Assembly: GCA_017654935.2 (NCBI GenBank)
Contig: CM065693.1
Coordinates: 58,144,646 to 58,208,645, forward strand
DNA: 64,000 nucleotides
DNA from: Phymorhynchus buccinoides
Taxonomy: Eukaryota; Mollusca; Gastropoda; Neogastropoda; Raphitomidae
Direction: 5' to 3'
Of this stretch, positions 1 to 64,000 are shown in pieces (the stretch's first letter is position 1; each line of letters opens with the position of its first letter). The notes under the pieces are model-generated. The model made no database searches. It was not told the DNA's origin and saw only the letters and a list, made by a program, of their open reading frames with translations. The position numbers and the translations under genes are program-made.

Positions 1-71
1 ACGAGCGCGCGCGCGCACGTACACACACATATATCACATATATAAAAAAAATCCCTAAATAGTATTCTCTC

Positions 72-606
72 TGACTCTAGCACCAACCTTGACAACGATG
101 GCAATGTTACAGACAACAACGGTGAGGCAGGGCATGATGGAGTAGACACACGTGTCAATCCAGGGCCACACTGTTCTATGACTACAGCACCAACCTTGAC
201 AACGATGGCAGTGTTACAGACAACAACGGTGAGGCAGGGCATGATGGAGTAGACACACGTGTCAATCCAGGGCCACACTGTTCTATGACTACAGCACCAA
301 CCTTGACAACGATGGCAGTGTTACAGACAACAACGGTGAGGCAGGGCATGATGGAGTAGACACACGTGTCAATCCAGGGCCACACTGTTCTATGACTACA
401 GCACCAACCTTGACAACGATGGCAGTGTTACAGACAACAACGGTGAGGCAGGGCATGATGGAGTAGACACACGTGTCAATCCAGGGCCACACTAGTACTG
501 TTCTATGACTACAGCACCAACCTTGACAACGATGGCAGTGTTACAGACAACAACGGCGAGGCAGGGCATGATGGAGTAGACACACATGTCAATCCAGGGC
601 CACACT
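72..606 (-). repeat. 107-bp minisatellite built from the TM5 exon/splice-donor junction of GPCR gene A (5 copies)
   Basis: Five head-to-tail units carry the 3' 83 nt of the TM5 exon plus 24 nt of intron. The exon/donor junction (AAG|GTTGGT on the minus strand) recurs with exon ends at 88, 195, 302, 409 and 522, so spacing is 107, 107, 107 and 113. The last spacing has an extra 6 nt near 491-497. Only the copy ending at 522 joins to the complete 5' part of the exon. The four downstream copies lack the acceptor and the conserved loop cysteine, so they look like intronic pseudo-exons with intact donors. Short open frames here are a consequence of the repeat and are not separate genes. Confidence 0.88.
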
Positions 607-669
607 CGGTTCTCGAAGAACTCGTAGCCAGGGAGTGGAGTGCACTTGTTGTCCACAAACCCGTCTTCT
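522..669 (-). CDS. GPCR gene A, exon 3 (extracellular loop 2 and TM5), intact copy
   Basis: This 148-bp exon sits between an acceptor (AAAG|A, AG at 671-670) and a donor (AAG|GTTGGT, GT at 521-520). It enters in phase 2 and leaves in phase 0, fitting the 2-nt overhang of exon 2. It encodes the loop-2 segment with the conserved cysteine (motif NKC), then TM5 with motifs VWPWID, CVYSIMPCL and CNTAIVVK. The matching exon of gene B at 59198-59045 has the same layout (NKC, WAWIHTC, CNTAI/SNTAI). The acceptor has a weak pyrimidine tract (TGTGTTCAATTAAAG). Assignment to a peptide receptor of the FMRFamide-receptor type is a family-level judgement. Exons for TM6, TM7 and the tail should lie left of the window. 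Confidence 0.82.
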
Positions 670-1449
670 CTTTAATTGAACACACATTACAAGGCTTGTG
701 CAAACATTTTATTGGGTCTCACGTTGCATTCTTTAAAACTCATTCAAGTCGTTCCGGCCATATATGTCCGGAATTAATAGATTGCTGTCAATTTGATGCA
801 TTTGGTTCGAGGGAAGTAAATCTGTGTGTACGCCATACCCTGGTCACTTCTAACCTCGCTTCGCTCCCTTAGACCACAATTTTGTCTCTGATTTTGCTTT
901 TGTAGTGGTTTGTTGTAGGGAAACCAATCGGTGTAGAGAGTTTTTCTATATAAAATCTATATATAAAAAAGTCTGAGCTACCACTTCCCTTCCCTGAAGT
1001 AAAACCCCATAACCTTCTTTCATTTCTCCTTTTGTTTCTGTATGTTTTGTTTGTGTGTATGGTTGGAGTGATTTGTGAGTTTCTGAAATAATTAAAAAAA
1101 CGTTGTGATGCGAATGAGTTAATATTTTGTTAACGTTTATCATGTTGCTCCATCTCCACACGAACAGTGACATAAGCAAAGTTCAAAGTAAATCACCCAA
1201 TAGGTATGTTGGAACAACATTTAATGATTAATCTACAAAACACTTTAAATTAGCTAAGTTACAGCACCATTTACATAGCATCAACGATGAGTTACTCGAT
1301 TCAAATTGCTAAATCTAGAGATGTGGACAATTTTAAAAAAAGAAACAAATTGGTACTTTTTTTTGTGCCATCCACGCCTTCTTTCTTTGGGGACTTGCCT
1401 CTTGGCCTGCTCACCACAGCATAGTTCAAATCACTGATACCCTGTAGAC

Positions 1450-1452
<3 letters not shown>
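670..1452. other. Intron 2 of GPCR gene A, no recognised element
   Basis: AT-rich sequence inside the intron between the TM3-TM4 and TM5 exons. I see no convincing coding frame, RNA gene or complete transposon. Short frames here have no recognisable motif. Confidence 0.5.

Positions 1453-1503
<51 letters not shown>
1453..1503. repeat. (CT)n microsatellite
   Basis: About 25 uninterrupted CT dinucleotides in intron 2 of gene A, followed by a short imperfect GACA-rich tract. Confidence 0.95.
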
Positions 1504-1505
<2 letters not shown>

Positions 1506-2039
1506 AGACACTGACACACGGACAGACAGACAGACACACATACCCACACATGGACTGACGACCAAACAGAAGCCCTCCTCGTTTCATTTTTAGGGTGCTT
1601 CAGTGGTGCATTATTCAAACTGAGGCCACAACAAAACAGGCAATTCCTATAATCTCCACCAGTATCGCACAATCAACAGCCATACATGCCCTTTGTTCAA
1701 ATGTCTTTCATCATTGGTTGACATTAACCTGTAGTGGGGGCCAACAGTACCATGAGAGCTGTACAATAAATGACTTTCTACAGACATTGAAAATCATGGG
1801 ACAGTTTGGTCTCTTGTGGAAGACTATCACTCTCAAACGAGGGGGCCTTGGCACCGGCTCTGGTGCTGCAGCCAAAGGGATGGGTTAGCCTTTGGGGACT
1901 TTCCCCAACGCCAGCAGTCCTGAAATCTCTTTAGCCGAGAGGGTGGAGATGTACCCTGGGCAAAGCGTCTCCGCAATAAACGAATTCTAGCCCAGCCCGT
2001 CGGATATAGCATCTGCCCCCTCTGCTATCTGGCAGTCAT
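1504..2039. other. Intron 2 of GPCR gene A, unassigned sequence next to the 48-bp array
   Basis: One plus-strand open frame of 97 codons (1595-1888) has no motif I recognise and no supporting splice or start context. The part at about 1850-2035 is GC-richer and could be a fragment of a dispersed repeat, but no second copy is visible in this window. Confidence 0.4.
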
Positions 2040-2810
2040 GGTCGGAAACGGTTGACTGGCCTACAGCCATACTCACTGACGATAGGTTCGGCCAAACGAG
2101 TGACTGGCCTACAACCATACTCACTGACCATAGGTTCGGCCAAACGAGTGACTGGCCTACAGCCATACTCACTGACCATAGGTTCGGCCAAACGAGTGAC
2201 TGGCCTACAGCCATACTCACTGACCATAGGTTCGGCCAAACGAGTGACTGGCCTACAGCCATACTCACTGACCATAGGTTCGGCCAAACGAGTGACTGGC
2301 CTACAGCCATACTCACTGACCATAGGTTCGGCCAAACGAGTGACTGGCCTACAGCCATACTCACTGACCATAGGTTCGGCCAAACGAGTGACTGGCCTAC
2401 AGCCATACTCACTGACGATAGGTGCGGCCAAACGAGTGACTGGCCTACAGCCATACTCACTGACGATAGGTGCGGCCAAACGAGTGACTGGCCTACAGCC
2501 ATACTCACTGACGATAGGTGCGGCCAAACGAGTGACTGGCCAACAGCCATACTCACTGACGATAGGTGCGGCCAAACGAGTGACTGGCCTACAGCCATAC
2601 TCACTGACGATAGGTTCGGCCAAACGAGTGACTGGCCTACAGCCATACTCACTGACGATAGGTGCGGCCAAACGAGTGACTGGCCTACAGCCATACTCAC
2701 TGACCATAGGTGCGGCCAAACGAGTGACTGGCCTACAGCCATACTCACTGACGATAGGTGCGGCCAAACGAGTGACTGGCCTACAGCCATACTCACTGAC
2801 GATAGGTTCG
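2040..2810 (-). repeat. 48-bp minisatellite built from the TM3-TM4 exon/splice-donor junction of GPCR gene A (~16 copies)
   Basis: About sixteen 48-bp units run without spacers. In gene orientation each unit contains the last ~15 nt of the exon (ACCTATCGTCA or ACCTATGGTCA), the donor GTGAGTATGG and a TAGGCCAG| segment. The first unit is the real exon end (donor at 2796-2795). Two variants exist, CGTCA and GGTCA, and they are clustered: GGTCA copies lie mostly at 2100-2380, CGTCA copies mostly at 2400-2810. Because 48 is divisible by 3, two minus frames and one plus frame stay open for hundreds of codons. The receptor's own frame meets TGA (CAG TGA) in every unit. The long open frames are therefore not treated as genes. 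Gene B has one unexpanded copy of the same junction (CGTCA|GTAAGTATGG at 59711). Confidence 0.92.
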
Positions 2811-3008
2811 ACCAAACGTGTACAGGAGCTGGGAGTTGAAGGCCAGCATGACGACAACGATGAGGCCGATGGTGATGACCGACCTCCTCATGGTGCACAT
2901 GTTCTTCACGTGGTAGGGAAGGTAGACAGACGTTAGACGCTCGAAGGTCAAGGCCACCACAGTCCACACGCTGACGTCCAGAGTAACGTACACCATCCAC
3001 TTGTTAAT
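2797..3008 (-). CDS. GPCR gene A, exon 2 (TM3, intracellular loop 2, TM4)
   Basis: This 212-bp exon lies between acceptor CTCGTCAG|ATT (AG at 3010-3009) and donor CGTCA|GTGAGT (GT at 2796-2795), phases 0 in and 2 out. It encodes TM3 (WTVVALTFERL), where ERL takes the place of the class A DRY motif, then SVYLPYHV in loop 2 and a hydrophobic TM4 (GLIVVVMLAFNSQ). It ends in extracellular loop 2 (TFGRTYR). The gene B exon at 59922-59711 has the same length, phases and motif order. Exon 1 ends on the conserved Cys-Lys before TM3, so the two join in phase. The 3' end has expanded into the adjoining 48-bp minisatellite, so the true donor could be any of about 16. Use of a later donor by simple read-through would put a TGA in frame. 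Confidence 0.85.
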
Positions 3009-3263
3009 CTGACGAGGAAAACAGTCTGTTTTGTTGATGACGTGTCCTTCGATAAGAGGTTTATTAAAAGTGAATGTCTCTGCCTTTCGTTGTTTGGCTT
3101 CTTGCAGCTTATTATTATTATAAAAAAAATCCTCTGCACTCTTTTGCTTTCTTAGATATCTCTGGGAAAACAAACCATTGTAACCTTTCATGCGCTACAC
3201 CTTCTTTACAAAGCCGACAAATCGAAATAGAGTTAGAGTTAGAGTTACCCTCCTTGGTTTAGT

Positions 3264-5217
3264 GTGATGCCTAACGAAATAAAAGAAGCAAAGAAAAAAC
3301 GAAGACAGGCCCAAGCACAATCAGATTCTTCAGGGCTCACTGTACATAAACAAATATATAATAAAGCTAAAACATTTGTGACTTTCTTGACAGATCAGGC
3401 AAAAACGATGTACTACAGTACCAAAATTGCAGCGGCAAGATCTAGTAAAGAACTGTATTCTATTACAAACAAACTGTGTGCAAGGGTTAAACCTACCAAA
3501 CTTCCGACTGTTTACCCCACACCATCATTGCCATGTCTTTTCTGATTTCTTTCATTCCAAAATTGAGAACATTAGGAAAGAGCTTGACTTGCAGCCCACT
3601 GTCTCCCACCCCCTAGGCAAAGATTTTGTAGGCTCCCCTCTTGTTGCTTTTTCTCCTGTGTCTGAGAAAGATGTTTTTGATGTTTTGAAAAGATCTGCCC
3701 CCAAGACGTGTGACGCTGACCCTTTACCAACCCCTTTGTTGTATGAATGTCTTGATGTTGTTGTGCCTGTCATGACTCGGATCATAAACGACTCTTTACT
3801 GAGTGGTGTTTCCCCTGACCTGCACAAAACTGCTCTTGTTAAACCCTTGATAAAGAAGCCTACCATGGATCATAATGACTTGAAAAGTTATCGGCCTGTG
3901 TCCAACTTAGCGTTTGTCTCCAAAATAATCGAGAAAATTGTCCTTGCCCAATTGTCTAACCATCTGTCAGCAAACAATTTGTTCAACCCCCTCCAGTCTG
4001 CCTATCGACCTGCTCACAGCACTGAAACGGCTCTGACTAAAGTTCTTAACGATCTCCTCTTAGCTCTTGACAATGGAAAAGTGTCAGTCTTGACTTTCCT
4101 AGATCTGTCGGCAGCATTTGATACAATAGATCACACCATTCTTCTATCCCGGCTGGAACGTGTTTTTGGAATCCATTCTACAGTTCTACAGTGGTTCTCC
4201 TCATATCTAACAAATCGCTTTCAGGCTGTCTTGATCAACAACTGCAGTTCAGATCCGAAGTTAATTTCTTGTGGTGTACCTCAGGGATCTGTATTGGGGC
4301 CTGTTCTCTTTGTCCTGTACACTGCTCCTCTATCTGATGTTTTTGCTAGTCACTCTGTTATTGACCATTCCTTTGGTGATGATACCCAGCTTAAAAAATC
4401 GGCAGAACCTACCCAACTTGACAGCGCTATTCAGTCTATGGAATCTTGCCTTCATGATGTCAAATCCTGGATGACATGCAACAAATTAAAACTTAATGAT
4501 GACAAAACGGAAGCTCTGATTGTTTCCTCTCAGCGTATGTCTGCAACTATCTCTCTTCCGGAAACTCTTACAGTTGGCAATGCTTGTGTTCAGTTTTCTA
4601 AGTCAGCAAAGAATCTCGGAGTTACCCTCGATTCAAATCTTACAATGCATAAGCAGGTTATTAATCTCATACGTTCCATCAATTATGAGCTCAGACGAAT
4701 CAGTGCTGTTCGACACTTTCTGCCTGTTGCAGCCACGAAAACTCTTATTTCTGCCTTTATTCTTTCCCGCATTGACTATTACAACTCTCTTCTCTGTGGC
4801 TGTCCTCAATATCTCCTGCAACGTGTTCAAAAACTGCAAAACAGTGTAGCACGCCTCACTCTCAAGATTCCACGTTCTGATCATATAACACCTCATCTAC
4901 GTAACTTGCACTGGCTTCCAGTAGAGGCTAGAATCAAGTATAAAATAGCTTGCCTTTGTTTCGGTGCTGTCCACTCCTCTGGTCCCGTCTACCTCTCCGA
5001 ACTAGAAACTGTCTACACACCTGCTCGCTCCCTACGTTCTTCCTCTGACTGCTGCACACTCAAGGTTTCTCGGGTCCACACGAAATCGTTTGGTGAACGA
5101 TCCTTCTACTATTTAGCACCTCACTTATGGAATTCCCTCCCACAACATATCCGCTCATCTGACTCTATCTCCGCCTTTCGCTGTGCCCTTGAAACTCACT
5201 TGTTTCAGACATATTAG
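3264..5217 (+). pseudogene. LINE reverse transcriptase, frameshifted (L2/CR1-like)
   Basis: The frame starting near 3264 gives the linker between endonuclease and RT (motifs KKKRRQAQAQ, IYNKAKTF), then breaks by a frameshift around 3525-3545. Reading continues in another frame to the stop at 5217. The second part holds the RT fingers and palm: LKSYRPVSNLAF, FLDLSAAFDTIDHT with the first catalytic Asp, GVPQGSVLGPVLF, and FGDDTQL in place of the usual FADD box. The thumb and C-terminal domain follow (SRIDYYNSLLCG, LHWLPVEARIKYK, FGERSFYYLAPHLWNSLP). With no endonuclease and a frameshift it cannot be autonomous. The closest relative in this window is the element at 24.4-26.6 kb, with the same motif order. 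Confidence 0.88.
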
Positions 5218-5561
5218 TGTTTGTGTGTGAGGTGTGTGTGTGTGTGTGAGGGGGAGGGGTCCGTTTTATTGCATACATCTTGTAAAAAATGTATTTACAA
5301 TTATTTTATGATTCGTATTTTGTATGTAGAATGTCTACGTCTTGTAAACTTTAAATGCTTGTAAATGAGATAGAAGGGTATTTTTGCTTTTGCAAAATTT
5401 GTCTATTATAATTAGTCATGTAATTGGTATGTCGATGGCAGTATGATTTTATTTCAAGTTGCAGTATTGTATTCAAACTTGATTGAGAATGTGAATGTGG
5501 TGTCTATATTTCTTCTTAGAATGTTCATATTGTAACTATTTTACTCTTGTATAACTGATTA

Positions 5562-5649
<88 letters not shown>
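5562..5649. repeat. (GT)n microsatellite
   Basis: More than 40 uninterrupted GT units in the 3' UTR of the LINE at 3.2-5.8 kb. The apparent Cys-Val frame is an artefact of the repeat. Confidence 0.95.
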
Positions 5650-5650
<1 letters not shown>

Positions 5651-5814
5651 GGAAGTAAGAGAACGTTGCGTGCAAGCATTGTGCTTATTTTACTTTCTAA
5701 TGATTAATTATTTGTTTGCCTTTAATGTTCTTGTCATCAATGCAAAGCGCACTGAGCTCACGTGAGAAAGAGAGCTATATAAATTCCCATTATTATTATT
5801 ATTATTATTATTAG

Positions 5815-5968
5815 GGTAAGACGGGGTAAAAAGCCCATGGGCGGGTAAGAAGCCCATGCCAGTTTATTCGTCTCATGGGCAAATTTGACTGAAATTTTCT
5901 TTATTTCATGAGATAATTGGCATGGGCTTCTTACCCGCCCATGGGCTTTTTACCCCGTCTTCCCCTAT
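5815..5968. mobile_element. Fold-back MITE with ~45-bp terminal inverted repeats
   Basis: The termini AAGACGGGGTAAAAAGCCCA and TGGGCTTTTTACCCCGTCTT are near-perfect inverse complements, and pairing extends inward through GGGCGGGTAAGAAGCCCATG. The loop is about 55 bp. The element sits in the (ATT)n tail of the upstream LINE, flanked by TA or TTA. That fits a TA-targeting (Tc1/mariner-like) MITE, but no transposase is present to confirm the superfamily. Confidence 0.8.
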
Positions 5969-6344
5969 TAATATAGGAAATTGGGAGATCCATTCTCTTC
6001 TAAATCTACTCTGATCAAAAAGAAAAGTTGGTGATGCAAAATTTGGAAGTGATTCTGTTTTGCAGTTCACAAGACATTAACCGGACAAAAAATAAAGGAG
6101 GACTTGATGGTAGCAAGTTACAAGTGTTGCTTTACTCGGAAACGCCCCTTGCTATAACCAGTACTTCCCGGGGACCTCTCAGTTTTAGGGAGTACACCAC
6201 CCTACAACATTGCACAAAACACAATAACCAAGACAGTAAAAGGGCAAACAATTTACAAACGCTAACGGAAACATAGACCTCGTCCCCTTCGTGGCGGAGG
6301 ACAATAAAGGCCAGCCCGTCAAAGCCAAGCGTCAGCCAGCTCAC

Positions 6345-6650
6345 CTTGCAAGAAGCGTCGCTCAGATGGCGAAGATCCAGCTGAAAGAAAGCCAGCACCC
6401 AGTACCTGAGAATCCCCGTGTAGAGGACGAGGAGGTCAGAGACAGCCAGCACGATGAGGTAAATGGCGGCATTGGAACCTCTCATGGATTTCCGGGACAG
6501 TACCAGGATGGACATCGTATTGCCCAGTGTCCCCACCACCAGGAGGATCGAGGAGTAGACTTTCAGCATATTCATTTCTAGGTCCTTGTAGAATTGACTA
6601 TGATCGTCACCGGTCTCCCGAGATAAATCAATGACCGGTATAAATTCCAT
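6345..6650 (-). CDS. GPCR gene A, exon 1 (N-terminus, TM1, TM2)
   Basis: A 306-bp open exon from ATG (6650-6648) to donor TTGCAAG|GTGAGC (GT at 6344-6343), leaving in phase 0. It encodes a short N-terminus (MEFIPVIDLSRETGDD), then TM1 with the class A GN motif (VVGTLGNTMSILVL). A basic first intracellular loop (SRKSMRGSN) and TM2 with the conserved Asp (LIVLAVSDLLVL) follow. It ends on the Cys-Lys that starts TM3 (SDASCK). Motifs and the break before TM3 fit invertebrate peptide GPCRs of the FMRFamide-receptor type; the ligand cannot be told from sequence. The frame stays open upstream to another ATG at 6752, which would add 34 residues. I prefer 6650 because it gives a usual-length N-terminus, but the choice is uncertain. 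Confidence 0.85.
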
Positions 6651-6736
6651 TGTAGAATGATACGAAGTAGACTGTATGGACCACAAGACCGCACAGGTTA
6701 CATAGGAAATGATGCAAGAATGACGTAAGAAGACGA

Positions 6737-6744
6737 TGACGTCA
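6737..6744. promoter_or_regulatory. Palindromic CRE-like octamer upstream of gene A start
   Basis: TGACGTCA, the full palindromic cAMP-response element, lies about 90 bp upstream of the preferred ATG of gene A. A half site (TGACGT) is nearby at 6721. One such octamer per 65 kb is expected by chance, so function is only a possibility. It falls inside the coding part if the alternative ATG at 6752 is used. Confidence 0.25.
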
Positions 6745-6830
6745 GCTTTCAAGCCTTCCAGGCTTCTTTTTGTTTAGTGTAGTCCGCTGTGTAGTGAAAA
6801 AATGGGTTCGCTCATAATGTTTGCTGAGAT

Positions 6831-7735
6831 TCAAATCAAATCAAATCAAATCAAATCAAATCATCTTTATTATCTCATAACTGAGAAATTGCAGCCAGGT
6901 GCACATAAGAAAAACAGCAACAATAAACACATTTATCAATAACAACAAAAACCACAACAATAAACACATTTATCAACAATTAAAGAATATAAACTAATAA
7001 CTAATAACACTGCAATATTGTAGTTAACAAACTGGACGAATACGAATACAAATTCAATCCCAAGGAGATGGACAGGCTGCTCAGCAAAACAATCACTCGA
7101 TGCAGTGCATTAAGAGTTCAACAGATGAATTGATCTTGGTAAGAAAGTTTTCTGTGCTCTTATTTTCAGTTTTACAGTTCTGTATCGACGGCCCGATGGT
7201 AATACTTCATAGTATTTTGCCAGAACATGACTGTTATCATTAAGAACTTTCCTGGCTTTCTTGACTACTTGTCTGTCATACAACTCTTGCATATCACTCT
7301 GCCTTGCACCCACAACTTTACTGCACACATTCACCATATCACTCAACACACGCTTACTTTTTACACTCAAGCTTCCATACCAACAGATAAATGACACAGT
7401 AAGAACAGATTCAATGCAACATCGGTAGTAGGTTTGAAGAATATCTGAACAGACACCAATATTCCTTAGCCTCTGTAAACAAAAGATCCTGGACTGACTC
7501 TTCTTATGTATATGCTCAATGTGTTTATCAAAAGTAAGTTTCTTGTCTAAAACTGTGCCTAGGTATTTGTACTCATCAATTCTTTCAACCGTTTCACCAT
7601 CAATTTCCAATAGTGGCACTGGCACTGGGTTTCTACGAAAATCTACAAGCAGTTCTTTTGTTTTAACATTTAAATCCAGATAATTATCTTTGCACCATGA
7701 ACAAAACCTTTGATTTCGCCACCACAAAATGAGTC
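6831..7735 (-). mobile_element. LINE 3' fragment with (GATTT)n tail, reverse transcriptase C-terminal part
   Basis: In minus orientation a 205-codon frame (7727-7110) gives the end of a non-LTR polymerase. Motifs are FCSWCKDNYLDLN, KTKELLVDFRR, YKYLGTVLDKKLTFDKHI, QSRIFCLQRLRNIGV, SVLTVSFICWYGSL and LPSGRRYRTVK. It ends at a stop, then a 3' UTR and a pentanucleotide tail (6831-6870, TTTGA repeats in element orientation). This is a different family from the (ATT)n-tailed LINEs; the motifs resemble elements common in fish and invertebrates, clade uncertain. It lacks palm and endonuclease, so it is a 5'-truncated copy. It lies just upstream of gene A's first exon on the same strand. Confidence 0.82.
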
Positions 7736-8339
7736 CCCTGTCCCTGGCTCACTTACCCGCAGTAAGGGTAGTTTAGGTGGAAAGGGGTCAAATAATCAAC
7801 TTTCAGATTTTGACGTATAGGTCTTTCTCTACCTCATACAGAAGTACGAAAGTGTGAACACGATTCTTTTTGCCATCTTTTTTTAAATTTTGTTTATTTT
7901 TCATAGAAACATTTGGTTGTTAAGTACCTGATTTGAAACTTTTCGGTTACGATTTCTCGTTTCGCTGAGTATATGACTTAAAATCTTCATAACTTTGCAA
8001 CACATAGTCTGACTTAGACACTGTTTTGGGAACGCTCAATTAACTTATCAAAATAACGATTTGTTGATAACTTAACGATGTCCCCTGGTACGTTATTATG
8101 ACTCCTTTTGTGATGACGGATCAGAATTATGGCATGCTTCCAGTGCTTTACAAAAACATGTTGCACTAGTTATGGTTAACCCCAAACTAAAAGGAACAGG
8201 GTTCAAAGTTTCTGAGGCCCTGCTCTCTGTGGGGAAAAAGAGGGGGCGGGGAGGGGGGTGCCCGGTTTATTAAAACCGTAGGTATATAACAGACATAATT
8301 ACTTTCATTGTTTCACTAGTTCTGTCTGTTTATTTCTTT
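7736..8339. other. Unassigned intergenic sequence
   Basis: No gene, tRNA-like motif or complete transposon recognised. A GC-rich patch at 8225-8265 (ggggcggggaggggggt) stands out in otherwise AT-rich DNA. Confidence 0.4.
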
Positions 8340-8343
8340 GCAA

Positions 8344-8385
<42 letters not shown>

Positions 8386-8702
8386 CGCGTGTTTTCTATT
8401 TGGATTCAGTAGCATATTGTTTAGATCAGCCCATCGTTTCAGTCGGTCTACATTTTCTAGGACGTTTGTTGGACAAAATACGCAAGGCAGAATGACTCGA
8501 CTGTACTGAGCTATCATCTGCAAAGAGATTGCATTTATCTTTAGCAAATAGAGGCAAATCATTGATGCATAATAAGAACAACAACGGATCTAAAACTGAG
8601 CCCTGTGGAACACCATACTTATCTGGGAAAGGAGCAGACTGGTAAAGACCAGTGCATACCTTTTGCTGCCTAGAGAGAGAGAGAGAGAGATACTCATTCA
8701 AA
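8340..8702 (-). pseudogene. LINE reverse transcriptase palm fragment, frameshifted
   Basis: On the minus strand, 8640-8430 reads YGVPQGSVLDPLLF, CINDLPLF and CNLFADDSSV, the RT GVPQGS and FADD catalytic boxes. A frameshift follows, and a second frame continues with VDRLKRWADLNNMLLNPNRK. The fragment ends in a (GT)n/(CA)n tract at 8346-8384. It is related to the element at 38-40.6 kb (INDLPLYI, FADDTT) rather than to the L2-like copies. Too short and broken to be functional. Confidence 0.8.
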
Positions 8703-8853
8703 AAAGTAAGCTCTATGCAACCTATGACGTCCTTTTACATAGCATACGTCATTTTTATTTTTTCATCATAGGTTTTGTCATTGCTGTTCTTTAACATCAT
8801 CGATTGCGTCTTTTCATACACCTAGTAACCATTCTCTTTTGATTTATTAACCA

Positions 8854-9420
8854 GGAGCGGTATTCATGTCGAGGTGCTAAGTGACTTAGCATACTAATAT
8901 CTTAGTAGCTCCTACTAAAGTCGAAATTTGCTATTCACGTCGACATTTAGGCCTAGCATGATAATAACTTAGTAGCCAAAATCGCTGCTAAGTTAGAGGC
9001 GGGGGGTCCGCCTCTAAATACTTAGCATACTGATAACAATGGCTGCCGTGATTGCAGTTTGTCTCATTCAAAGGAGACATTTACGACGAAAACGCATTTT
9101 TGGTGAGAGACTTTGTCCACTGTAGGCACTAGATGGTATTGACTCATCCAAAAGATTATGTTTTCCAAGAATTGACATCTTTCCAATAACTGGTTGGGCA
9201 CTGGGGCGGCTGGCACATTGTGAACCGAGCCAACGCGCTGTGCCCGTCTCTTTTCGTCAGGTGTTTCTTTCTATGCAAGTGAGTCTTTTCAGTCTGTTTG
9301 TGGTGATATGGTAGGCTTTATTTCACAGCCCATGTCAGCAGAATCGTGTCCAAAGTCAGTGACGCTTCCCTCAAACAGTTTAGTTACTAGATTTTACTTT
9401 TAGGTCAACATACTGCTTGC
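8854..9420 (+). pseudogene. PIF/Harbinger-like transposase relic at the outer edge of the left arm
   Basis: About 185 bp inside the terminal sequence GGAGCGGTATTCATGTCGAG, an ATG at 9039 opens a frame that reads MAAVIAVCLIQRRHLRRKRI before stop codons and frameshifts. Further pieces in mixed frames follow: CFPRIDIFPITGWALGRL, SVCGDMVGFISQP and VSRIVSKVSDAS. Order and wording match the N-terminal helix-turn-helix part of PIF/Harbinger transposases (RFRFPR, alternating LxxL, GSFQSVxGDMxGISQPTVSR). No DDE catalytic residues are visible. Multiple disruptions make it a relic. The mirror copy is at 37856-37290. Confidence 0.7.
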
Positions 9421-9977
9421 TGAATGTGTGTGTTCGTATGATGGCTTTATAAGTTTATTCATCGAAGGGAGCTTTGTTTTGTTTTGTTTACCGTTGACAA
9501 TGCCAACCGTTACCCACGTAGCCGTTGTCTACAAAACTTCCTGCCTTGCCACCTACCGGCAATGACCTTAGACTTCATCAATTCCTGCAATGATGAAAGA
9601 AACTAAAACAAATCTTTGTTGTTGTTGTGGTGGTGGTGTTGTTGTTCTAGACTAGTCTACCACATCTGTTATAGATGAAGGTAAGGGTTCCCTCGATAGA
9701 TCTAGACGATACCTACATCATATCGTGATAATGCTGAAATAAAATACATAAAATATGTAGTCTAGTCTAGATCTAATGTGTCATGATCATGATGCTGCAC
9801 GCTAACTAGACCTGTGCAAACTTATTGCCCCTATTTCATTCAGTAGATGACACACAGGCCCACACGGATCTGAGAATGAAGAATAACAAGTCTAGATGTG
9901 TTTGAAAATGTTTTCTATGTTCTTATGAGGTGAAACAGAAAACAAGTTAAACGTGTGTGTGTAAGTTTGCGAGTGTG
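9421..9977. other. Left arm: unassigned AT-rich sequence
   Basis: No gene seen. Contains a short (TTG)n tract near 9618-9645 that is mirrored in the right arm at 37070-37100, and otherwise no recognised element. The inner end of the Harbinger relic may lie here but I cannot place it. Confidence 0.4.
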
Positions 9978-10345
9978 TGGGTTCGAATCCAGCTGGGGTC
10001 GCAGTGGTGTGTCCTTGGGAAAGGCACTTTACTCCTATTTTCCTCACGCCACCCAGGTGTAAAATGGGTACCTGACGTCAGGTCCCGTGTGCGAACGCAT
10101 GCACAAAGATCTTGTGCACACGTTAAAGCCCATTCCACTAATCGGTAGGAGTAGGCCATGTGCCGGTGGGATGGATGACACAAACTCACATAGCATGCAT
10201 CCTGTGCGCCAGTTGCAGTCTAAATGAAGACTTTGGGCGTTGGGCAGCATAAACATCCCCAATATGAAGAAGAGGCATAGTTTTGTTACCACATACCCTA
10301 GCCCACCCCTACCCCCATACTGGAGTGATGTCCGGAGGCCCTGGT
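9978..10345 (+). mobile_element. SINE-like repeat with tRNA box B (left arm)
   Basis: A perfect pol III box B (GGGTTCGAATCC, ~9979-9990) is followed by a conserved SINE body (TGTCCTTGGGAAAGGCACTT, CACCCAGGTGTAAAATGGGT) and a downstream module ending at CATAAACATCCCC. The 5' end with box A has eroded into a GT-rich tract. The same downstream module without the tRNA head recurs at 17640-17790, so it is a family. The mirror copy in the right arm is at about 36730-36300. Confidence 0.65.
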
Positions 10346-10439
10346 CATAGTCCATTGACCTATTAATATTGAAAATGTCCTATTGTGTTCTCCCCTGTCA
10401 GGACTAATGTCTGATTATTTTTGTAACACAAACTGTCCT

Positions 10440-10850
10440 ATTGTGTTCTCCCCTGTCAGGACTAATGTCTGATTATTTTTGTAACACAGGCGAACTTTGT
10501 CTTATTGATTTCTGGAAAGAGCCAGGACATTGTCCTATTGATTTCTCTTGTCTCAGGACATCTGTGGCAGCGGGCGGGACAGGAACCAGTTGCCTAGCAG
10601 ATTCAACAGAGGAAGTGGGGCTGGATTGGACACACCCACAGGAAACCAGCATCACGTGCCAGGCCCTGACGTGGAACCCCCAGAGGAAAAGGACGAGATG
10701 TCGGCATCACAACAGCTGGAGGAGGGACACCCTGGCTGAACTGGAGAGACAGGGAACGAGCTGGAATGGCGTGAAAAGAGCTGCCCAGAACAGGGTGTGA
10801 TGGCGGGGTGTCGTCAGTGGACTATGCGCCTCTTGGAGCACCAGTCCTAA
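10440..10850 (+). mobile_element. LINE polymerase C-terminal fragment (left arm)
   Basis: Frames in this stretch read LDWTHPQETSITCQALTWNP, then RHHNSWRRDTLAELERQGTS and WNGVKRAAQNRV, then stop and read on as WRGVVSGLCASWSTSP. This is the familiar end of LINE polymerases (GHVxR, ALxWxPxGKRxRGR, TWRRxxxxEL, W, A..R..W, LC). It is frameshifted within the Trp-rich part and has no catalytic region. It ends at a short (TAAG)n tract at 10849-10860. The mirror copy is at 36275-35860. Confidence 0.65.
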
Positions 10851-10860
10851 GTAAGTAAGT

Positions 10861-11689
10861 AGGACAGTTTGTCCTATCACTTTTCTATCCTCGGTACATG
10901 ATCACTTTCACTATAAATTTACATCCATGATACAACTAGTCCCACATACCGCTAGTCCCACAAAATGTCTCTCTCCCCTTGTGTCCGTCAAACCCATATG
11001 AACGCATGCGCGCGCACATACACGTACATTTACACTCTCACACACAAGCCCATTCAGAATATAATTATGCGTGCATTGTACTCGCGCATAAACAACGGTG
11101 TGTGGAACTAGCGGTATGGTAACAAAAGTATGCTTCCATGTGTGTGTGTGTATGCTCGTGCGCAAATGTGTTTGTGTGTGTGTTAGAGAGAGAGAGAGAG
11201 AGAGAGAGATCATGTAGCCAATTGTATTTATAAGTTTTCAAGTTGTCAGTCTTGCCTATTGTATTGGGGGGTGTTGTCTGATTAACAAGACCTTTTTTTC
11301 CCTCCTACCTCCTCCATCCACCTTTCACCAACAATGCATGATAATGCCGACACATGAACTGTTAGAAAACGTGCTATATGAAATTAGGCATATAATGTGT
11401 CTGAACAAGTAAAGATGCCTCACAAGCATATATAAAATGAGTTGCTAAAAAGTCAGTTATAAGCAGCTATATTTTGTGTTTGTATCATCAGTGAGTGTGT
11501 GTGTGTATGTGTGTGCTCGCACATGCATGATTGTGTGTTTGTGGTTTTTAAAGCACTTGCACACATGCATATATGTGCAAGCACCCATACATATGCATAC
11601 ATATTTTTGTAAAAATAAGATGAAAAGATAAACATTTGATAATACTTGATTCTATATCAAATATACCCAAAAATATTATAGGCCGGGCT
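10861..11689. other. Left arm: microsatellite-rich, no gene
   Basis: Holds CA/GT-rich tracts around 11010-11180 and 11495-11560 and an (AG)n run at 11185-11209. No coding frame beyond repeat translations. Confidence 0.6.
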
Positions 11690-11872
11690 GGCCCTATGGT
11701 TTACAGGTTGAACTTCAACAGAAACCATATAGAAGTAAAGCCATGTGATTTTGATTTCAATTTTTGTTTTTGTTTTATTGTTGTTTTTCAGACTGGCAGT
11801 GAAGATTTCAATCCACAAGCGCAGGACGTGCCAGTGCACACTTCTGATGCTGTGCCAGCTGAGTACACGATT
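11690..11872 (-). mobile_element. tRNA-derived SINE, family 2 (left arm)
   Basis: On the minus strand the head reads TGGCACAGCATCAGAAGTG, a box A-like start, with a degenerate box B (GGATTGAAATCTTC), then a T/A-rich body. The copy at 34160-34330 preserves it better (TGGCACAGTGTTAGACGTG and GGGTTTAAATCTTC), which shows that this is a tRNA head. Mirror copy in the right arm at 34865-35060. Confidence 0.6.
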
Positions 11873-12369
11873 ACCACATCCATGTTTGGTCATGTTAATA
11901 ATATTAATATTTGTAATTATGCTTTTTTTAATTTTTATTTAGGGTGGGTGGGGAGGGACTAAAACAGCTGTCTGATGTCCACCACACCGAATAGAAGACT
12001 TTTGCAGTCAGCCATGTGTGTGTGTATTTCATGTGAGCATGCTTATTTGCTTGTCCCGTGTATATTACATGTTTGTGTGAAAACAATAAATGTTTGTAGC
12101 ATGAGTGTATCTATGATACACACACGTATGTGCATGCACGCACATGTAATTTGTAATCATGCAACTAGCACATCAAAGTCTGTTTAAAGTATTCCTGTCA
12201 TGCCATCTGTAGTTATATCAGTAAAATAATGAGACTGTATGATACTTCTCACCTTGGCATAAGGCTGTGTCAGACCAATTGACATAAGGTAGAACACCAA
12301 GACTACATCAAAATGCTATGTTCTAAATAGTTATGCGAGGATTGTCTATAGCCATGACAAACTCCTAGC

Positions 12370-12540
12370 ATAACATCATCAGTCTAAAATCCTCCGGTCG
12401 GAGTGTGGCTGCCCACATGGCGGGGTAATACAAAACAGTCACACATGCAATGTTCTCATCCATAGCTGGTGCGTTTTGTACCATAGTATTCAAGTGCTTC
12501 GGCTGTTGGGATGATCCCTGAAGTCTTTAAAGGCACAGCC
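12370..12540. repeat. Dispersed repeat, three copies in window (left-arm copy)
   Basis: The stretch containing GTAATACAAAACAGTCACAC, AATGTTCTCATCC, AGCTGGTGCG and GTGCTTCGG..GTTGGGATGATCCCTG recurs at 60195-60360 and in the mirror position 32400-32560. Type unknown; no tRNA box or inverted termini seen. Confidence 0.6.
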
Positions 12541-13273
12541 GGACTGTAAAAGGAGGGTAGGCTTGACGCGCGCTTAGTATTCCAATCGCTGCAGCCACAG
12601 AAGCGGGTTTTCCCTTCTCTTCCCCCTATTGTGTGAGAAAGCAGCCTTCGCGCGCCGCGTCAGATGTGTGGGACCAGCGTTATCTGATCCTAGGGATCGG
12701 TTGATAGGCCTTTAAGTATGACAACAACAGCAACAACATTACATGGGCATAAGGCAGGTGCAGGGGACCTGAACATTACCAAAAAGGGTAGAAATGCCTC
12801 TTTTAATGAATATCAGTGAAATTTCTGGCTAGTTTCTGTTTGGAATCATGCTTAGTTTAAGTACACTTATACTCTGTGAACAAAAAACAACACAATCGAG
12901 GTTAATTTGAATTTAGTTTTATTAATTTAAAAACTTGTATGTAGAAGTCATCAGTAATATTTATCATTCATTCATATGATTGGAACAAGAAAAATGATAT
13001 AGTACAACATATGTTAGTGTTAAACGGCAACATTATTTCTGTGCTTGAATATACAGAACACACCTTTTGTTTGTTTGGTTAATTGTTATTTATCCTTTTT
13101 TCTTGATACAATCAGAATAGAAATCATGAGCAATATCAGGAAAAAGGAAGATTGAGACCATATGATGACTGGCAACAGATTTTTCCTTTTTCTTTTAAAA
13201 TCTATTTCAGATAGGGAGCTGTGACGCCTTTTATACAAGCAGTCCATATAAAGCCGCTAGTGTGCAGACATCA
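12541..13273. other. Left arm: unassigned AT-rich sequence
   Basis: No gene or complete element recognised. A short GC-rich patch at 12560-12670 (gcgcgc motifs) is conserved in the mirror position near 32290. Confidence 0.4.
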
Positions 13274-14118
13274 GGAGGCAACGAACAACAGGAGAAACTG
13301 CACAGATGATGCAGCACTTGGTGAGAGCATAGCGCTTAGCAGTATAGATATGGTACTTATTAATAAATGAATAGTAACATTAATCAACAAGTAAGGTGTA
13401 TCAATAATTGAATTTTGAAATGGATGTCTTTACACTTTAGCTCTAGACCTTTAGCTCTAGTTCAGTAATTGTTACATATTGTTTCATAAATAGTAAAAAT
13501 TATGAACATTGAAAAGTAATAAAATGTAAATTCAAAGGTTTAAAATGTGCAACAAGATTTTTTTTTTTTACAGGTTTGAAATGTTTTTTTAAAAAGTTTT
13601 TCTTTTAAAGATTTGAATGTTCAGGTATCTTGGCATTCATTTCTAACACCACTTTTTATCCTCAATTTCAGTTAACAAATGTCTTGATTCATTATAATAA
13701 TAATAATGAACATTTATAGCCCCTAATCTCAAAAAAGCCCTAAGCGCTTACAATAATAATTGAAAAAACCCCAACACAAACAAACCCAGCAAGCAATATA
13801 TAAATAAATAGATGACAAAAATATATTATACACACATGCACGCGCGCGCGCACGCACGCACGCACTAAACACAGACAGACGCACGCACCAAACAGATACA
13901 CACACACACACACACACACGACACACACACACACACACACATGCACAAACACGCATACAACGCGGTTGGAAGGGGCACAGTACTTTGAAAAGAGATATAT
14001 CATATCTTCCTCCCTTCAATGTGCCACTACTAGTGGAAACTGATCTTGCTACGGTTACGGCTACCGATCAAAGACTTGACTTTGATTAGGCCTACCTTTA
14101 TTTTAAACAAATTACCCG
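13274..14118. mobile_element. 845-bp block present only in the left arm, with a LINE 3' end
   Basis: The mirror site in the right arm (31668) joins GACATCA directly to ATAATTCC; here the two are 845 bp apart. The block contains an L2-type LINE 3' end on the minus strand (13694 to about 14010). This has an (ATT)n tail, the stem GTAAGCGCTTAGGGC..GGGGCTATAAATG, a CA/CG-rich tract, and the same TTGGAAGGGGCACAGTACTT segment found at 62.8 kb. The rest of the block is unassigned. Insertion here or deletion in the other arm are both possible. Confidence 0.7.
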
Positions 14119-14439
14119 ATAATTCCAAAGATGCCAGTGTCTAAATGTCTTTGGATGATTATTCTTTTGCACACCATTCATCCATCGATCCAAGTTAAAC
14201 TTGAAGACACAAAAATAGCCCAGAGAGTGGTTGCATTTGAAAAAATTCAACACACCTGTCCGTTCATTATTTTTTTTAATTAATTAATGAAATCACACAC
14301 AGTCTTACAATCACATTCATGCTTAAGTCTAACCTTTAAGCTTTCCAATGACATATAACTTTACATATTAAATTATTATTATTTTTTTTTAATTTAATAA
14401 AGAAAATGTCTTTGTTTTACTGTCTGGTGGTGTTGACCA

Positions 14440-14580
14440 TAGGCCTTTTCATAGTATTCGGGCTGGACCAATCTGGCTAGCGTAGCGATCACCGGGGTCG
14501 AACCCTGACCGGCCCAGCTCCCCCCCCTCTCAAATGTTGTTTCAAGTCTCTCTAATAGTTTGTGTGTGTGCAGAGCTACA
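14440..14580. repeat. Repeat with a box B-like motif (left arm)
   Basis: GGGTTCGACCCCGG on the minus strand (here ccggggtcgaaccc) matches a tRNA T-arm, but I see no box A at a proper distance on either strand. Mirror copy at 31255-31350. Possibly a remnant of a third SINE family. Confidence 0.35.
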
Positions 14581-14892
14581 AATTGTCGGCGCGCCTGCGT
14601 CATTGACCCATTTTTAAAACTGTTTTTTGACATCTTACTATTTTGACTCCAAATCTTACTACATCAATTTTTTGGGGTACCGGTACCCAGGTCTGCACTA
14701 GTCATTTTCTTTGATTTTAGTGTTTTATCAGATTTCATAATTTAAAAATGTTTGATTCCCTTATGCTTGGACTTTTCCATGTATGTTCATATTAATTAAT
14801 AGAATTTTGTACATTTTATTTTTAATCAATAAAATAGTAGTTATAAAACATGCATAAAAATAATAAATTCTACACATGATTTTTTTTCAGAT

Positions 14893-15120
14893 GCTGACAT
14901 CTCTGATTTCCACACTGCTGGTCAACTTGTCTTCAGTGATGTCCACACGGCTGGTCAACTTGTCTTCAGTGATGTCCACACGGCTGGTCAACTTGTCTTC
15001 AGTGATGTCCACATGCCTGGTCAACTTGTCCTGTCTTCAGTGATGTCTACACGCCTAGTCAACTTGTCCTGTCTTTAGTGATGTCCACACGCCTGGTCAA
15101 CTTGTCCTGTGCTACTGCAT
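14893..15120. repeat. ~30-39-bp minisatellite (left arm)
   Basis: About six tandem units built on TGGTCAACTTGTC(CTG)TCTTCAGTGATGTCCACACG. Units with and without CTGTC alternate, so unit length varies. The mirror array at 30635-30885 has about seven units, so copy number has changed since the arms separated. Confidence 0.85.
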
Positions 15121-15954
15121 TCACCGCAAGGAAGATGGGGGATTCCATCCTGTCCTGAAAACATACAAATCCACCTTGATATTTAGAGTTTTCACACATA
15201 CAAAACTGTACAGGAGTCATTCAACCTGTTGAAAGACTGTTTGCCTATTTTGTTCATGAAGCATACTCAAGTTTAATGCATATTTCTAAAGTTCTAGGTA
15301 TAAAAAAACCTGTTGCAAATCAATTTTGAATTTTTTTATTTGTAAAAGAAAACGTTTTTCACAGAATTTCTTAAGGTGGCAGGCCTAGCTGAAATATAAC
15401 CAAAATATGTGTTCAAAAGTTATTAATTTAAAGGAAAATTTTGTGTTGTCGGGCAAGTGAGAAAAAATAAAGTTTACCCGAGACCCATATTCAGCTAGGC
15501 CTGCCGCTTAAAAAAATAAACTCAAGGCTACCCTGTTCTCCCTGAAAATGTTAAATCCACACATAGACAAAAAGTTTTTTGTGACGACGAGAAGATAAAA
15601 ACTGAAAATATTTTACAATGCAGGATTTTTTTTTTAACAAAGGACTTTTTTTTATTATTATATGGGTTCCAATGAAAACCACCTTTATTTTTTTTAACGT
15701 TTTTAAGGAACTAACAAGCATCTGGAAAAAATTCTTGTTCTGAACTTTCATCAGTTGAGCATGATTATTAAAAACTTTCATGAATAAATTTGTTTGTGGC
15801 TTGCAATTGTTTGGTTTTGCCCTATATATTTTTTTATAAGGAAGTTGAGTGCGTTATCTTGCTCAGTACTGTATTAAAAAAAAGTCCCCAGATGAGACTT
15901 AAAACTGAGGTCCCGTGTGCGAACGCCTGCACAAGGTCTTGCACAAATATCAGG
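15121..15954. other. Left arm: unassigned AT-rich sequence
   Basis: Contains a small inverted pair: GGTGGCAGGCCTAGCTGAA at ~15374 and TTCAGCTAGGCCTGCCGCTT at ~15491, about 100 bp apart, which suggests a short fold-back MITE. Otherwise nothing recognised. Confidence 0.45.
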
Positions 15955-16155
15955 TATTAGGTACTTTATAGTCACAGAGGCGTCTCTGTGAAATTCGGGT
16001 TGCTCCCACCTGGTGGCAGCCAGAGGCGCGCCACCCATTTTTTTTCTTTTTTTTTTTTGCATGCAATTTTTGTCACTGGGGGGTGGGGTAAATTTTGACC
16101 AAATGACAACTTTTTCGTTGCCACTGGGTTTAACGTATGCTAAGTGCATGGGCAC

Positions 16156-16189
<34 letters not shown>

Positions 16190-16310
16190 TCCATGTTCAG
16201 ACCGTTAAGGCCTAGTGCAGAATGAGAGGAAAAAATCCCCTGTACCCAGGTTCGAACTCGGGTTTACTTGACACGAAGCGAACGCGATACCACTGTGCCA
16301 CTCTACACCA
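15955..16310 (-). mobile_element. tRNA-derived SINE, family 1 (left arm)
   Basis: On the minus strand, box A TGGCACAGTGG (16300-16290) and box B GTTCGAACC (16257-16249) fit the pol III consensus exactly and are spaced as in a tRNA. The body has GGATGAGACGATAAACCGAGG, TGCCCATGCACTTAGCATAC and a poly-A-like/T-rich stretch, and ends near GGCGCGCCTCTGGCTGCCAC..CAGAGACGCCTCTGTGA. Copies at 29415-29770 (mirror) and 33478-33835. It is a SINE, not a functional tRNA gene: the anticodon region does not fold cleanly. Confidence 0.8.
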
Positions 16311-16508
16311 CATCTGAAGGGTCACTAAATTCTTTTAGTCATAAGAAATAAATCTATCCCATGAAATTACTCCAGTTTTAGCCTGAAAGTAAAACACAGC
16401 CTGAAAAACATTTAGAAACTTATGTATGGTTGAAAATTATATCTGTCACTACAAAATAAAAATTAAATAAAAAAATATCTAGTGGTTTTACTGTTTTGAA
16501 AAAAAAAC

Positions 16509-16686
16509 ATACCGTATTTTACGGACTATAAGGCGATACTTTTTTCCTAGACTGAGACCTTTGCGCCGTATAATGTGACTGATAAAATAGTAAGAAATTA
16601 TAATAACAAAATCTGAATTTTGTGTAAAAATTGGGGGGTGCGCCTTATAATCAGGTGCGCCTTGCAGTCTGTAGAATATGGTAAAT
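16509..16686. mobile_element. MITE with CCGTATTTTACGGACTATAAGG terminus (left arm)
   Basis: The 5' end CGTATTTTACGGACTATAAG and the 3' end CTTGCAGTCTGTAGAATATG are imperfect inverse complements about 180 bp apart. Sub-terminal AAGGCGATAC..GCGCCTTATAATC also pair. Terminal wording is like MITEs I know from many animal genomes, but I do not assign a superfamily. Mirror copy at 29060-29213. Confidence 0.6.
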
Positions 16687-16689
16687 GTC

Positions 16690-18775
16690 ATAAATTTTGG
16701 TGTATACACAAATGGATGTCATAATTATCAGAATTTTGTCTTGGGGAATGAGACATATATGGCAAAATACATCTTATGATTTAAGACATAATAATACGCA
16801 AAATTTATTAAAATAAAATGTATGATAATTATGTGAAAAACACATAGTAAACAATTATTTTCAAAACGGCTGTGACAAAATCCAGATAATCAGTTGGTAC
16901 AACAGTGCAAAATTTCAAGCGAATATCTTATATAGTTTTTCAAATATATCTGCTCAAATTGGCAAAAAATGATCAATTTTCACTGTACGTAAGAGATTTT
17001 GGTGTTCATCCTATTTTTTCATCGTAAAATCAGGCATGAAAACTACTGTTCCCCCCAAAATAGGAGATTTTTTAGCCAAGGAATCCTTCCACCCGGATTT
17101 ACGGCTAGAAGTGTTTTTTTGGGTGGGTGGGGCAAATACTGGTCCAAAAATTTCTTTCAGGCACGAACATCCTTCCACCCGGATTTTCAGCTGACGTCTG
17201 AAGTTTTGTTGGGGGGGGGGGGGGGGGGGGGGGGTTCAAATACTCATTTCACAATTCGCCTTCCAACTAACAACTTTTTTTTTTACAAGGTTTTGATTTG
17301 GCCAACTCAATACACATATTCTCGGCGGACGCCATCTTTGAAATGACAACGGCAGAAGAGCAAAAAGGCACGAAATGAAGATTGTGCCATATAAAGATAA
17401 TCTTGATTCAGGTTTTTTTCTCTTTTCAGCGGAGATTTTTTTGTTTCGGCGGAGATCAATTTTTTTAAAAATTTGTCTGAGACGGCGGAGCTGTTTTCAT
17501 GCCTGTAAAAGGGAACAAAATTCATGGTACAAAGAACAAAATTTAAATTTCACATTAAATCATAATCATTTTAGTACAGAAAAATCAATATAACTTCAAC
17601 AAAAAGAAAAGTTGTTTTTTTACTCTTAGAGTAGGTCTACCCTCTTAATTAAGCCCATCCCACTATTCAGTAGGAGAAGGTCATGTTGCACCAGTGGGAA
17701 GGATGACACAAATTCACATATATCACACATCATGTGTGCCATTAAAGGAAGACCGGTGGCCACAGGGCAGGATAAACATCCCCAACTGGAAAAATAATAA
17801 CTTTTGCGTGGACTGGTAGATTGGCTCACAAGACTCAAACACTGAGGATGCATTACTACCAACAAACTTTGGATGGATTTCTATAAAATAATTGTGATTC
17901 TTTTTTTCTGTTCTTTTATTTTTAGGGGGAAGGGGGTGGGCAGGGCTGAAGGGGGGAGGGGGCAACCACAAACCAACCAAACAGGAACCATTTACCACTG
18001 TTTCAATCCCTATCTGCATGACCATTTTGATTCCAGACAAAGTTAATCAATAATAATTGTTCTTGCAAGATAAATACTGATTTTATATTTGTTCATCCTT
18101 CATGCCCATGCAACAAAATCATACAGAGAATTCCACTGGTAATCGATGCTTGAGGCTTTCAAAGAAAAAAATATTTTTAAAGAGAAAAGAATTAAAAAAA
18201 AGCTTGACAGATTTTTAAAAATCATGGTGCAGTTTATGAGGTCAGAAATTACATTTGGATTTTTTTACACCAAGGTTACTTTCAGTTTACTGCAGCGCCT
18301 GCTCAGGTCAACTGTGCTATGGGGAATTGTCTTGAACTGAAACACACACACACACACTACTTAGTAGTAATACATTCAAGTGTAGTTCTTAGCAAATCTT
18401 GTGTGTGTGTGTGTTAGTGTGTGAGAGAGAGCTAGAGACTAGAGAGAGAGCATGGGTGGGGAACTGAAACGACTGAACATAAAAATAAAAAGGTTTCTTA
18501 TATGATACTGCACAGAATTTGAACACACACAATGTGTGCACAAAATTTAATGAATGGAGAAAACAATCTTCTTATTTAATTAAAAAAGGAAACAATACCA
18601 CAACTTCTCTAAATCATAGTCTACAACTAAATCACAACAAATATTCAGTCAAGCTTATCAACTTTTTACTGTTACCAGTGTTAGGCTTTGTTTTAATTGA
18701 ACACATGCATATTCAGTGTAAAAGTGACAGTTGAAGCGATCGGAAAAGGAAAACAAACAATCAGAATTATTTTTG
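16690..18775. other. Left arm: AT-rich, short duplicated motifs, no gene
   Basis: Contains the near-duplicate CATCCTTCCACCCGGATTT (17084 and 17167), a poly-G run (17213-17235; only a short tract in the right arm) and GGCGGAGAT repeats (17435-17490). It also holds the headless SINE-body module at 17640-17790. All open frames are short and mirrored in the other arm with different lengths. Confidence 0.5.
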
Positions 18776-18909
18776 TTAAAGACCCCCCACGTCACGTGTC
18801 ACATTCCCTCTTATGCTAGGAAGATTTATTAAGATTTCTTACCAGCTATAAGAGGGAAAACACAAAAAAAACAGTGATTTTGACATGTGGTGACGTAGTG
18901 GGTCTTTAA
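18776..18909. mobile_element. TTAA-flanked MITE (left arm)
   Basis: Starts TTAAAGACCCCCCACGTCAC and ends GTGACGTAGTGGGTCTTTAA, about 25-bp inverted termini with TTAA at both ends. Copies at 26815-26943 (mirror) and, split by a LINE, at 62500-63341. TTAA target use suggests piggyBac-type mobilisation, but no transposase is in the window. Confidence 0.8.
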
Positions 18910-19554
18910 TGTACTTGGTCCTAGACATAACTGCATTCAATCCTATTAAAAATAAACATTAAGAAATAAACAAGTTAAATCATGTTTCTTTTTGCTACAA
19001 ATTTACAGACCATTGTATTCTTTAACACTAATTCAGTCAGTGAATTGCCTATTCACTAATTCAACTTCGATTGTTACAAATTCAAATTTTGATTCCATGC
19101 AAAAGGTGTTCTTTTCATAACTTTTCGATTTTTACACAAAGACCAATTTATGCAGCAAAAATATCAATTCTGATCTTATTCCATTCAGGGCTAAGTATAG
19201 AAAAGTGCTTTATCAAAGCTAAATCACTTTATGCATTTCAGTTTTCGTACATACAGAGAGGGAGAGAGACGGACAGACACACAAATTCTCCCAACTACTG
19301 AACTATCTTTGATCACACATAGCACGAGAGAAAAACAAGACTCATTGCTATCCCCTTTCTTACAAAAATAATAGGATGCGAGTCCGCATCCACAGTGATG
19401 CAACAGGACAGATATCCTGTCAGAGGTCAAGACAATATTACATTTGACATGTTAATAGGCCAATGTCCAGAAAATGACAGAAATGTGCATCACTGCATAC
19501 AGACAATCTTGTAAGCATGCAAGCAAACTTGCGCCCAGAGTCACACTTACTTTC
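18910..19554. other. Left arm: unassigned AT-rich sequence, LINE-free site
   Basis: No gene. At 19380-19395 it holds the undisrupted version of the site that carries a 2.2-kb LINE in the right arm (CAGTGATG..TGCGGACTCGCATCC). Confidence 0.5.
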
Positions 19555-20790
19555 TAGGCCCTTTCAGCCCAGTGGAGCATCTAGGCAATCAATGACGCCG
19601 GCATCACACTCTGTTCTGGACAGCTCACTCAAGACGCTCCAGTTGGTTCCCTGTATCACCAGTTGTGCCTTGGGAGCTCTTCGCTAGTCAGACTGGTCTT
19701 GCCTGAATTGGGAAACAGAGGTCTATGGCACACACACACACACATACAGATCAGTTTGACTTGACTTGACACACATATATTTTACACATTGCAAAAATCC
19801 AAGTCATTTCTACATTGCTTAGACCTGTTGCACAGCTAAGAAAAACTAAAGATTGACAAAGAAGAAACAAGTAGAAAAGAGGAAGCATTTGTCAAGCCTC
19901 AACACCTCCCCCCCCCCCCCCCCCCCCCCCCCCCCTTCTCTCCTGTTGACAAAAGTGAAGATGAAGTCCCACCCCTCTCAGCCATGCTTGAGTACTAATC
20001 CAGTCACTGAATTACATAATTATTCAACTTCAATTATTATTAATTCAAATGTTGATTCTATGCAATACTTGTTCTTTTAATACATTTTAGAGTTGTATAC
20101 AATGAACAGGAAAAATATATAAATTCTGTTGTATTCTATTCAGGGCTGAGTGTAAAATTAAGGACTTATAGTTATACTTATCTCATTACTGAGTATTAAA
20201 TACTCTATACTAATAAGATTTCTATTTGCTCATTCACAAAATATTTATATAGGTCATGAATACTTTATAGTTGGAATATTTAAACTATACACTTTACAGA
20301 GTTGTGACAATTAAAATGGCTGCATTTACACAAAACACAGAATCACACAATGGTGTGGTGTGACATCACACAAAGGTGCAGAAACACACAATTGAGCAAA
20401 TAATGCCAAACAGAGCACTTCCATACCCATCCATTCAAATTGATGGTCAAACTGGAAAATAATTAATAACAAAGAACAAGCTATTTTAGAATACATGTTC
20501 TATAAAAATAAAAACAACTTAGTTTTGAAGATTAAAAAAATGTATGATACATAAACAGACAAACTTGTAAGCATGCAAGCAAACTTGAACAAGGAGTCAC
20601 GCTTACTTTCTAGGCCCTTTGATCCCAGTGGATCATGGCTATCGGCGACACTCTGGCATCACACTCTGTTCTGGGCAGCTCCCTCAATATGCTCCAGTTG
20701 GTTCCCTGCATGTCCAGTTGTGCCCGGGCAGCGCTTCACTGGTCAGGCTGGTCTTGCCTGGATACTGGGATATATATAAAGGTCTATGGT
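19555..20790. repeat. Pair of related dispersed repeats (19555-19725 and 20595-20785)
   Basis: Both copies contain GGCATCACACTCTGTTCTGG, CTCCAGTTGGTTCCCTG and GGTCTTGCCTG. They are related to the LINE C-terminal end at 10.7 kb (shared layout of AACTGG, CCCAGAACAG and GTGTGATG on the other strand). They sit in direct orientation about 1 kb apart. Between them are a long poly-C run (19907-19935) and AT-rich DNA. Mirror copies lie at 24080-24260 and 23010-23215. Confidence 0.5.
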
Positions 20791-21300
20791 CCACACACTC
20801 ATCTCAACATATTTATTCAGGAAAATTACATGAAGATGATGACGACCACACGGTTCATTTCCTGACGATTAAATTGTTTACAAAAACATGTATACATTTG
20901 CACACAAAATCACCAGAAGTAGGCTTAGCTAAAAAAAAAAATAATGTGCAAAAAATTATGAAATGTAAACAGACAAAAGGAATGAGTGCATAGATCTCTC
21001 TCTTGCATAATTCAGAATTTCTCATGTAATATAATTTAAAATAAAGATGTTTTTAAACCTGAATGTAAACATTCTGGCCAACACAAAGTAAACAAAAGCT
21101 ATCACTGTAATTAGTGTAAAAACAAAGAAATACACCATTTTTATATAAAATTTTTATAATTATAATACTTTTATTAATAGTATTAAATATCAAGAATTCT
21201 ACTTAATTCAGAAAAGTAAAACAGTAAATCTAGCCAATTTATACATTTTGTAGGACATTTACATCAACATATTTATTGCAAGCACATCACACACACACAC

Positions 21301-21514
21301 CAGGGCTCCCAATCGTCCCGCAAAACAAGGGGTCCCAGGGACTCCTTCACTTACATTATAGAGGGTCCTAGAGGCGGGATAGAGGGTCCCAGTGGCCATA
21401 GTGAATGCTAAAATAGTGCATCCCTGGGACCCCCTGCACATTCTTTTAGAGGGTCCTGTAGAATTTTAGAGCTTCATAAAATCATAGACCCCCAAATGTG
21501 GGTCCCTGGGAGCC

Positions 21515-21517
<3 letters not shown>
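21301..21517. mobile_element. hAT-like MITE inserted in a CA microsatellite (left arm)
   Basis: Terminal inverted repeats CAGGGCTCCCA and TGGGAGCCCTG bound a 217-bp element, and inner repeats (GGGTCCCAGGGA / TCCCTGGGACCC) also pair. It is flanked on both sides by (CA)n. CAGGG termini are typical of hAT elements; the CA flanks hide any 8-bp duplication. Mirror copy at 22276-22492. Confidence 0.75.
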
Positions 21518-21546
<29 letters not shown>

Positions 21547-21572
21547 CTCAACATCATTTTACTGGTCAATGT

Positions 21573-22216
21573 TGTGGGGTGGTGCTTGCACTTGTACAGA
21601 GGGGTGAAAAAAAGCAGTAAATCATTTACTAAATCAGTAAATGTGTGTGTGTGTTTGTGTGCGCTGCCTCTGCACACTGCCGGTGCCACCCCTTAGCAAG
21701 ATTTTTGAAATTTCCCAGGAGCACCCATGTAGCCGCAAGGCTCTTCTTGTTGAAGTGGCGGTGCCTTTCAATGCCTTTGCTGACAGCTGCTCTAATGCCA
21801 AATGTGATAAGTACCTCCCACTGTGCATGGATGGAATTGTGATGCGTATCTTTGGCAGTCTAGTTAACATGCATTGAAGAGGCTTAGGTTGATAAGTGTG
21901 TGGTCCTACACTACAAAGTGGATGGCTTACTATCTGCCATAATTAGACCATTCAGGCTGTGGCAAAGCGCTGCACTGACCTAAAATGAAATTTATGAAAT
22001 TAGTAGGTCTGACAATGCTCTGCAAAAAGGCCCATAGGAGCTTCCAGTGTGTGTGTCAAGTCAAAATTATCTCTGTGTGTGTGTAAAATTGAATGCTGAC
22101 TTAAAACCATAATCTAAAAATATTTTGATTAACTAAATTGTTTATTCAGCCCATTTGGTGCTGTCAATGTGTAAAAATTGCTTTTGCTATCATAATGTTG
22201 ATTTAATTGATATCAG
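21573..22216. other. Unpaired spacer at the centre of the inverted repeat
   Basis: About 640 bp between the arms that I could not pair with itself. Within it, about 21700-21870 (+) reads FEISQEHPCSRK, LLVEVAVPFNAF and CDKYLPLCMDG, which resembles the C-terminal tail of LINE polymerases (VEVAVPFD..KCEKY.PL). The rest is AT-rich and unassigned. Confidence 0.6.
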
Positions 22217-22246
22217 TCAACATTGACCAGTAAAAATGATGTTGAG

Positions 22247-22275
<29 letters not shown>

Positions 22276-22278
<3 letters not shown>

Positions 22279-22492
22279 GGCTCCCAGGGACCCCCATTTG
22301 GGGGTCTATGATTTTATGAAGCTCTAAAATTCTTCAGGACCCTCTAAAAGAATGTGCAGGGGGTCCCAGGGATGCAGTATTTTAGCATTAACTATGGCCA
22401 CTGGGACCCTCTATCCCGCCTTTAGGACCCTCTATAATGTAAGTGAAGGAGTCCCTGGGACCCCTTGTTTTGCGGGACGATTAGGAGCCCTG
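22276..22492. mobile_element. hAT-like MITE (right arm mirror copy)
   Basis: CAGGGCTCCCA to AGGAGCCCTG, flanked by (GT)n on both sides; mirror of 21301-21517 with a few substitutions, including within the distal terminal repeat. Confidence 0.75.
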
Positions 22493-22523
<31 letters not shown>

Positions 22524-24412
22524 GCTAACAATAAATATGTTGATGTAACTGTCCTACAAAATGTATAAATTGGCTAGATTTACTGTTTTACTTTTCTGAA
22601 TTAAGTAGAATTCTTGATATTTAATACTATTAATAAAAGTATTATAATTATAAATATTTAATAAAAAAATTGTGTATTTCTTTGTTTTGACAGTGATAGC
22701 TTTTGTTTACTTTGTGTTGGCCAGAATGTTTACATTCAGGTTTAAAAACATCTTTTGTTTAAATTATATTATTACATGAGAAATTCTGAATTATGCAAGA
22801 GAGAGATCTATGCACTCATTCCTTTTGTCTGTTTACATTTCATATTTTTTTGCACGTTATTTTTTTGTATAGCTAAGCCTACTTCTGGTGATTTTGTGTG
22901 CAAATGTATACATGTTTTTGAAAACATTTTAATCGTCAGGAAATGAACCGTGTGGTCGTCATCATCTTCATGTAATTTTCCTGAATAAATATGTTGAGAT
23001 GAGTGTGTGGACCATAGACCTTTATATATATCCCAGTATCCAGGCAAGACCAGCCTGACCAGTGAAGCGCTGCCCGGGCACAACTGGACATGCAGGGAAC
23101 CAACTGGAGCATATTGAGGGAGCTGCCCAGAACAGAGTGTGATGCCAGTGTCGCCGATAGCCATGATCCACTGGGATCAAAGGGCCTAGAAAGTAAGCGT
23201 GACTCCTTGTTCAAGTTTGCTTGCATGCTTACAAGTTTGTCTGTTTAAATATCATACATTTTTTTTATCTTCAAAGCTAAGTTGTTGTGGGTTTTTTTTT
23301 ATAGAACATGTATTCTAAAATAGCTTGTTCTTTGTTATTAATTATTTTCCAGTTTGACCATCAATTTGATTGGATGGGTGCTCTGTTTGGCATTATTTGC
23401 TCAATTGTGTGTTTGTGCACCTTTGTGTGATGTCACACCACACCATTGTGTGATTCAGTGTGTGTGTGTGTGTTAGTGTGTAAATGCAGTCACAACTCTT
23501 TGTAAAGTGTATACAGTTTAAATATTCCAACTATAGTATTCATGGCCTATATAAATATTTTGTGAATGAGGAAATAGAAATCTTATTAGAGTAATGAGAT
23601 AAGTATAACTATAAGTCCTTAATTTTACACTCAGCCCTGGATAGAATACAACAGAATTTATATATTGGCATATATTTTTCCTGTTCATTGTATACAAATC
23701 TAAAATGTATTAAAAGAACAAGTATTGCATACAATCAACATTTGAGTTAATAATAATTGAAGTTGAATTAGTGAGTAATTATGTAATTCAGTGACTGGAT
23801 TAGTACTAAAGCATGGCTGAGAGGGGTGGGGATAAACTTCATCTTCACTTTTGTCAACAGGAGAGAAGGGAGTGGGGGGGGGGGGGGGGGGGAGGTGTTG
23901 AGGCTTGACAAATGCTTCCTCTTTTCTACTTGTTTCTTCTTTGTCAATCTTTAGTTTTTCTTAGCTGTGCAACAGGTCTAAGCAATATAGAAATGACTTG
24001 GATTTTGCGCAATGTGTAAAATATATGTGTGTCAAGTCAAGTCAAACTGATCTGTATTGTGTGTATGTGTGTGTGTGTCATAGACCTGTTTCCCAATCCA
24101 GGCAAGACCAGTCTGACTAGCGAAGAGCTCCCAAGGCACAACTGGTGATGCAGGGAACCAACTGGAGCGTCTTGAGTGAGCTGTCCAGAACAGTGTGATG
24201 CCGGCGTCGTTGATTGCCTAGATGCTCCACTGGGCTGAAAGGGCCTAGAAAGTAAGCGTGACTGGGCGTAAGTTTGCTTGCATGCTTATAAGATTGTCTG
24301 TATGCAGTGATGCACATTTCTGTCATTTTCTGGACATTTGCCTATTAACATGTCAAATGTAATATTGTCTTGACCTCTGACAGGATATTTGACCTGTTGC
24401 ATCACTGTGGAT

Positions 24413-26600
24413 AATAATAATAATGAAGAAAACTTATATAGCGCACATTCCAGGCTAGCTGCTCATGGCGCTTTACAAAAAAAATACATTTAATCAAATC
24501 ACATCAATACCCATGCCCGCACGCACACACGCACACACACTGACGAACATAGCATATCATTTACACGCGCATGCACACATACATACAGTACATACATACA
24601 TACATACGTACGTACGTTCGTACATACATACATACACACAGACACAAACACACACACATCCCCACACACGTGCATAAGCACATGCCAGCGCGCGCATGCA
24701 CACACACACTTTCTGTCTCCCAACTTTCCCATGCCATTCATCATCCACACACGCTTTCATTCTCACAATCCGATCATGGTGGACAGTAGTGTTCAGAGAA
24801 TAGATGAGTTTTCAGGTTGGTTTTGAAAACTGACAGGGAGTTGGAATGTCTGAGAGACAGAGGGAGTTTGTTCCAAGTAGCTGGGGCCTGAAAAGAAAAG
24901 GATCTCTCGCCATAAGTTTTCGTTTTAATTGAGGGAGGCTGTAGAATACGAGAATCAGAAGAAGAACGAAGCTGACGAGATGGAATGTAAGTATGAAGTA
25001 GATCAGACAGGTAAGTAGGAGCAGAGCCAGAAATGACAGCAAAGGTAAGAGCAGAAAGCTTGTAGTTGATCCTGCTGGAGATTGGCAACCAGTGCAGAGA
25101 GTGCAGAAGGGGAGAAACATGTTCAAACTTGGAGGACTTAAGGATTAGTCGTGCAGCATTATTTTGGATTCTTTGGAGTTTGTTGAGAAGGTAGTTTGGA
25201 AGGCCAGCAAGAAGAGAGTTGCAATAATCTATTCTCGAGAGGACAAATGCACAGACCAAGGTTTTTGTGGCATCAGTGGAGAGATAGTGACGAACAGAAC
25301 TAATCTTACGAAGCTCAAAATAGGCAGATCTGCAGATATTAGACACATGCTGCTGAAGGGAGAGACTTTGATCCAAAGTGACACCAAGACTGCGGACAGA
25401 AGAGGAGAAGGAGATAGTGTTGTTGTTGATTGTGACAGAGCCTGGAAGGGTAGAAAGATTGAGCATTTTCTTTGGGCATGCTAACATAATTTCAGTTTTT
25501 TCTTCATTAAGTTGCAGCTTGTTGTGGGTCATCCAGATTTTAAGGTCAAGTATGCACTCCTGTGTCCGCGATACCAGCCCATCGACTTCAGCAAGAGTGG
25601 CCGACTGATATACTTCTGTATCGTCCGCAAAACTCTCATGAGACAAGGCATGTTGACTGATAACATCGGACACAGGAGCAGCATAGAGCACAAAAAGAAT
25701 GGGTCCCAGAACAGAACCCTGTGGGACACCACACAAAAGGGGGGACGGCTCAGAGTATCTGCCACTAACACAAACTGTCTGCTTACGATTAGTCAAGTAG
25801 CTATCAAACCAGGAAAGAGCAAGATCATGAATGCCAAAAGAATGTTTGAGTCGGCGAATAAGAATGGTATGATCAATAGTGTCGAAAGCGGCACTGAGGT
25901 CAAGCAAAGCTAAGAGAGAAACTTTGTTGTCATCAAAACCTAAAAGAAGGTCGTTAACAATTTTAAGAAGGGCTGTCTCTGTGCTGTGGCATTTCCGATA
26001 AGCGGATTGGTGGGGGTTCAGAAGGTGATTTTGTTCTAGGTGTGCAAGTAGTTGACAAAGTACAACCCTTTCAGTGATTTTTGAAAGAAAGGAGAGATTG
26101 GAAACCGGTCTGTAGCTTTTCAGATTGTCATGGTCAAGGGAGGGTTTCTTTAACAATGGGCGGACAATAGCAGATTTAAAGACAGAAGGGAAGGAGCCAG
26201 ACAAGAGAGAATCGTTTACAATATGAGTGACATAGGGCAGCAGTACATCAATACATTCACAAAACAGGGATGATGGGATGGGGTCCAGTTCACATAATTT
26301 GGGACTAGCGCCTAAACACAGTTCTTTCACAAACTTTTCTGTGACAGGCTCAAACCTCTGCAAAACTGGGCCGCAGTACATTCTGTCAGTGACTGGTGAT
26401 GGGGGGACATCAGTAGAATCAAGTTTTTCACGGATGGAACTTATTTTCGTTTGGAAAAAGTCAGAAAATTTATGAGGGAGATCTTGCACTTTAAAAACAG
26501 AAGGGAGTGGGGAATGACTTACTTTACCCAAAATGCTGCTTGAGACACTGAACAACTGCTTAACTGTGGTGCATGCAAGTATCTTGGTTGAGTAAAAGGC
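24413..26600 (-). mobile_element. 5'-truncated L2/CR1-type LINE inserted only in the right arm
   Basis: The left arm has the empty site, so the insertion edges are visible: TGGAT at 24408-24412 and again at 26601-26605. The second TGGAT is followed by CCTATT, with 12 bp of the empty site (GCGGACTCGCAT) missing. The 3' end (left) shows GCGCTATATAAGTTTTCTTC followed by an (ATT)n tail, and the 3' UTR is CA-rich (24510-24720). It inserted after the arms separated, or it is a haplotype difference if the arms are alleles. Confidence 0.9.
24774..26555 (-). CDS. LINE reverse transcriptase open frame (593 codons, endonuclease missing)
   Basis: One uninterrupted frame covers the RT and C-terminal domain of an L2/CR1-type polymerase. 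In order: KFSDFFQTKISSIREKL (linker), LKSYRPVSNLSFLSKI, LLDLSAAFDTIDHTI (first catalytic Asp), LCGVPQGSVLGPILF, ESFADDTEVY (FADD box), KTEIMLACPKK, LGVTLDQSLS, SRIDYCNSLLAGLPNY, LHWLPISSRINYKL and FGERSFSFQAPATWNKLP, then the stop. The first Met is internal to the ancestral protein. The apurinic endonuclease and any ORF1 are absent, so it is not autonomous, but the intact RT marks a young copy. It shares layout with the frameshifted copy at 3.3-5.2 kb. Confidence 0.88.
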   Translation of the reverse strand: MFSVSSSILGKVSHSPLPSVFKVQDLPHKFSDFFQTKISSIREKLDSTDVPPSPVTDRMYCGPVLQRFEPVTEKFVKELCLGASPKLCELDPIPSSLFCECIDVLLPYVTHIVNDSLLSGSFPSVFKSAIVRPLLKKPSLDHDNLKSYRPVSNLSFLSKITERVVLCQLLAHLEQNHLLNPHQSAYRKCHSTETALLKIVNDLLLGFDDNKVSLLALLDLSAAFDTIDHTILIRRLKHSFGIHDLALSWFDSYLTNRKQTVCVSGRYSEPSPLLCGVPQGSVLGPILFVLYAAPVSDVISQHALSHESFADDTEVYQSATLAEVDGLVSRTQECILDLKIWMTHNKLQLNEEKTEIMLACPKKMLNLSTLPGSVTINNNTISFSSSVRSLGVTLDQSLSLQQHVSNICRSAYFELRKISSVRHYLSTDATKTLVCAFVLSRIDYCNSLLAGLPNYLLNKLQRIQNNAARLILKSSKFEHVSPLLHSLHWLPISSRINYKLSALTFAVISGSAPTYLSDLLHTYIPSRQLRSSSDSRILQPPSIKTKTYGERSFSFQAPATWNKLPLSLRHSNSLSVFKTNLKTHLFSEHYCPP

Positions 26601-26814
26601 TGGATCCTATTATTTTTGTAAGAAAGGGGATAGCAATGAGTCTTGTTTTTCTCTCGTGCTATGTGTGATCAAAGATAGTTCAGTAGTTGGGAGAATTTGT
26701 CTGTCTGTCCGTCTCTCTCCCTCTCTGTATGTACGAAAACTGAAATGCATAAAGTGATTTAGCTTTGATAAAAAGTATAAGCACTTTTCTATTCTTAGCC
26801 CTGAATGGAGTACA

Positions 26815-26943
26815 TTAAAGACCCACTACGTCACATGTCAAAATCACTGTTGTTTGTGTTTTCCCTCTTATAGCTGGTAAGAAATCTTAATAAATCTTCC
26901 TAGCATAAGAGGGAATGTGACACGTGACGTGGGGGGTCTTTAA
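26815..26943. mobile_element. TTAA-flanked MITE (right arm)
   Basis: TTAAAGACCCACTACGTCAC at one end and GTGACGTGGGGGGTCTTTAA at the other; mirror of 18776-18909. Confidence 0.8.
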
Positions 26944-29059
26944 CAAAAATAATTCTGATTGTTTGTTTTCCTTTTCCGATCGCTTCAACTGTCACTTGAA
27001 CACTGAATGTGCATGTGTTCAATTAAAACAAAGCCTAACACTGGTAACAGTAAAAAGTTGATAAGCTTGACTGAATATTTGTTGTGATTTAGTTGTAGAC
27101 TATGATTTAGAGAAGTTGTGGTATTGTTTCCTTTTTTAATTAAATAAGATTGTTTTCTCCATTCATTAAATTTAGTGCACACATTGTGTGTGTTCAAATT
27201 CTGTGCAGTATCATATAAGAAACCTTTTTATTTTTATGTTGTCGTTTCAGTTCCCCACCCATGCTCTCTCTCTAGTCTCTAGCTCTCTCTCTCACACTAA
27301 CACACACACACAAGATTTGCTAAGAACTACACTTGAATGTATTACTAAAGTAGTGTGTGTGTGTGTGTTTCAGTTCAAGACAATTCCCCATAGCACAGTT
27401 GACCTGAGCAGGCGCTACAGTAAACTGAAAGTAACCTTGGTGTAAAAAAATCCAAATGTAATTTCTGACCTCATAAACTGCACCATGATTTTTAAAAATC
27501 TGTCAAGCTTTTTTTTAATTCTTTTCTCTTTAAAAATAATTTTTTCCTTGAAAGCCTCAAGCATCGATTACCAGTGGAATTGTCTGTATGATTTTGTTGC
27601 ATGGGCATGAAGGATGAACAAATATAAAATCAGTATTTATCTTGCAAGAACTTGATTAACTTTGTCTGAAATCAAAATGGTCATGCAGATAGGGATTGAA
27701 ACAGTGGTAAATGGTTCCTGGTTGGTTGTTTGGTTGGTTTGTGGTTGCCCCCTCCCCCCTTCAGCCCTGCCCACCCCCTTCCCCCCTAAAAATAAAAGAA
27801 CAGAAAAAAAGAATCACAATTATTTTATAGAAATCCATCCAAAGTTTGTTGGTAGTAATGCATCCTCAGTGTTTGAGTCTTGTGAGCCAATCTACCAGTC
27901 CACGCAAAAGTTATTATTTTTCCAGTTGGGGATGTTTATCCTGCCCTGTGGCCACCGGTCTTCCTTTAATGGCACACATGATGTGTGATATATGTGAATT
28001 TGTGTCATCCTTCCCACTGGTGCAACATGACCTTCTCCTACTGAATAGTGGGATGGGCTTAATTAAGAGGGTAGACCTACTCTAAGAGTAAAAAAACAAC
28101 TTTTCTTTTTGTTGAAGTTATATTGATTTTTCTGTACTAAAATGATTATGATTTAATGTGAAATTTAAATTTTGTTCTTTGTCCATGAATTTTGTTCCCT
28201 TTTACAGGCATGAAAACAGCTCCGCCGTCTCAGACGAATTTAAAAAAAAATTGATCTCCGCCTAAACAAAAAAATCTCCGCTGAAAAGATAAAAAAAACC
28301 TGAATCAAAATTATCTTTATATGGCACAATCTTCATTTCGTGCCTTTTTGCTCTTCTGCCGTTGTCATTTCAAAGATGGCGTCCGCCGAGAATACGTGTA
28401 TTGAGTTGGCCAAATCAAAACCTTGTAAAAAAAAAAGTTGTTAGTTGGAAGGCGAATTGTGAAATGAGTATTTGAACCGCCCGCCCCCCCCCCCCAACAA
28501 AACTTCAGACGTCAGCTGAAAATCCGGGTGGAAGGATGTTCGTGCCTGAAAGAAATTTTTGGACCAGTATTTGCCCCACCCCCCCAAAAAAACACCTTCT
28601 AGCCGTAAATCCGGGTGGAAGGATTCCTTGGCTAAAAAATCTCCTATTTTGGGGGGAACAGTAGTTTTCATGCCTGATTTTACGATGAAAAAATAGGATG
28701 AACACCAAAATCTCTTACGTACAAAAGCTAGTGAAAATTGATCATTTTTTGCCAATTTGAGCAGATATATTTGAAAAACTATATAAGATATTCGCTTGAA
28801 ATTTTGCACTGTTGTACCAACTGATTATCTGGATTTTGTCACAGCCGTTTTGAAAATAATTGCTTACTATGTGTTTTTCACATAATTATCATACATTTTA
28901 TTTTAATAAATTTTGCGTATATTATGTCTTAAATCATGTATTTTGCCATATATGTCTCATTCCCCAAGACAAAATTCTGATAATTATGACATCCATTTGT
29001 GTATACACCAAAATTCAAAACCATTAAAAATTCGTTCTGAGACTTTTTTGACATTTACC

Positions 29060-29213
29060 ATATTCTACAGACTGCAAGGCGCACCCCCCAATTTTTACAC
29101 AAAATTCAGATTTTGTTATTATAATTTCTTACTATTTTATCAGTCACATTATACGGCGCAAAGGTCTCAGTCTAGGAAAAAAGTATCGCCTTATAGTCCG
29201 TAAAATACGGTAT
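29060..29213. mobile_element. MITE with CTTATAGTCCGTAAAATACG terminus (right arm)
   Basis: Mirror copy of the element at 16509-16686, imperfect inverted ends. One pair of internal sequences is shorter here. Confidence 0.55.
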
Positions 29214-29414
29214 ATGGGTTTTTTTTCAAAACAGTAAAACCACTAGATATTTTTTTATTTAATTTTTATTTTGTAGTGACAGATATAATTTTCAACCATA
29301 CATAAGTTTCTAAATGTTTTTCAGGCTGTGTTTTACTTTCAGGCTAAAACTGGAGTAATTTCATGGGATAGATTTATTTCTTATGACTAAAAGGATTTAG
29401 TGACCCTTCAGATG

Positions 29415-29535
29415 TGGTGTAGAGTGGCACAGTGGTATCGCGTTCGCTTCATGTCAAGTAAACCCGAGTTCGAACCTGGGTACAGGGGATTTTTTCCTCT
29501 CATTCTGCACTAGGCCTTAACGGTCTGAACATGGA

Positions 29536-29569
<34 letters not shown>

Positions 29570-29770
29570 GTGCCCATGCACTTAGCATACGTTAAACCCA
29601 GTGGCAATGAAAAAGTTGTCATTTGGTCAAAATTTACCCCACCCCCCAGTGACAAAAATTGCATGCATGCAAAAAAAAAAAAAAAAAAAAAAATGGGTGG
29701 CGCGCCTCTGGCTGCCACCAGGTGGGAGCAACCCGAATTTCACAGAGACGCCTCTGTGACTATAAAGTAC
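29415..29770 (+). mobile_element. tRNA-derived SINE, family 1 (right arm)
   Basis: Box A TGGCACAGTGG at 29425-29435 and box B GTTCGAACC at 29468-29476, spaced as in a tRNA, then the conserved body and a poly-A run (29670-29692) followed by GGTGGCGCGCCTCTGGCTGC. Mirror of 15955-16310. Confidence 0.8.
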
Positions 29771-30634
29771 CTAATACCTAATACCTGATATTTGTGCAAG
29801 ACCTTGTGCAGGCGTTCGCACACGGGACCTCAGTTTTAAGTCTCATCTGGGGACTTTTTTTTAATACAGTACTGAGCAAGATAACGCACTCAACTTCCTT
29901 ATAAAAAAATATATAGGGCAAAACCAAACAATTGCAAGCCACAAACAAATTTATTCATGAAAGTTTTTAATAATCATGCTCAACTGATGAAAGTTCAGAA
30001 CAAGAATTTTTTCCAGATGCTTGTTAGTTCCTTAAAAACGTTAAAAAAAATAAAGAAGGTGGTTTTCATTGGAACCCATATAATTAAAAAAAAAGTCCTT
30101 TGTTAAAAAAAAAATCCTTCATTGTAAAATATTTTCAGTTTTTATCTTCTCGTCGTCACAAAAAAACTTTTTGTCTATGTGTGGATTTAACATTTTCAGG
30201 GAGAACAGGGTAGCCTTGAGTTTATTTTTTTAAGCGGCAGGCCTAGCTGAATATGGGTCTCGGGTAAACTTTATTTTTTCTCACTTGCCCGACAACACAA
30301 AATTTTCCTTTAAATTAATAACTTTTGAACACATATTTTGGTTATATTTCAGCTAGGCCTGCCACCTTAAGGAATTCTGTGAAAAACGTTTTCTTTTACA
30401 ATTAAAAAAATTCAAAAGTGATTTGCAACAGGTTTTTTTATACCTAGAACTTTAGAAATATGCATTAAACTTGAGTATGCTTCATGAACAAAATAGGCAA
30501 ACAGTCTTTCAACAGGTTGAATGACTCCTGTACAGTTTTGTATGTGTGAAAACTCTAAATATCAAGGTGGATTTGTATGTTTTCAGGACAGGATGGAATC
30601 CCCCATCTCCCTTGCGGTGAATGCAGTAGCACAG

Positions 30635-30885
30635 GACAAGTTGACCAGGCGTGTGGACATCACTGAAGACAGGACAAGTTGACCAGGCGTGTAGACATCA
30701 CTGAAGACAGGACAAGTTGACCAGGCGTGTGGACATCACTGAAGACAGGACAAGTTGACCAGCCGTGTGGACATCACTGAAGACAGGACAAGTTGACCAG
30801 CCGTGTGGACATCACTGAAGACAGGACAAGTTGACCAGCCGTGTGGACATCACTGAAGACAAGTTGACCAGCAGTGTGGGAAGCA
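30635..30885. repeat. ~39-bp minisatellite (right arm)
   Basis: About seven units of ACAAGTTGACCAGGCGTGTG / GACATCACTGAAGACAGG; mirror of 14893-15120 with more regular unit length. Confidence 0.85.
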
Positions 30886-33477
30886 GTGAAGATGTCAGCA
30901 TCTGAAAAAAAATCATGTGTAGAATTTATTATTTTTATGCATGTTTTATATCAATTATTTTATTGATTAAAAATAAAATGTACAAAATTCTATTAATTAA
31001 TATGAACATACATGGAAAAGTCCAAGCATAAGAGAATCAAACATTTTTAAATTATGAATTCTGATAACACTAAAATCAAAGAAAATCACTAGTGCAGACC
31101 TGGGTACCGGTACCCCCAAAAATTGATGTTGTAAGATGTCAAAAAAAAGTTAAAAAAATGGGTTAATGACGCGGGCGCACCGACAATTTGAAGCTCTGCA
31201 CACACACAAACTATTAGAGAGACTTGAAACAACATTTGAGAGAGGAGAGAGAGAGGGGGGGAGCTGTGCCGGTCGGGGTTCGACCCCGGTGAGCGCTACG
31301 CTAGCCGGATTGGTCCAGCCCGGATACTATGAAAAGGCCTTTGGTCAACACCACCAGACAGTAAAACAAAGACATTTTCTTTATCAAATAAAAAAAAAAT
31401 TAAAAAATTTAATATGTAAAGTTATGTCATTGGAAAGCTTAGAGGTTAGACTTTGGCATGAATGTGATTGTAAGACTGTATGTGATTGATTTCATTAATT
31501 AATTAAAACAAATAATGAACGGACAGGTGTGTTGAATTTTTTAAAATGCAACCACTCTCTGGGCTATTTTTGTGCCTTCAGGTTTAACTTGGATCGATGG
31601 ATGAATGGTGTGCAAAAGTATAATCATCCAAAGACATTTAGACACTGGCATCTTTGGAATTATCTGATGTCTGCACACTAGCGGCTTTATATGGACTGCT
31701 TACATAAAAGGCGTCACAGCTCCCTATCTGAAATAGATTTTAAAAGAAAAAGGAAAAATCTGTTGCCAGTCATCATATGGTCTCAATCTTCCTTTTTCCT
31801 GATATTGCTCATAATTTCTATTCTGATTGTATCAAGAAAAAAGGATAAATAACAATTAACCAACCAAACAAAAAGTGTGTTCTGTATATTCAAGCACATA
31901 AATAATGTTGCCGTTTAACACTAACATATGTTGTACTATATCATTTTTCTTGTTCCAATCATATGAATGAATGATAAATATTACTGATGACTTCTACATA
32001 CAAGTTTTTAAATTAATAAAACTAAATTCAAAGTAACCTCGATTGTGTTGTTTTTTGTTCACAGACAGAGTATAAGTGTACTTAAACTAAGCATGATTCT
32101 AAATAGAAACTAGCCAGAAATGTCACTGATATTCATTAAAAGAGGCATTTCTACCCTTTTTGGTAATGTTCAGGTCCCCTGCACCTGCCTTATGCCCATG
32201 TAATGTTGTTGCTGTTGTTGTCATACTTAAAGGCCTATCAACCGATCCCTAGGATCAGATAATGCTGGTCCCACACATCTGACGCGGCGCGCGAAGGCTG
32301 TTTTCTCACACAATAGGGGGAAGAGAAGGGAAAACCCGTTTCTGTGGCTGCAGCGATTGGAATACTAAGCACGCGTCAAGCCTACCCTCCTTTTACAGTC
32401 CGGCTGTGCCTTTACAGACTTCAGGGATCATCCCAACAGCCGAAGCACTTGAATACTATGGTACAAAACGATTTAGCTATGGACGAGAACATTGCATGTG
32501 TGACTGTTTTTTATTACCCTGCCATGTGGGCAGCCACACTCCGACCGGAGGATTTTAGACTGATGATGTTATGCTAGGAGCTTGTCATGGCTATAGACAA
32601 TCCTCGCATAACTATTTAGAGCATAGCATTTTGATGTAGTCTTGGTGTCAATTGGTCTGACACAGCCTTATGCCAAGGTGAGAAGTATCATACAGTCCCA
32701 TTATTTTACTGATATAACTACAGATGGCATGACAGCAATACTTTAAACAGACTTTGATGTGCTAGTTGCATGATTAGAACAATATTACAAAGCAGAGAAA
32801 CAGGTACCACTGAAAAAAAAATTAACATGACAGTTAACACTCAATTGACAAATGTTTAGGTATCACATATCCAAATTTGAAGTGATTCTATACAGTGGTT
32901 CAAATACATTGCCAGGCAGGACAGAAAACAAAAAATAAACATACAATTGTAAAAGCATTCCTTTCAGAGTGGTGGTCCAAGACACAAATAAAAGATACTG
33001 TGGTTTAATGATAAAAAATTAGAAAAAAGTATGCAGTTAATCTTTCTATTACAGGGTTTGATAGTCTTGCATTAATGAGGGTATAAGTCAGAAGAAGGAA
33101 AAAAATCACTGGTATGTATTTGAACAATAACCCCAAAACTTTTTTCCTTATTTTTTTTTTTTTTTTTTTTAACATTGAAAATTATTAGTAATTAATGTTC
33201 AGGAAATGATAAAATCCAGTCAAAATGTTCTGAGCAATATTGTCATCTTGTATGATTTTCTTTTCAAATTATTAATATCACTTCAAATGTTAGGGAAATG
33301 TTCTCTCACTACTATCCTAACCTGCCATGAAACGTCAACACTTTTTGTTTCTCTAGCTTCTTTATTAGTCATTCACAGCCTCGCAAAGCAAAATGTACCA
33401 CTTGGAAAAACAGAAAAATTTAAACAAAAATATGACTTGCCACAGTTCCAAACATAGCTTTACACTCTAGTATTTGG

Positions 33478-33835
33478 TATTTTAAAGTGACAGAGGCGTC
33501 TGTAAAAGGTTGCTCCCACCTGGAGAGTGTGTCGCAGCCAGAAGTGTGCCATTTTTTTTTTTAAAATTTGCACGCAATTTTGGTGTGACTGATGAAGAAG
33601 AAAAGGGTGTGTGTGTAAATTTTGGCCAAATGACAACTTTTCTGTTGCCCCTGGGTTAAATGTGTGCTAAGTGCATGGGCACATGGGACCTCGGTTTATT
33701 CTCATATTAAAGACTCCCCAAGTTCAGACCGTAAGGCCTAGTGCAGAATGAGAGGAACAATCCCCTGTACCCAGGTTCGAACTCGGGTTTATTGTATACA
33801 AGGCAAACATGCTACCTCTGTGCCACCTTGGTAAG
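33478..33835 (-). mobile_element. tRNA-derived SINE, family 1, diverged copy
   Basis: Same order of blocks as 15955-16310: CAGAGGCGTCTGT, GCTCCCACCTGG, CAAATGACAACTTTTC, TAAGTGCATGGGCAC and GGACCTCGGTTTAT. Then box B (GGTTCGAAC, 33774-33782) and a box A remnant near CTGTGCCACC (33815). More substituted than the two mirror copies, so older or a different subfamily. Confidence 0.75.
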
Positions 33836-34159
33836 TAAATGAGGCTAGTAATACATTCATGTACTCAGTCCAACAATTCAGATAATAATCACCTTAAGTG
33901 TTTCCCTAGGTAAAAGCATTTTTAGAATATTTATTTTGTCAGATTATGGCTCAAATGTCAAAAACACTTTGCTCTTTGATGTTCATTATTGTGCGGTCAT
34001 TTTTTAAAAATTTATTTATATTTTCTTGCTATCTCCTTACGCTTATGTGCTGTGCAATGTGATTAAAAACACCTACTACCACCAGCTCAACATTTAATCA
34101 ATTGACCTGTAGTCAAGTTTAGACAGTCCGCTATAAAATTTTTTTATAGCAATTACATT

Positions 34160-34335
34160 ACCTGGCACAGTGTTAGACGTGCATGTCTGCTCACCCTTCG
34201 CATGTGGGTTTAAATCTTCACAGAGTCTGAAAAAGCCACACAAAAATATATAATTCAAATGACATGGCTTTAGTATTCCATGGTTTCCGCTAAAGTTCAA
34301 CCCATGAACCATACATAGAATCAAGTAGTATTAAA
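34160..34335 (+). mobile_element. tRNA-derived SINE, family 2, best-preserved head
   Basis: Box A-like TGGCACAGTGTTAGACGTG and box B-like GGGTTTAAATCTTC are correctly spaced, followed by the family body ending GGTTTCCGCTAAAGTTCAAC. Related copies at 34865-35060 and 11872-11690. Confidence 0.65.
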
Positions 34336-34436
34336 TGTTTATCTTCCCTGCCTCGCCCTTTCTTTTTAGTTCGACAGGAAAATCAAACTGAAAAATCTGA
34401 CCCATGCGCTTTATGCACATAAAAATCCCACAACAG

Positions 34437-34467
<31 letters not shown>

Positions 34468-34864
34468 TTCCATTTTACTCATATGTCTCTGTGACTAGAA
34501 TATACCAAATACCAATCTTATTTTTTAATCTAACATGCATGCATATGTACAGGTGCTTGAACATACATGTGCGTACATGCACATACGTGTGTGTATAACT
34601 ATATGTGCACATAGATACACTGACTCATGCTACAAACATTTATTGTTTTCACACAAACATGTAATATACACGGGACAAGCAAATAAGCATGCACACATGT
34701 AATACACACACACATGGCTGACTGCAAAAGTCTTCTATTCGGTGTGGTGGACATCAGACAGCTGTTTTAGTCCCTCCCCACCCACTCTACCCACCCCAAA
34801 TAAGAATTAAAAAAGCTTAATTACAACTATTAATATTATTAACATTACCAAACATGGATGTGGT

Positions 34865-35060
34865 AATCGTGTACTCAGCTGGCACAGCATCAGAAGTGTG
34901 CACTGGCACGTCCTGCGCTTGTGGATTTAAATCTTCACTGCCAGTCTGAAAAACAGCAATTAAAAAAAATTAAAAAATTGAAATCAAAATCACATGGTTT
35001 TACTTCTATACGGTTTCTGTTGAAGTTCAACCTGTAAACCATAGGGCCAGCCCGGCCTAT
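34865..35060 (+). mobile_element. tRNA-derived SINE, family 2 (right arm mirror)
   Basis: Mirror of 11690-11872: CTGGCACAGCATCAGAAGTG head, degenerate box B (GTGGATTTAAATCTTC), body ending GTTCAACCTGTAAACC. Confidence 0.6.
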
Positions 35061-35492
35061 ATATATTTTTGGGTATATTTTATATAGTATCAAGTATTAT
35101 CAAATGTTTATCTTTTCATCTTATTTTTACACAAATATGTATGGGTGCTTGCACATGTGTGCAAGTGCTTAAAAAAACACAAACACACCATCATGCATGT
35201 GCGAGCACACACACACACACACACACACACTGATGATACAAACACAAAATATAGCTTCTTATAACTGACTTTTTAGCAACTCATTTTATATATATGCTTT
35301 TGAGGCATCTTTACTTGTTCAGACACATTACATGTATATGCCTAATTTGATATAGCACATTTTCTAACAGTTCATGCATTGTTGGTGAAAGGTGGATGGA
35401 GGAGGTAGAAGGGGAAAAAGGGTCTTGTTAATCAGACAACACAATACAATAGGCAAGACTGACAAATTGAAAACTTATACAATTGGCTACAT

Positions 35493-35526
<34 letters not shown>

Positions 35527-35859
35527 ACACACACACAAACACATTTGCGCGTGAGCATACACACACACACATGGAAGCATACTTTTGTTACCATACCGCT
35601 AGTTCCACACACCGTTGTTTATGCGTGAGTGCAATGCACACATAATTATATTCTGAATGGGCTTGTGTGTGAGAGTGTAAATGTATGTGTATGTGCGCGC
35701 GCATGCGTTCATACGGGTTTGACGGACACAAGGGGAGAGAGACTTGTGGGACTAGCGGTATGTGGGACTAGTTGTATCATGGATGTACATTTATAGTGTA
35801 AGTGATCATGTACCAAGGAGAGAAAAGTGATAGGACAAAATGTCCTACTTACTTAGTAC

Positions 35860-36275
35860 TTACTTAGGACTGTTGCTCCAAGAGGCGCATAGTCCACTGA
35901 CGACACCCCGCCATCACACCCTGTTCTGGGCAGCTCTTTTCATGCCATTCCAGCTCGTTCCCTGTCTCTCCAGTTCAGCTAGGGTGTCCCTCCTCCAGCT
36001 GTTGTGATGCCGACATCTCATCCTTTTCCCCTGGGGGTTCCACGTCAGGGCCTGGCATGTGATGCTGGTTTCCTGTGGGTGTGTCCAATCCAGCCCCACT
36101 TCCTCTGTTGAATCTGCTAGGCCACTGGTTCCTGTCCCGCCCGCTGCCACATATGTCCTGAGACAAGAGAAATCAATAGGACAATGTCCTGGCTCCTTCC
36201 AGAAATCAGTAAGACAAAGTTCGCCTGTGTTACAAAAATAATCAGACATTAGTCCTGACAGGGGAGAACACAATA
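35860..36275 (-). mobile_element. LINE polymerase C-terminal fragment (right arm)
   Basis: Mirror of 10440-10850; minus-strand reading again gives QETSITCQALTWNP, NSWRRDTLAELERQGTSWNG and MKRAAQNRV before a stop, with one or two substitutions against the left copy. Confidence 0.65.
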
Positions 36276-36299
36276 GGACATTTTCAATATTAATAGGTC

Positions 36300-36730
36300 A
36301 ATGGACTATGACCAGGGCCTCCGGACATCACTCCAGTATGGGGGTAGGGGTGGGCTAGGGTATGTGGTAACAAAACTATGCTGCTTCTTCTTCCTATTGG
36401 GGATGTTTATCCTGCCCCATGCCCAACGTCTTCATTTAGACTGCAACTGGCGCACAGGATGCATGCTATGTGAGTTCGTGTCATCCATCCCACCGGCACA
36501 ACATGGCCTACTCCTACCAATTAGTGGAATGGGCTTTAACGTGTGCGCAAGATCTTTGTGCATGTGTTCGCACACGGGACCTCGGTTTTAAGTCTCATCC
36601 GAAGGACTTTTTCCCCAACTGACGTCAGGTACCCATTTTACACCTGGGTGGAGTGAGGAAAATAGGAGTAAAGTGCCTTTCCCAAGGACACACCACTGCG
36701 ACCCCAGCTGGATTCGAACCCACACACTCG
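36300..36730 (-). mobile_element. SINE-like repeat with tRNA box B (right arm)
   Basis: Mirror of 9978-10345. It contains an additional stretch (ACCTCGGTTTTAAGTCTCAT, ~36570-36600) missing from the left copy, so the left one has an internal deletion of about 40 bp. Confidence 0.6.
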
Positions 36731-37289
36731 CAAACTTACACACACGTACACACACACACGTTTAACTTGTTTTCTGTTTCACCTCATAAGTTATATGAAC
36801 ATAGAAAACATTTTCAAACAGATCTAGACTTGTTATTCATTCTCAGATCCGTGTGGGCCTGTGTGTCATCTACTGAATGAAATAGGGGCAATAAGTTTGC
36901 ACAGGTCTAGTTAGCGTGCAGCATCATGATCATGACACATTAGATCTAGACTAGACTACATCTTTTATGTATTTTATTTCAGCATCATCCCGCGATCACG
37001 ATATGATGTAGGTATCGAGGGAAACCTTACCTTCATCTATAACACTGACTAACAGATGTGGTAGTCTAGAACAACAACACCACCACCACAACAACAACAA
37101 AGATTTGTTTTAGTTTCTTTCATCATTGCAGGAATTGATGAAGTCTAAGGTCATTGCCGGTAGGTGGCAAGGCAGGAAGTTTTGTAGACAACGGCTACGT
37201 GGGTAACGGTTGGCATTGTCAACGGTAAACAAAACAAAGCTCCCTTCCATGAATAAAGCCATCAGACGAACACACACATTCAGCAAGCA

Positions 37290-37856
37290 GTATGTTGACC
37301 TAAAAGTAAAATCTAGTAACTAAACTGTTTGAGGGAAGCGTCACTGACTTTGGACACGATTCTGCTGACATGGGCTGTGAAATAAAGCCTACCATATCAC
37401 CACAAACAGACTGAAAAGACTCACTTGCATAGATTGATAGAAAGAAACACCTGACGAAAAGAGACGGGCACAGCGCGTTGGCTCGGTTCACAATGTGCCA
37501 GCCGCCCCAGTGCCCAACCAGTTATTGGAAAGATGTCAATTCTTGGAAAACATAATCTTTTGGATGAGTCAATACCATCTAGTGCCTACAGTGGACAAAG
37601 TCTCTCACCAAAAATGCGTTTTCGTCGTAAATGTCTCCTTTGAATGAGACAAACTGCAATCACGGCAGCCATTGTTATCAGTATGCTAAGTATTTAGAGG
37701 CGGACCCCCCCGCCTCTAACTTAGCAGCGATTTTGGCTACTAAGTTATTATCATGCTAGGCCTAAATGTCGACGTGAATAGCAAATTTCGACTTTAGTAG
37801 GAGCTACTAAGATATTAGTATGCTAAGTCACTTAGCACCTCGACATGAATACCGCT
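37290..37856 (-). pseudogene. PIF/Harbinger-like transposase relic at the outer edge of the right arm
   Basis: Mirror of 8854-9420. Minus-strand frames give the same pieces (NRANALCPSLFVRCF, YASESFQSVCGDMVGF, ISQPMSAESCP), equally broken. The terminal GGAGCGGTATTCATGTCGAG is the last paired sequence of the arm. Confidence 0.7.
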
Positions 37857-37972
37857 CCAGGTCGACTCAATGGCTGAGGAAGGCTTTCAGGTTTTTTAAC
37901 TGGCAAAATAAAGCCGAAAATTTCTTTATTTTCATAACGGAAAGGCTTGTTTTTTGTGTTCTTTTAAAAATT

Positions 37973-38010
<38 letters not shown>

Positions 38011-38099
38011 GGAGAACTCGAACTGTTTAATGAGGATAACTGAATAAGTAACAATACTTCTTTTCATCAGGTCCTGTAAAAATAAAAATGAACAAAATC
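37857..38099. other. Flank outside the palindrome, (GA)n tract, no gene
   Basis: Unique flank starting AGGTCGACTC; a (TA)n(GA)n tract at 37973-38012. Nothing coding. Confidence 0.5.
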
Positions 38100-38276
38100 C
38101 GAACAAACAAACAAGTAGATCAATCAATCAATCAATCATCAATAATCAACTAATACGCAAAAACAAATTATGTAATGGTTCACACATACATTACAGTAAA
38201 ATATAACAAAACTCCAAGACAAGAGATCATGTAACATGAAACAACAACAACAACAACTCACACACACACACACACA

Positions 38277-38319
<43 letters not shown>

Positions 38320-40620
38320 TAAATATAACGTAACCATGACATGACATGCAAAGAAAGCATCAAATGTCAAACGGATAAGAAAAAAATACACATCAACAGC
38401 ATGCATTATCCTTTAACACTCAACATCCCCACCTAAGCATTGCATAGTAATATTCACAATGGAAATTGGAATGCTATGGTTTTAAAATGAGCATTGATTT
38501 ATATTACTGGATTTTATGGAGAGAACATATCAAAGAGGCAATTATAAGTGTTCAAACAAATAGCCATGATAACTTTTTTTGAAAGACGCCAAGGTGCTCT
38601 TGTTTATGTAATCGGGTATCGCATTCCATCATTTTCCAGCAGAGCATAATAGAGATGACATGAATAAATCTGTTCTTGGACGGGGAATATATATCAAACT
38701 TTTATTGCGAGCATTATTGATTTGAAAATTTCCTCGAAGATATGGAGGTGCCAAGTTATTCATTATCTTATACATGAAGACTGCTTTATTAAATTTACAC
38801 CTTGAACTAAAAAGAAGAATATTAACAGTTCTGTAATCAGTCATTAGTAGAGACGATGCTTTGAGAAGAATAAGTTTGATTGCTTGTCTGTATATATTTT
38901 CTAAAGGTTTTAAACAGTTCTTACTAGATACATCCCAAGATGTAGAAGCGTAGTCAATATCTGCACAAAAGTATAGTTTTCTTGTGTGTTCATCGAGAAA
39001 ATGTTTTATTCTATTCAGTTGAAATACCTTTTTGGATAGCTTTCTAGTGAGAAGGGAAATGTGATGAGACCAAGACATATTGTTATCAATGCCAAGACCA
39101 AGTACTTTATGCGAATCAACTTCTTCCAGCATAGTTTCACCAATTTTAACTTTAATCAATTCATTTTTTAATATTCTGACGTTTTTGTCTCGTAGTTAAT
39201 AACATGAGTTTAGATTTTTGAGGATGTAAAGCCATATGATTAAGTTCAGCCCATTTTTCTAGATTATTCATATATTTTTGTAAATCTGTCAAAGCCAACT
39301 TTGCGTTCTTGTTTTGATCATGTATTGTGGTATCATCTGCAAACAATTCGCACATGGATGAAATGTACAGAGGGAGGTCGTTTATATATATAGAAAAAAG
39401 GGTAGGACCGAGGACAGATCCTTGTGGGACTCCATATTCTACTGGCATAATAGAAGACATTTTGCAGTCTTGAAAGACTATTTGGCGTCTGTTTGTCAGA
39501 AAAGAAGAAATAAGGTTGACAGAATCTTGTGATAAACCGTAAGAGACTAGCTTTCTTAAAAGAAGGTCATGGTCTATTGTATCAAATGCTTTAGCAAAGT
39601 CTACAAAAATAGCTCCTGTGAACAAATCATTATTTATATTTAAATGCCACTGTTCTATGAGGTTGGTAAGAGCTGTGTGGCAGGAATGGTTTTACCTGAA
39701 TCCACTTTGATTAGGATGAAATAGGTTATAGGTTTTTAAATGTGATTGGATGGTTTGTTTTAGATGCTTTTCGAGGGGCTTAGATATGCCAGACAAGATT
39801 AAGATCGGTCTATAATTTGAAGCATTATTAGGGTCACCAGATTTAAATAAAGGGAGCACCCTAGCATCTTTGAAGGATTGTGGATAGCAACATTTTTCTA
39901 TACATAGATTATAAATATTATGTTAAATGCTCAGATATTATTGGAGCGGCATGTTTCAATATCCTATTATCTAACGTATCCAGACCCCGATATTTAGATT
40001 GGTTAGTGAACACAGTTCAGAATAAACTTTGTGTACACCAATAAAATAAAAATTCATATTGGTTTCTAGATTTTTAGATTTACAAAACTCTATTAGCTCT
40101 TCTAATTCATTGAGATGGGTACAGTCTGCATGGATAATTTTATCTGAAATTTTGGAGAAGTGTATATTGAGTTCTTCTGCCGTTAGATCTGTTGATAATC
40201 TATCTAATGACACATTACTTTTCCCAGATAATTGGTTTATGGCTTTCCATATAGATTTCGTATCTCGTTTAGAAGAAATTAGTTCACTAAAATACTTTTT
40301 GCTGGCTGCTCTTTTCATCATAGTTATCTTATTGCGTTGCTTTTTAAACTCTTCATTGTTGCCAGATGATTGAAGCAAATTTTCACGACTATTTATTTCA
40401 ACATTTATCTCTTTATTTAGCCATGGCGGTTTTCCTTCAAGCTTTACTCGTCTAAATTTACACGGTGCATGTTTATCAATAACAGGTAAAAAGGCACTAT
40501 ACCATACCTCAAGAGCTATGTCAGGGTCAGTATGTTGATATACCTCTGAGAAATCTGTAGTGCATAGATCAGACAAAAATGATTCTGGATTAAAGTTTTT
40601 GTAACAACGATAAGTAATGG
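38100..40620 (-). pseudogene. Decayed LINE with reverse transcriptase, just downstream of GPCR gene B
   Basis: Three minus-strand frames add up to most of a non-LTR polymerase without its endonuclease. The linker runs from 40576 to 39971 (HAPCKFRRVKLEGKPPWLN, KRAASKKYFSELISSKRD, DRLSTDLTAEELN). The palm runs from 39625 to 39161 (GAIFVDFAKAFDTIDHDLLL, EYGVPQGSVLGPTLF, CELFADDTTIH). The thumb and C-terminus run from 39159 to 38629 (LGLGIDNNMSW, ADIDYASTSWDVSSKN). Frames are separated by frameshifts and a decayed stretch (39970-39630) that still reads the fingers region. The 3' UTR has a (CA)n tract (38261-38318) and may end in the (ATCA)n run near 38118-38140. Family is different from the L2-like copies. 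Confidence 0.82.
38261..38318. repeat. (CA)n microsatellite
   Basis: Nearly uninterrupted CA repeats within the LINE 3' region. Confidence 0.9.
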
Positions 40621-40705
40621 ATTTATGAGTTTATATTAACGGCGACCTTGCAGTGGCGTATTGTTCCCTTGGAGTTTAGAGTTCAACCCCTCAACAGGGC
40701 AGTTT

Positions 40706-41051
40706 TTACAGAGCTGCATTGTCCTTACAATCTTCTGTAACTTCACTAAAGGCATCCGTTCTGACGTTTTCATTGCGTTTGGAAGCAGGGACTTCTAGGT
40801 CTCTTTCGTGTTCCGGTTCGCTTTCGTTTTGGATTCCCTTGTCCACATGGCTCTTGCTATTTTCGTCACCCTCTGTTTCCATTGATTCAGGATGCTTTTG
40901 AAGAGGGTGTCCCTTTCTAGAGACAAAGGATGGTAGCTTAAGGACACGCAGACACCGCGTGGGGAGACTGGAGGAGCGATCACGGGGTTGAGTGGAGGCA
41001 GTAATGGAGAACGCCGTCATGACGGCGCTGATGGTTGTCCTTCTTCGCTGA
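40706..41051 (-). CDS. GPCR gene B, last exon (cytoplasmic C-terminal tail)
   Basis: After acceptor GACTTTCAG|T (AG at 41053-41052), 346 bp are open to TAA at 40708-40706. Phase 2 entry matches the donor of the TM7 exon at 45816. The first codons are basic and Ser/Thr-rich (QRRRTTISAVMTAFSITAS, RSSSLPT), then comes an acidic, charged tail (METEGDENSKSHVDKG, SEPEHERDLEVPASKRNE). This is a usual make-up for a GPCR tail with phosphorylation and arrestin sites. No homologue is recognised for the tail itself, so the assignment rests on strand, phase, splice site and composition. A (CA)n tract lies just upstream of the acceptor. No AATAAA was seen before the LINE that starts about 85 bp downstream. 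Confidence 0.68.
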
Positions 41052-41082
41052 CTGAAAGTCCTGGACCGAACACAGCCACAGT

Positions 41083-41083
<1 letters not shown>

Positions 41084-41136
<53 letters not shown>
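41084..41136. repeat. (CA)n microsatellite next to the acceptor of gene B's last exon
   Basis: About 26 CA units. In gene orientation this is a (TG)n tract about 30 bp upstream of the acceptor. Confidence 0.9.
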
Positions 41137-41137
<1 letters not shown>

Positions 41138-41234
41138 TGTTCATGTCATATCACTGTGTATTCCAAATACCTTTCCTAACTAAATTTGATTTAAAATAAA
41201 TAATAAAAGTGACAACATCATTCTCTTTGCTCTG

Positions 41235-41596
41235 AATAGGAATTGTTCGGAAATGATTAAGTGGAGTAATTTCATGGTGTGTGGGAGTGATCTTGCGTTA
41301 TTCAATCGGTCAAACAGGGGAAGTCACTCTACCTTCAGCTCTCGTGGCCTATCGACTCGTGTGTTTGAGCAGACATACAGCACTTAGAACACCTTGCGTT
41401 ATTCTAAAAAAATTATGTTATTTATATTTTTACGTCACATTTTGCAAGATTTATCAGTTTGTGGCTACAGGCCACCACTAATTTTTCTTTGAAAAAATGT
41501 TTGCAAGTCGCTGACTCGCATCCTGCGGCTTCAAGCTTCGACGCCATTGTTGCATTGTTGCTATGGCATTTTACTGAGTAATGGAGGTTAACAACT
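41235..41596 (+). mobile_element. ~360-bp dispersed element, copy 1
   Basis: Starts AATAGGAATTGTTCGGAAAT and ends TAATGGAGGTTAACAACTC. An inverted copy lies at 59038-58677. Shared blocks include GGTCAAACAGGGGAAGTCAC, TATCGACTCGTGTGTTTGAG and TTGCAAGTCGCT. It is non-coding with no clear terminal inverted repeats; class unknown. Confidence 0.7.
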
Positions 41597-41853
41597 CTAA
41601 TTTTCACGAAGTGCTCTCCCCTACGTTTTTCAAAAATCGTCTATTAACAAGATTTTCCACATGTTCATACAGTTATCTGGATCAGCATCAATGAAATTGC
41701 TAAAAGATTCACCCTTTGCCATTGGTGATATCAACGTGTGACCACATTTCAACAGTAATGACCAGTCACCCATTGAAAATAGGATCATACATGGCTTTTT
41801 TTTAAAATCTGGAAAGATTGTGAAATTTGGTTTGAATTGAGATAAAAACAACA
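41597..41853. other. Unassigned sequence in intron 5 of gene B
   Basis: No gene or element recognised. Confidence 0.4.
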
Positions 41854-42146
41854 ATGGGGATAGAAATGAAAGCCCACGTGAACAGCCTCTGCAAAGCTGC
41901 ATACTTCCAGTTACGAAAGATCAGTTCCATCCGCCATCTCCTTACCATTCAGGCAACACAGACTCTTATTTGCTCTCTTGTCCTATCTAGGCTCGACTAT
42001 TGCAATTCTTTGTTATATGGCTGCCCTCAAACTCTAATCCAAAAACTTAAAAAAGTTCAAAATGCAGCAGCAAGACTCATCTTCAAAACTATTAGTCTTG
42101 TGTGTGTGTGTGCGCGCGTGTGCGTGTGCGCGCGTGTGCGTGGTGT

Positions 42147-42197
<51 letters not shown>

Positions 42198-42559
42198 CCA
42201 TTGATTATTACGCACACGTGTGTGTTTGTGTGTGTGTGTGTGTGTGTGCGTGTGTGTGCGTGTGCGTGTGCGTGCGCGTGCGTGATGTGTGACTGTGTGC
42301 TTCTTTATTAATGTGTGTTTGCGCAATAACGTAGCTCATGAACTTTGATTTCCCTTACAATTGTGTTTCTTTTCTTATAATATTGTAATATTGTTTCAAA
42401 TGTTGTGGTTATGAACAGGGCTTTGTTTAAATAATATTATTTTATGTATATTTGATTGTAGTGAGTCTTATGTGTATAATGACTTATTTGTGTTTTATTG
42501 TCTATGTAAAGCGCTTTGAGCTCCCTGCAAAGGGAGTAAAGCGCTATATAAATGTTCAA

Positions 42560-42603
<44 letters not shown>
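41854..42603 (+). mobile_element. L2-type LINE 3' fragment with expanded GT tract and (ATT)n tail
   Basis: Begins within the RT C-terminal domain (CKAAYFQLRKISSIRHLL, LVLSRLDYCNSLLYGCPQ, VQNAAARLIFKT). It then runs into two GT/GC-rich tracts (42096-42192, 42221-42290) that have replaced the end of the frame. The 3' end has the LINE2-type hairpin GTAAAGCGCTTTGAGCTCC..AAGCGCTATATAAATG and an (ATT)n tail to 42603. Heavily truncated. Confidence 0.85.
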
Positions 42604-42604
<1 letters not shown>

Positions 42605-43460
42605 TTAAAATTACTTCTTTGATAAAAAAAAAAGACATAACATTCCATTACTTCGAAAGTATTGTAAATGAATTTGTTTCTGATATTTCAGCTTGAAATA
42701 ACAACAGATTGCTCATGCAAATGGAGGGAATAAAGTTAATAAGTGAACATTATCTTCTTTGTTCAATGTGCTGGCATTCTGGACTTGTCATAGATTTTCA
42801 GAACCACAGGCTATGCAGAACAATGCTTCTGGCAAATTGATATTTCACGGTTACAGGAATACTGGTACTCTGAAATGCTCTTTTTAATTAACTCATTACA
42901 AATACCGCTCATTAGTGGTGCAGGGTGTCACGGTGTAACTGAGGTGTTATTTCCAAATTTAATTGGGTTTTTTTAAATGAAAAAACACCCGCTTGAAACT
43001 CTCGATCATCAATGCTTTTAACTTACGTTTAGGTTACGGGAAATCAGTTTATGGAAGAAGAAAAATCTGTTTAATCCTCCGGTTTGAAACAGACACATAT
43101 GGGACATTAGTAGATATAACGATGGTGGGAACGATCCTGGATGCAATGCCCGGAGGCAGTGCAACACCAGGAAAGTCCCGAATTTTTAACAATACAGATA
43201 TTATTGTTGTAGTAAAATATAGACAGTTGATGGGATTTTACACAAGCTTTTATTCTGAGTCTCACGTAAAAGGCAAATTTAATAGGCCTAATAGCTATCG
43301 ATATCTTCGCTTTAAAACCCTTTCAACGCCAGCCATTTTTCAGCCAAAACTTGCCATTAAGCTTACCTGAGTAGAGAAAAGATTTCATCTGCAATATTTG
43401 GGATTCCTTTGTGACATCCATAAAATAGGGCCTATTCTTACCTCCCAAAATTAAGAACTT
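42604..43460. other. Intron 5 of gene B, with one member of a direct-repeat pair
   Basis: About 43060-43225 (AACAGACACATATGGGACAT, GGAGGCAGTGCAACACCAG, AACAATACAGAT) recurs at 44905-45050 in the same orientation, on the other side of the 97-bp array. The rest is unassigned. The 125-codon frame at 42993-43370 covers part of this repeat and has no recognisable motif. Confidence 0.5.
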
Positions 43461-44530
43461 AAGGCCACTAGATAACAGACCCTCATTTGATGCCTTTCAG
43501 TGACATGGGTGTCCAATCCTTGTGGTGCCAAGAGGCGACAGTGGCGATGAAAGGGTTAAGGCCACTAGATACCAGACCCTCATTTGATGCCTTTCAATGA
43601 CATGGGTGTTCAATCATTGTGGTGCCAAGAGGCGACAGTGGCGATGAAAGGGTTAAGGCCACTAGATAACAGACCCTCATGTGATGCCTTTCAATGACAT
43701 GGGTGTTCAATCATTGTGGTGCCAAGAGGCGACAGTGGCGATGAAAGGGTTAAGGCCGCTGGATAACAGACCCTCATTTGATGCCTTTCAATGACATGGG
43801 TGTTCAATCATTGTGGTGCCAAGAGGCGACAGTGGCGATGAACGGGTTAAGGCCACTGGATACCAGACCCTCATTTGATGCCTTTCAATGACATGGGTGT
43901 TCAATCATTGTGGTGCCAAGAGGCGACAGTGGCGATGAAAGGGTTAAGGCCACTGGATAACAGACCCTCATTTGATGCCTTTCAGTGACATGGGTGTTCA
44001 ATCATTGTGGTGCCAAGAGGCGACAGTGGCGATGAAAGGGTTAAGGCCACTGGATACCAGACCCTCATTTGATGCCTTTCAATGACATGGGTGTTCAATC
44101 ATTGTGGTGCCAAGAGGCGACAGTGGCGATGAAAAGGGTTAAGGCCACTAGATAACAGACCCTCATTTGATGCCTTTCAATGACATGGGTGTTCAATCAT
44201 TGTGGTGCCAAGAGGCGACAGTGGCGATGAAAGGGTTAAGGCCGCTGGATAACAGACCCTCATTTGATGCCTTTCAATGACATGGGTGTTCAATCATTGT
44301 GGTGCCAAGAGGCGACAGTGGCGATGAACGGGTTAAGGCCACTGGATACCAGACCCTCATTTGATGCCTTTCAATGACATGGGTGTTCAATCATTGTGGT
44401 GCCAAGAGGCGACAGTGGCGATGAAACGGTTACGGCCACTGGATACCAGACCCTCATTTGATGCCTTTCAATGACATGGGTGTTCAATCATTGTGGTGCC
44501 AAGAGGCGACAGTGGCGATGAAAGGGTTTT
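43461..44530. repeat. 97-bp satellite array, ~11 copies, in intron 5 of gene B
   Basis: The unit contains GTTAAGGCCACTAGATAACAG, CCTCATTTGATGCCTTTCA, TGACATGGGTGTTCAATCAT and GGTGCCAAGAGGCGACAGTG, with GCGATGAAAGGG closing it. Units differ at a few fixed positions (AAC/ACC, CTA/CTG, AAGGG/ACGGG). A two-unit block (CGCTGGATAACAG then ACTGGATACCAG, with AACGGG) occurs at 43755 and again near 44244, so the array has also grown in multi-unit steps. Confidence 0.92.
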
Positions 44531-45201
44531 AAGGAATGTCATGTTCTTCTTCTTCTTTTGAAAGCAAACGTTTTAACTTGCAATTATGCCTACTGTATTT
44601 TATGATATAAGTGATGCAGAGGAAGGTTGTGCAAAAGGACTATCTGAATTTAATGGTGTGGTTTGGTTTATGCTTTGAAATATGGTTGCTAGCCATCTTT
44701 TTGTCATACATTGCATAAACTTAAAATCAAAACAAAACAACAACAAAAGAAACCAAAAAAACCCAAAACAAAGGAACCCAAACTGATTACTACAACAATG
44801 GAAGAGATAGAAACAACTCCAATGAATATTCTGTGACATATTGTGTTGATTGCCAAGAATTCATTATTATCATTGTAAGTACAGAAAACAAAGCGGACAA
44901 GAATGAAAATCTGTTTAACGTCCTCCGGTCTGGAACAGACACATATGGGATATTAGTAGATGTAAAAATGGTGGGAACAATCATGGAGGCAGTGCAACAC
45001 CAGTAAATTCCCGAATTTGTAACAATACAGATGTGTATTGTAATACAATATGATCGACAATGCGGACATTAAAACAATTTAATATTTCTCCATATCAACA
45101 CAAGTCGATCTTTATAACATCATGAAATACGTCATAATGGGGAAGAACGTAAAATGAATGCTTTAGGATAAATAGTATCATGCATCTTCTTTGATCTTAA
45201 A
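44531..45201. other. Intron 5 of gene B, unassigned plus repeat copy at 44905-45050
   Basis: Besides the direct-repeat copy noted above, no gene or complete element is seen. Confidence 0.45.
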
Positions 45202-45749
45202 GGTGGACCCTGACGGATGAGTTTTTGCTAGAAACATGTCGAGATCAACAGAAAGACAGCCTTTTCAAGGATCGGAACATTCACTTTGCTCTGGTTTCCT
45301 AGAAATTAAACCGTCAAAACGGCGATTCCTCCTTGGCGGAAATGCCAGAGAGAGTAGCCATTTTGGATGGGGTGGGTGGAGGTCACTCAATGTGGTTGAA
45401 GCGTTTTGTTTTTTTGTAGTGCAGTAAAACAAAATTGGAGCTATTTCCTTTGTTGTGAGCGAAACTCCTATAGATAAACTGTATAAAAAGTGTTTTTTTA
45501 AATAATAAAAAGGCTTGTTTTGCGAACATTACGTGCAAAGATTTGGCGGCCATTACAAAAGAGACGGCACACTCCTTCTCTTTGGGTGAAAGAATGACTT
45601 CCAGCACCTCCGCCAAGGAGGAATGGCCGGTTTGACGGTTAGATTTCTAGGAAACCAGAGCAAAGTGAGTGTTGCAATCTCTGCAAAGGGTGTTTTCCTG
45701 GTGATCTCGACATGTTTCTTGCAAAAACTCATCCGTCAGGGTGCCCATT
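45202..45749. mobile_element. Fold-back element with ~140-bp terminal inverted repeats
   Basis: CCCTGACGGATGAGTTTTTG near 45211 and CAAAAACTCATCCGTCAGGG near 45723 are inverse complements. Pairing extends through ACATGTCGAGATC, CTTTGCTCTGGTTTCCTAGAAAT and CCTCCTTGGCGGA, with a ~260-bp loop. It ends about 65 bp downstream of the TM7 exon donor of gene B, inside intron 5. The internal frames are not coding. Superfamily unknown. Confidence 0.82.
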
Positions 45750-45815
45750 TAAAGAAGGGGAAGGGGAGGTTGATTTTCACCACATGTGATATAACTGTTA
45801 ATCGTAGGTCCTGAC

Positions 45816-45970
45816 CTGGTAGAGAGACCGGTCGATTTGCGGGTAAACATGGCCAGTAGCTCTTCACGGAAGCGGGAGCCAGAACTACAGTAGAGGATGA
45901 AGTTGATACCATTGTTGGTGTATGCGAGAAGAGCGATCACTGTTATCGCCAGGCCAATCTTTGCGGTTTT
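45816..45970 (-). CDS. GPCR gene B, exon 5 (TM7)
   Basis: A 155-bp exon from acceptor TTTTCTACCAG|AAA (AG at 45972-45971, good pyrimidine tract) to donor ACCAG|GTCAGG (GT at 45815-45814), phases 0 in, 2 out. It encodes TM7 with GLAITVIALLAYTNNG and INFILYCSSGSRFREEL; NxxINFILY takes the place of the NPxxY motif, as in FMRFamide-receptor-like GPCRs, followed by the short helix 8. The frame stays open past the donor to a stop at 45751-45749. Intron retention would thus give a receptor with a 22-residue alternative end instead of the long tail at 41051-40706. Confidence 0.85.
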
Positions 45971-46271
45971 CTGGTAGAAAAGAGAGGGTGGGGGTGGGGG
46001 TGTTAAGATGGGAGGGAAAGCATAATGCCGTGTACACACATAAGCGGATATTCCATGCGGAAACCCGTGCGCAATAAATAAATAAGTGAAACAAAGAAGG
46101 GAAAAGATTTACGCACGTGTCCGAATTTCCCCTGTATGAGTAAACTTTTATCCTTCTTTCTTCCACTTACTTAGTGTTTTCCCTACGGAACTTACGCGTC
46201 TAATGTGAACCCGGCCTAAGAGTGGGGCGCAATAACAGACGGTTAGGGATAGAGCTGGAGAAAAAGGACCT

Positions 46272-47017
46272 GGGCCTGTGTTCACATTGAGATAGTATGA
46301 GACTTCTCATCATGCTAACTTAGAAGTCCTTCTAAAGTCCTGATAAATCCTACTACTTTAGAAGGATTCTAAGATATCATGATGATAAGTCTCATACTAT
46401 CTCAATGTGAACCCCTCTAAAGTCATGATAAATCCTACTACATTAGAAGGACTTCTAAGATATCATGATGATAAGTCTCATACTATCTCAATGTGAACCC
46501 CTCTAAAGTCATGATAAATCCTACTACATTAGAAGGACTTCTAAGATATCATGATGATCAGTCTCATACTATCTCAATGTGAACCCCTCTAAAGTCATGA
46601 TAAATCCTACTACTTTAGAAGGACTTCTAAGATATGATGATAAGTCTCATACTATCTCAATGTGAATCCTTCTAAAGTCCTAATAAATCCTACTACTTTA
46701 GAAGGACTTCTAAGATATCATGATGATCAGTCTCATACTATCTCAATGTGAATCCCTCTAAAGTCCTAATAAATCCTACTACTTTAGAAGGACTTCTAAG
46801 ATATCATGATGATAAGTCTCATACTATCTCAATGTGAATCCTTCTAAAGTCCTACTAAATCCTACTACTTTAGAAGTCTTCTAAGATATCATCATGATAA
46901 GTCTTATACTATCTCAATGTGAATCCTTCTAAAGTCCTACTAAATCCTACTACTTTAGAAGGGCTTCCAAGATATCATGATGATAAGTCTCATACTATCT
47001 CAATGTGAACACAGGCC
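46272..47017. mobile_element. Element with inverted termini enclosing an 86-bp satellite (~8 units)
   Basis: GGGCCTGTGTTCACATTGAG at the left end and CTCAATGTGAACACAGGCCC at the right end are exact inverse complements, and pairing continues for about 30 bp. Between them are about eight 86-bp units (CTCAATGTGAA..TCTAAAGTC..AAATCCTACTAC..GAAGGACTTCTAAGATATCATGATGATAAGTCTCATACTAT); starts at 46401, 46487, 46573, 46656, 46742, 46828, 46913 and 46999. The terminus resembles that of the Harbinger relic at 8854 (GGAGCGGTATTCATGTCGAG). It lies in intron 4 of gene B. Confidence 0.85.
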
Positions 47018-47107
47018 CTGAATTATAATGCGGCGTCAATGTTTCCTAAGCTTCACAATAAAGCGTTATTGTGAGAAGTGAGTCTTCTCTAAGACCTCCG
47101 TCACATA

Positions 47108-47345
47108 TAAATAATAATAATTATTATAATTAATAATGCTTATGTAGCGCATAATCTTGCTAAGCAACTCAATGCGCTTTTCACTCAGCATTCGTACAAA
47201 CATTTCTAACAGACTGGTTCACGCATCCTCACCATCCATATCTTAGAGAATGCATTGCATATAATCATAACACAACACACTAACACCCACGTCCCTTCAA
47301 TCCAACCCCACCCCACCCCAACCATCCCCCTGGTATGGAATGCTC
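47108..47345 (-). mobile_element. L2-type LINE 3' end fragment
   Basis: In minus orientation the sequence ends in a stem (AAAGCGCATTG..GCGCTACATAAGC) and an (ATT)n-like tail (47108-47134), the same 3' end style as the other L2-like copies. No coding part remains. Confidence 0.6.
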
Positions 47346-47360
47346 AGCATCGGCATCAAA

Positions 47361-47785
47361 CCAGTCTTCTGCAATGTCACTGCAATCAGTCAGAGAGGCC
47401 CATCGTACCAAACCAGTCTTCTGCAATCAGTCAGAGAGGCCCATCGTATCAAACCAGTCTCCTGCAATCAGTCAGAGAGGCCCATCGTATCAAACCAGTC
47501 TTCTGCAATCAGTCAGAGAGGCCCATCGTATCAAACCAGTCTTCTGCAATCAGTCAGAGAGGCCCATCGTATCAAACCAGTCTTCTGCAATCAGTCAGAG
47601 AGGCCCATCGTATCAAACCAGTCTTCTGCAATCAGTCAGAGAGGCCCATCGTATCAAACCAGTCTTCTGCAATCAGTCAGAGAGGCCCATCGTATCAAAC
47701 CAGTCTTCTGCAATCAGTCAGAGAGGCCCATCGTATCAAGCCAGTCTTCTGCAATCAGTCAGAGAGGCCCATCGTATCAAACTAA
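47361..47785. repeat. 41-bp minisatellite (~10 copies) in intron 4 of gene B
   Basis: Unit: CTTCTGCAATCAGTCAGAGA plus GGCCCATCGTATCAAACCAGT. Units are almost identical; variants are CTCCTG at 47459, CGTACC at 47405 and AAGCC at 47740. Since 41 is not divisible by 3 and the unit has no plus-strand stop, all three plus frames stay open for 150-178 codons. This is a side effect, not coding evidence. It lies 60 bp from the TM6 exon donor. Confidence 0.92.
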
Positions 47786-47845
47786 TCTCACAGGCTAACC
47801 TAATGCCACGACGAAGCGCAGCTTCATTATCCGTAGAAAGCGTAC

Positions 47846-48064
47846 CTCTTCAGAGTTATCCCCCCTGGTGAGATGGGGCTCCACAATCTCAATCACCGCC
47901 ATGGGCAAAGTGGTGACCAGCAGAACTGAATTGAGGAGCAGCAGCATGACAGTCATGGAGGACAGCTTCCTCTGCCTGCTATCCTGCCCTGGATACTCAC
48001 TGCCCTTTCTGTTGGCTGCTGGTTGGGAAAGCACGTGGCGTGCGCGCCAATGACCTCTGTGAAC
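47846..48064 (-). CDS. GPCR gene B, exon 4 (intracellular loop 3, TM6)
   Basis: A 219-bp exon with both ends in phase 0: acceptor ATTCGCCAG|GTT (AG at 48066-48065) and donor GAAGAG|GTACGC (GT at 47845-47844). It encodes a basic third loop (VHRGHWRARHVLSQ, QDSRQRKLSSMTVM), TM6 (LLLLNSVLLVTTLPMAVIEIV) and the start of extracellular loop 3 (PHLTRGDNSEE). TTLPM takes the place of the CWxP region. It joins in phase to exon 3 (ends IIIE) and exon 5 (starts KTAKIG). The acceptor's pyrimidine tract is weak; a second AG at 48053 would be out of phase. Confidence 0.85.
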
Positions 48065-48714
48065 CTGGCGAATCATGCAGCTGTTAATATGGAATTGTTC
48101 CAGAGAAACAAAATGCGAAATTAGGTCGATGCAGGACTAGATCTACGTCTATAATTCTGCCACAGATTTTACGAAATATATAGGAATGTATTTAACTAAC
48201 GCAAGAAAAACAAATAGGGGCTAATGCGAGGGTAAACAAAACGATTTTACGGACAAAATGTAACTTAATAGTGTTTAAAGTTAACCCAATTCAAGCAAAT
48301 AGTGGCCAGGTGGATACATTGGCACTTTCCATCGGGTTTTGGTTAGGAAAGGTATTTTGACCACTTTGGTGTGTTTTATGCTAATCGAAGTTGGACTATA
48401 TGGCAGAGTGGGAGTCAACTTGGAAAATGAAATTTCATCCCCGAAAATGGCAGACCCTTCATGTGCAATGACATCTCCCTCGGTGGAGGTCTTCAAATCC
48501 CAGATTTACCCCGACCCCCTCTTCCCCCTGACTTCCCTTCCCCTGGAGCTGATCATCTGGGCAGCGCTTACTCCCTACAGATTGATTTCTATACCGGAAA
48601 CCCCGTTTGTAATGCATCATAATCGTCAAAGGGATGACGGAGGATGCTAAGAGAAAGAAGAAGAAGCTCTATCTACTTTGAAGAAACAAACTGATGACTG
48701 CTGGAACCTATTGA
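48065..48714. other. Intron 3 of gene B, unassigned
   Basis: No gene or element recognised. A 103-codon plus-strand frame (48339-48650) has no known motif. Confidence 0.4.
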
Positions 48715-49660
48715 CCAACTACTGACCTTTGATGGAGGGCAGAGCATTCTTTAGAGGTAGCTTGCTTTGTTACCAGGTTCGAGCCTAGGTCTCCGTGGGA
48801 CTGAAGTTGCAGTGTGTTGGCAGTTTGATTTCACTGAATATTGTTCAGAGGAGGAATGGGTGAACACATATCAGGATACAAGTGTGGTGGGAGAAAAACT
48901 GGCAGAGTGGAAGGATGGGGGTGATCAGTTGTTTGCTGGAGAGTAACAAGGCAGGGGTGGTCGGGGGAGAGGGGGAAAGAGGGGGAAGGGGAATGGGGGG
49001 ACCATTTCCCCTGTCTTGTTACAACTTTCTCTCAACCAAACAACTCCCCCCCCCCTTATCCCCCCCCCCCCCCCCCCCCCATCTTCTTCTTCTTCGTAGT
49101 GCGTGGCCACAATAAACACTCTGATTATTACGCCACGGAACCGGGGAGGCTCAACCACATATGCTGGAAGAAAGTGCCAGGAGGCCAGAGAAGATTAAAG
49201 CAAGAGAAGAGAGGACAGATAGAAGAAAGAGAATAACTTGATGGGAATCTGCAGGTGTGTGTGGGGGGTGGGGGATGGCAGGGGAGAGAGAGGGGGTAGG
49301 GGAAAAGGGGGTGGGGGAGAGTCTTTTGCTTGGTTGTTAGACTGATGTTCCCCTGGGTGGCGCCACCAGCCGCATGTGATCGTTGAGGAACTGCCAGACT
49401 CCGGCAGCGAAGCTCTCTGGAGTTCTGGGCTCCACTGCTGATATTGGCAGGTCATTCCATTGCTTTCCACTCTATCAGTTTTTCTCCCACCACACTTGTA
49501 TCCTGATAATGTGTTCACCCATTCCTCCTCTGAACAATGTTCAGTGAAATCAAACTGCCAACACACTGCAACTTCAGTCCCACGAAGAGCTGCGCTCGAA
49601 ACTGGTAGCAAAACAACCTATCTCTAAAGAATCCTCTATCCTCTATCAAAGGTCAGAGTT
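48715..49660. mobile_element. Fold-back element with ~190-bp inverted arms
   Basis: 48715-48905 is inversely repeated at 49660-49468; the pairing includes GGACTGAAGTTGCAGTGTGT, TTCAGAGGAGGAATGGGTGA and ATACAAGTGTGGTGGGAGAA. The loop has G-rich (48960-49005) and C-rich (49048-49080) tracts and a second G-rich tract (49257-49320). The minus-strand frame at 49611-49195 runs over one arm and the G-rich tract and is not convincing as a gene. Confidence 0.78.
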
Positions 49661-49740
49661 TTATCTATTTTGATGCACGAATTCTTTTGTTAAGATAATA
49701 CATTGATTCCAAGCAGCCAGATAATTCAAGAATCGCTGGT

Positions 49741-50392
49741 TGTCACGAAATCCCCCGCTCGATCCTGATCAGAGATCGGGAGAGGGAAATCGCGAACCCC
49801 GAGGAGAGTCACGCACGCCCAGACAGACAAACTCACAGGAGAAGGCACACGCGCACACCAGAAGTACAATACAAAACAAGACTATTTATTATAAGCAAGC
49901 ACACACACACACTTACACAATTCAATACACTCAATGTTCAACAAATTATCTACACAATTTACATGGCATTCAAAAGTTTGTCCAAAGAATAGGCTAAAGC
50001 CGGCAACTTAACTGAATAACTAAAAGAGAGTTTGTAAGCAGAAACACAAAATTGAAGGGAAAAACGACGAAAGGGCAGACGAAGAAAAGAAGTCCAACAA
50101 AAACAGCAGAGCGTCCGAAGAAGAAGACAAAGGGGAAAACAAAAGTCAGTAGAAAAACTGCTCCCCCTCCTGGGGCAGGCTACAGCAGCAGAAACAAAAG
50201 AAGAGAGACGGCAGAGGTCGCCCACAGACTCCTCAACAGGAACGTCGAAGCCTGGCCCGAACGCACAGACAGGCCCACAGATCGGGCCTAACACGGGGCC
50301 AGACAGAAAGGCGGGCGGCCTCCCACAGCCGGAAACGGAGAAAAGAGCGGTTGACCGGGCGGTCAACCAGGCAGCAACAGGTCAGGTCAGGT

Positions 50393-50439
<47 letters not shown>

Positions 50440-52241
50440 ATCAGGATCAGGACAGGACTGTATGAAAAACCAAAACAAAAACCTAGTTTTGAACTCCCAG
50501 AGTAACAACAGTTTTGTGTTTACCCAAAAACTAATTCCCCAACAGTCCTCTTCAGGGATGTAAAAACCCACCCTCTTTAAACTTGGTTCTCTCCAAGAAC
50601 CCCAAAACGCTGAACAACACTTTCTTTACAATCCTTTTCACACGACTCAGTCTAGGGGTAATATTTCATCAAAAAGGATTAACTAAAAGGTTTCACTTTT
50701 TCTGGAACAACAAGGCTTTCATACATTTAGAAAATTCTAGCCTTTCAAATACAAAAATTAACAATTACATTCTTCTGAAAATTTCACAGCTTTTCAGGTA
50801 CAAGAATGGACACTTAAATTCTTCTGAAAATATCACATAGAACTTCACCACCAAAAATATGTCCCTTCATTATCATTTCTTCCAGAAGGCGGACGAACTA
50901 CAGGCAAAGAATGTATTTCCCCAAAATGGCATTCACAATGTACTTCAAAAGGTCAAAAAGCCTTGAAAACACTAATTACACTTTCTCTCAAAAATAAAAA
51001 CAGAAACGGGGATGAACGCTTTACAAAGCTCCTATCAGCATAGCTAGAAGCGCGACTGGAATAACCCTCTGTTATCCAGCTCTCCGCAGAGTCTCTTAAT
51101 ACCTAATTAAGCTAGGACGATGACCGCGAGGCTAAACATAGGTCGCGAGGCTAAACATATACCACAAGGCTAAACATAGGCCGCGAGGCTAAACATAGGC
51201 CGCGAGGCTAAACATATACCGCAACAAGGAATAATGCGCGCGCGTGCACGCATTTAGGATTCTGAATCTCTGTGAACTCAAATACGCTTTGCACCGAAAA
51301 ACGATTTGCACGGCCTAAACACACAATGGCGAGCCAAAACATTGATTCAAAAATATGTGCCGAGTTCAAGTACCAAATTCTACGACCGGCAAAAACCTAT
51401 CCAACTGACAAGTCATGACCCAGCCAGTCAGTTCCTTAGCCCCTTATGCAAAAATCAAGAAAATAATAAGAAAAATGAACCAAAGAAAACGCACACAAAT
51501 ATACATGTTAGCAAACCTATAACTAGCTATTCTACATTGTTACGCGCGCGTTGTTGTACGAGTTTTAACGGGATTAATACTAATTTTATGCAGCTACTGA
51601 CCAAACTTCCAAGTGGCGGAATGAAGAAGAAGAATCCTCCCCACAAGACAGTCGCAGCTCTGGTCTCGCCAAGGGCTCGGGGTAAGCGCGAGCAGGTGGA
51701 AGGGGTTCCGGACCGGCCACAGCTTTCTTCCAGGACTCCAGTGAACGCCAGGGACGATGACGGGGAAGGGAAAACGATGAGAAACCAAATAAAAAGGGGG
51801 TGAAGATGGCGATGAGGATGAAGAGAAGAGATGATTTCAGCCGAAGCTCAACAGCTTCGCTATCCTCACGTCTAGGACTCGTGCAGGATAAACAGTTGAT
51901 AACAGGATCCTTCAGGGACGTGGCCCTCACCACACCTCAGCACTGGGCGGCCGTAGGTGGACAGAACGATGAAAAGGAGAAAGGATGAAGCGATGAAGCG
52001 ATGTTGCTTAACTGAAGGAAAAATATGGAGTGACGTTTGACCGGTATAAAACTCATGAAGTCGCCAGTTGAATGTGGAGTCTCGCGAGAGGTCAGAGCTA
52101 ACACGGGTTGCACGGATTTCACAAGTAGGTTGTCTCGATTAGGTGAAAAGAAAAGGAAAGATCTCGGGGTCCTTTGCGATCGAGTGGTAGACTGTGCCTT
52201 TCTCTGTCTGTTCAGAAGAACAATGTCACAAACTCGTGACA
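49741..52241 (-). repeat. 3' LTR of the gypsy-type element
   Basis: 2.5 kb, from TGTCACGAAATCCCCCGCTC to CACAAACTCGTGACA. It contains a (CAGGCT)n minisatellite at 50393-50452 and a small tandem repeat of CGCGAGGCTAAACATAGGC at 51127-51220. Open frames inside it occur identically in the other LTR but carry no known motif. Confidence 0.9.
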
Positions 52242-52600
52242 TACCCCCCTTCCGGAAAAGCACGTACTGGGTGAAAACACTCATCGTGTCGCAGCCTGGG
52301 ACGTCGCCAAGTTGTCCTCTGAAGGTTTGGCTTGTGCAACCTTCCGCACTCTCTCTTCCTCTGGCAAAACATGTCCCCATTTGATGAAGTGACCAAGGGA
52401 CGACACTTCGCTCTTGCTGGTCTCACACCTACTGGATCGGACCGCCAGACGGACTTCACGTAGCCGCCGGGAGATACGCCGGAGGACCTGCGCTTGTCTC
52501 TGGCAAAGTGGGTCCAATAAAAACCCTGCTGTACCCTCTCTTGAGTCCGGCGGGTGCTCATGTGTCCAGCCATGGGTGCGTCATGAGCCACTTTCTGCAC
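52226..52600 (-). pseudogene. pol remnant: integrase zinc-finger end joined to an RT thumb fragment
   Basis: The gag-pro frame continues into an integrase HHCC-type start (GILCRHHQNDRTG, AHDAPMAGHMSTRRTQERV, QQGFYW). It breaks just after, before the two cysteines of the finger. In another frame 52430-52281 then reads ETSKSEVSSLGHFIKWG and PEEERVRKVAQAKPSED, the strand after the RT catalytic box (FLGH-like). Most of integrase, RT and RNase H are gone. Order IN then RT would fit Gmr1-like elements, where integrase precedes RT, but deletion makes the order only suggestive. Confidence 0.6.
52242..52256 (-). other. Polypurine tract of the gypsy-type element
   Basis: In element orientation GGAAGGGGGGTA immediately precedes the 3' LTR start TGTCACGAG, the expected position for the plus-strand primer. 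Confidence 0.65.
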
Positions 52601-54097
52601 CGGTGGTGGTTCAACAACTCGCTTGGCACCAGTGCGGTCGTTCTGATGGTGGCGGCAGAGTATCCCTTTCTCTTCCTCAAATGAGATAGAGCTGGTCTTG
52701 GTAGCCCTAGGTTCAGCGTCCAGTAACTCCGTCACCCTATCCAGCCGGCTGTCCTGCGACTGAGGTCTGCGGGGCACTTGTGGTGTCACTTCCTCCACAA
52801 ACACTTCCAGTCCTGGCCGGACAATGGGTTGGAGTTCGTCCACCTTCTTGGCCATGGCGCGAGTGACTGCGCCCACGTAGACCTTCTCGGGCAGAATAGA
52901 CGCTAGAGTCTGCTCCGTCCCATCCTCGAAGCACACAGTATTCCCCAACAGCAATGAACACGCCGGTTGCTTAAGGGCCACTGCCCATACCTTGCCTTCG
53001 AAGTAAGGGGTGCACATCTCGACCAAGTAGGTAGGGCGACGACACACAAATTGGGCTTCAACTCCTGACACTTCGCACACCGGTCCTCTGGGCGCCCCAG
53101 ATGGTACGAGCTCTTCGTCCACGAAAATGGCCGTGGCGCCGGTGTCTCTGACGCTGTCAACAACTTTTCCAGCCACTCTGGAGGGGAAGACAGGACATCC
53201 CTCCCTGCATGGTGAAGAAGCAAACTGGCTAAGGGCTTTCCAACTTCCGGAGGCCTTCCCATCCTGCGAACCGCTATTCTGGAAAGATGGTCTCCGCAAC
53301 TCGGGACAGAACCTCCTAATATGCCCTAGGGTCCGGCAGTGGAAACACACCTTTTGGTTCTTTGTCGGTGATTTGGTTGGAGACGGAGGAGTAGTTTCCT
53401 GGAGAGGAGTGGAGTCAGGTGTATGACTATCTTTGGCAGATCCCCTGGAGGCGACAGTTCTCCTAGCCTCCGAGTAAGTCTCTGCGATCTCGATGGCAGC
53501 GTCGAAGGTAGTCGGCTTCTTCTCACTCATCCGTATTCGGAGCTCAGGGGACACGGTGTTGTAGAGCTGCTCAATGAGGATTAAATCCTTCAGCTCGGCC
53601 TCAGAGAGCTCCTCCCAGTGCTTCAGTGCCTGACGAAGCCTTGTCCCAAACTGGTAGAAAGTTTCACTGGGCTCCTTCTTACCATTGCGGAACTTCCGGC
53701 GATAGGTCTCAGGCGAAAGGCGAAACTGTTGACGAAGAACCTTCTGTAAATTATCATAGGTCTCGTCCTCTCCCATCTTGAAACAGGCTTCCTTGGCTTT
53801 GCCGGTGAGGGAAGATGACAGATGGATGAGTTTCTCATCATCTGTTAAGAGGTAGATCTTAGCCATTTTCTCGAAATGTTCTAGGAACAAGTCAATATCT
53901 TCGCCGGGTTTCAGTTCTGGAAGCCTGAGTACAGGGGTCGACACCTTAGACCTGCTTCCTGACTCACGTCCTTGTTCCAGCTTTTCTCTCCTTCTCACTT
54001 CCTCTTGGCGAATCGCCTCACGTTCCTCTTTCTCTTCTCTCCACCTGCGTTCTTTCTCCTCTCTTTCCTCTCTTCTTAGTTCCCTCTCCAGCTTCAT
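52600..54097 (-). pseudogene. gag (SCAN-like) and protease of the gypsy-type element
   Basis: One long frame (54097 down through 52600) starts in a charged coiled coil. A retroviral-type capsid region with SCAN-domain wording follows (PSETFYQFGTRLRQALKHW, LKDLILIEQLYNTVSPELR). Next comes a CCHC knuckle (CFHCRTLGHIRRFC, C-x2-C-x4-H-x4-C), then an aspartic protease core (VDSVRDTGATAIFVD, DTG active site; LLLGNTVCF flap side). A VTRAMAKK motif that often precedes integrase in this group comes last. The frame is shifted relative to the true gag start at 54797 by indels in the purine-rich coil around 54100-54400, so the protein is not continuous. SCAN-like gags are known from Gmr1-like gypsy elements. 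Confidence 0.82.
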
Positions 54098-54797
54098 TTC
54101 CTCTCTCCATCGCTGTTCTTTCTTTTCTTCTTCTTCTCTTCCTTCGTTCTTTCTTTCTTTTCCTCTTTCCTCCTTCCTTTTTCTTTCCTGCTCTTTCTTT
54201 TCGCTCTCTTCCTAAGCTGTTCTTTCTTTTCTTCTTCTTCCTTCTGTTCAGCTCGTTCTTTCCTAAGTCTTTCTTCTTCTTTTTTCCTCCTTCTAAGTTG
54301 TTCTTTCTTTTCCTCTTCCTCCTTCCTTCGTTGTTCTTTCTTTTCCTCTTCCTCCTTCCTTTTTTTCTTTTCTCTCCTCTCTTCCTAAGCTGTTCAATCT
54401 CAGCCATCTCTTCCCTTCTTTGCTGCTCCATCTGAGCCATGGCAGCCATGAACATGGAAAACTCGCTGTTTCCTTTCGAGGAAGGATGGTGCTCTCCAGG
54501 CTTCTCCTCTGTCGTGGCACCTGACTTAAGAAAGATTCCCCTACCACGACCTAGGCTAAGGGGAGTCGAAACTGGTCCAACCCTAGACCGTGCTCCTCCA
54601 TGGTCAACTGCAGCATGGACAACCGGAGTGTGCATAGCCGTAGCCACAGAAGTCATGGAAGAAGATGGGGGTGAGGACACAACGGTAGTAACGACGGAGG
54701 TAGAAACAGCTGAGGGCGTAGTCGGTACAGAAGGATCCGTCAACAGGTCCCACATAGCCCCACTGCGCGACCTTAAATCATACTCGTGACTTGCCAT
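54018..54797 (-). pseudogene. gag N-terminal part, separated by frameshift
   Basis: Begins at ATG 54797 (MASHEYDLRSRSG), about 1.3 kb downstream of the 5' LTR. It has a Ser/Thr/Val-rich linker, then EFSMFMAAMAQMEQQRREEM, after which the Glu/Arg coiled coil goes out of frame into Lys/Arg-only sequence. Indels in this pure-purine tract are the likely cause. Confidence 0.7.
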
Positions 54798-54818
54798 TTT
54801 TTCTTTTTTTTTCAACAC

Positions 54819-56092
54819 TAACGGTTATGCAACGAAGACGATGAATCGCAGTAACACACACTAACGCGCGCAGGAAATCCCACAAACTACGTCGAATTAA
54901 ACCACACTAAACCAAACACTAACTAAACTACTCCGCATAAAGCTTTACCACACTAACCACTATTGCGCTAATTTACACAGCGTAGAACGCTTCTGCGACT
55001 AAACGACCCGCGTGGACAACAACCACGTTTGCACAAAAACCCTATTGCGCACCACGGGAGGCGGTCGCACGAACTACCTCAACGGCCAAACAGCGCACAG
55101 TAACTTCCTGCGGTAACTTTCTGCGGTAAAACTAACACGATGTAGCTATGAACACACCCCAGTGTTTGAAAGCGTTATAAAAAACTACGGTTTGTGTTGC
55201 ACAAAAACGTTCCGGTTTATCCCAGCAAGTTTGCTCTATAGCACAAGCTACACTAAGCATAAACGCGTGCGCGCACAGGTTCACATGCAACTCAACAAAT
55301 AACCAAGCGATGGAATAAAAAAAAAAAATGGTAACTCAATGCAAGACACAATCCAATGCACGGAACACAGCAATTCAGTGCAAATCAACTACAATGCATC
55401 AAAACCAAGAATTGTCTTGCAAAATAGAACCAGTCACAGACATGATAATAGTTCCAATTGAATAGTCCGGGTTTAGTTTGCTAATTAAATATGCGCGTAC
55501 ATATATATGAACACAAAAAACAACAACACATTAATGAATTTTTAAATAAGACTAACACACACCAGCACTCAGTCAATGCATGCAAACTAGTGTGTCAAGG
55601 GAGGGAATCATTTCTCAGACTGAACAAGCCAAAGCTCAACCAGTCGAGATCTTTTTTGTTGTTGAAGGAACTAGAACTATTTCTTTTCCCCAGTTCTTTC
55701 CCCCCTTTATTCCTAACTAATCCCCTCTTTTAACCCCCTATTCCCAAAACAAACTAAGAAAAAACCCTAAACAAACTTTATCTCAGTTTGTTTTATAAAC
55801 GCGTGTGCGCTCAAAACTTTAGACACACAAAGAAAACTATAAGTGGTCTTAAATAACTATATTTCACACGCTCTCCGACAAACAAGTAAACAAAACGAAC
55901 ACAACAAATTTTCCACTCAACCGGCCAAAAGACCTAAGCAATGAGGGAAAATCGGACCGCCTTGCCTCTACACGGTCTCCCAACCAACCACCCTTACATT
56001 CACACCCCAAACATTCACTGCCTTATCCCAGCGAACCTGCCGGCCTGGGACAGATGCGAGACAATCCCGGACGAGCCCAAGATGTCACGAAA
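54819..56092 (-). other. 5' untranslated region of the gypsy-type element with PBS
   Basis: No coding frame with motifs. At its start, next to the 5' LTR (56092-56070 minus strand), TCTTGGGCTCGTCCGGGATT is complementary to the 3' arm of tRNA-Pro apart from a 2-nt discrepancy at the CCA end. It is a plausible primer-binding site. Confidence 0.6.
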
Positions 56093-58585
56093 TCCCCCGC
56101 TCGATCCTGATCAGAGATCGGGAGAGGGAAATCGCGAACCCCGAGGAGAGTCTCGCACGCCCAGACAGACAAACTCACAGGAGAAGGCACACGCGCACAC
56201 CAGAAGTACAATACAAAACAAGACTATTTATTATAAGCAAGCACACACACACACTTACACAATTCAATACACTCAATGTTCAACAAATTATCTACACAAT
56301 TTACATGGCATTCAAAAGTTTGTCCAAAGAATAAACTAAAGCCGGCAACTTAACTGAATAACTAAAAGAGAGTTTGTAAGCAGAAACACAAAATTGAAGG
56401 GAAAAACGACGAAAGGGCAGACGAAGAAAAGAAGTCCAACAAAAACAGCAGAGCGTCCGAAGAAGAAGACAAAAGGGGAAAACAAAAGTCAGTAGAAAAA
56501 CTGCTCCCCCTCCTGGGGCAGGCTACAGCAGCAGAAACAAAAGAAGAGAGACGGCAGAGGTCGCCCACAGACTCCTCAACAGGAACGTCGAAGCCTGGCC
56601 CGAACGCACAGACAGGCCCACAGATCAGGCCTAACATCGGGGCCAGACAGAAAGGCGGGCGGCCTCCCACAGCCGGAAACGGAGAAAAGAGCGGTTGACC
56701 GGGCGGTCAACCAGGCAGCAACAGGTCAGGTCAGGTTCAGGCTCATCAGGATCAGGCTCAGGCAGGATCAGGATCAGGATCAGGATCAGGATCAGGATCA
56801 GGACTGTATGAAAAACCAAAACAAAAACCTAGTTTTGAACTCCCAGAGTAACAACAGTTTTGTGTTTACCCAAAAACTAATTCCCCAACAGTCCTCTTCA
56901 GGGATGTAAAAACCCACCCTCTTTAAACTTGGTTCTCTCCAAGAACCCCAAAACGCTGAACAACACTTTCTTTACAATCCTTTTCACACGACTCAGTCTA
57001 GGGGTAATATTTCATCAAAAAGGATTAACTAAAAGGTTTCACTTTTTCTGGAACAACAAGGCTTTCATACATTTAGAAAATTCTAGCCTTTCAAATACAA
57101 AAATTAACAATTACATTCTTCTGAAAATTTCACAGCTTTTCAGGTACAAGAATGGACACTTAAATTCTTCTGAAAATATCACATAGAACTTCACCACCAA
57201 AAATATGTCCCTTCATTATCATTTCTTCCAGAAGGCGGACGAACTACAGGCAAAGAATGTATTTCCCCAAAATGGCATTCACAATGTACTTCAAAAGGTC
57301 AAAAAGCCTTGAAAACACTAATTACACTTTCTCTCAAAAATAAAAACAGAAACGGGGATGAACGCTTTACAAAGCTCCTATCAGCATAGCTAGAAGCGCG
57401 ACTGGAATAACCCTCTGTTATCCAGCTCTCCGCAGAGTCTCTTAATACCTAATTAAGCTAGGACGATGACCGCGAGGCTAAACATAGGTCGCGAGGCTAA
57501 ACATATACCACAAGGCTAAACATAGGCCGCGAGGCTAAACATAGGCCGCGAGGCTAAACATATACCGCAACAAGGAATAATGCGCGCGCGTGCACGCATT
57601 TAGGATTCTGAATCTCTGTGAACTCAAATACGCTTTGCACCGAAAAACGATTTGCACGGCCTAAACACACAATGGCGAGCCAAAACATTGATTCAAAAAT
57701 ATGTGCCGAGTTCAAGTACCAAATTCTACGACCGGCAAAAACCTATCCAACTGACAAGTCATGACCCAGCCAGTCAGTTCCTTAGCCCCTTATGCAAAAA
57801 TCAAGAAAATAATAAGAAAAATGAACCAAAGAAAACGCACACAAATATACATGTTAGCAAACCTATAACTAGCTATTCTACATTGTTACGCGCGCGTTGT
57901 TGTACGAGTTTTAACGGGATTAATACTAATTTTATGCAGCTACTGACCAAACTTCCAAGTGGCGGAATGAAGAAGAAGAATCCTCCCCACAAGACAGTCG
58001 CAGCTCTGGTCTCGCCAAGGGCTCGGGGTAAGCGCGAGCAGGTGGAAGGGGTTCCGGACCGGCCACAGCTTTCTTCCAGGACTCCAGTGAACGCCAGGGA
58101 CGATGACGGGGAAGGGAAAACGATGAGAAACCAAATAAAAAGGGGGTGAAGATGGCGATGAGGATGAAGAGAAGAGATGATTTCAGCCGAAGCTCAACAG
58201 CTTCGCTATCCTCACGTCTAGGACTCGTGCAGGATAAACAATTGATAACAGGATCCTTCAGGGACGTGGCCCTCACCACACCTCAGCACTGGGCGGCCGT
58301 AGGTGGACAGAACGATGAAAAGGAGAAAGGATGAAGCGATGAAGCGATGTTGCTTAACTGAAGGAAAAATATGGAGTGACGTTTGACCGGTATAAAACTC
58401 ATGAAGTCGCCAGTTGAATGTGGAGTCTCGCGAGAGGTCAGAGCTAACACGGGTTGCACGGATTTCACAAGTAGGTTGTCTCGATTAGGTTCAAAGAAAA
58501 GGAAAGATCTCGGGGTCCTTTGCGATCGAGTGGTAGACTGTGCCTTTCTCTGTCTGTTCAGAAGAACAATGTCACAAACTCGTGA
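56093..58585 (-). repeat. 5' LTR of the gypsy-type element
   Basis: Nearly identical to 49741-52241. Differences seen: GTCTCGCAC vs GTCACGCAC, AATAAACT vs AATAGGCT, one extra A near 56472, two small changes near 56626-56638, the CAGGCT/CAGGAT array (56740-56805, different order and length), CAATTG vs CAGTTG, and GTTCAAAG vs GTGAAAAG. Its outer end reads CTCGTGA then GGGCC, so the terminal CA is lost. Confidence 0.9.
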
Positions 58586-58676
58586 GGGCCAGGGGTTATC
58601 AGGTATCTGATATGAAAGCGTTTCAAGAGACGATTTGCGGAGAAAAAAACCTGGGGGAGAGCACTTCATGAAAACA

Positions 58677-59038
58677 AGAGTTGCTTACCTCCATTACTCA
58701 GTCAAATGCCATAGCAGCAATGCAACAATGGCGTCGAAGATTGAAACCGCAGGATGCAAGTAAGCGACTTGCAAACATTTTTTAACAGAAAAATTAGGGG
58801 TAGCCAGTGCCACAAACTGATAAAACTTGAAAAATGTGACGTAAAAATATAAATGACATAATTTTTTAGAATGACGCACGTTGTTCTAAGTGCTATATGT
58901 CTGCTCAAACACACGAGTCGATAGGCTATGAGAGCTGATGGCAGAGTGACTTCCCCTGTTTGACCGATTGAATTAGACAATATCACTCCCACAAACCATG
59001 AAATTACTCCCCTTAATTATTTCCGAACAATTCCTATT
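58677..59038 (-). mobile_element. ~360-bp dispersed element, copy 2, abutting a splice donor
   Basis: Inverse of 41235-41596. Its AATAGGAATTG end lies six bases into intron 3 of gene B, directly after the donor hexamer GTTTGC of the TM5 exon. Confidence 0.7.
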
Positions 59039-59044
59039 GCAAAC

Positions 59045-59198
59045 CTCGATGATGATGGCGGTGTTGGAGACGCAGACGATAACCAGGGGGATCAGGCAAT
59101 ACAGGCACGTGTGAATCCAGGCCCAGATATTGTCCAAAAACCACTCATACTGCCGGTACGTTCCACATTTATTGAGTACGGCCCTTGTTTCTCCTTCT
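59045..59198 (-). CDS. GPCR gene B, exon 3 (extracellular loop 2, TM5)
   Basis: A 154-bp exon from acceptor TTTTTGGTACAG|A (AG at 59200-59199) to donor ATCGAG|GTTTGC (GT at 59044-59043), phases 2 in, 0 out. It encodes a loop-2 stretch (EGETRAVLNKCGTYRQ) with the cysteine expected to pair with TM3, and TM5 (WAWIHTCLYCLIPLVIVCV, SNTAIIIE). An internal AG at 59153 would give the wrong phase. The donor GTTTGC is weak, and the dispersed element at 58677-59038 begins immediately after it. Gene A's TM5 exon is the clear paralogue. Confidence 0.83.
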
Positions 59199-59710
59199 CT
59201 GTACCAAAAACTACAGTATCAAAACACGATGATCTAACAAAACCTTAAGTCTCATAGGTGCCAGTGGCCAATACCCCCCCCCCCCCCCCCCCCCCCCCCA
59301 CTAATCCCTCTATGGTCATTGGTAGGAATAATAAAGAAAAGCCCACAAAGACCTTGATTTAAATTGGAAAACGAAAACGAAAACTGAAAGTTTTACTCAT
59401 TGTTAGAGAAGTTATACTTACTTACATTAGGATTTCTTATTGTTACAGCATAACAGAATATATTGTGTAAGTATTTCTGTTTTAGTGAGGACTGTGCTCA
59501 CCTCTTCTCATTTAAAATCCAATGTGTTTTTACTGCACTTCTACAATCGGTGCACGTGATCCTCGTTGCATCTCCTAGTCATATATTTCAGTTGTGTCAC
59601 TTTTCATCTGATGGTCAAAATGATAGTCGAGTCATCTCTTACATAATAACCTTCAGTTTTGAAACTGCGATTTACCCACCGAGACAAACGTCAACAATGT
59701 CCATACTTAC
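59199..59710. other. Intron 2 of gene B with poly-C run
   Basis: A 512-bp intron with poly-C at 59274-59299. No other element is recognised. Confidence 0.7.
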
Positions 59711-59922
59711 TGACGATAGATTATGCCACGAGTGTATAAGTACTGGGAGTTGATGGTAAGCATGGCAACAATGATGATGGTCAGGACTACAAATGGCGTC
59801 CTTCTCGTGCAGTTTGTATTCACGTGGTGGGGCCGGTAGACAGCCGTGAGACGCTCAAAGGTCAAGGCCACCACAGTCCACACACTGGAGTAGACAGCCG
59901 TGTAGACCAGCCAGGAAGCAGC
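59711..59922 (-). CDS. GPCR gene B, exon 2 (TM3, intracellular loop 2, TM4)
   Basis: A 212-bp exon, the same length as in gene A, from acceptor CCTTCGTCAG|GCT (AG at 59924-59923) to donor CGTCA|GTAAGT (GT at 59710-59709), phases 0 and 2. It encodes TM3 (AASWLVYTAVYSSVWTVVA), LTFERLTAVYRPHHVN at the cytoplasmic face (ERL for DRY) and TM4 (FVVLTIIIVAMLTINSQ). The start of loop 2 follows (IIYRQ over the junction). The donor context is a single copy of the motif that is expanded 16-fold in gene A. The exon for the N-terminus and TM1-TM2 was not found to 64000. Confidence 0.87.
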
Positions 59923-60059
59923 CTGACGAAGGATACATTTTTATATCGTTTTCTTTTAGCAGAGGACCTACGGATGAAAAACTCATCAGAACTGGACACA
60001 CTTGACAAAAGCATGAAAGGTGACATGAGGTTTCCTTTCATTCCCAAAGACCAAGGTTA

Positions 60060-60536
60060 GATATGGAACCGACACTAATGGGCTTTAGTTTGTGCTCACG
60101 TGACGTGCGTACGCACAGCTTGAGGTGCATCTCATCTGGGTTTGGGCAAAATGTGAGCCTCTATAATTGCCAAAAAAGAATCATTTTATGCAGTATAGGT
60201 CTATCCTCTGACGTCGGAGCGTGACTGCCACCGTGGCAGGGTAATCAAAAACGGTCACACACGTAATGTTCTCATCCCTAGCTGGTGCGTGTATGCCTTA
60301 GTGTTCAAGTGCTTCGGATGTTGGGATGATCCCTGGAGTCTTTAAGCCAGGGTACGACCACTACAACAACATACAGTAGGTCTATGTGTTCTAATGGAAT
60401 CAACTTTGGGTGGACATGAATTGAATGTTTTTGTATAAAGTACTTAAAAAGAGCAAATCACTGATAAGGAAGCTGTGTTTCTCTTCATAGTCAGTCTTTG
60501 AAAATATATTTCTTCAAGTTAAAAACCACTTATCTG

Positions 60537-60538
<2 letters not shown>
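60060..60538. other. Intron 1 of gene B (presumed), with dispersed repeat 60195-60360
   Basis: 60195-60360 is a third copy of the repeat at 12370-12540 (AATGTTCTCATCC, AGCTGGTGCG, GTTGGGATGATCCCTGG). The rest is unassigned. Confidence 0.5.

Positions 60539-60583
<45 letters not shown>
60539..60583. repeat. (CA)n microsatellite
   Basis: About 22 uninterrupted CA units. Confidence 0.95.
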
Positions 60584-60585
<2 letters not shown>

Positions 60586-62029
60586 CACATTCACAAGCAC
60601 AGTCATATGCACAATGCACTCTCACATGCAATGGCTTGCACACACAGAGGCACAATTTTCAGGTTCATGAAGATATCTTTCTCTGCTTGCTGCTTTAGAC
60701 ATCAAACGCTACATTCTTTGAAAGACAACATGTGGAAAAAGCGAGCAAACACGTTTCTGCATGCAATAACAGAGCTGATTAATACATAAACTACAATTAA
60801 TTAAAAAAAAATTCATAATTATATATTTCGCTGTGAACAGCTTAAAAGTAATGAAAAGATTAATCAATATAATTTTGTTTTCTAATCTAAACTGTAATCC
60901 AACTTCACTTACAAAATGTAAATTAATATTTTACTTGGTGCTTTATTACATTACCTAACCCAGTCAAAGCGCATTCTTTTCATTCTTCTGTTCTGTGAGG
61001 GATAGAAAGACAATGATGCAGACAGATGCACAGACAGAAAAGAAAGCATAACCTCTTTGCTGAAGTAATAATATAATTAATGCCAAATAGATTTAGATTG
61101 AAAGTGAACATTGAATTACATTTGATATAACCTTTTGTTTTGTTCTACCTTGCAAACGAATTTACGTTTGATGAATCTTGTCACTACAATAACATTAATA
61201 ATATATTGCTTCCTTCTGTATGTGAAAATCTGTTTTGCCTGAGTTTAAAAAACAAATCATCAACATTTAAGGAACCCTCAACAATTTGTGACATTTTTCT
61301 GAAACCCTGTCCGTATTTGGGGATCTTCTATCATTTCCCTAGCTTTCTGTTTTTGATGATAGATTGTTTGATGTAGTATTACAAATAACCGCATAATTAT
61401 ATTCTAAACAAACTCATTATTTTGCCAGTTTCTTAGATTAATTGTGGGATAAAGAACCCAATGCAAACCTCATTTCCATCATTTGGTACAATACCACAGA
61501 CAATCAAAAAGGTGCAAAATTTAAAACACATGTATCATGCAAAACGTCTGTGTCGGTCTTCAAAAGTGATCTTTGAAAAGAATCCTGGATTTCAGGTTGA
61601 CCATCAACAACTTTCATTACGCTATTGTAAAGCTATCAGTAGCCTCAGCTCAGCGGCATTGCTGACTTATTTGTTCTTCTTCGTGCCCACGATGGATCCA
61701 AATGAATGACCCAAAAGAGCACGTGAACTTTTTAATCTTAATACGACACATCGGCAGATCTGATTTTGTTCCAAAAGATAGAGCAGTTTTGCTAGAGAAC
61801 GTTTGTGACATAGATACTTTTATGCACGGAAAAGAGTCCACATTCAGCATTCATTTTCAAAGGTTGTATTATTTGCTTGAACCACAGTGACATATCTTTA
61901 GTAGACGACCCATTCCCCTCCCCTCTCTCTTCTTTTAATTCCCAAACTCCCTCCAGCCCCCATCCCGTATGCAACAAACACAACCTGAAAAAGCACACAC
62001 ACATACACACAAATAAAATCAACAATTAA
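60584..62029. other. AT-rich sequence, possibly the decayed upstream part of a LINE
   Basis: Plus-strand frames at 61140-61376, 61461-61709 and 61702-61890 follow each other on the strand of the RNase H fragment at 62.1 kb. They could be remnants of the same polymerase, but I recognise no RT motif in them. Confidence 0.3.
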
Positions 62030-62500
62030 TGCTATCCCTCCCAATTCAAATATACATCTCGAGATGATAATTGAGATTATTCACATAATACACCTTTTGT
62101 CTATGAAAGGTATTACTATTACTTCTTGTTGGGTGCCTTCTCATTGTGGATTTGTTTCCAAAAAAAGACAGCTCGAAATAATAATGACAGTATCAATAAT
62201 GTTCCTTTAGATCTAACAGAATGTTTCTCAATTATAAACAAAACATAACTTGAAAACTTTATTAATGAATTCGGATTGTCAATATTATCATAATTGTGTT
62301 AAAAATAATGATGGGCTAAACGGAAAAGTACCATCAAACAGTCATGTGACTTATTCGTCCAGGGAAATTGGAAGTTTAATCCATAGACTACGCTTAAATT
62401 CGTTGAAAACAAAATACTGTATAAGGGTCAAATGTATGTGTGGTGAATCCATAAGTGTCAGTCATATTCGGATTCATTGTCCAAGAGCAAGAGAGCTTTT
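62030..62500 (+). pseudogene. LINE RNase H and C-terminal fragment
   Basis: 62060-62160 reads IIEIIHIIHLLSMKGITITS and CWVPSHCGFVSKK, the WVPSHxGI motif of LINE RNase H domains. After stops and a frame change, 62250-62500 reads REIGSLIHRLRLNSLKT, CMCGESISVSHIRIHCP and RAREL, the usual Cys-containing C-terminal end (C.CGE..t..Hi...CP). Broken by frameshifts. RNase H places it with I/Jockey-group LINEs that carry this domain, distinct from the L2-like copies. Confidence 0.65.
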
Positions 62501-63341
62501 TAAAGACCCATCACGTCACGTGTCAAAATCACGGTTTTCATAATAATAATAATAATTAGCATTTATAGCGCCTAATCTTAAAAAAGCCCAAAGCGCTTAC
62601 AATAATAAATGAATAAACAAGCAAGCAATATAAATAAAGAAACGACAAAAATATATTATACACACGCGCGCGCGCACGCACACACACGCCCTAAACACAG
62701 ACACAAGCACACACACACAAACACACACACGAACGCACCAAACGCGCACACACACACGCGCGCGCGCGCGCACACACGCAACACACACGCGCAAACAACA
62801 CGCATGCACACAAACACACGCGGATGGAAGGGGCACAGTACTTTGAAAAGAAATATAGCAGGCTATGATTTGAAAAGAGTAGCTTTGAGAGAAGACTTGA
62901 ATGAAGAAATGGAGTTGTCAGAACGGAGAGGTAAAGGGAGTCTATTCCAAGAAGAGGGGGCCTGGAAAGAGAAGGAGCGTTCGCCAAGGGTCTTGGTGCG
63001 GTAACGAGGGATCTGGAGGAGAGAAGTGTCAGAAGAGGAGCGTAACTGTCTAAGAGGTGTGTAAAGGTTCAGAAGATCAGCGAGATAAGAAGGAGCCAGA
63101 CCATTCAGGGATTTGTAACAGAGCAGAGAGAGCTTCTATTCGATACGCCTTCCGACAGGAAGACAGTGAAGAGATTCAAGCCTTGGGGTAGAGTGAGAGA
63201 ATTTGGAACACCTCAGTACAACGCGAGCAGCATTGTTCTGAATTTGTTTTCACGTGTTTTCCCTCTTATAGCTGGTAAAACATCTTAAGAAATCTTCCAA
63301 TCTTACGAGGGAATGTGACACGTGACGTGGCGGGTTTTTAA
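62500..63341. mobile_element. TTAA-flanked MITE interrupted by a LINE
   Basis: The first 40 bp (TTAAAGACCCATCACGTCAC) and the last 95 bp (to GTGACGTGGCGGGTTTTTAA) match the MITE at 26815-26943. Its middle is separated by 705 bp of LINE, flanked by GTTTTCA at 62534-62540 and 63246-63252. Confidence 0.85.
62541..63245 (-). mobile_element. 5'-truncated L2-type LINE inserted in the MITE, with 7-bp target duplication
   Basis: In minus orientation, 63245-62830 encodes the end of an RT C-terminal domain in broken form; it is the counterpart of the LHWLPI..FGERSFSFQAP region of the 24.4-kb LINE. A CA/CG-rich stretch follows (62660-62825). It ends with the stem GTAAGCGCTTTGGGC..GCGCTATAAATGC and an (ATT)n tail. 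Flanking GTTTTCA duplication proves insertion. The same subfamily left the 3' end at 13694-14010. Confidence 0.85.
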
Positions 63342-63522
63342 GAAATCTGGCATTGACTGTTTGTCTGATCGATCGACTCCATTATCCAGTATACTAAATA
63401 ATTAAAATATTATTGATTCAGTTTGTAGATGTTTATTAAGATATTAAGCAGTTCAATTGGTGTTTATCTTTAACATTGTTCATTGTTCGTTTTTTTTTTA
63501 AAGAGTAGGTTCGTCTCGTTTT

Positions 63523-63559
<37 letters not shown>

Positions 63560-64000
63560 AAAGGAGATCTAAGAATGTGTTGATATATTATTAATTATTC
63601 AATTAATTTTACACATTCACTCACAGACACACCACTCACACTTACCAACACCAAAATCACAGCTATATTAATATTTTGTCTGAATCACTTTTAGTGGAAG
63701 GACGTTGAACTGAAGAACACACAAACACAGACACAGACACACACACACTAATGTCTCCTATTCCTGGTATTACACTCGCACACAAAATTTGAAGTGATTC
63801 AATTGCAGAACTTCACGATGTATGAGAGAGTGAAGAAAAATAGAAATATGTCTGCTGCTCGGCAACATTTTATTTCCGGGGCATAATGTATGCACCAGTA
63901 TATTCTACTCGTAGCATTACACCCCTACACAAAATTTGAAGAGATTCTGACAAGCTGTTGGCGATATATCCTTAGGACCGGCAGAGCAAAGCAACAACCA
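63342..64000. other. Right edge: AT-rich sequence with a poly-G run
   Basis: Poly-G of about 33 at 63525-63558. A short imperfect duplication (CACAAAATTTGAAGTGATTC at 63780 and CACAAAATTTGAAGAGATTC at 63931) lies about 150 bp apart. No gene seen. Confidence 0.6.

Follow-up and report, generated by a model that had tools for sequence, protein, structure and literature searches.

Genes and Other Features of the Locus

The window, by which we mean the whole stretch of 64,000 nucleotides analysed from the gastropod Phymorhynchus buccinoides (contig CM065693.1), contains on its minus strand a receptor gene, gene A, three exons of which are in view, with a mobile element in its first intron (slashes in motifs mark splice junctions).

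6345..6650, minus strand: gene A exon 1 (N-terminus, TM1-TM2), read from the ATG at 6650, donor AAG/GTGAGC.
2797..3008, minus strand: gene A exon 2 (TM3-TM4), 212 nt, from homologue and paralogue alignment.
522..669, minus strand: gene A exon 3 (TM5), 148 nt, from translation and homologues, its start set from the frame.
3391..5217, plus strand: reverse-transcriptase ORF of a LINE-like element, 608 codons, from the ORF list (Pfam RVT_1, 110.2 bits).

Exon 1 is defined by its open frame, by the homologues P0001-P0003 and by the Pfam family 7tm_1. Exon 2 starts after an acceptor-like sequence, TTTTCCTCGTCAG/ATT (TCAG/ATT), and runs from 3008 to 2797 in frame with exon 1 (6650-6345), the junction between them being ungapped in the alignment to the three homologous proteins. 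The exon 2/exon 3 junction falls in a loop that aligns to the homologues with gaps, and for this reason the acceptor of exon 3 (AATTAAAG/A, from 669) was placed from the frame only. The 221 codons of gene A in view across the three exons contain no stop or frameshift, and alignment to the homologues places TM1-TM5 within the window; past exon 3, the gene extends beyond the window start. The LINE-like reverse-transcriptase ORF lies inside intron 1 of gene A, on the opposite strand.

With a query carrying five extra residues, gene A scored above the Pfam cut-offs for both 7tm_1 (43.1 bits, cut-off 30.5) and Srw (35.1 bits, cut-off 22.2). A protein search retained three of 321 candidates at E 0.001. 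These were a hypothetical protein of Littorina saxatilis (57% identity over 85%), an ENA protein that carries no name (44% over 87%) and, from the annelid Owenia fusiformis, a protein with 33% identity over 96%. The sequence has the look of animal DNA, and the Littorina match would point to a gastropod. The matches to solved structures were all distant receptors, 64 sequences with E values up to 0.001, and galanin receptor 2 was the best match (7.2e-8) among the best 60 of these 64. Judged by these alignments and domain matches, gene A is a rhodopsin-like (class A) GPCR gene with TM1-TM5 in view. The L. saxatilis protein (P0001, 235 aa) itself ends in NIAIVVKVRATYFVCSSRVP and lacks TM6-TM7; the donor of its TM5 exon seems to have been read through into the intron, perhaps through a gene-model error.

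Toward the other end of the window lies a paralogue, gene B, of which two exons were recovered.

59711..59922, minus strand: gene B exon matching exon 2 (tblastn, 55% identity over 76 aa), single donor GTAAGT.
59045..59191, minus strand: gene B exon matching exon 3, start approximate (tblastn, 41% identity over 49 aa), single donor GAG/GTTTGC.

In a tblastn search for the first exon of gene B, exon 1 of gene A retrieved only itself and matches at E 0.48 or worse, and the gene B fragment reached 27.4 bits against Pfam 7tm_1, below the cut-off of 30.5. Over exons 2 and 3, the two genes differ by a dN of 0.42 and a dS of 0.85, which is a modest sign of past constraint that is not specific to gene A alone.

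Several other repeats occur in the window. A large inverted duplication spans 8850-37862, in which 8850-21574 pairs with the opposite strand of 22218-37862 as segments about 89 to 96% identical, the center lying near 21900; both of its arms carry a 33/38-bp tandem repeat (14904-15110 and 30631-30892), the 33-bp form of which keeps the frame (EDKLTSRVDIT) and the 38-bp form of which breaks it. Two direct repeats of 2.5 kb (49741-52239 and 56083-58585) are 99.2% identical and enclose a 661-codon ORF (54211-52226) that by eye looks like a retroelement gag, so that together they are possibly a young LTR element with long LTRs. Finally, a 41-bp tandem repeat of 9.8 copies (47210-47871) is open in all three plus-strand frames, yielding overlapping ORFs of 191, 175, and 195 codons.

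A Donor Array at the End of Exon 2

2046..2818, minus strand: array 1, 16 donors in 48-bp units (Tandem Repeats Finder and direct reading).

Tandem Repeats Finder delimits array 1 at 2046-2818, with a period of 48, 16.1 copies and 97% matches. Direct reading of 2860-1991 on the minus strand places all 16 occurrences of GTGAGT exactly 48 bp apart, at 2796, 2748 ... 2076, and each is preceded by ACCTAT(C or G)GTCA, with C in nine and G in seven copies; the sequence-only reading, which had described about sixteen 48-bp units with these two motifs, is thus borne out in exact register. Of each unit, some 22 nt belong to the exon end and 26 nt to the intron. The first donor (2796) coincides with the 3' end of exon 2, and the frame, the homologues and the paralogue, all of which support the exon at 3008-2797, lead us to infer that the array starts at an authentic exon 3' end (2797), as had been proposed for the TM3-TM4 exon. 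The paralogue had been said to possess a single junction, and gene B indeed has one, CGTCA/GTAAGTATGG, at 59922-59711, with no array there.

Splicing from the first donor of array 1 leads in frame into exon 3 (CGT CA/A GAA). Any later donor had been predicted to add a stop (CAG TGA), and translation for donors 2 to 5 agrees; the same stop is expected after donors beyond the fifth, because their products include the same first unit.

Across the window, the minus strand holds 42 GTRAGT hexamers, of which 16 fall in the 773 bp of array 1, a concentration beyond chance. The other 26 all lie outside the 13 tabulated arrays, a set taken from the Tandem Repeats Finder table that omits repeats of short period and several small rows (e.g., periods 19, 20, 23, and 31). 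On either strand, array 1 is the only one of the 13 to contain this hexamer, and the notion that donor arrays are a window-wide rule was rejected on that count.

Origin and Growth of Array 1

When the array is collapsed to a single junction, the flanks contain the word CGTTT at -22 and +26 of the donor, a spacing of exactly one unit (48). This pair, which 3.2% of random stretches equal, is suggestive of a founding duplication by slippage or end joining. The 14 internal units have a mean identity of 97.2% (lowest 91.7%), which argues for a recent amplification. Their differences are arranged in blocks, as copies 10-15 all have A at -12 and G at -5, and six of the eight copies 2-9 have C at both positions; growth would thus have proceeded via block duplication. 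Only four of the 48 columns vary among internal copies and the nine donor columns are invariant, the donor 9-mers being identical in all 16 copies; with so little variation, selection on the donor letters was discarded as an argument.

The pattern of these differences also bears on whether an assembly artefact could account for the copy number, which we regard as very unlikely. No difference separates copies 10-14 in the 48 columns compared, and such stretches are easily miscounted. Against this stand the block pattern at the four variable columns and the fact that the first and last copies enter different flanks; moreover, an error could alter the count but hardly invent the array.

A Second Array at the End of Exon 3

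68..606, minus strand: array 2, five copies of the exon 3 end with donor AAG/GTTGGT (Tandem Repeats Finder and direct reading).

A second array, absent from the sequence-only reading, covers the end of the following exon of gene A (522/521). Its donors lie at 521, 408, 301, 194, and 87, with spacings of 113, 107, 107, and 107, and they are off consensus at +3 to +5. Copy 1 is the exon itself; two codons that specify Thr in copies 2-5 specify Met and Ala in it, and its spacer exceeds those of the other copies by 6 bp. Reading beyond the first donor meets TAG after VGAVVIEQY. Two candidate founding words were considered, GGATT, paired at a distance of exactly 107, and GAGAA, paired at a distance of 111; neither is clearly at a unit edge, and no claim is made for them.

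Gene A thus has an array at two of its three visible exon ends, and gene B at neither of its two. Given that the 13 tabulated arrays make up 7.4% of the window, the chance of at least two exon ends falling in arrays is 0.016 for the three of gene A and 0.047 for all five when gene B is included, a coincidence that is weak because the calculation is post hoc.

Predicted Strength and Accessibility of the Donors

The predicted pairing with U1 amounts to -7.6 kcal/mol for the first and last donors of array 1 (the two tested) and likewise for the first donor of array 2, to -9.6 kcal/mol for the exon 1 donor, to -7.5 and -5.0 kcal/mol for the gene B donors, and to -14.0 kcal/mol for a perfect donor. 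These values suggest that the array 1 donors are of middling strength.

They also bear on the standing of gene A, which may be a pseudogene, as its TM6-TM7 lie outside the window. It could be a decaying copy that is not usefully expressed, in which both arrays would therefore be tolerated while gene B or other genes do the work. The presence of arrays at most of its visible exon ends, the off-consensus donors of array 2 and the location of TM6-TM7 beyond view would all suit such a copy. In contrast, the uninterrupted 221 codons, the 57% identity to the Littorina protein and a predicted U1 pairing (-7.6 to -9.6 kcal/mol) that is not weaker than in gene B speak against such a copy, and we hold decay to be rather unlikely.

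By eye, the array 1 unit can fold over its donor through AGTGA...TCACT. The predicted cost of opening the first donor is 7.7 kcal/mol, the 16 donors spanning 2.9 to 8.3, and the first is not the most accessible of the 16 in the predicted folds. In the full array, opening it costs 6.7, 8.9, and 5.6 kcal/mol with flanks of 100, 150, and 200 nt, respectively; with 150 nt, the single junction left after collapse costs 8.1, the gene B donor 6.0 and the exon 1 donor 5.2. For two, three, four, and eight joined units, the costs are 5.8, 8.6, 8.9, and 8.9 kcal/mol with 150 nt, and 9.3, 4.0, 6.2, and 5.3 kcal/mol with a longer context. The predicted costs thus shift more with context than with the array, and masking of the donors by a hairpin was rejected.

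Relationship to Known Donor Minisatellites

The claim that no described gene has the donor itself as its repeat unit does not stand, since intron 18 of human ABCA7 contains a variable-number tandem repeat (VNTR) of 25-bp units, from about 12 to 427 in number, the first two bases of which are the exon 18 donor (PMC5954066). As in array 1, the tandem array begins at an authentic exon donor, and use of a later donor means a premature stop, observed in RNA for ABCA7, where one unit is retained, and predicted for array 1. Retention of one unit is 2 +/- 1%, independently of VNTR length, and the stop-containing transcripts increase under translation block (PMC5954066). What grows with VNTR length is skipping of exon 19, by 3.2-fold when the samples carrying the largest and the smallest alleles are compared and by 4.1-fold between alleles within a single patient (PMC5954066). 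The two arrays differ in their units, those of ABCA7 including no exon sequence as described there and those of array 1 (48 bp) some 22 nt of it, and in copy number, for which array 1 provides a single value, 16, from one assembly. ABCA7 is known from RNA and population data, and array 1 from sequence alone.

A second minisatellite of this kind, in human IFI6 (6-16, G1P3), is reportedly about 26 x 12 nt in unit length and copy number. According to secondary statements on this minisatellite (Turri et al. 1995), IFI6 isoforms take downstream repeat units as donors; they are said to encode different proteins, whereas the later donors of array 1 add a stop.

These precedents bear on the proposal that array 1 acts as a splicing rheostat, in which the 16 donors are equivalent competitors, receptor comes from the first alone, and its dosage is set by the length of the array. 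The identical donor 9-mers, the stop after any later donor and the IFI6 isoforms are in keeping with it. On the other hand, donor identity is uninformative when so few internal columns vary, and the one-unit isoform of ABCA7 remains constant across lengths (PMC5954066); by analogy with ABCA7, tuning of the functional receptor by array length through donor choice, as put forward in the sequence-only reading, appears unsupported, and we consider a rheostat unlikely.

Intron gain by tandem genomic duplication (PMC4974935) resembles array 1 in that the duplication spans splice-site sequence; unlike that case, array 1 multiplies an existing junction and no new intron is evident. The array 1 junction is CA/GT, and the units of array 2 contain AAG/GT, which makes it conceivable that a whole array 2 unit is removed as a new intron. 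A bolder and quite unlikely proposal is that two consecutive exon ends of gene A separately became donor arrays, in each of which only the first donor keeps the frame, that the two together form a heritable, length-variable brake on receptor output, and that AAG/GT in array 2 perhaps serves as both acceptor and donor, so that whole units are spliced out stepwise.

In the open-licence literature searched, no donor minisatellite from an invertebrate was found, which is not proof of absence, nor any report of two exon ends of one gene as donor arrays; passages of PMC12783039 (repeats in intron 1 of an earthworm gene), PMC3045353 and PMC3549977 describe no donor inside a repeat unit. Array 1 is a further member of the donor-minisatellite kind, with ABCA7 and IFI6 as direct precedents, and it differs from them by the exon sequence in its unit, by its location in an invertebrate receptor gene and by the involvement of two exon ends of one gene.

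A Model for Array 1 and Its Implications

The account that we favor, and think probable, is that array 1 is a recently amplified minisatellite, generated by tandem duplication across the junction between exon 2 and its intron in a class A GPCR gene, of which the first donor is mainly used and the later donors give rise to minor, stop-containing RNAs. The first donor would yield most of the productive gene A mRNA, and a few per cent of the transcripts would leak to later donors and acquire a premature stop; these would be degraded, or a TM1-TM4 fragment would be made. The repeats would be nearly neutral, because the exon and its first donor stay intact. If array length is relevant at all, it may act on inclusion of exon 3 rather than through graded donor choice; such an effect is expected from ABCA7, where exon 19 skipping follows length and one-unit retention is flat. 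Skipping of exon 3 would shift the frame, as this exon is 148 nt long.

Several points count against the favored account. When two donors are comparable, it is the intron-proximal one that is favored, by a mechanism described as unknown (PMC6002489), and such a preference would favor the last donor of array 1 and leave gene A mostly silent. In addition, the predicted folds give the first donor no advantage in accessibility over the others. Finally, gene A may be a pseudogene, and its dN and dS against gene B are a modest sign of constraint.

The later donors might also be bound but unused. U1 protects transcripts from early polyadenylation, and array 1 could be an intronic cluster of U1 binding sites that guards against premature ending or boosts exon recognition. 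A 5' splice site lying downstream is reported to recruit SRSF1 and to help the 3' splice site upstream of it (PMC8724738), which would be consistent with such a cluster. Yet the paralogue gene B manages without an array, and we find a U1 cluster scarcely credible.

The selection rule is described as not known even for two comparable 5' splice sites (PMC6002489), and array 1 would constitute a natural test of how the spliceosome chooses among many equal ones. Should arrays like that of ABCA7 also be present in molluscs, with two in a single gene, minisatellites at exon ends could represent a general and rapidly changing source of splicing variation.
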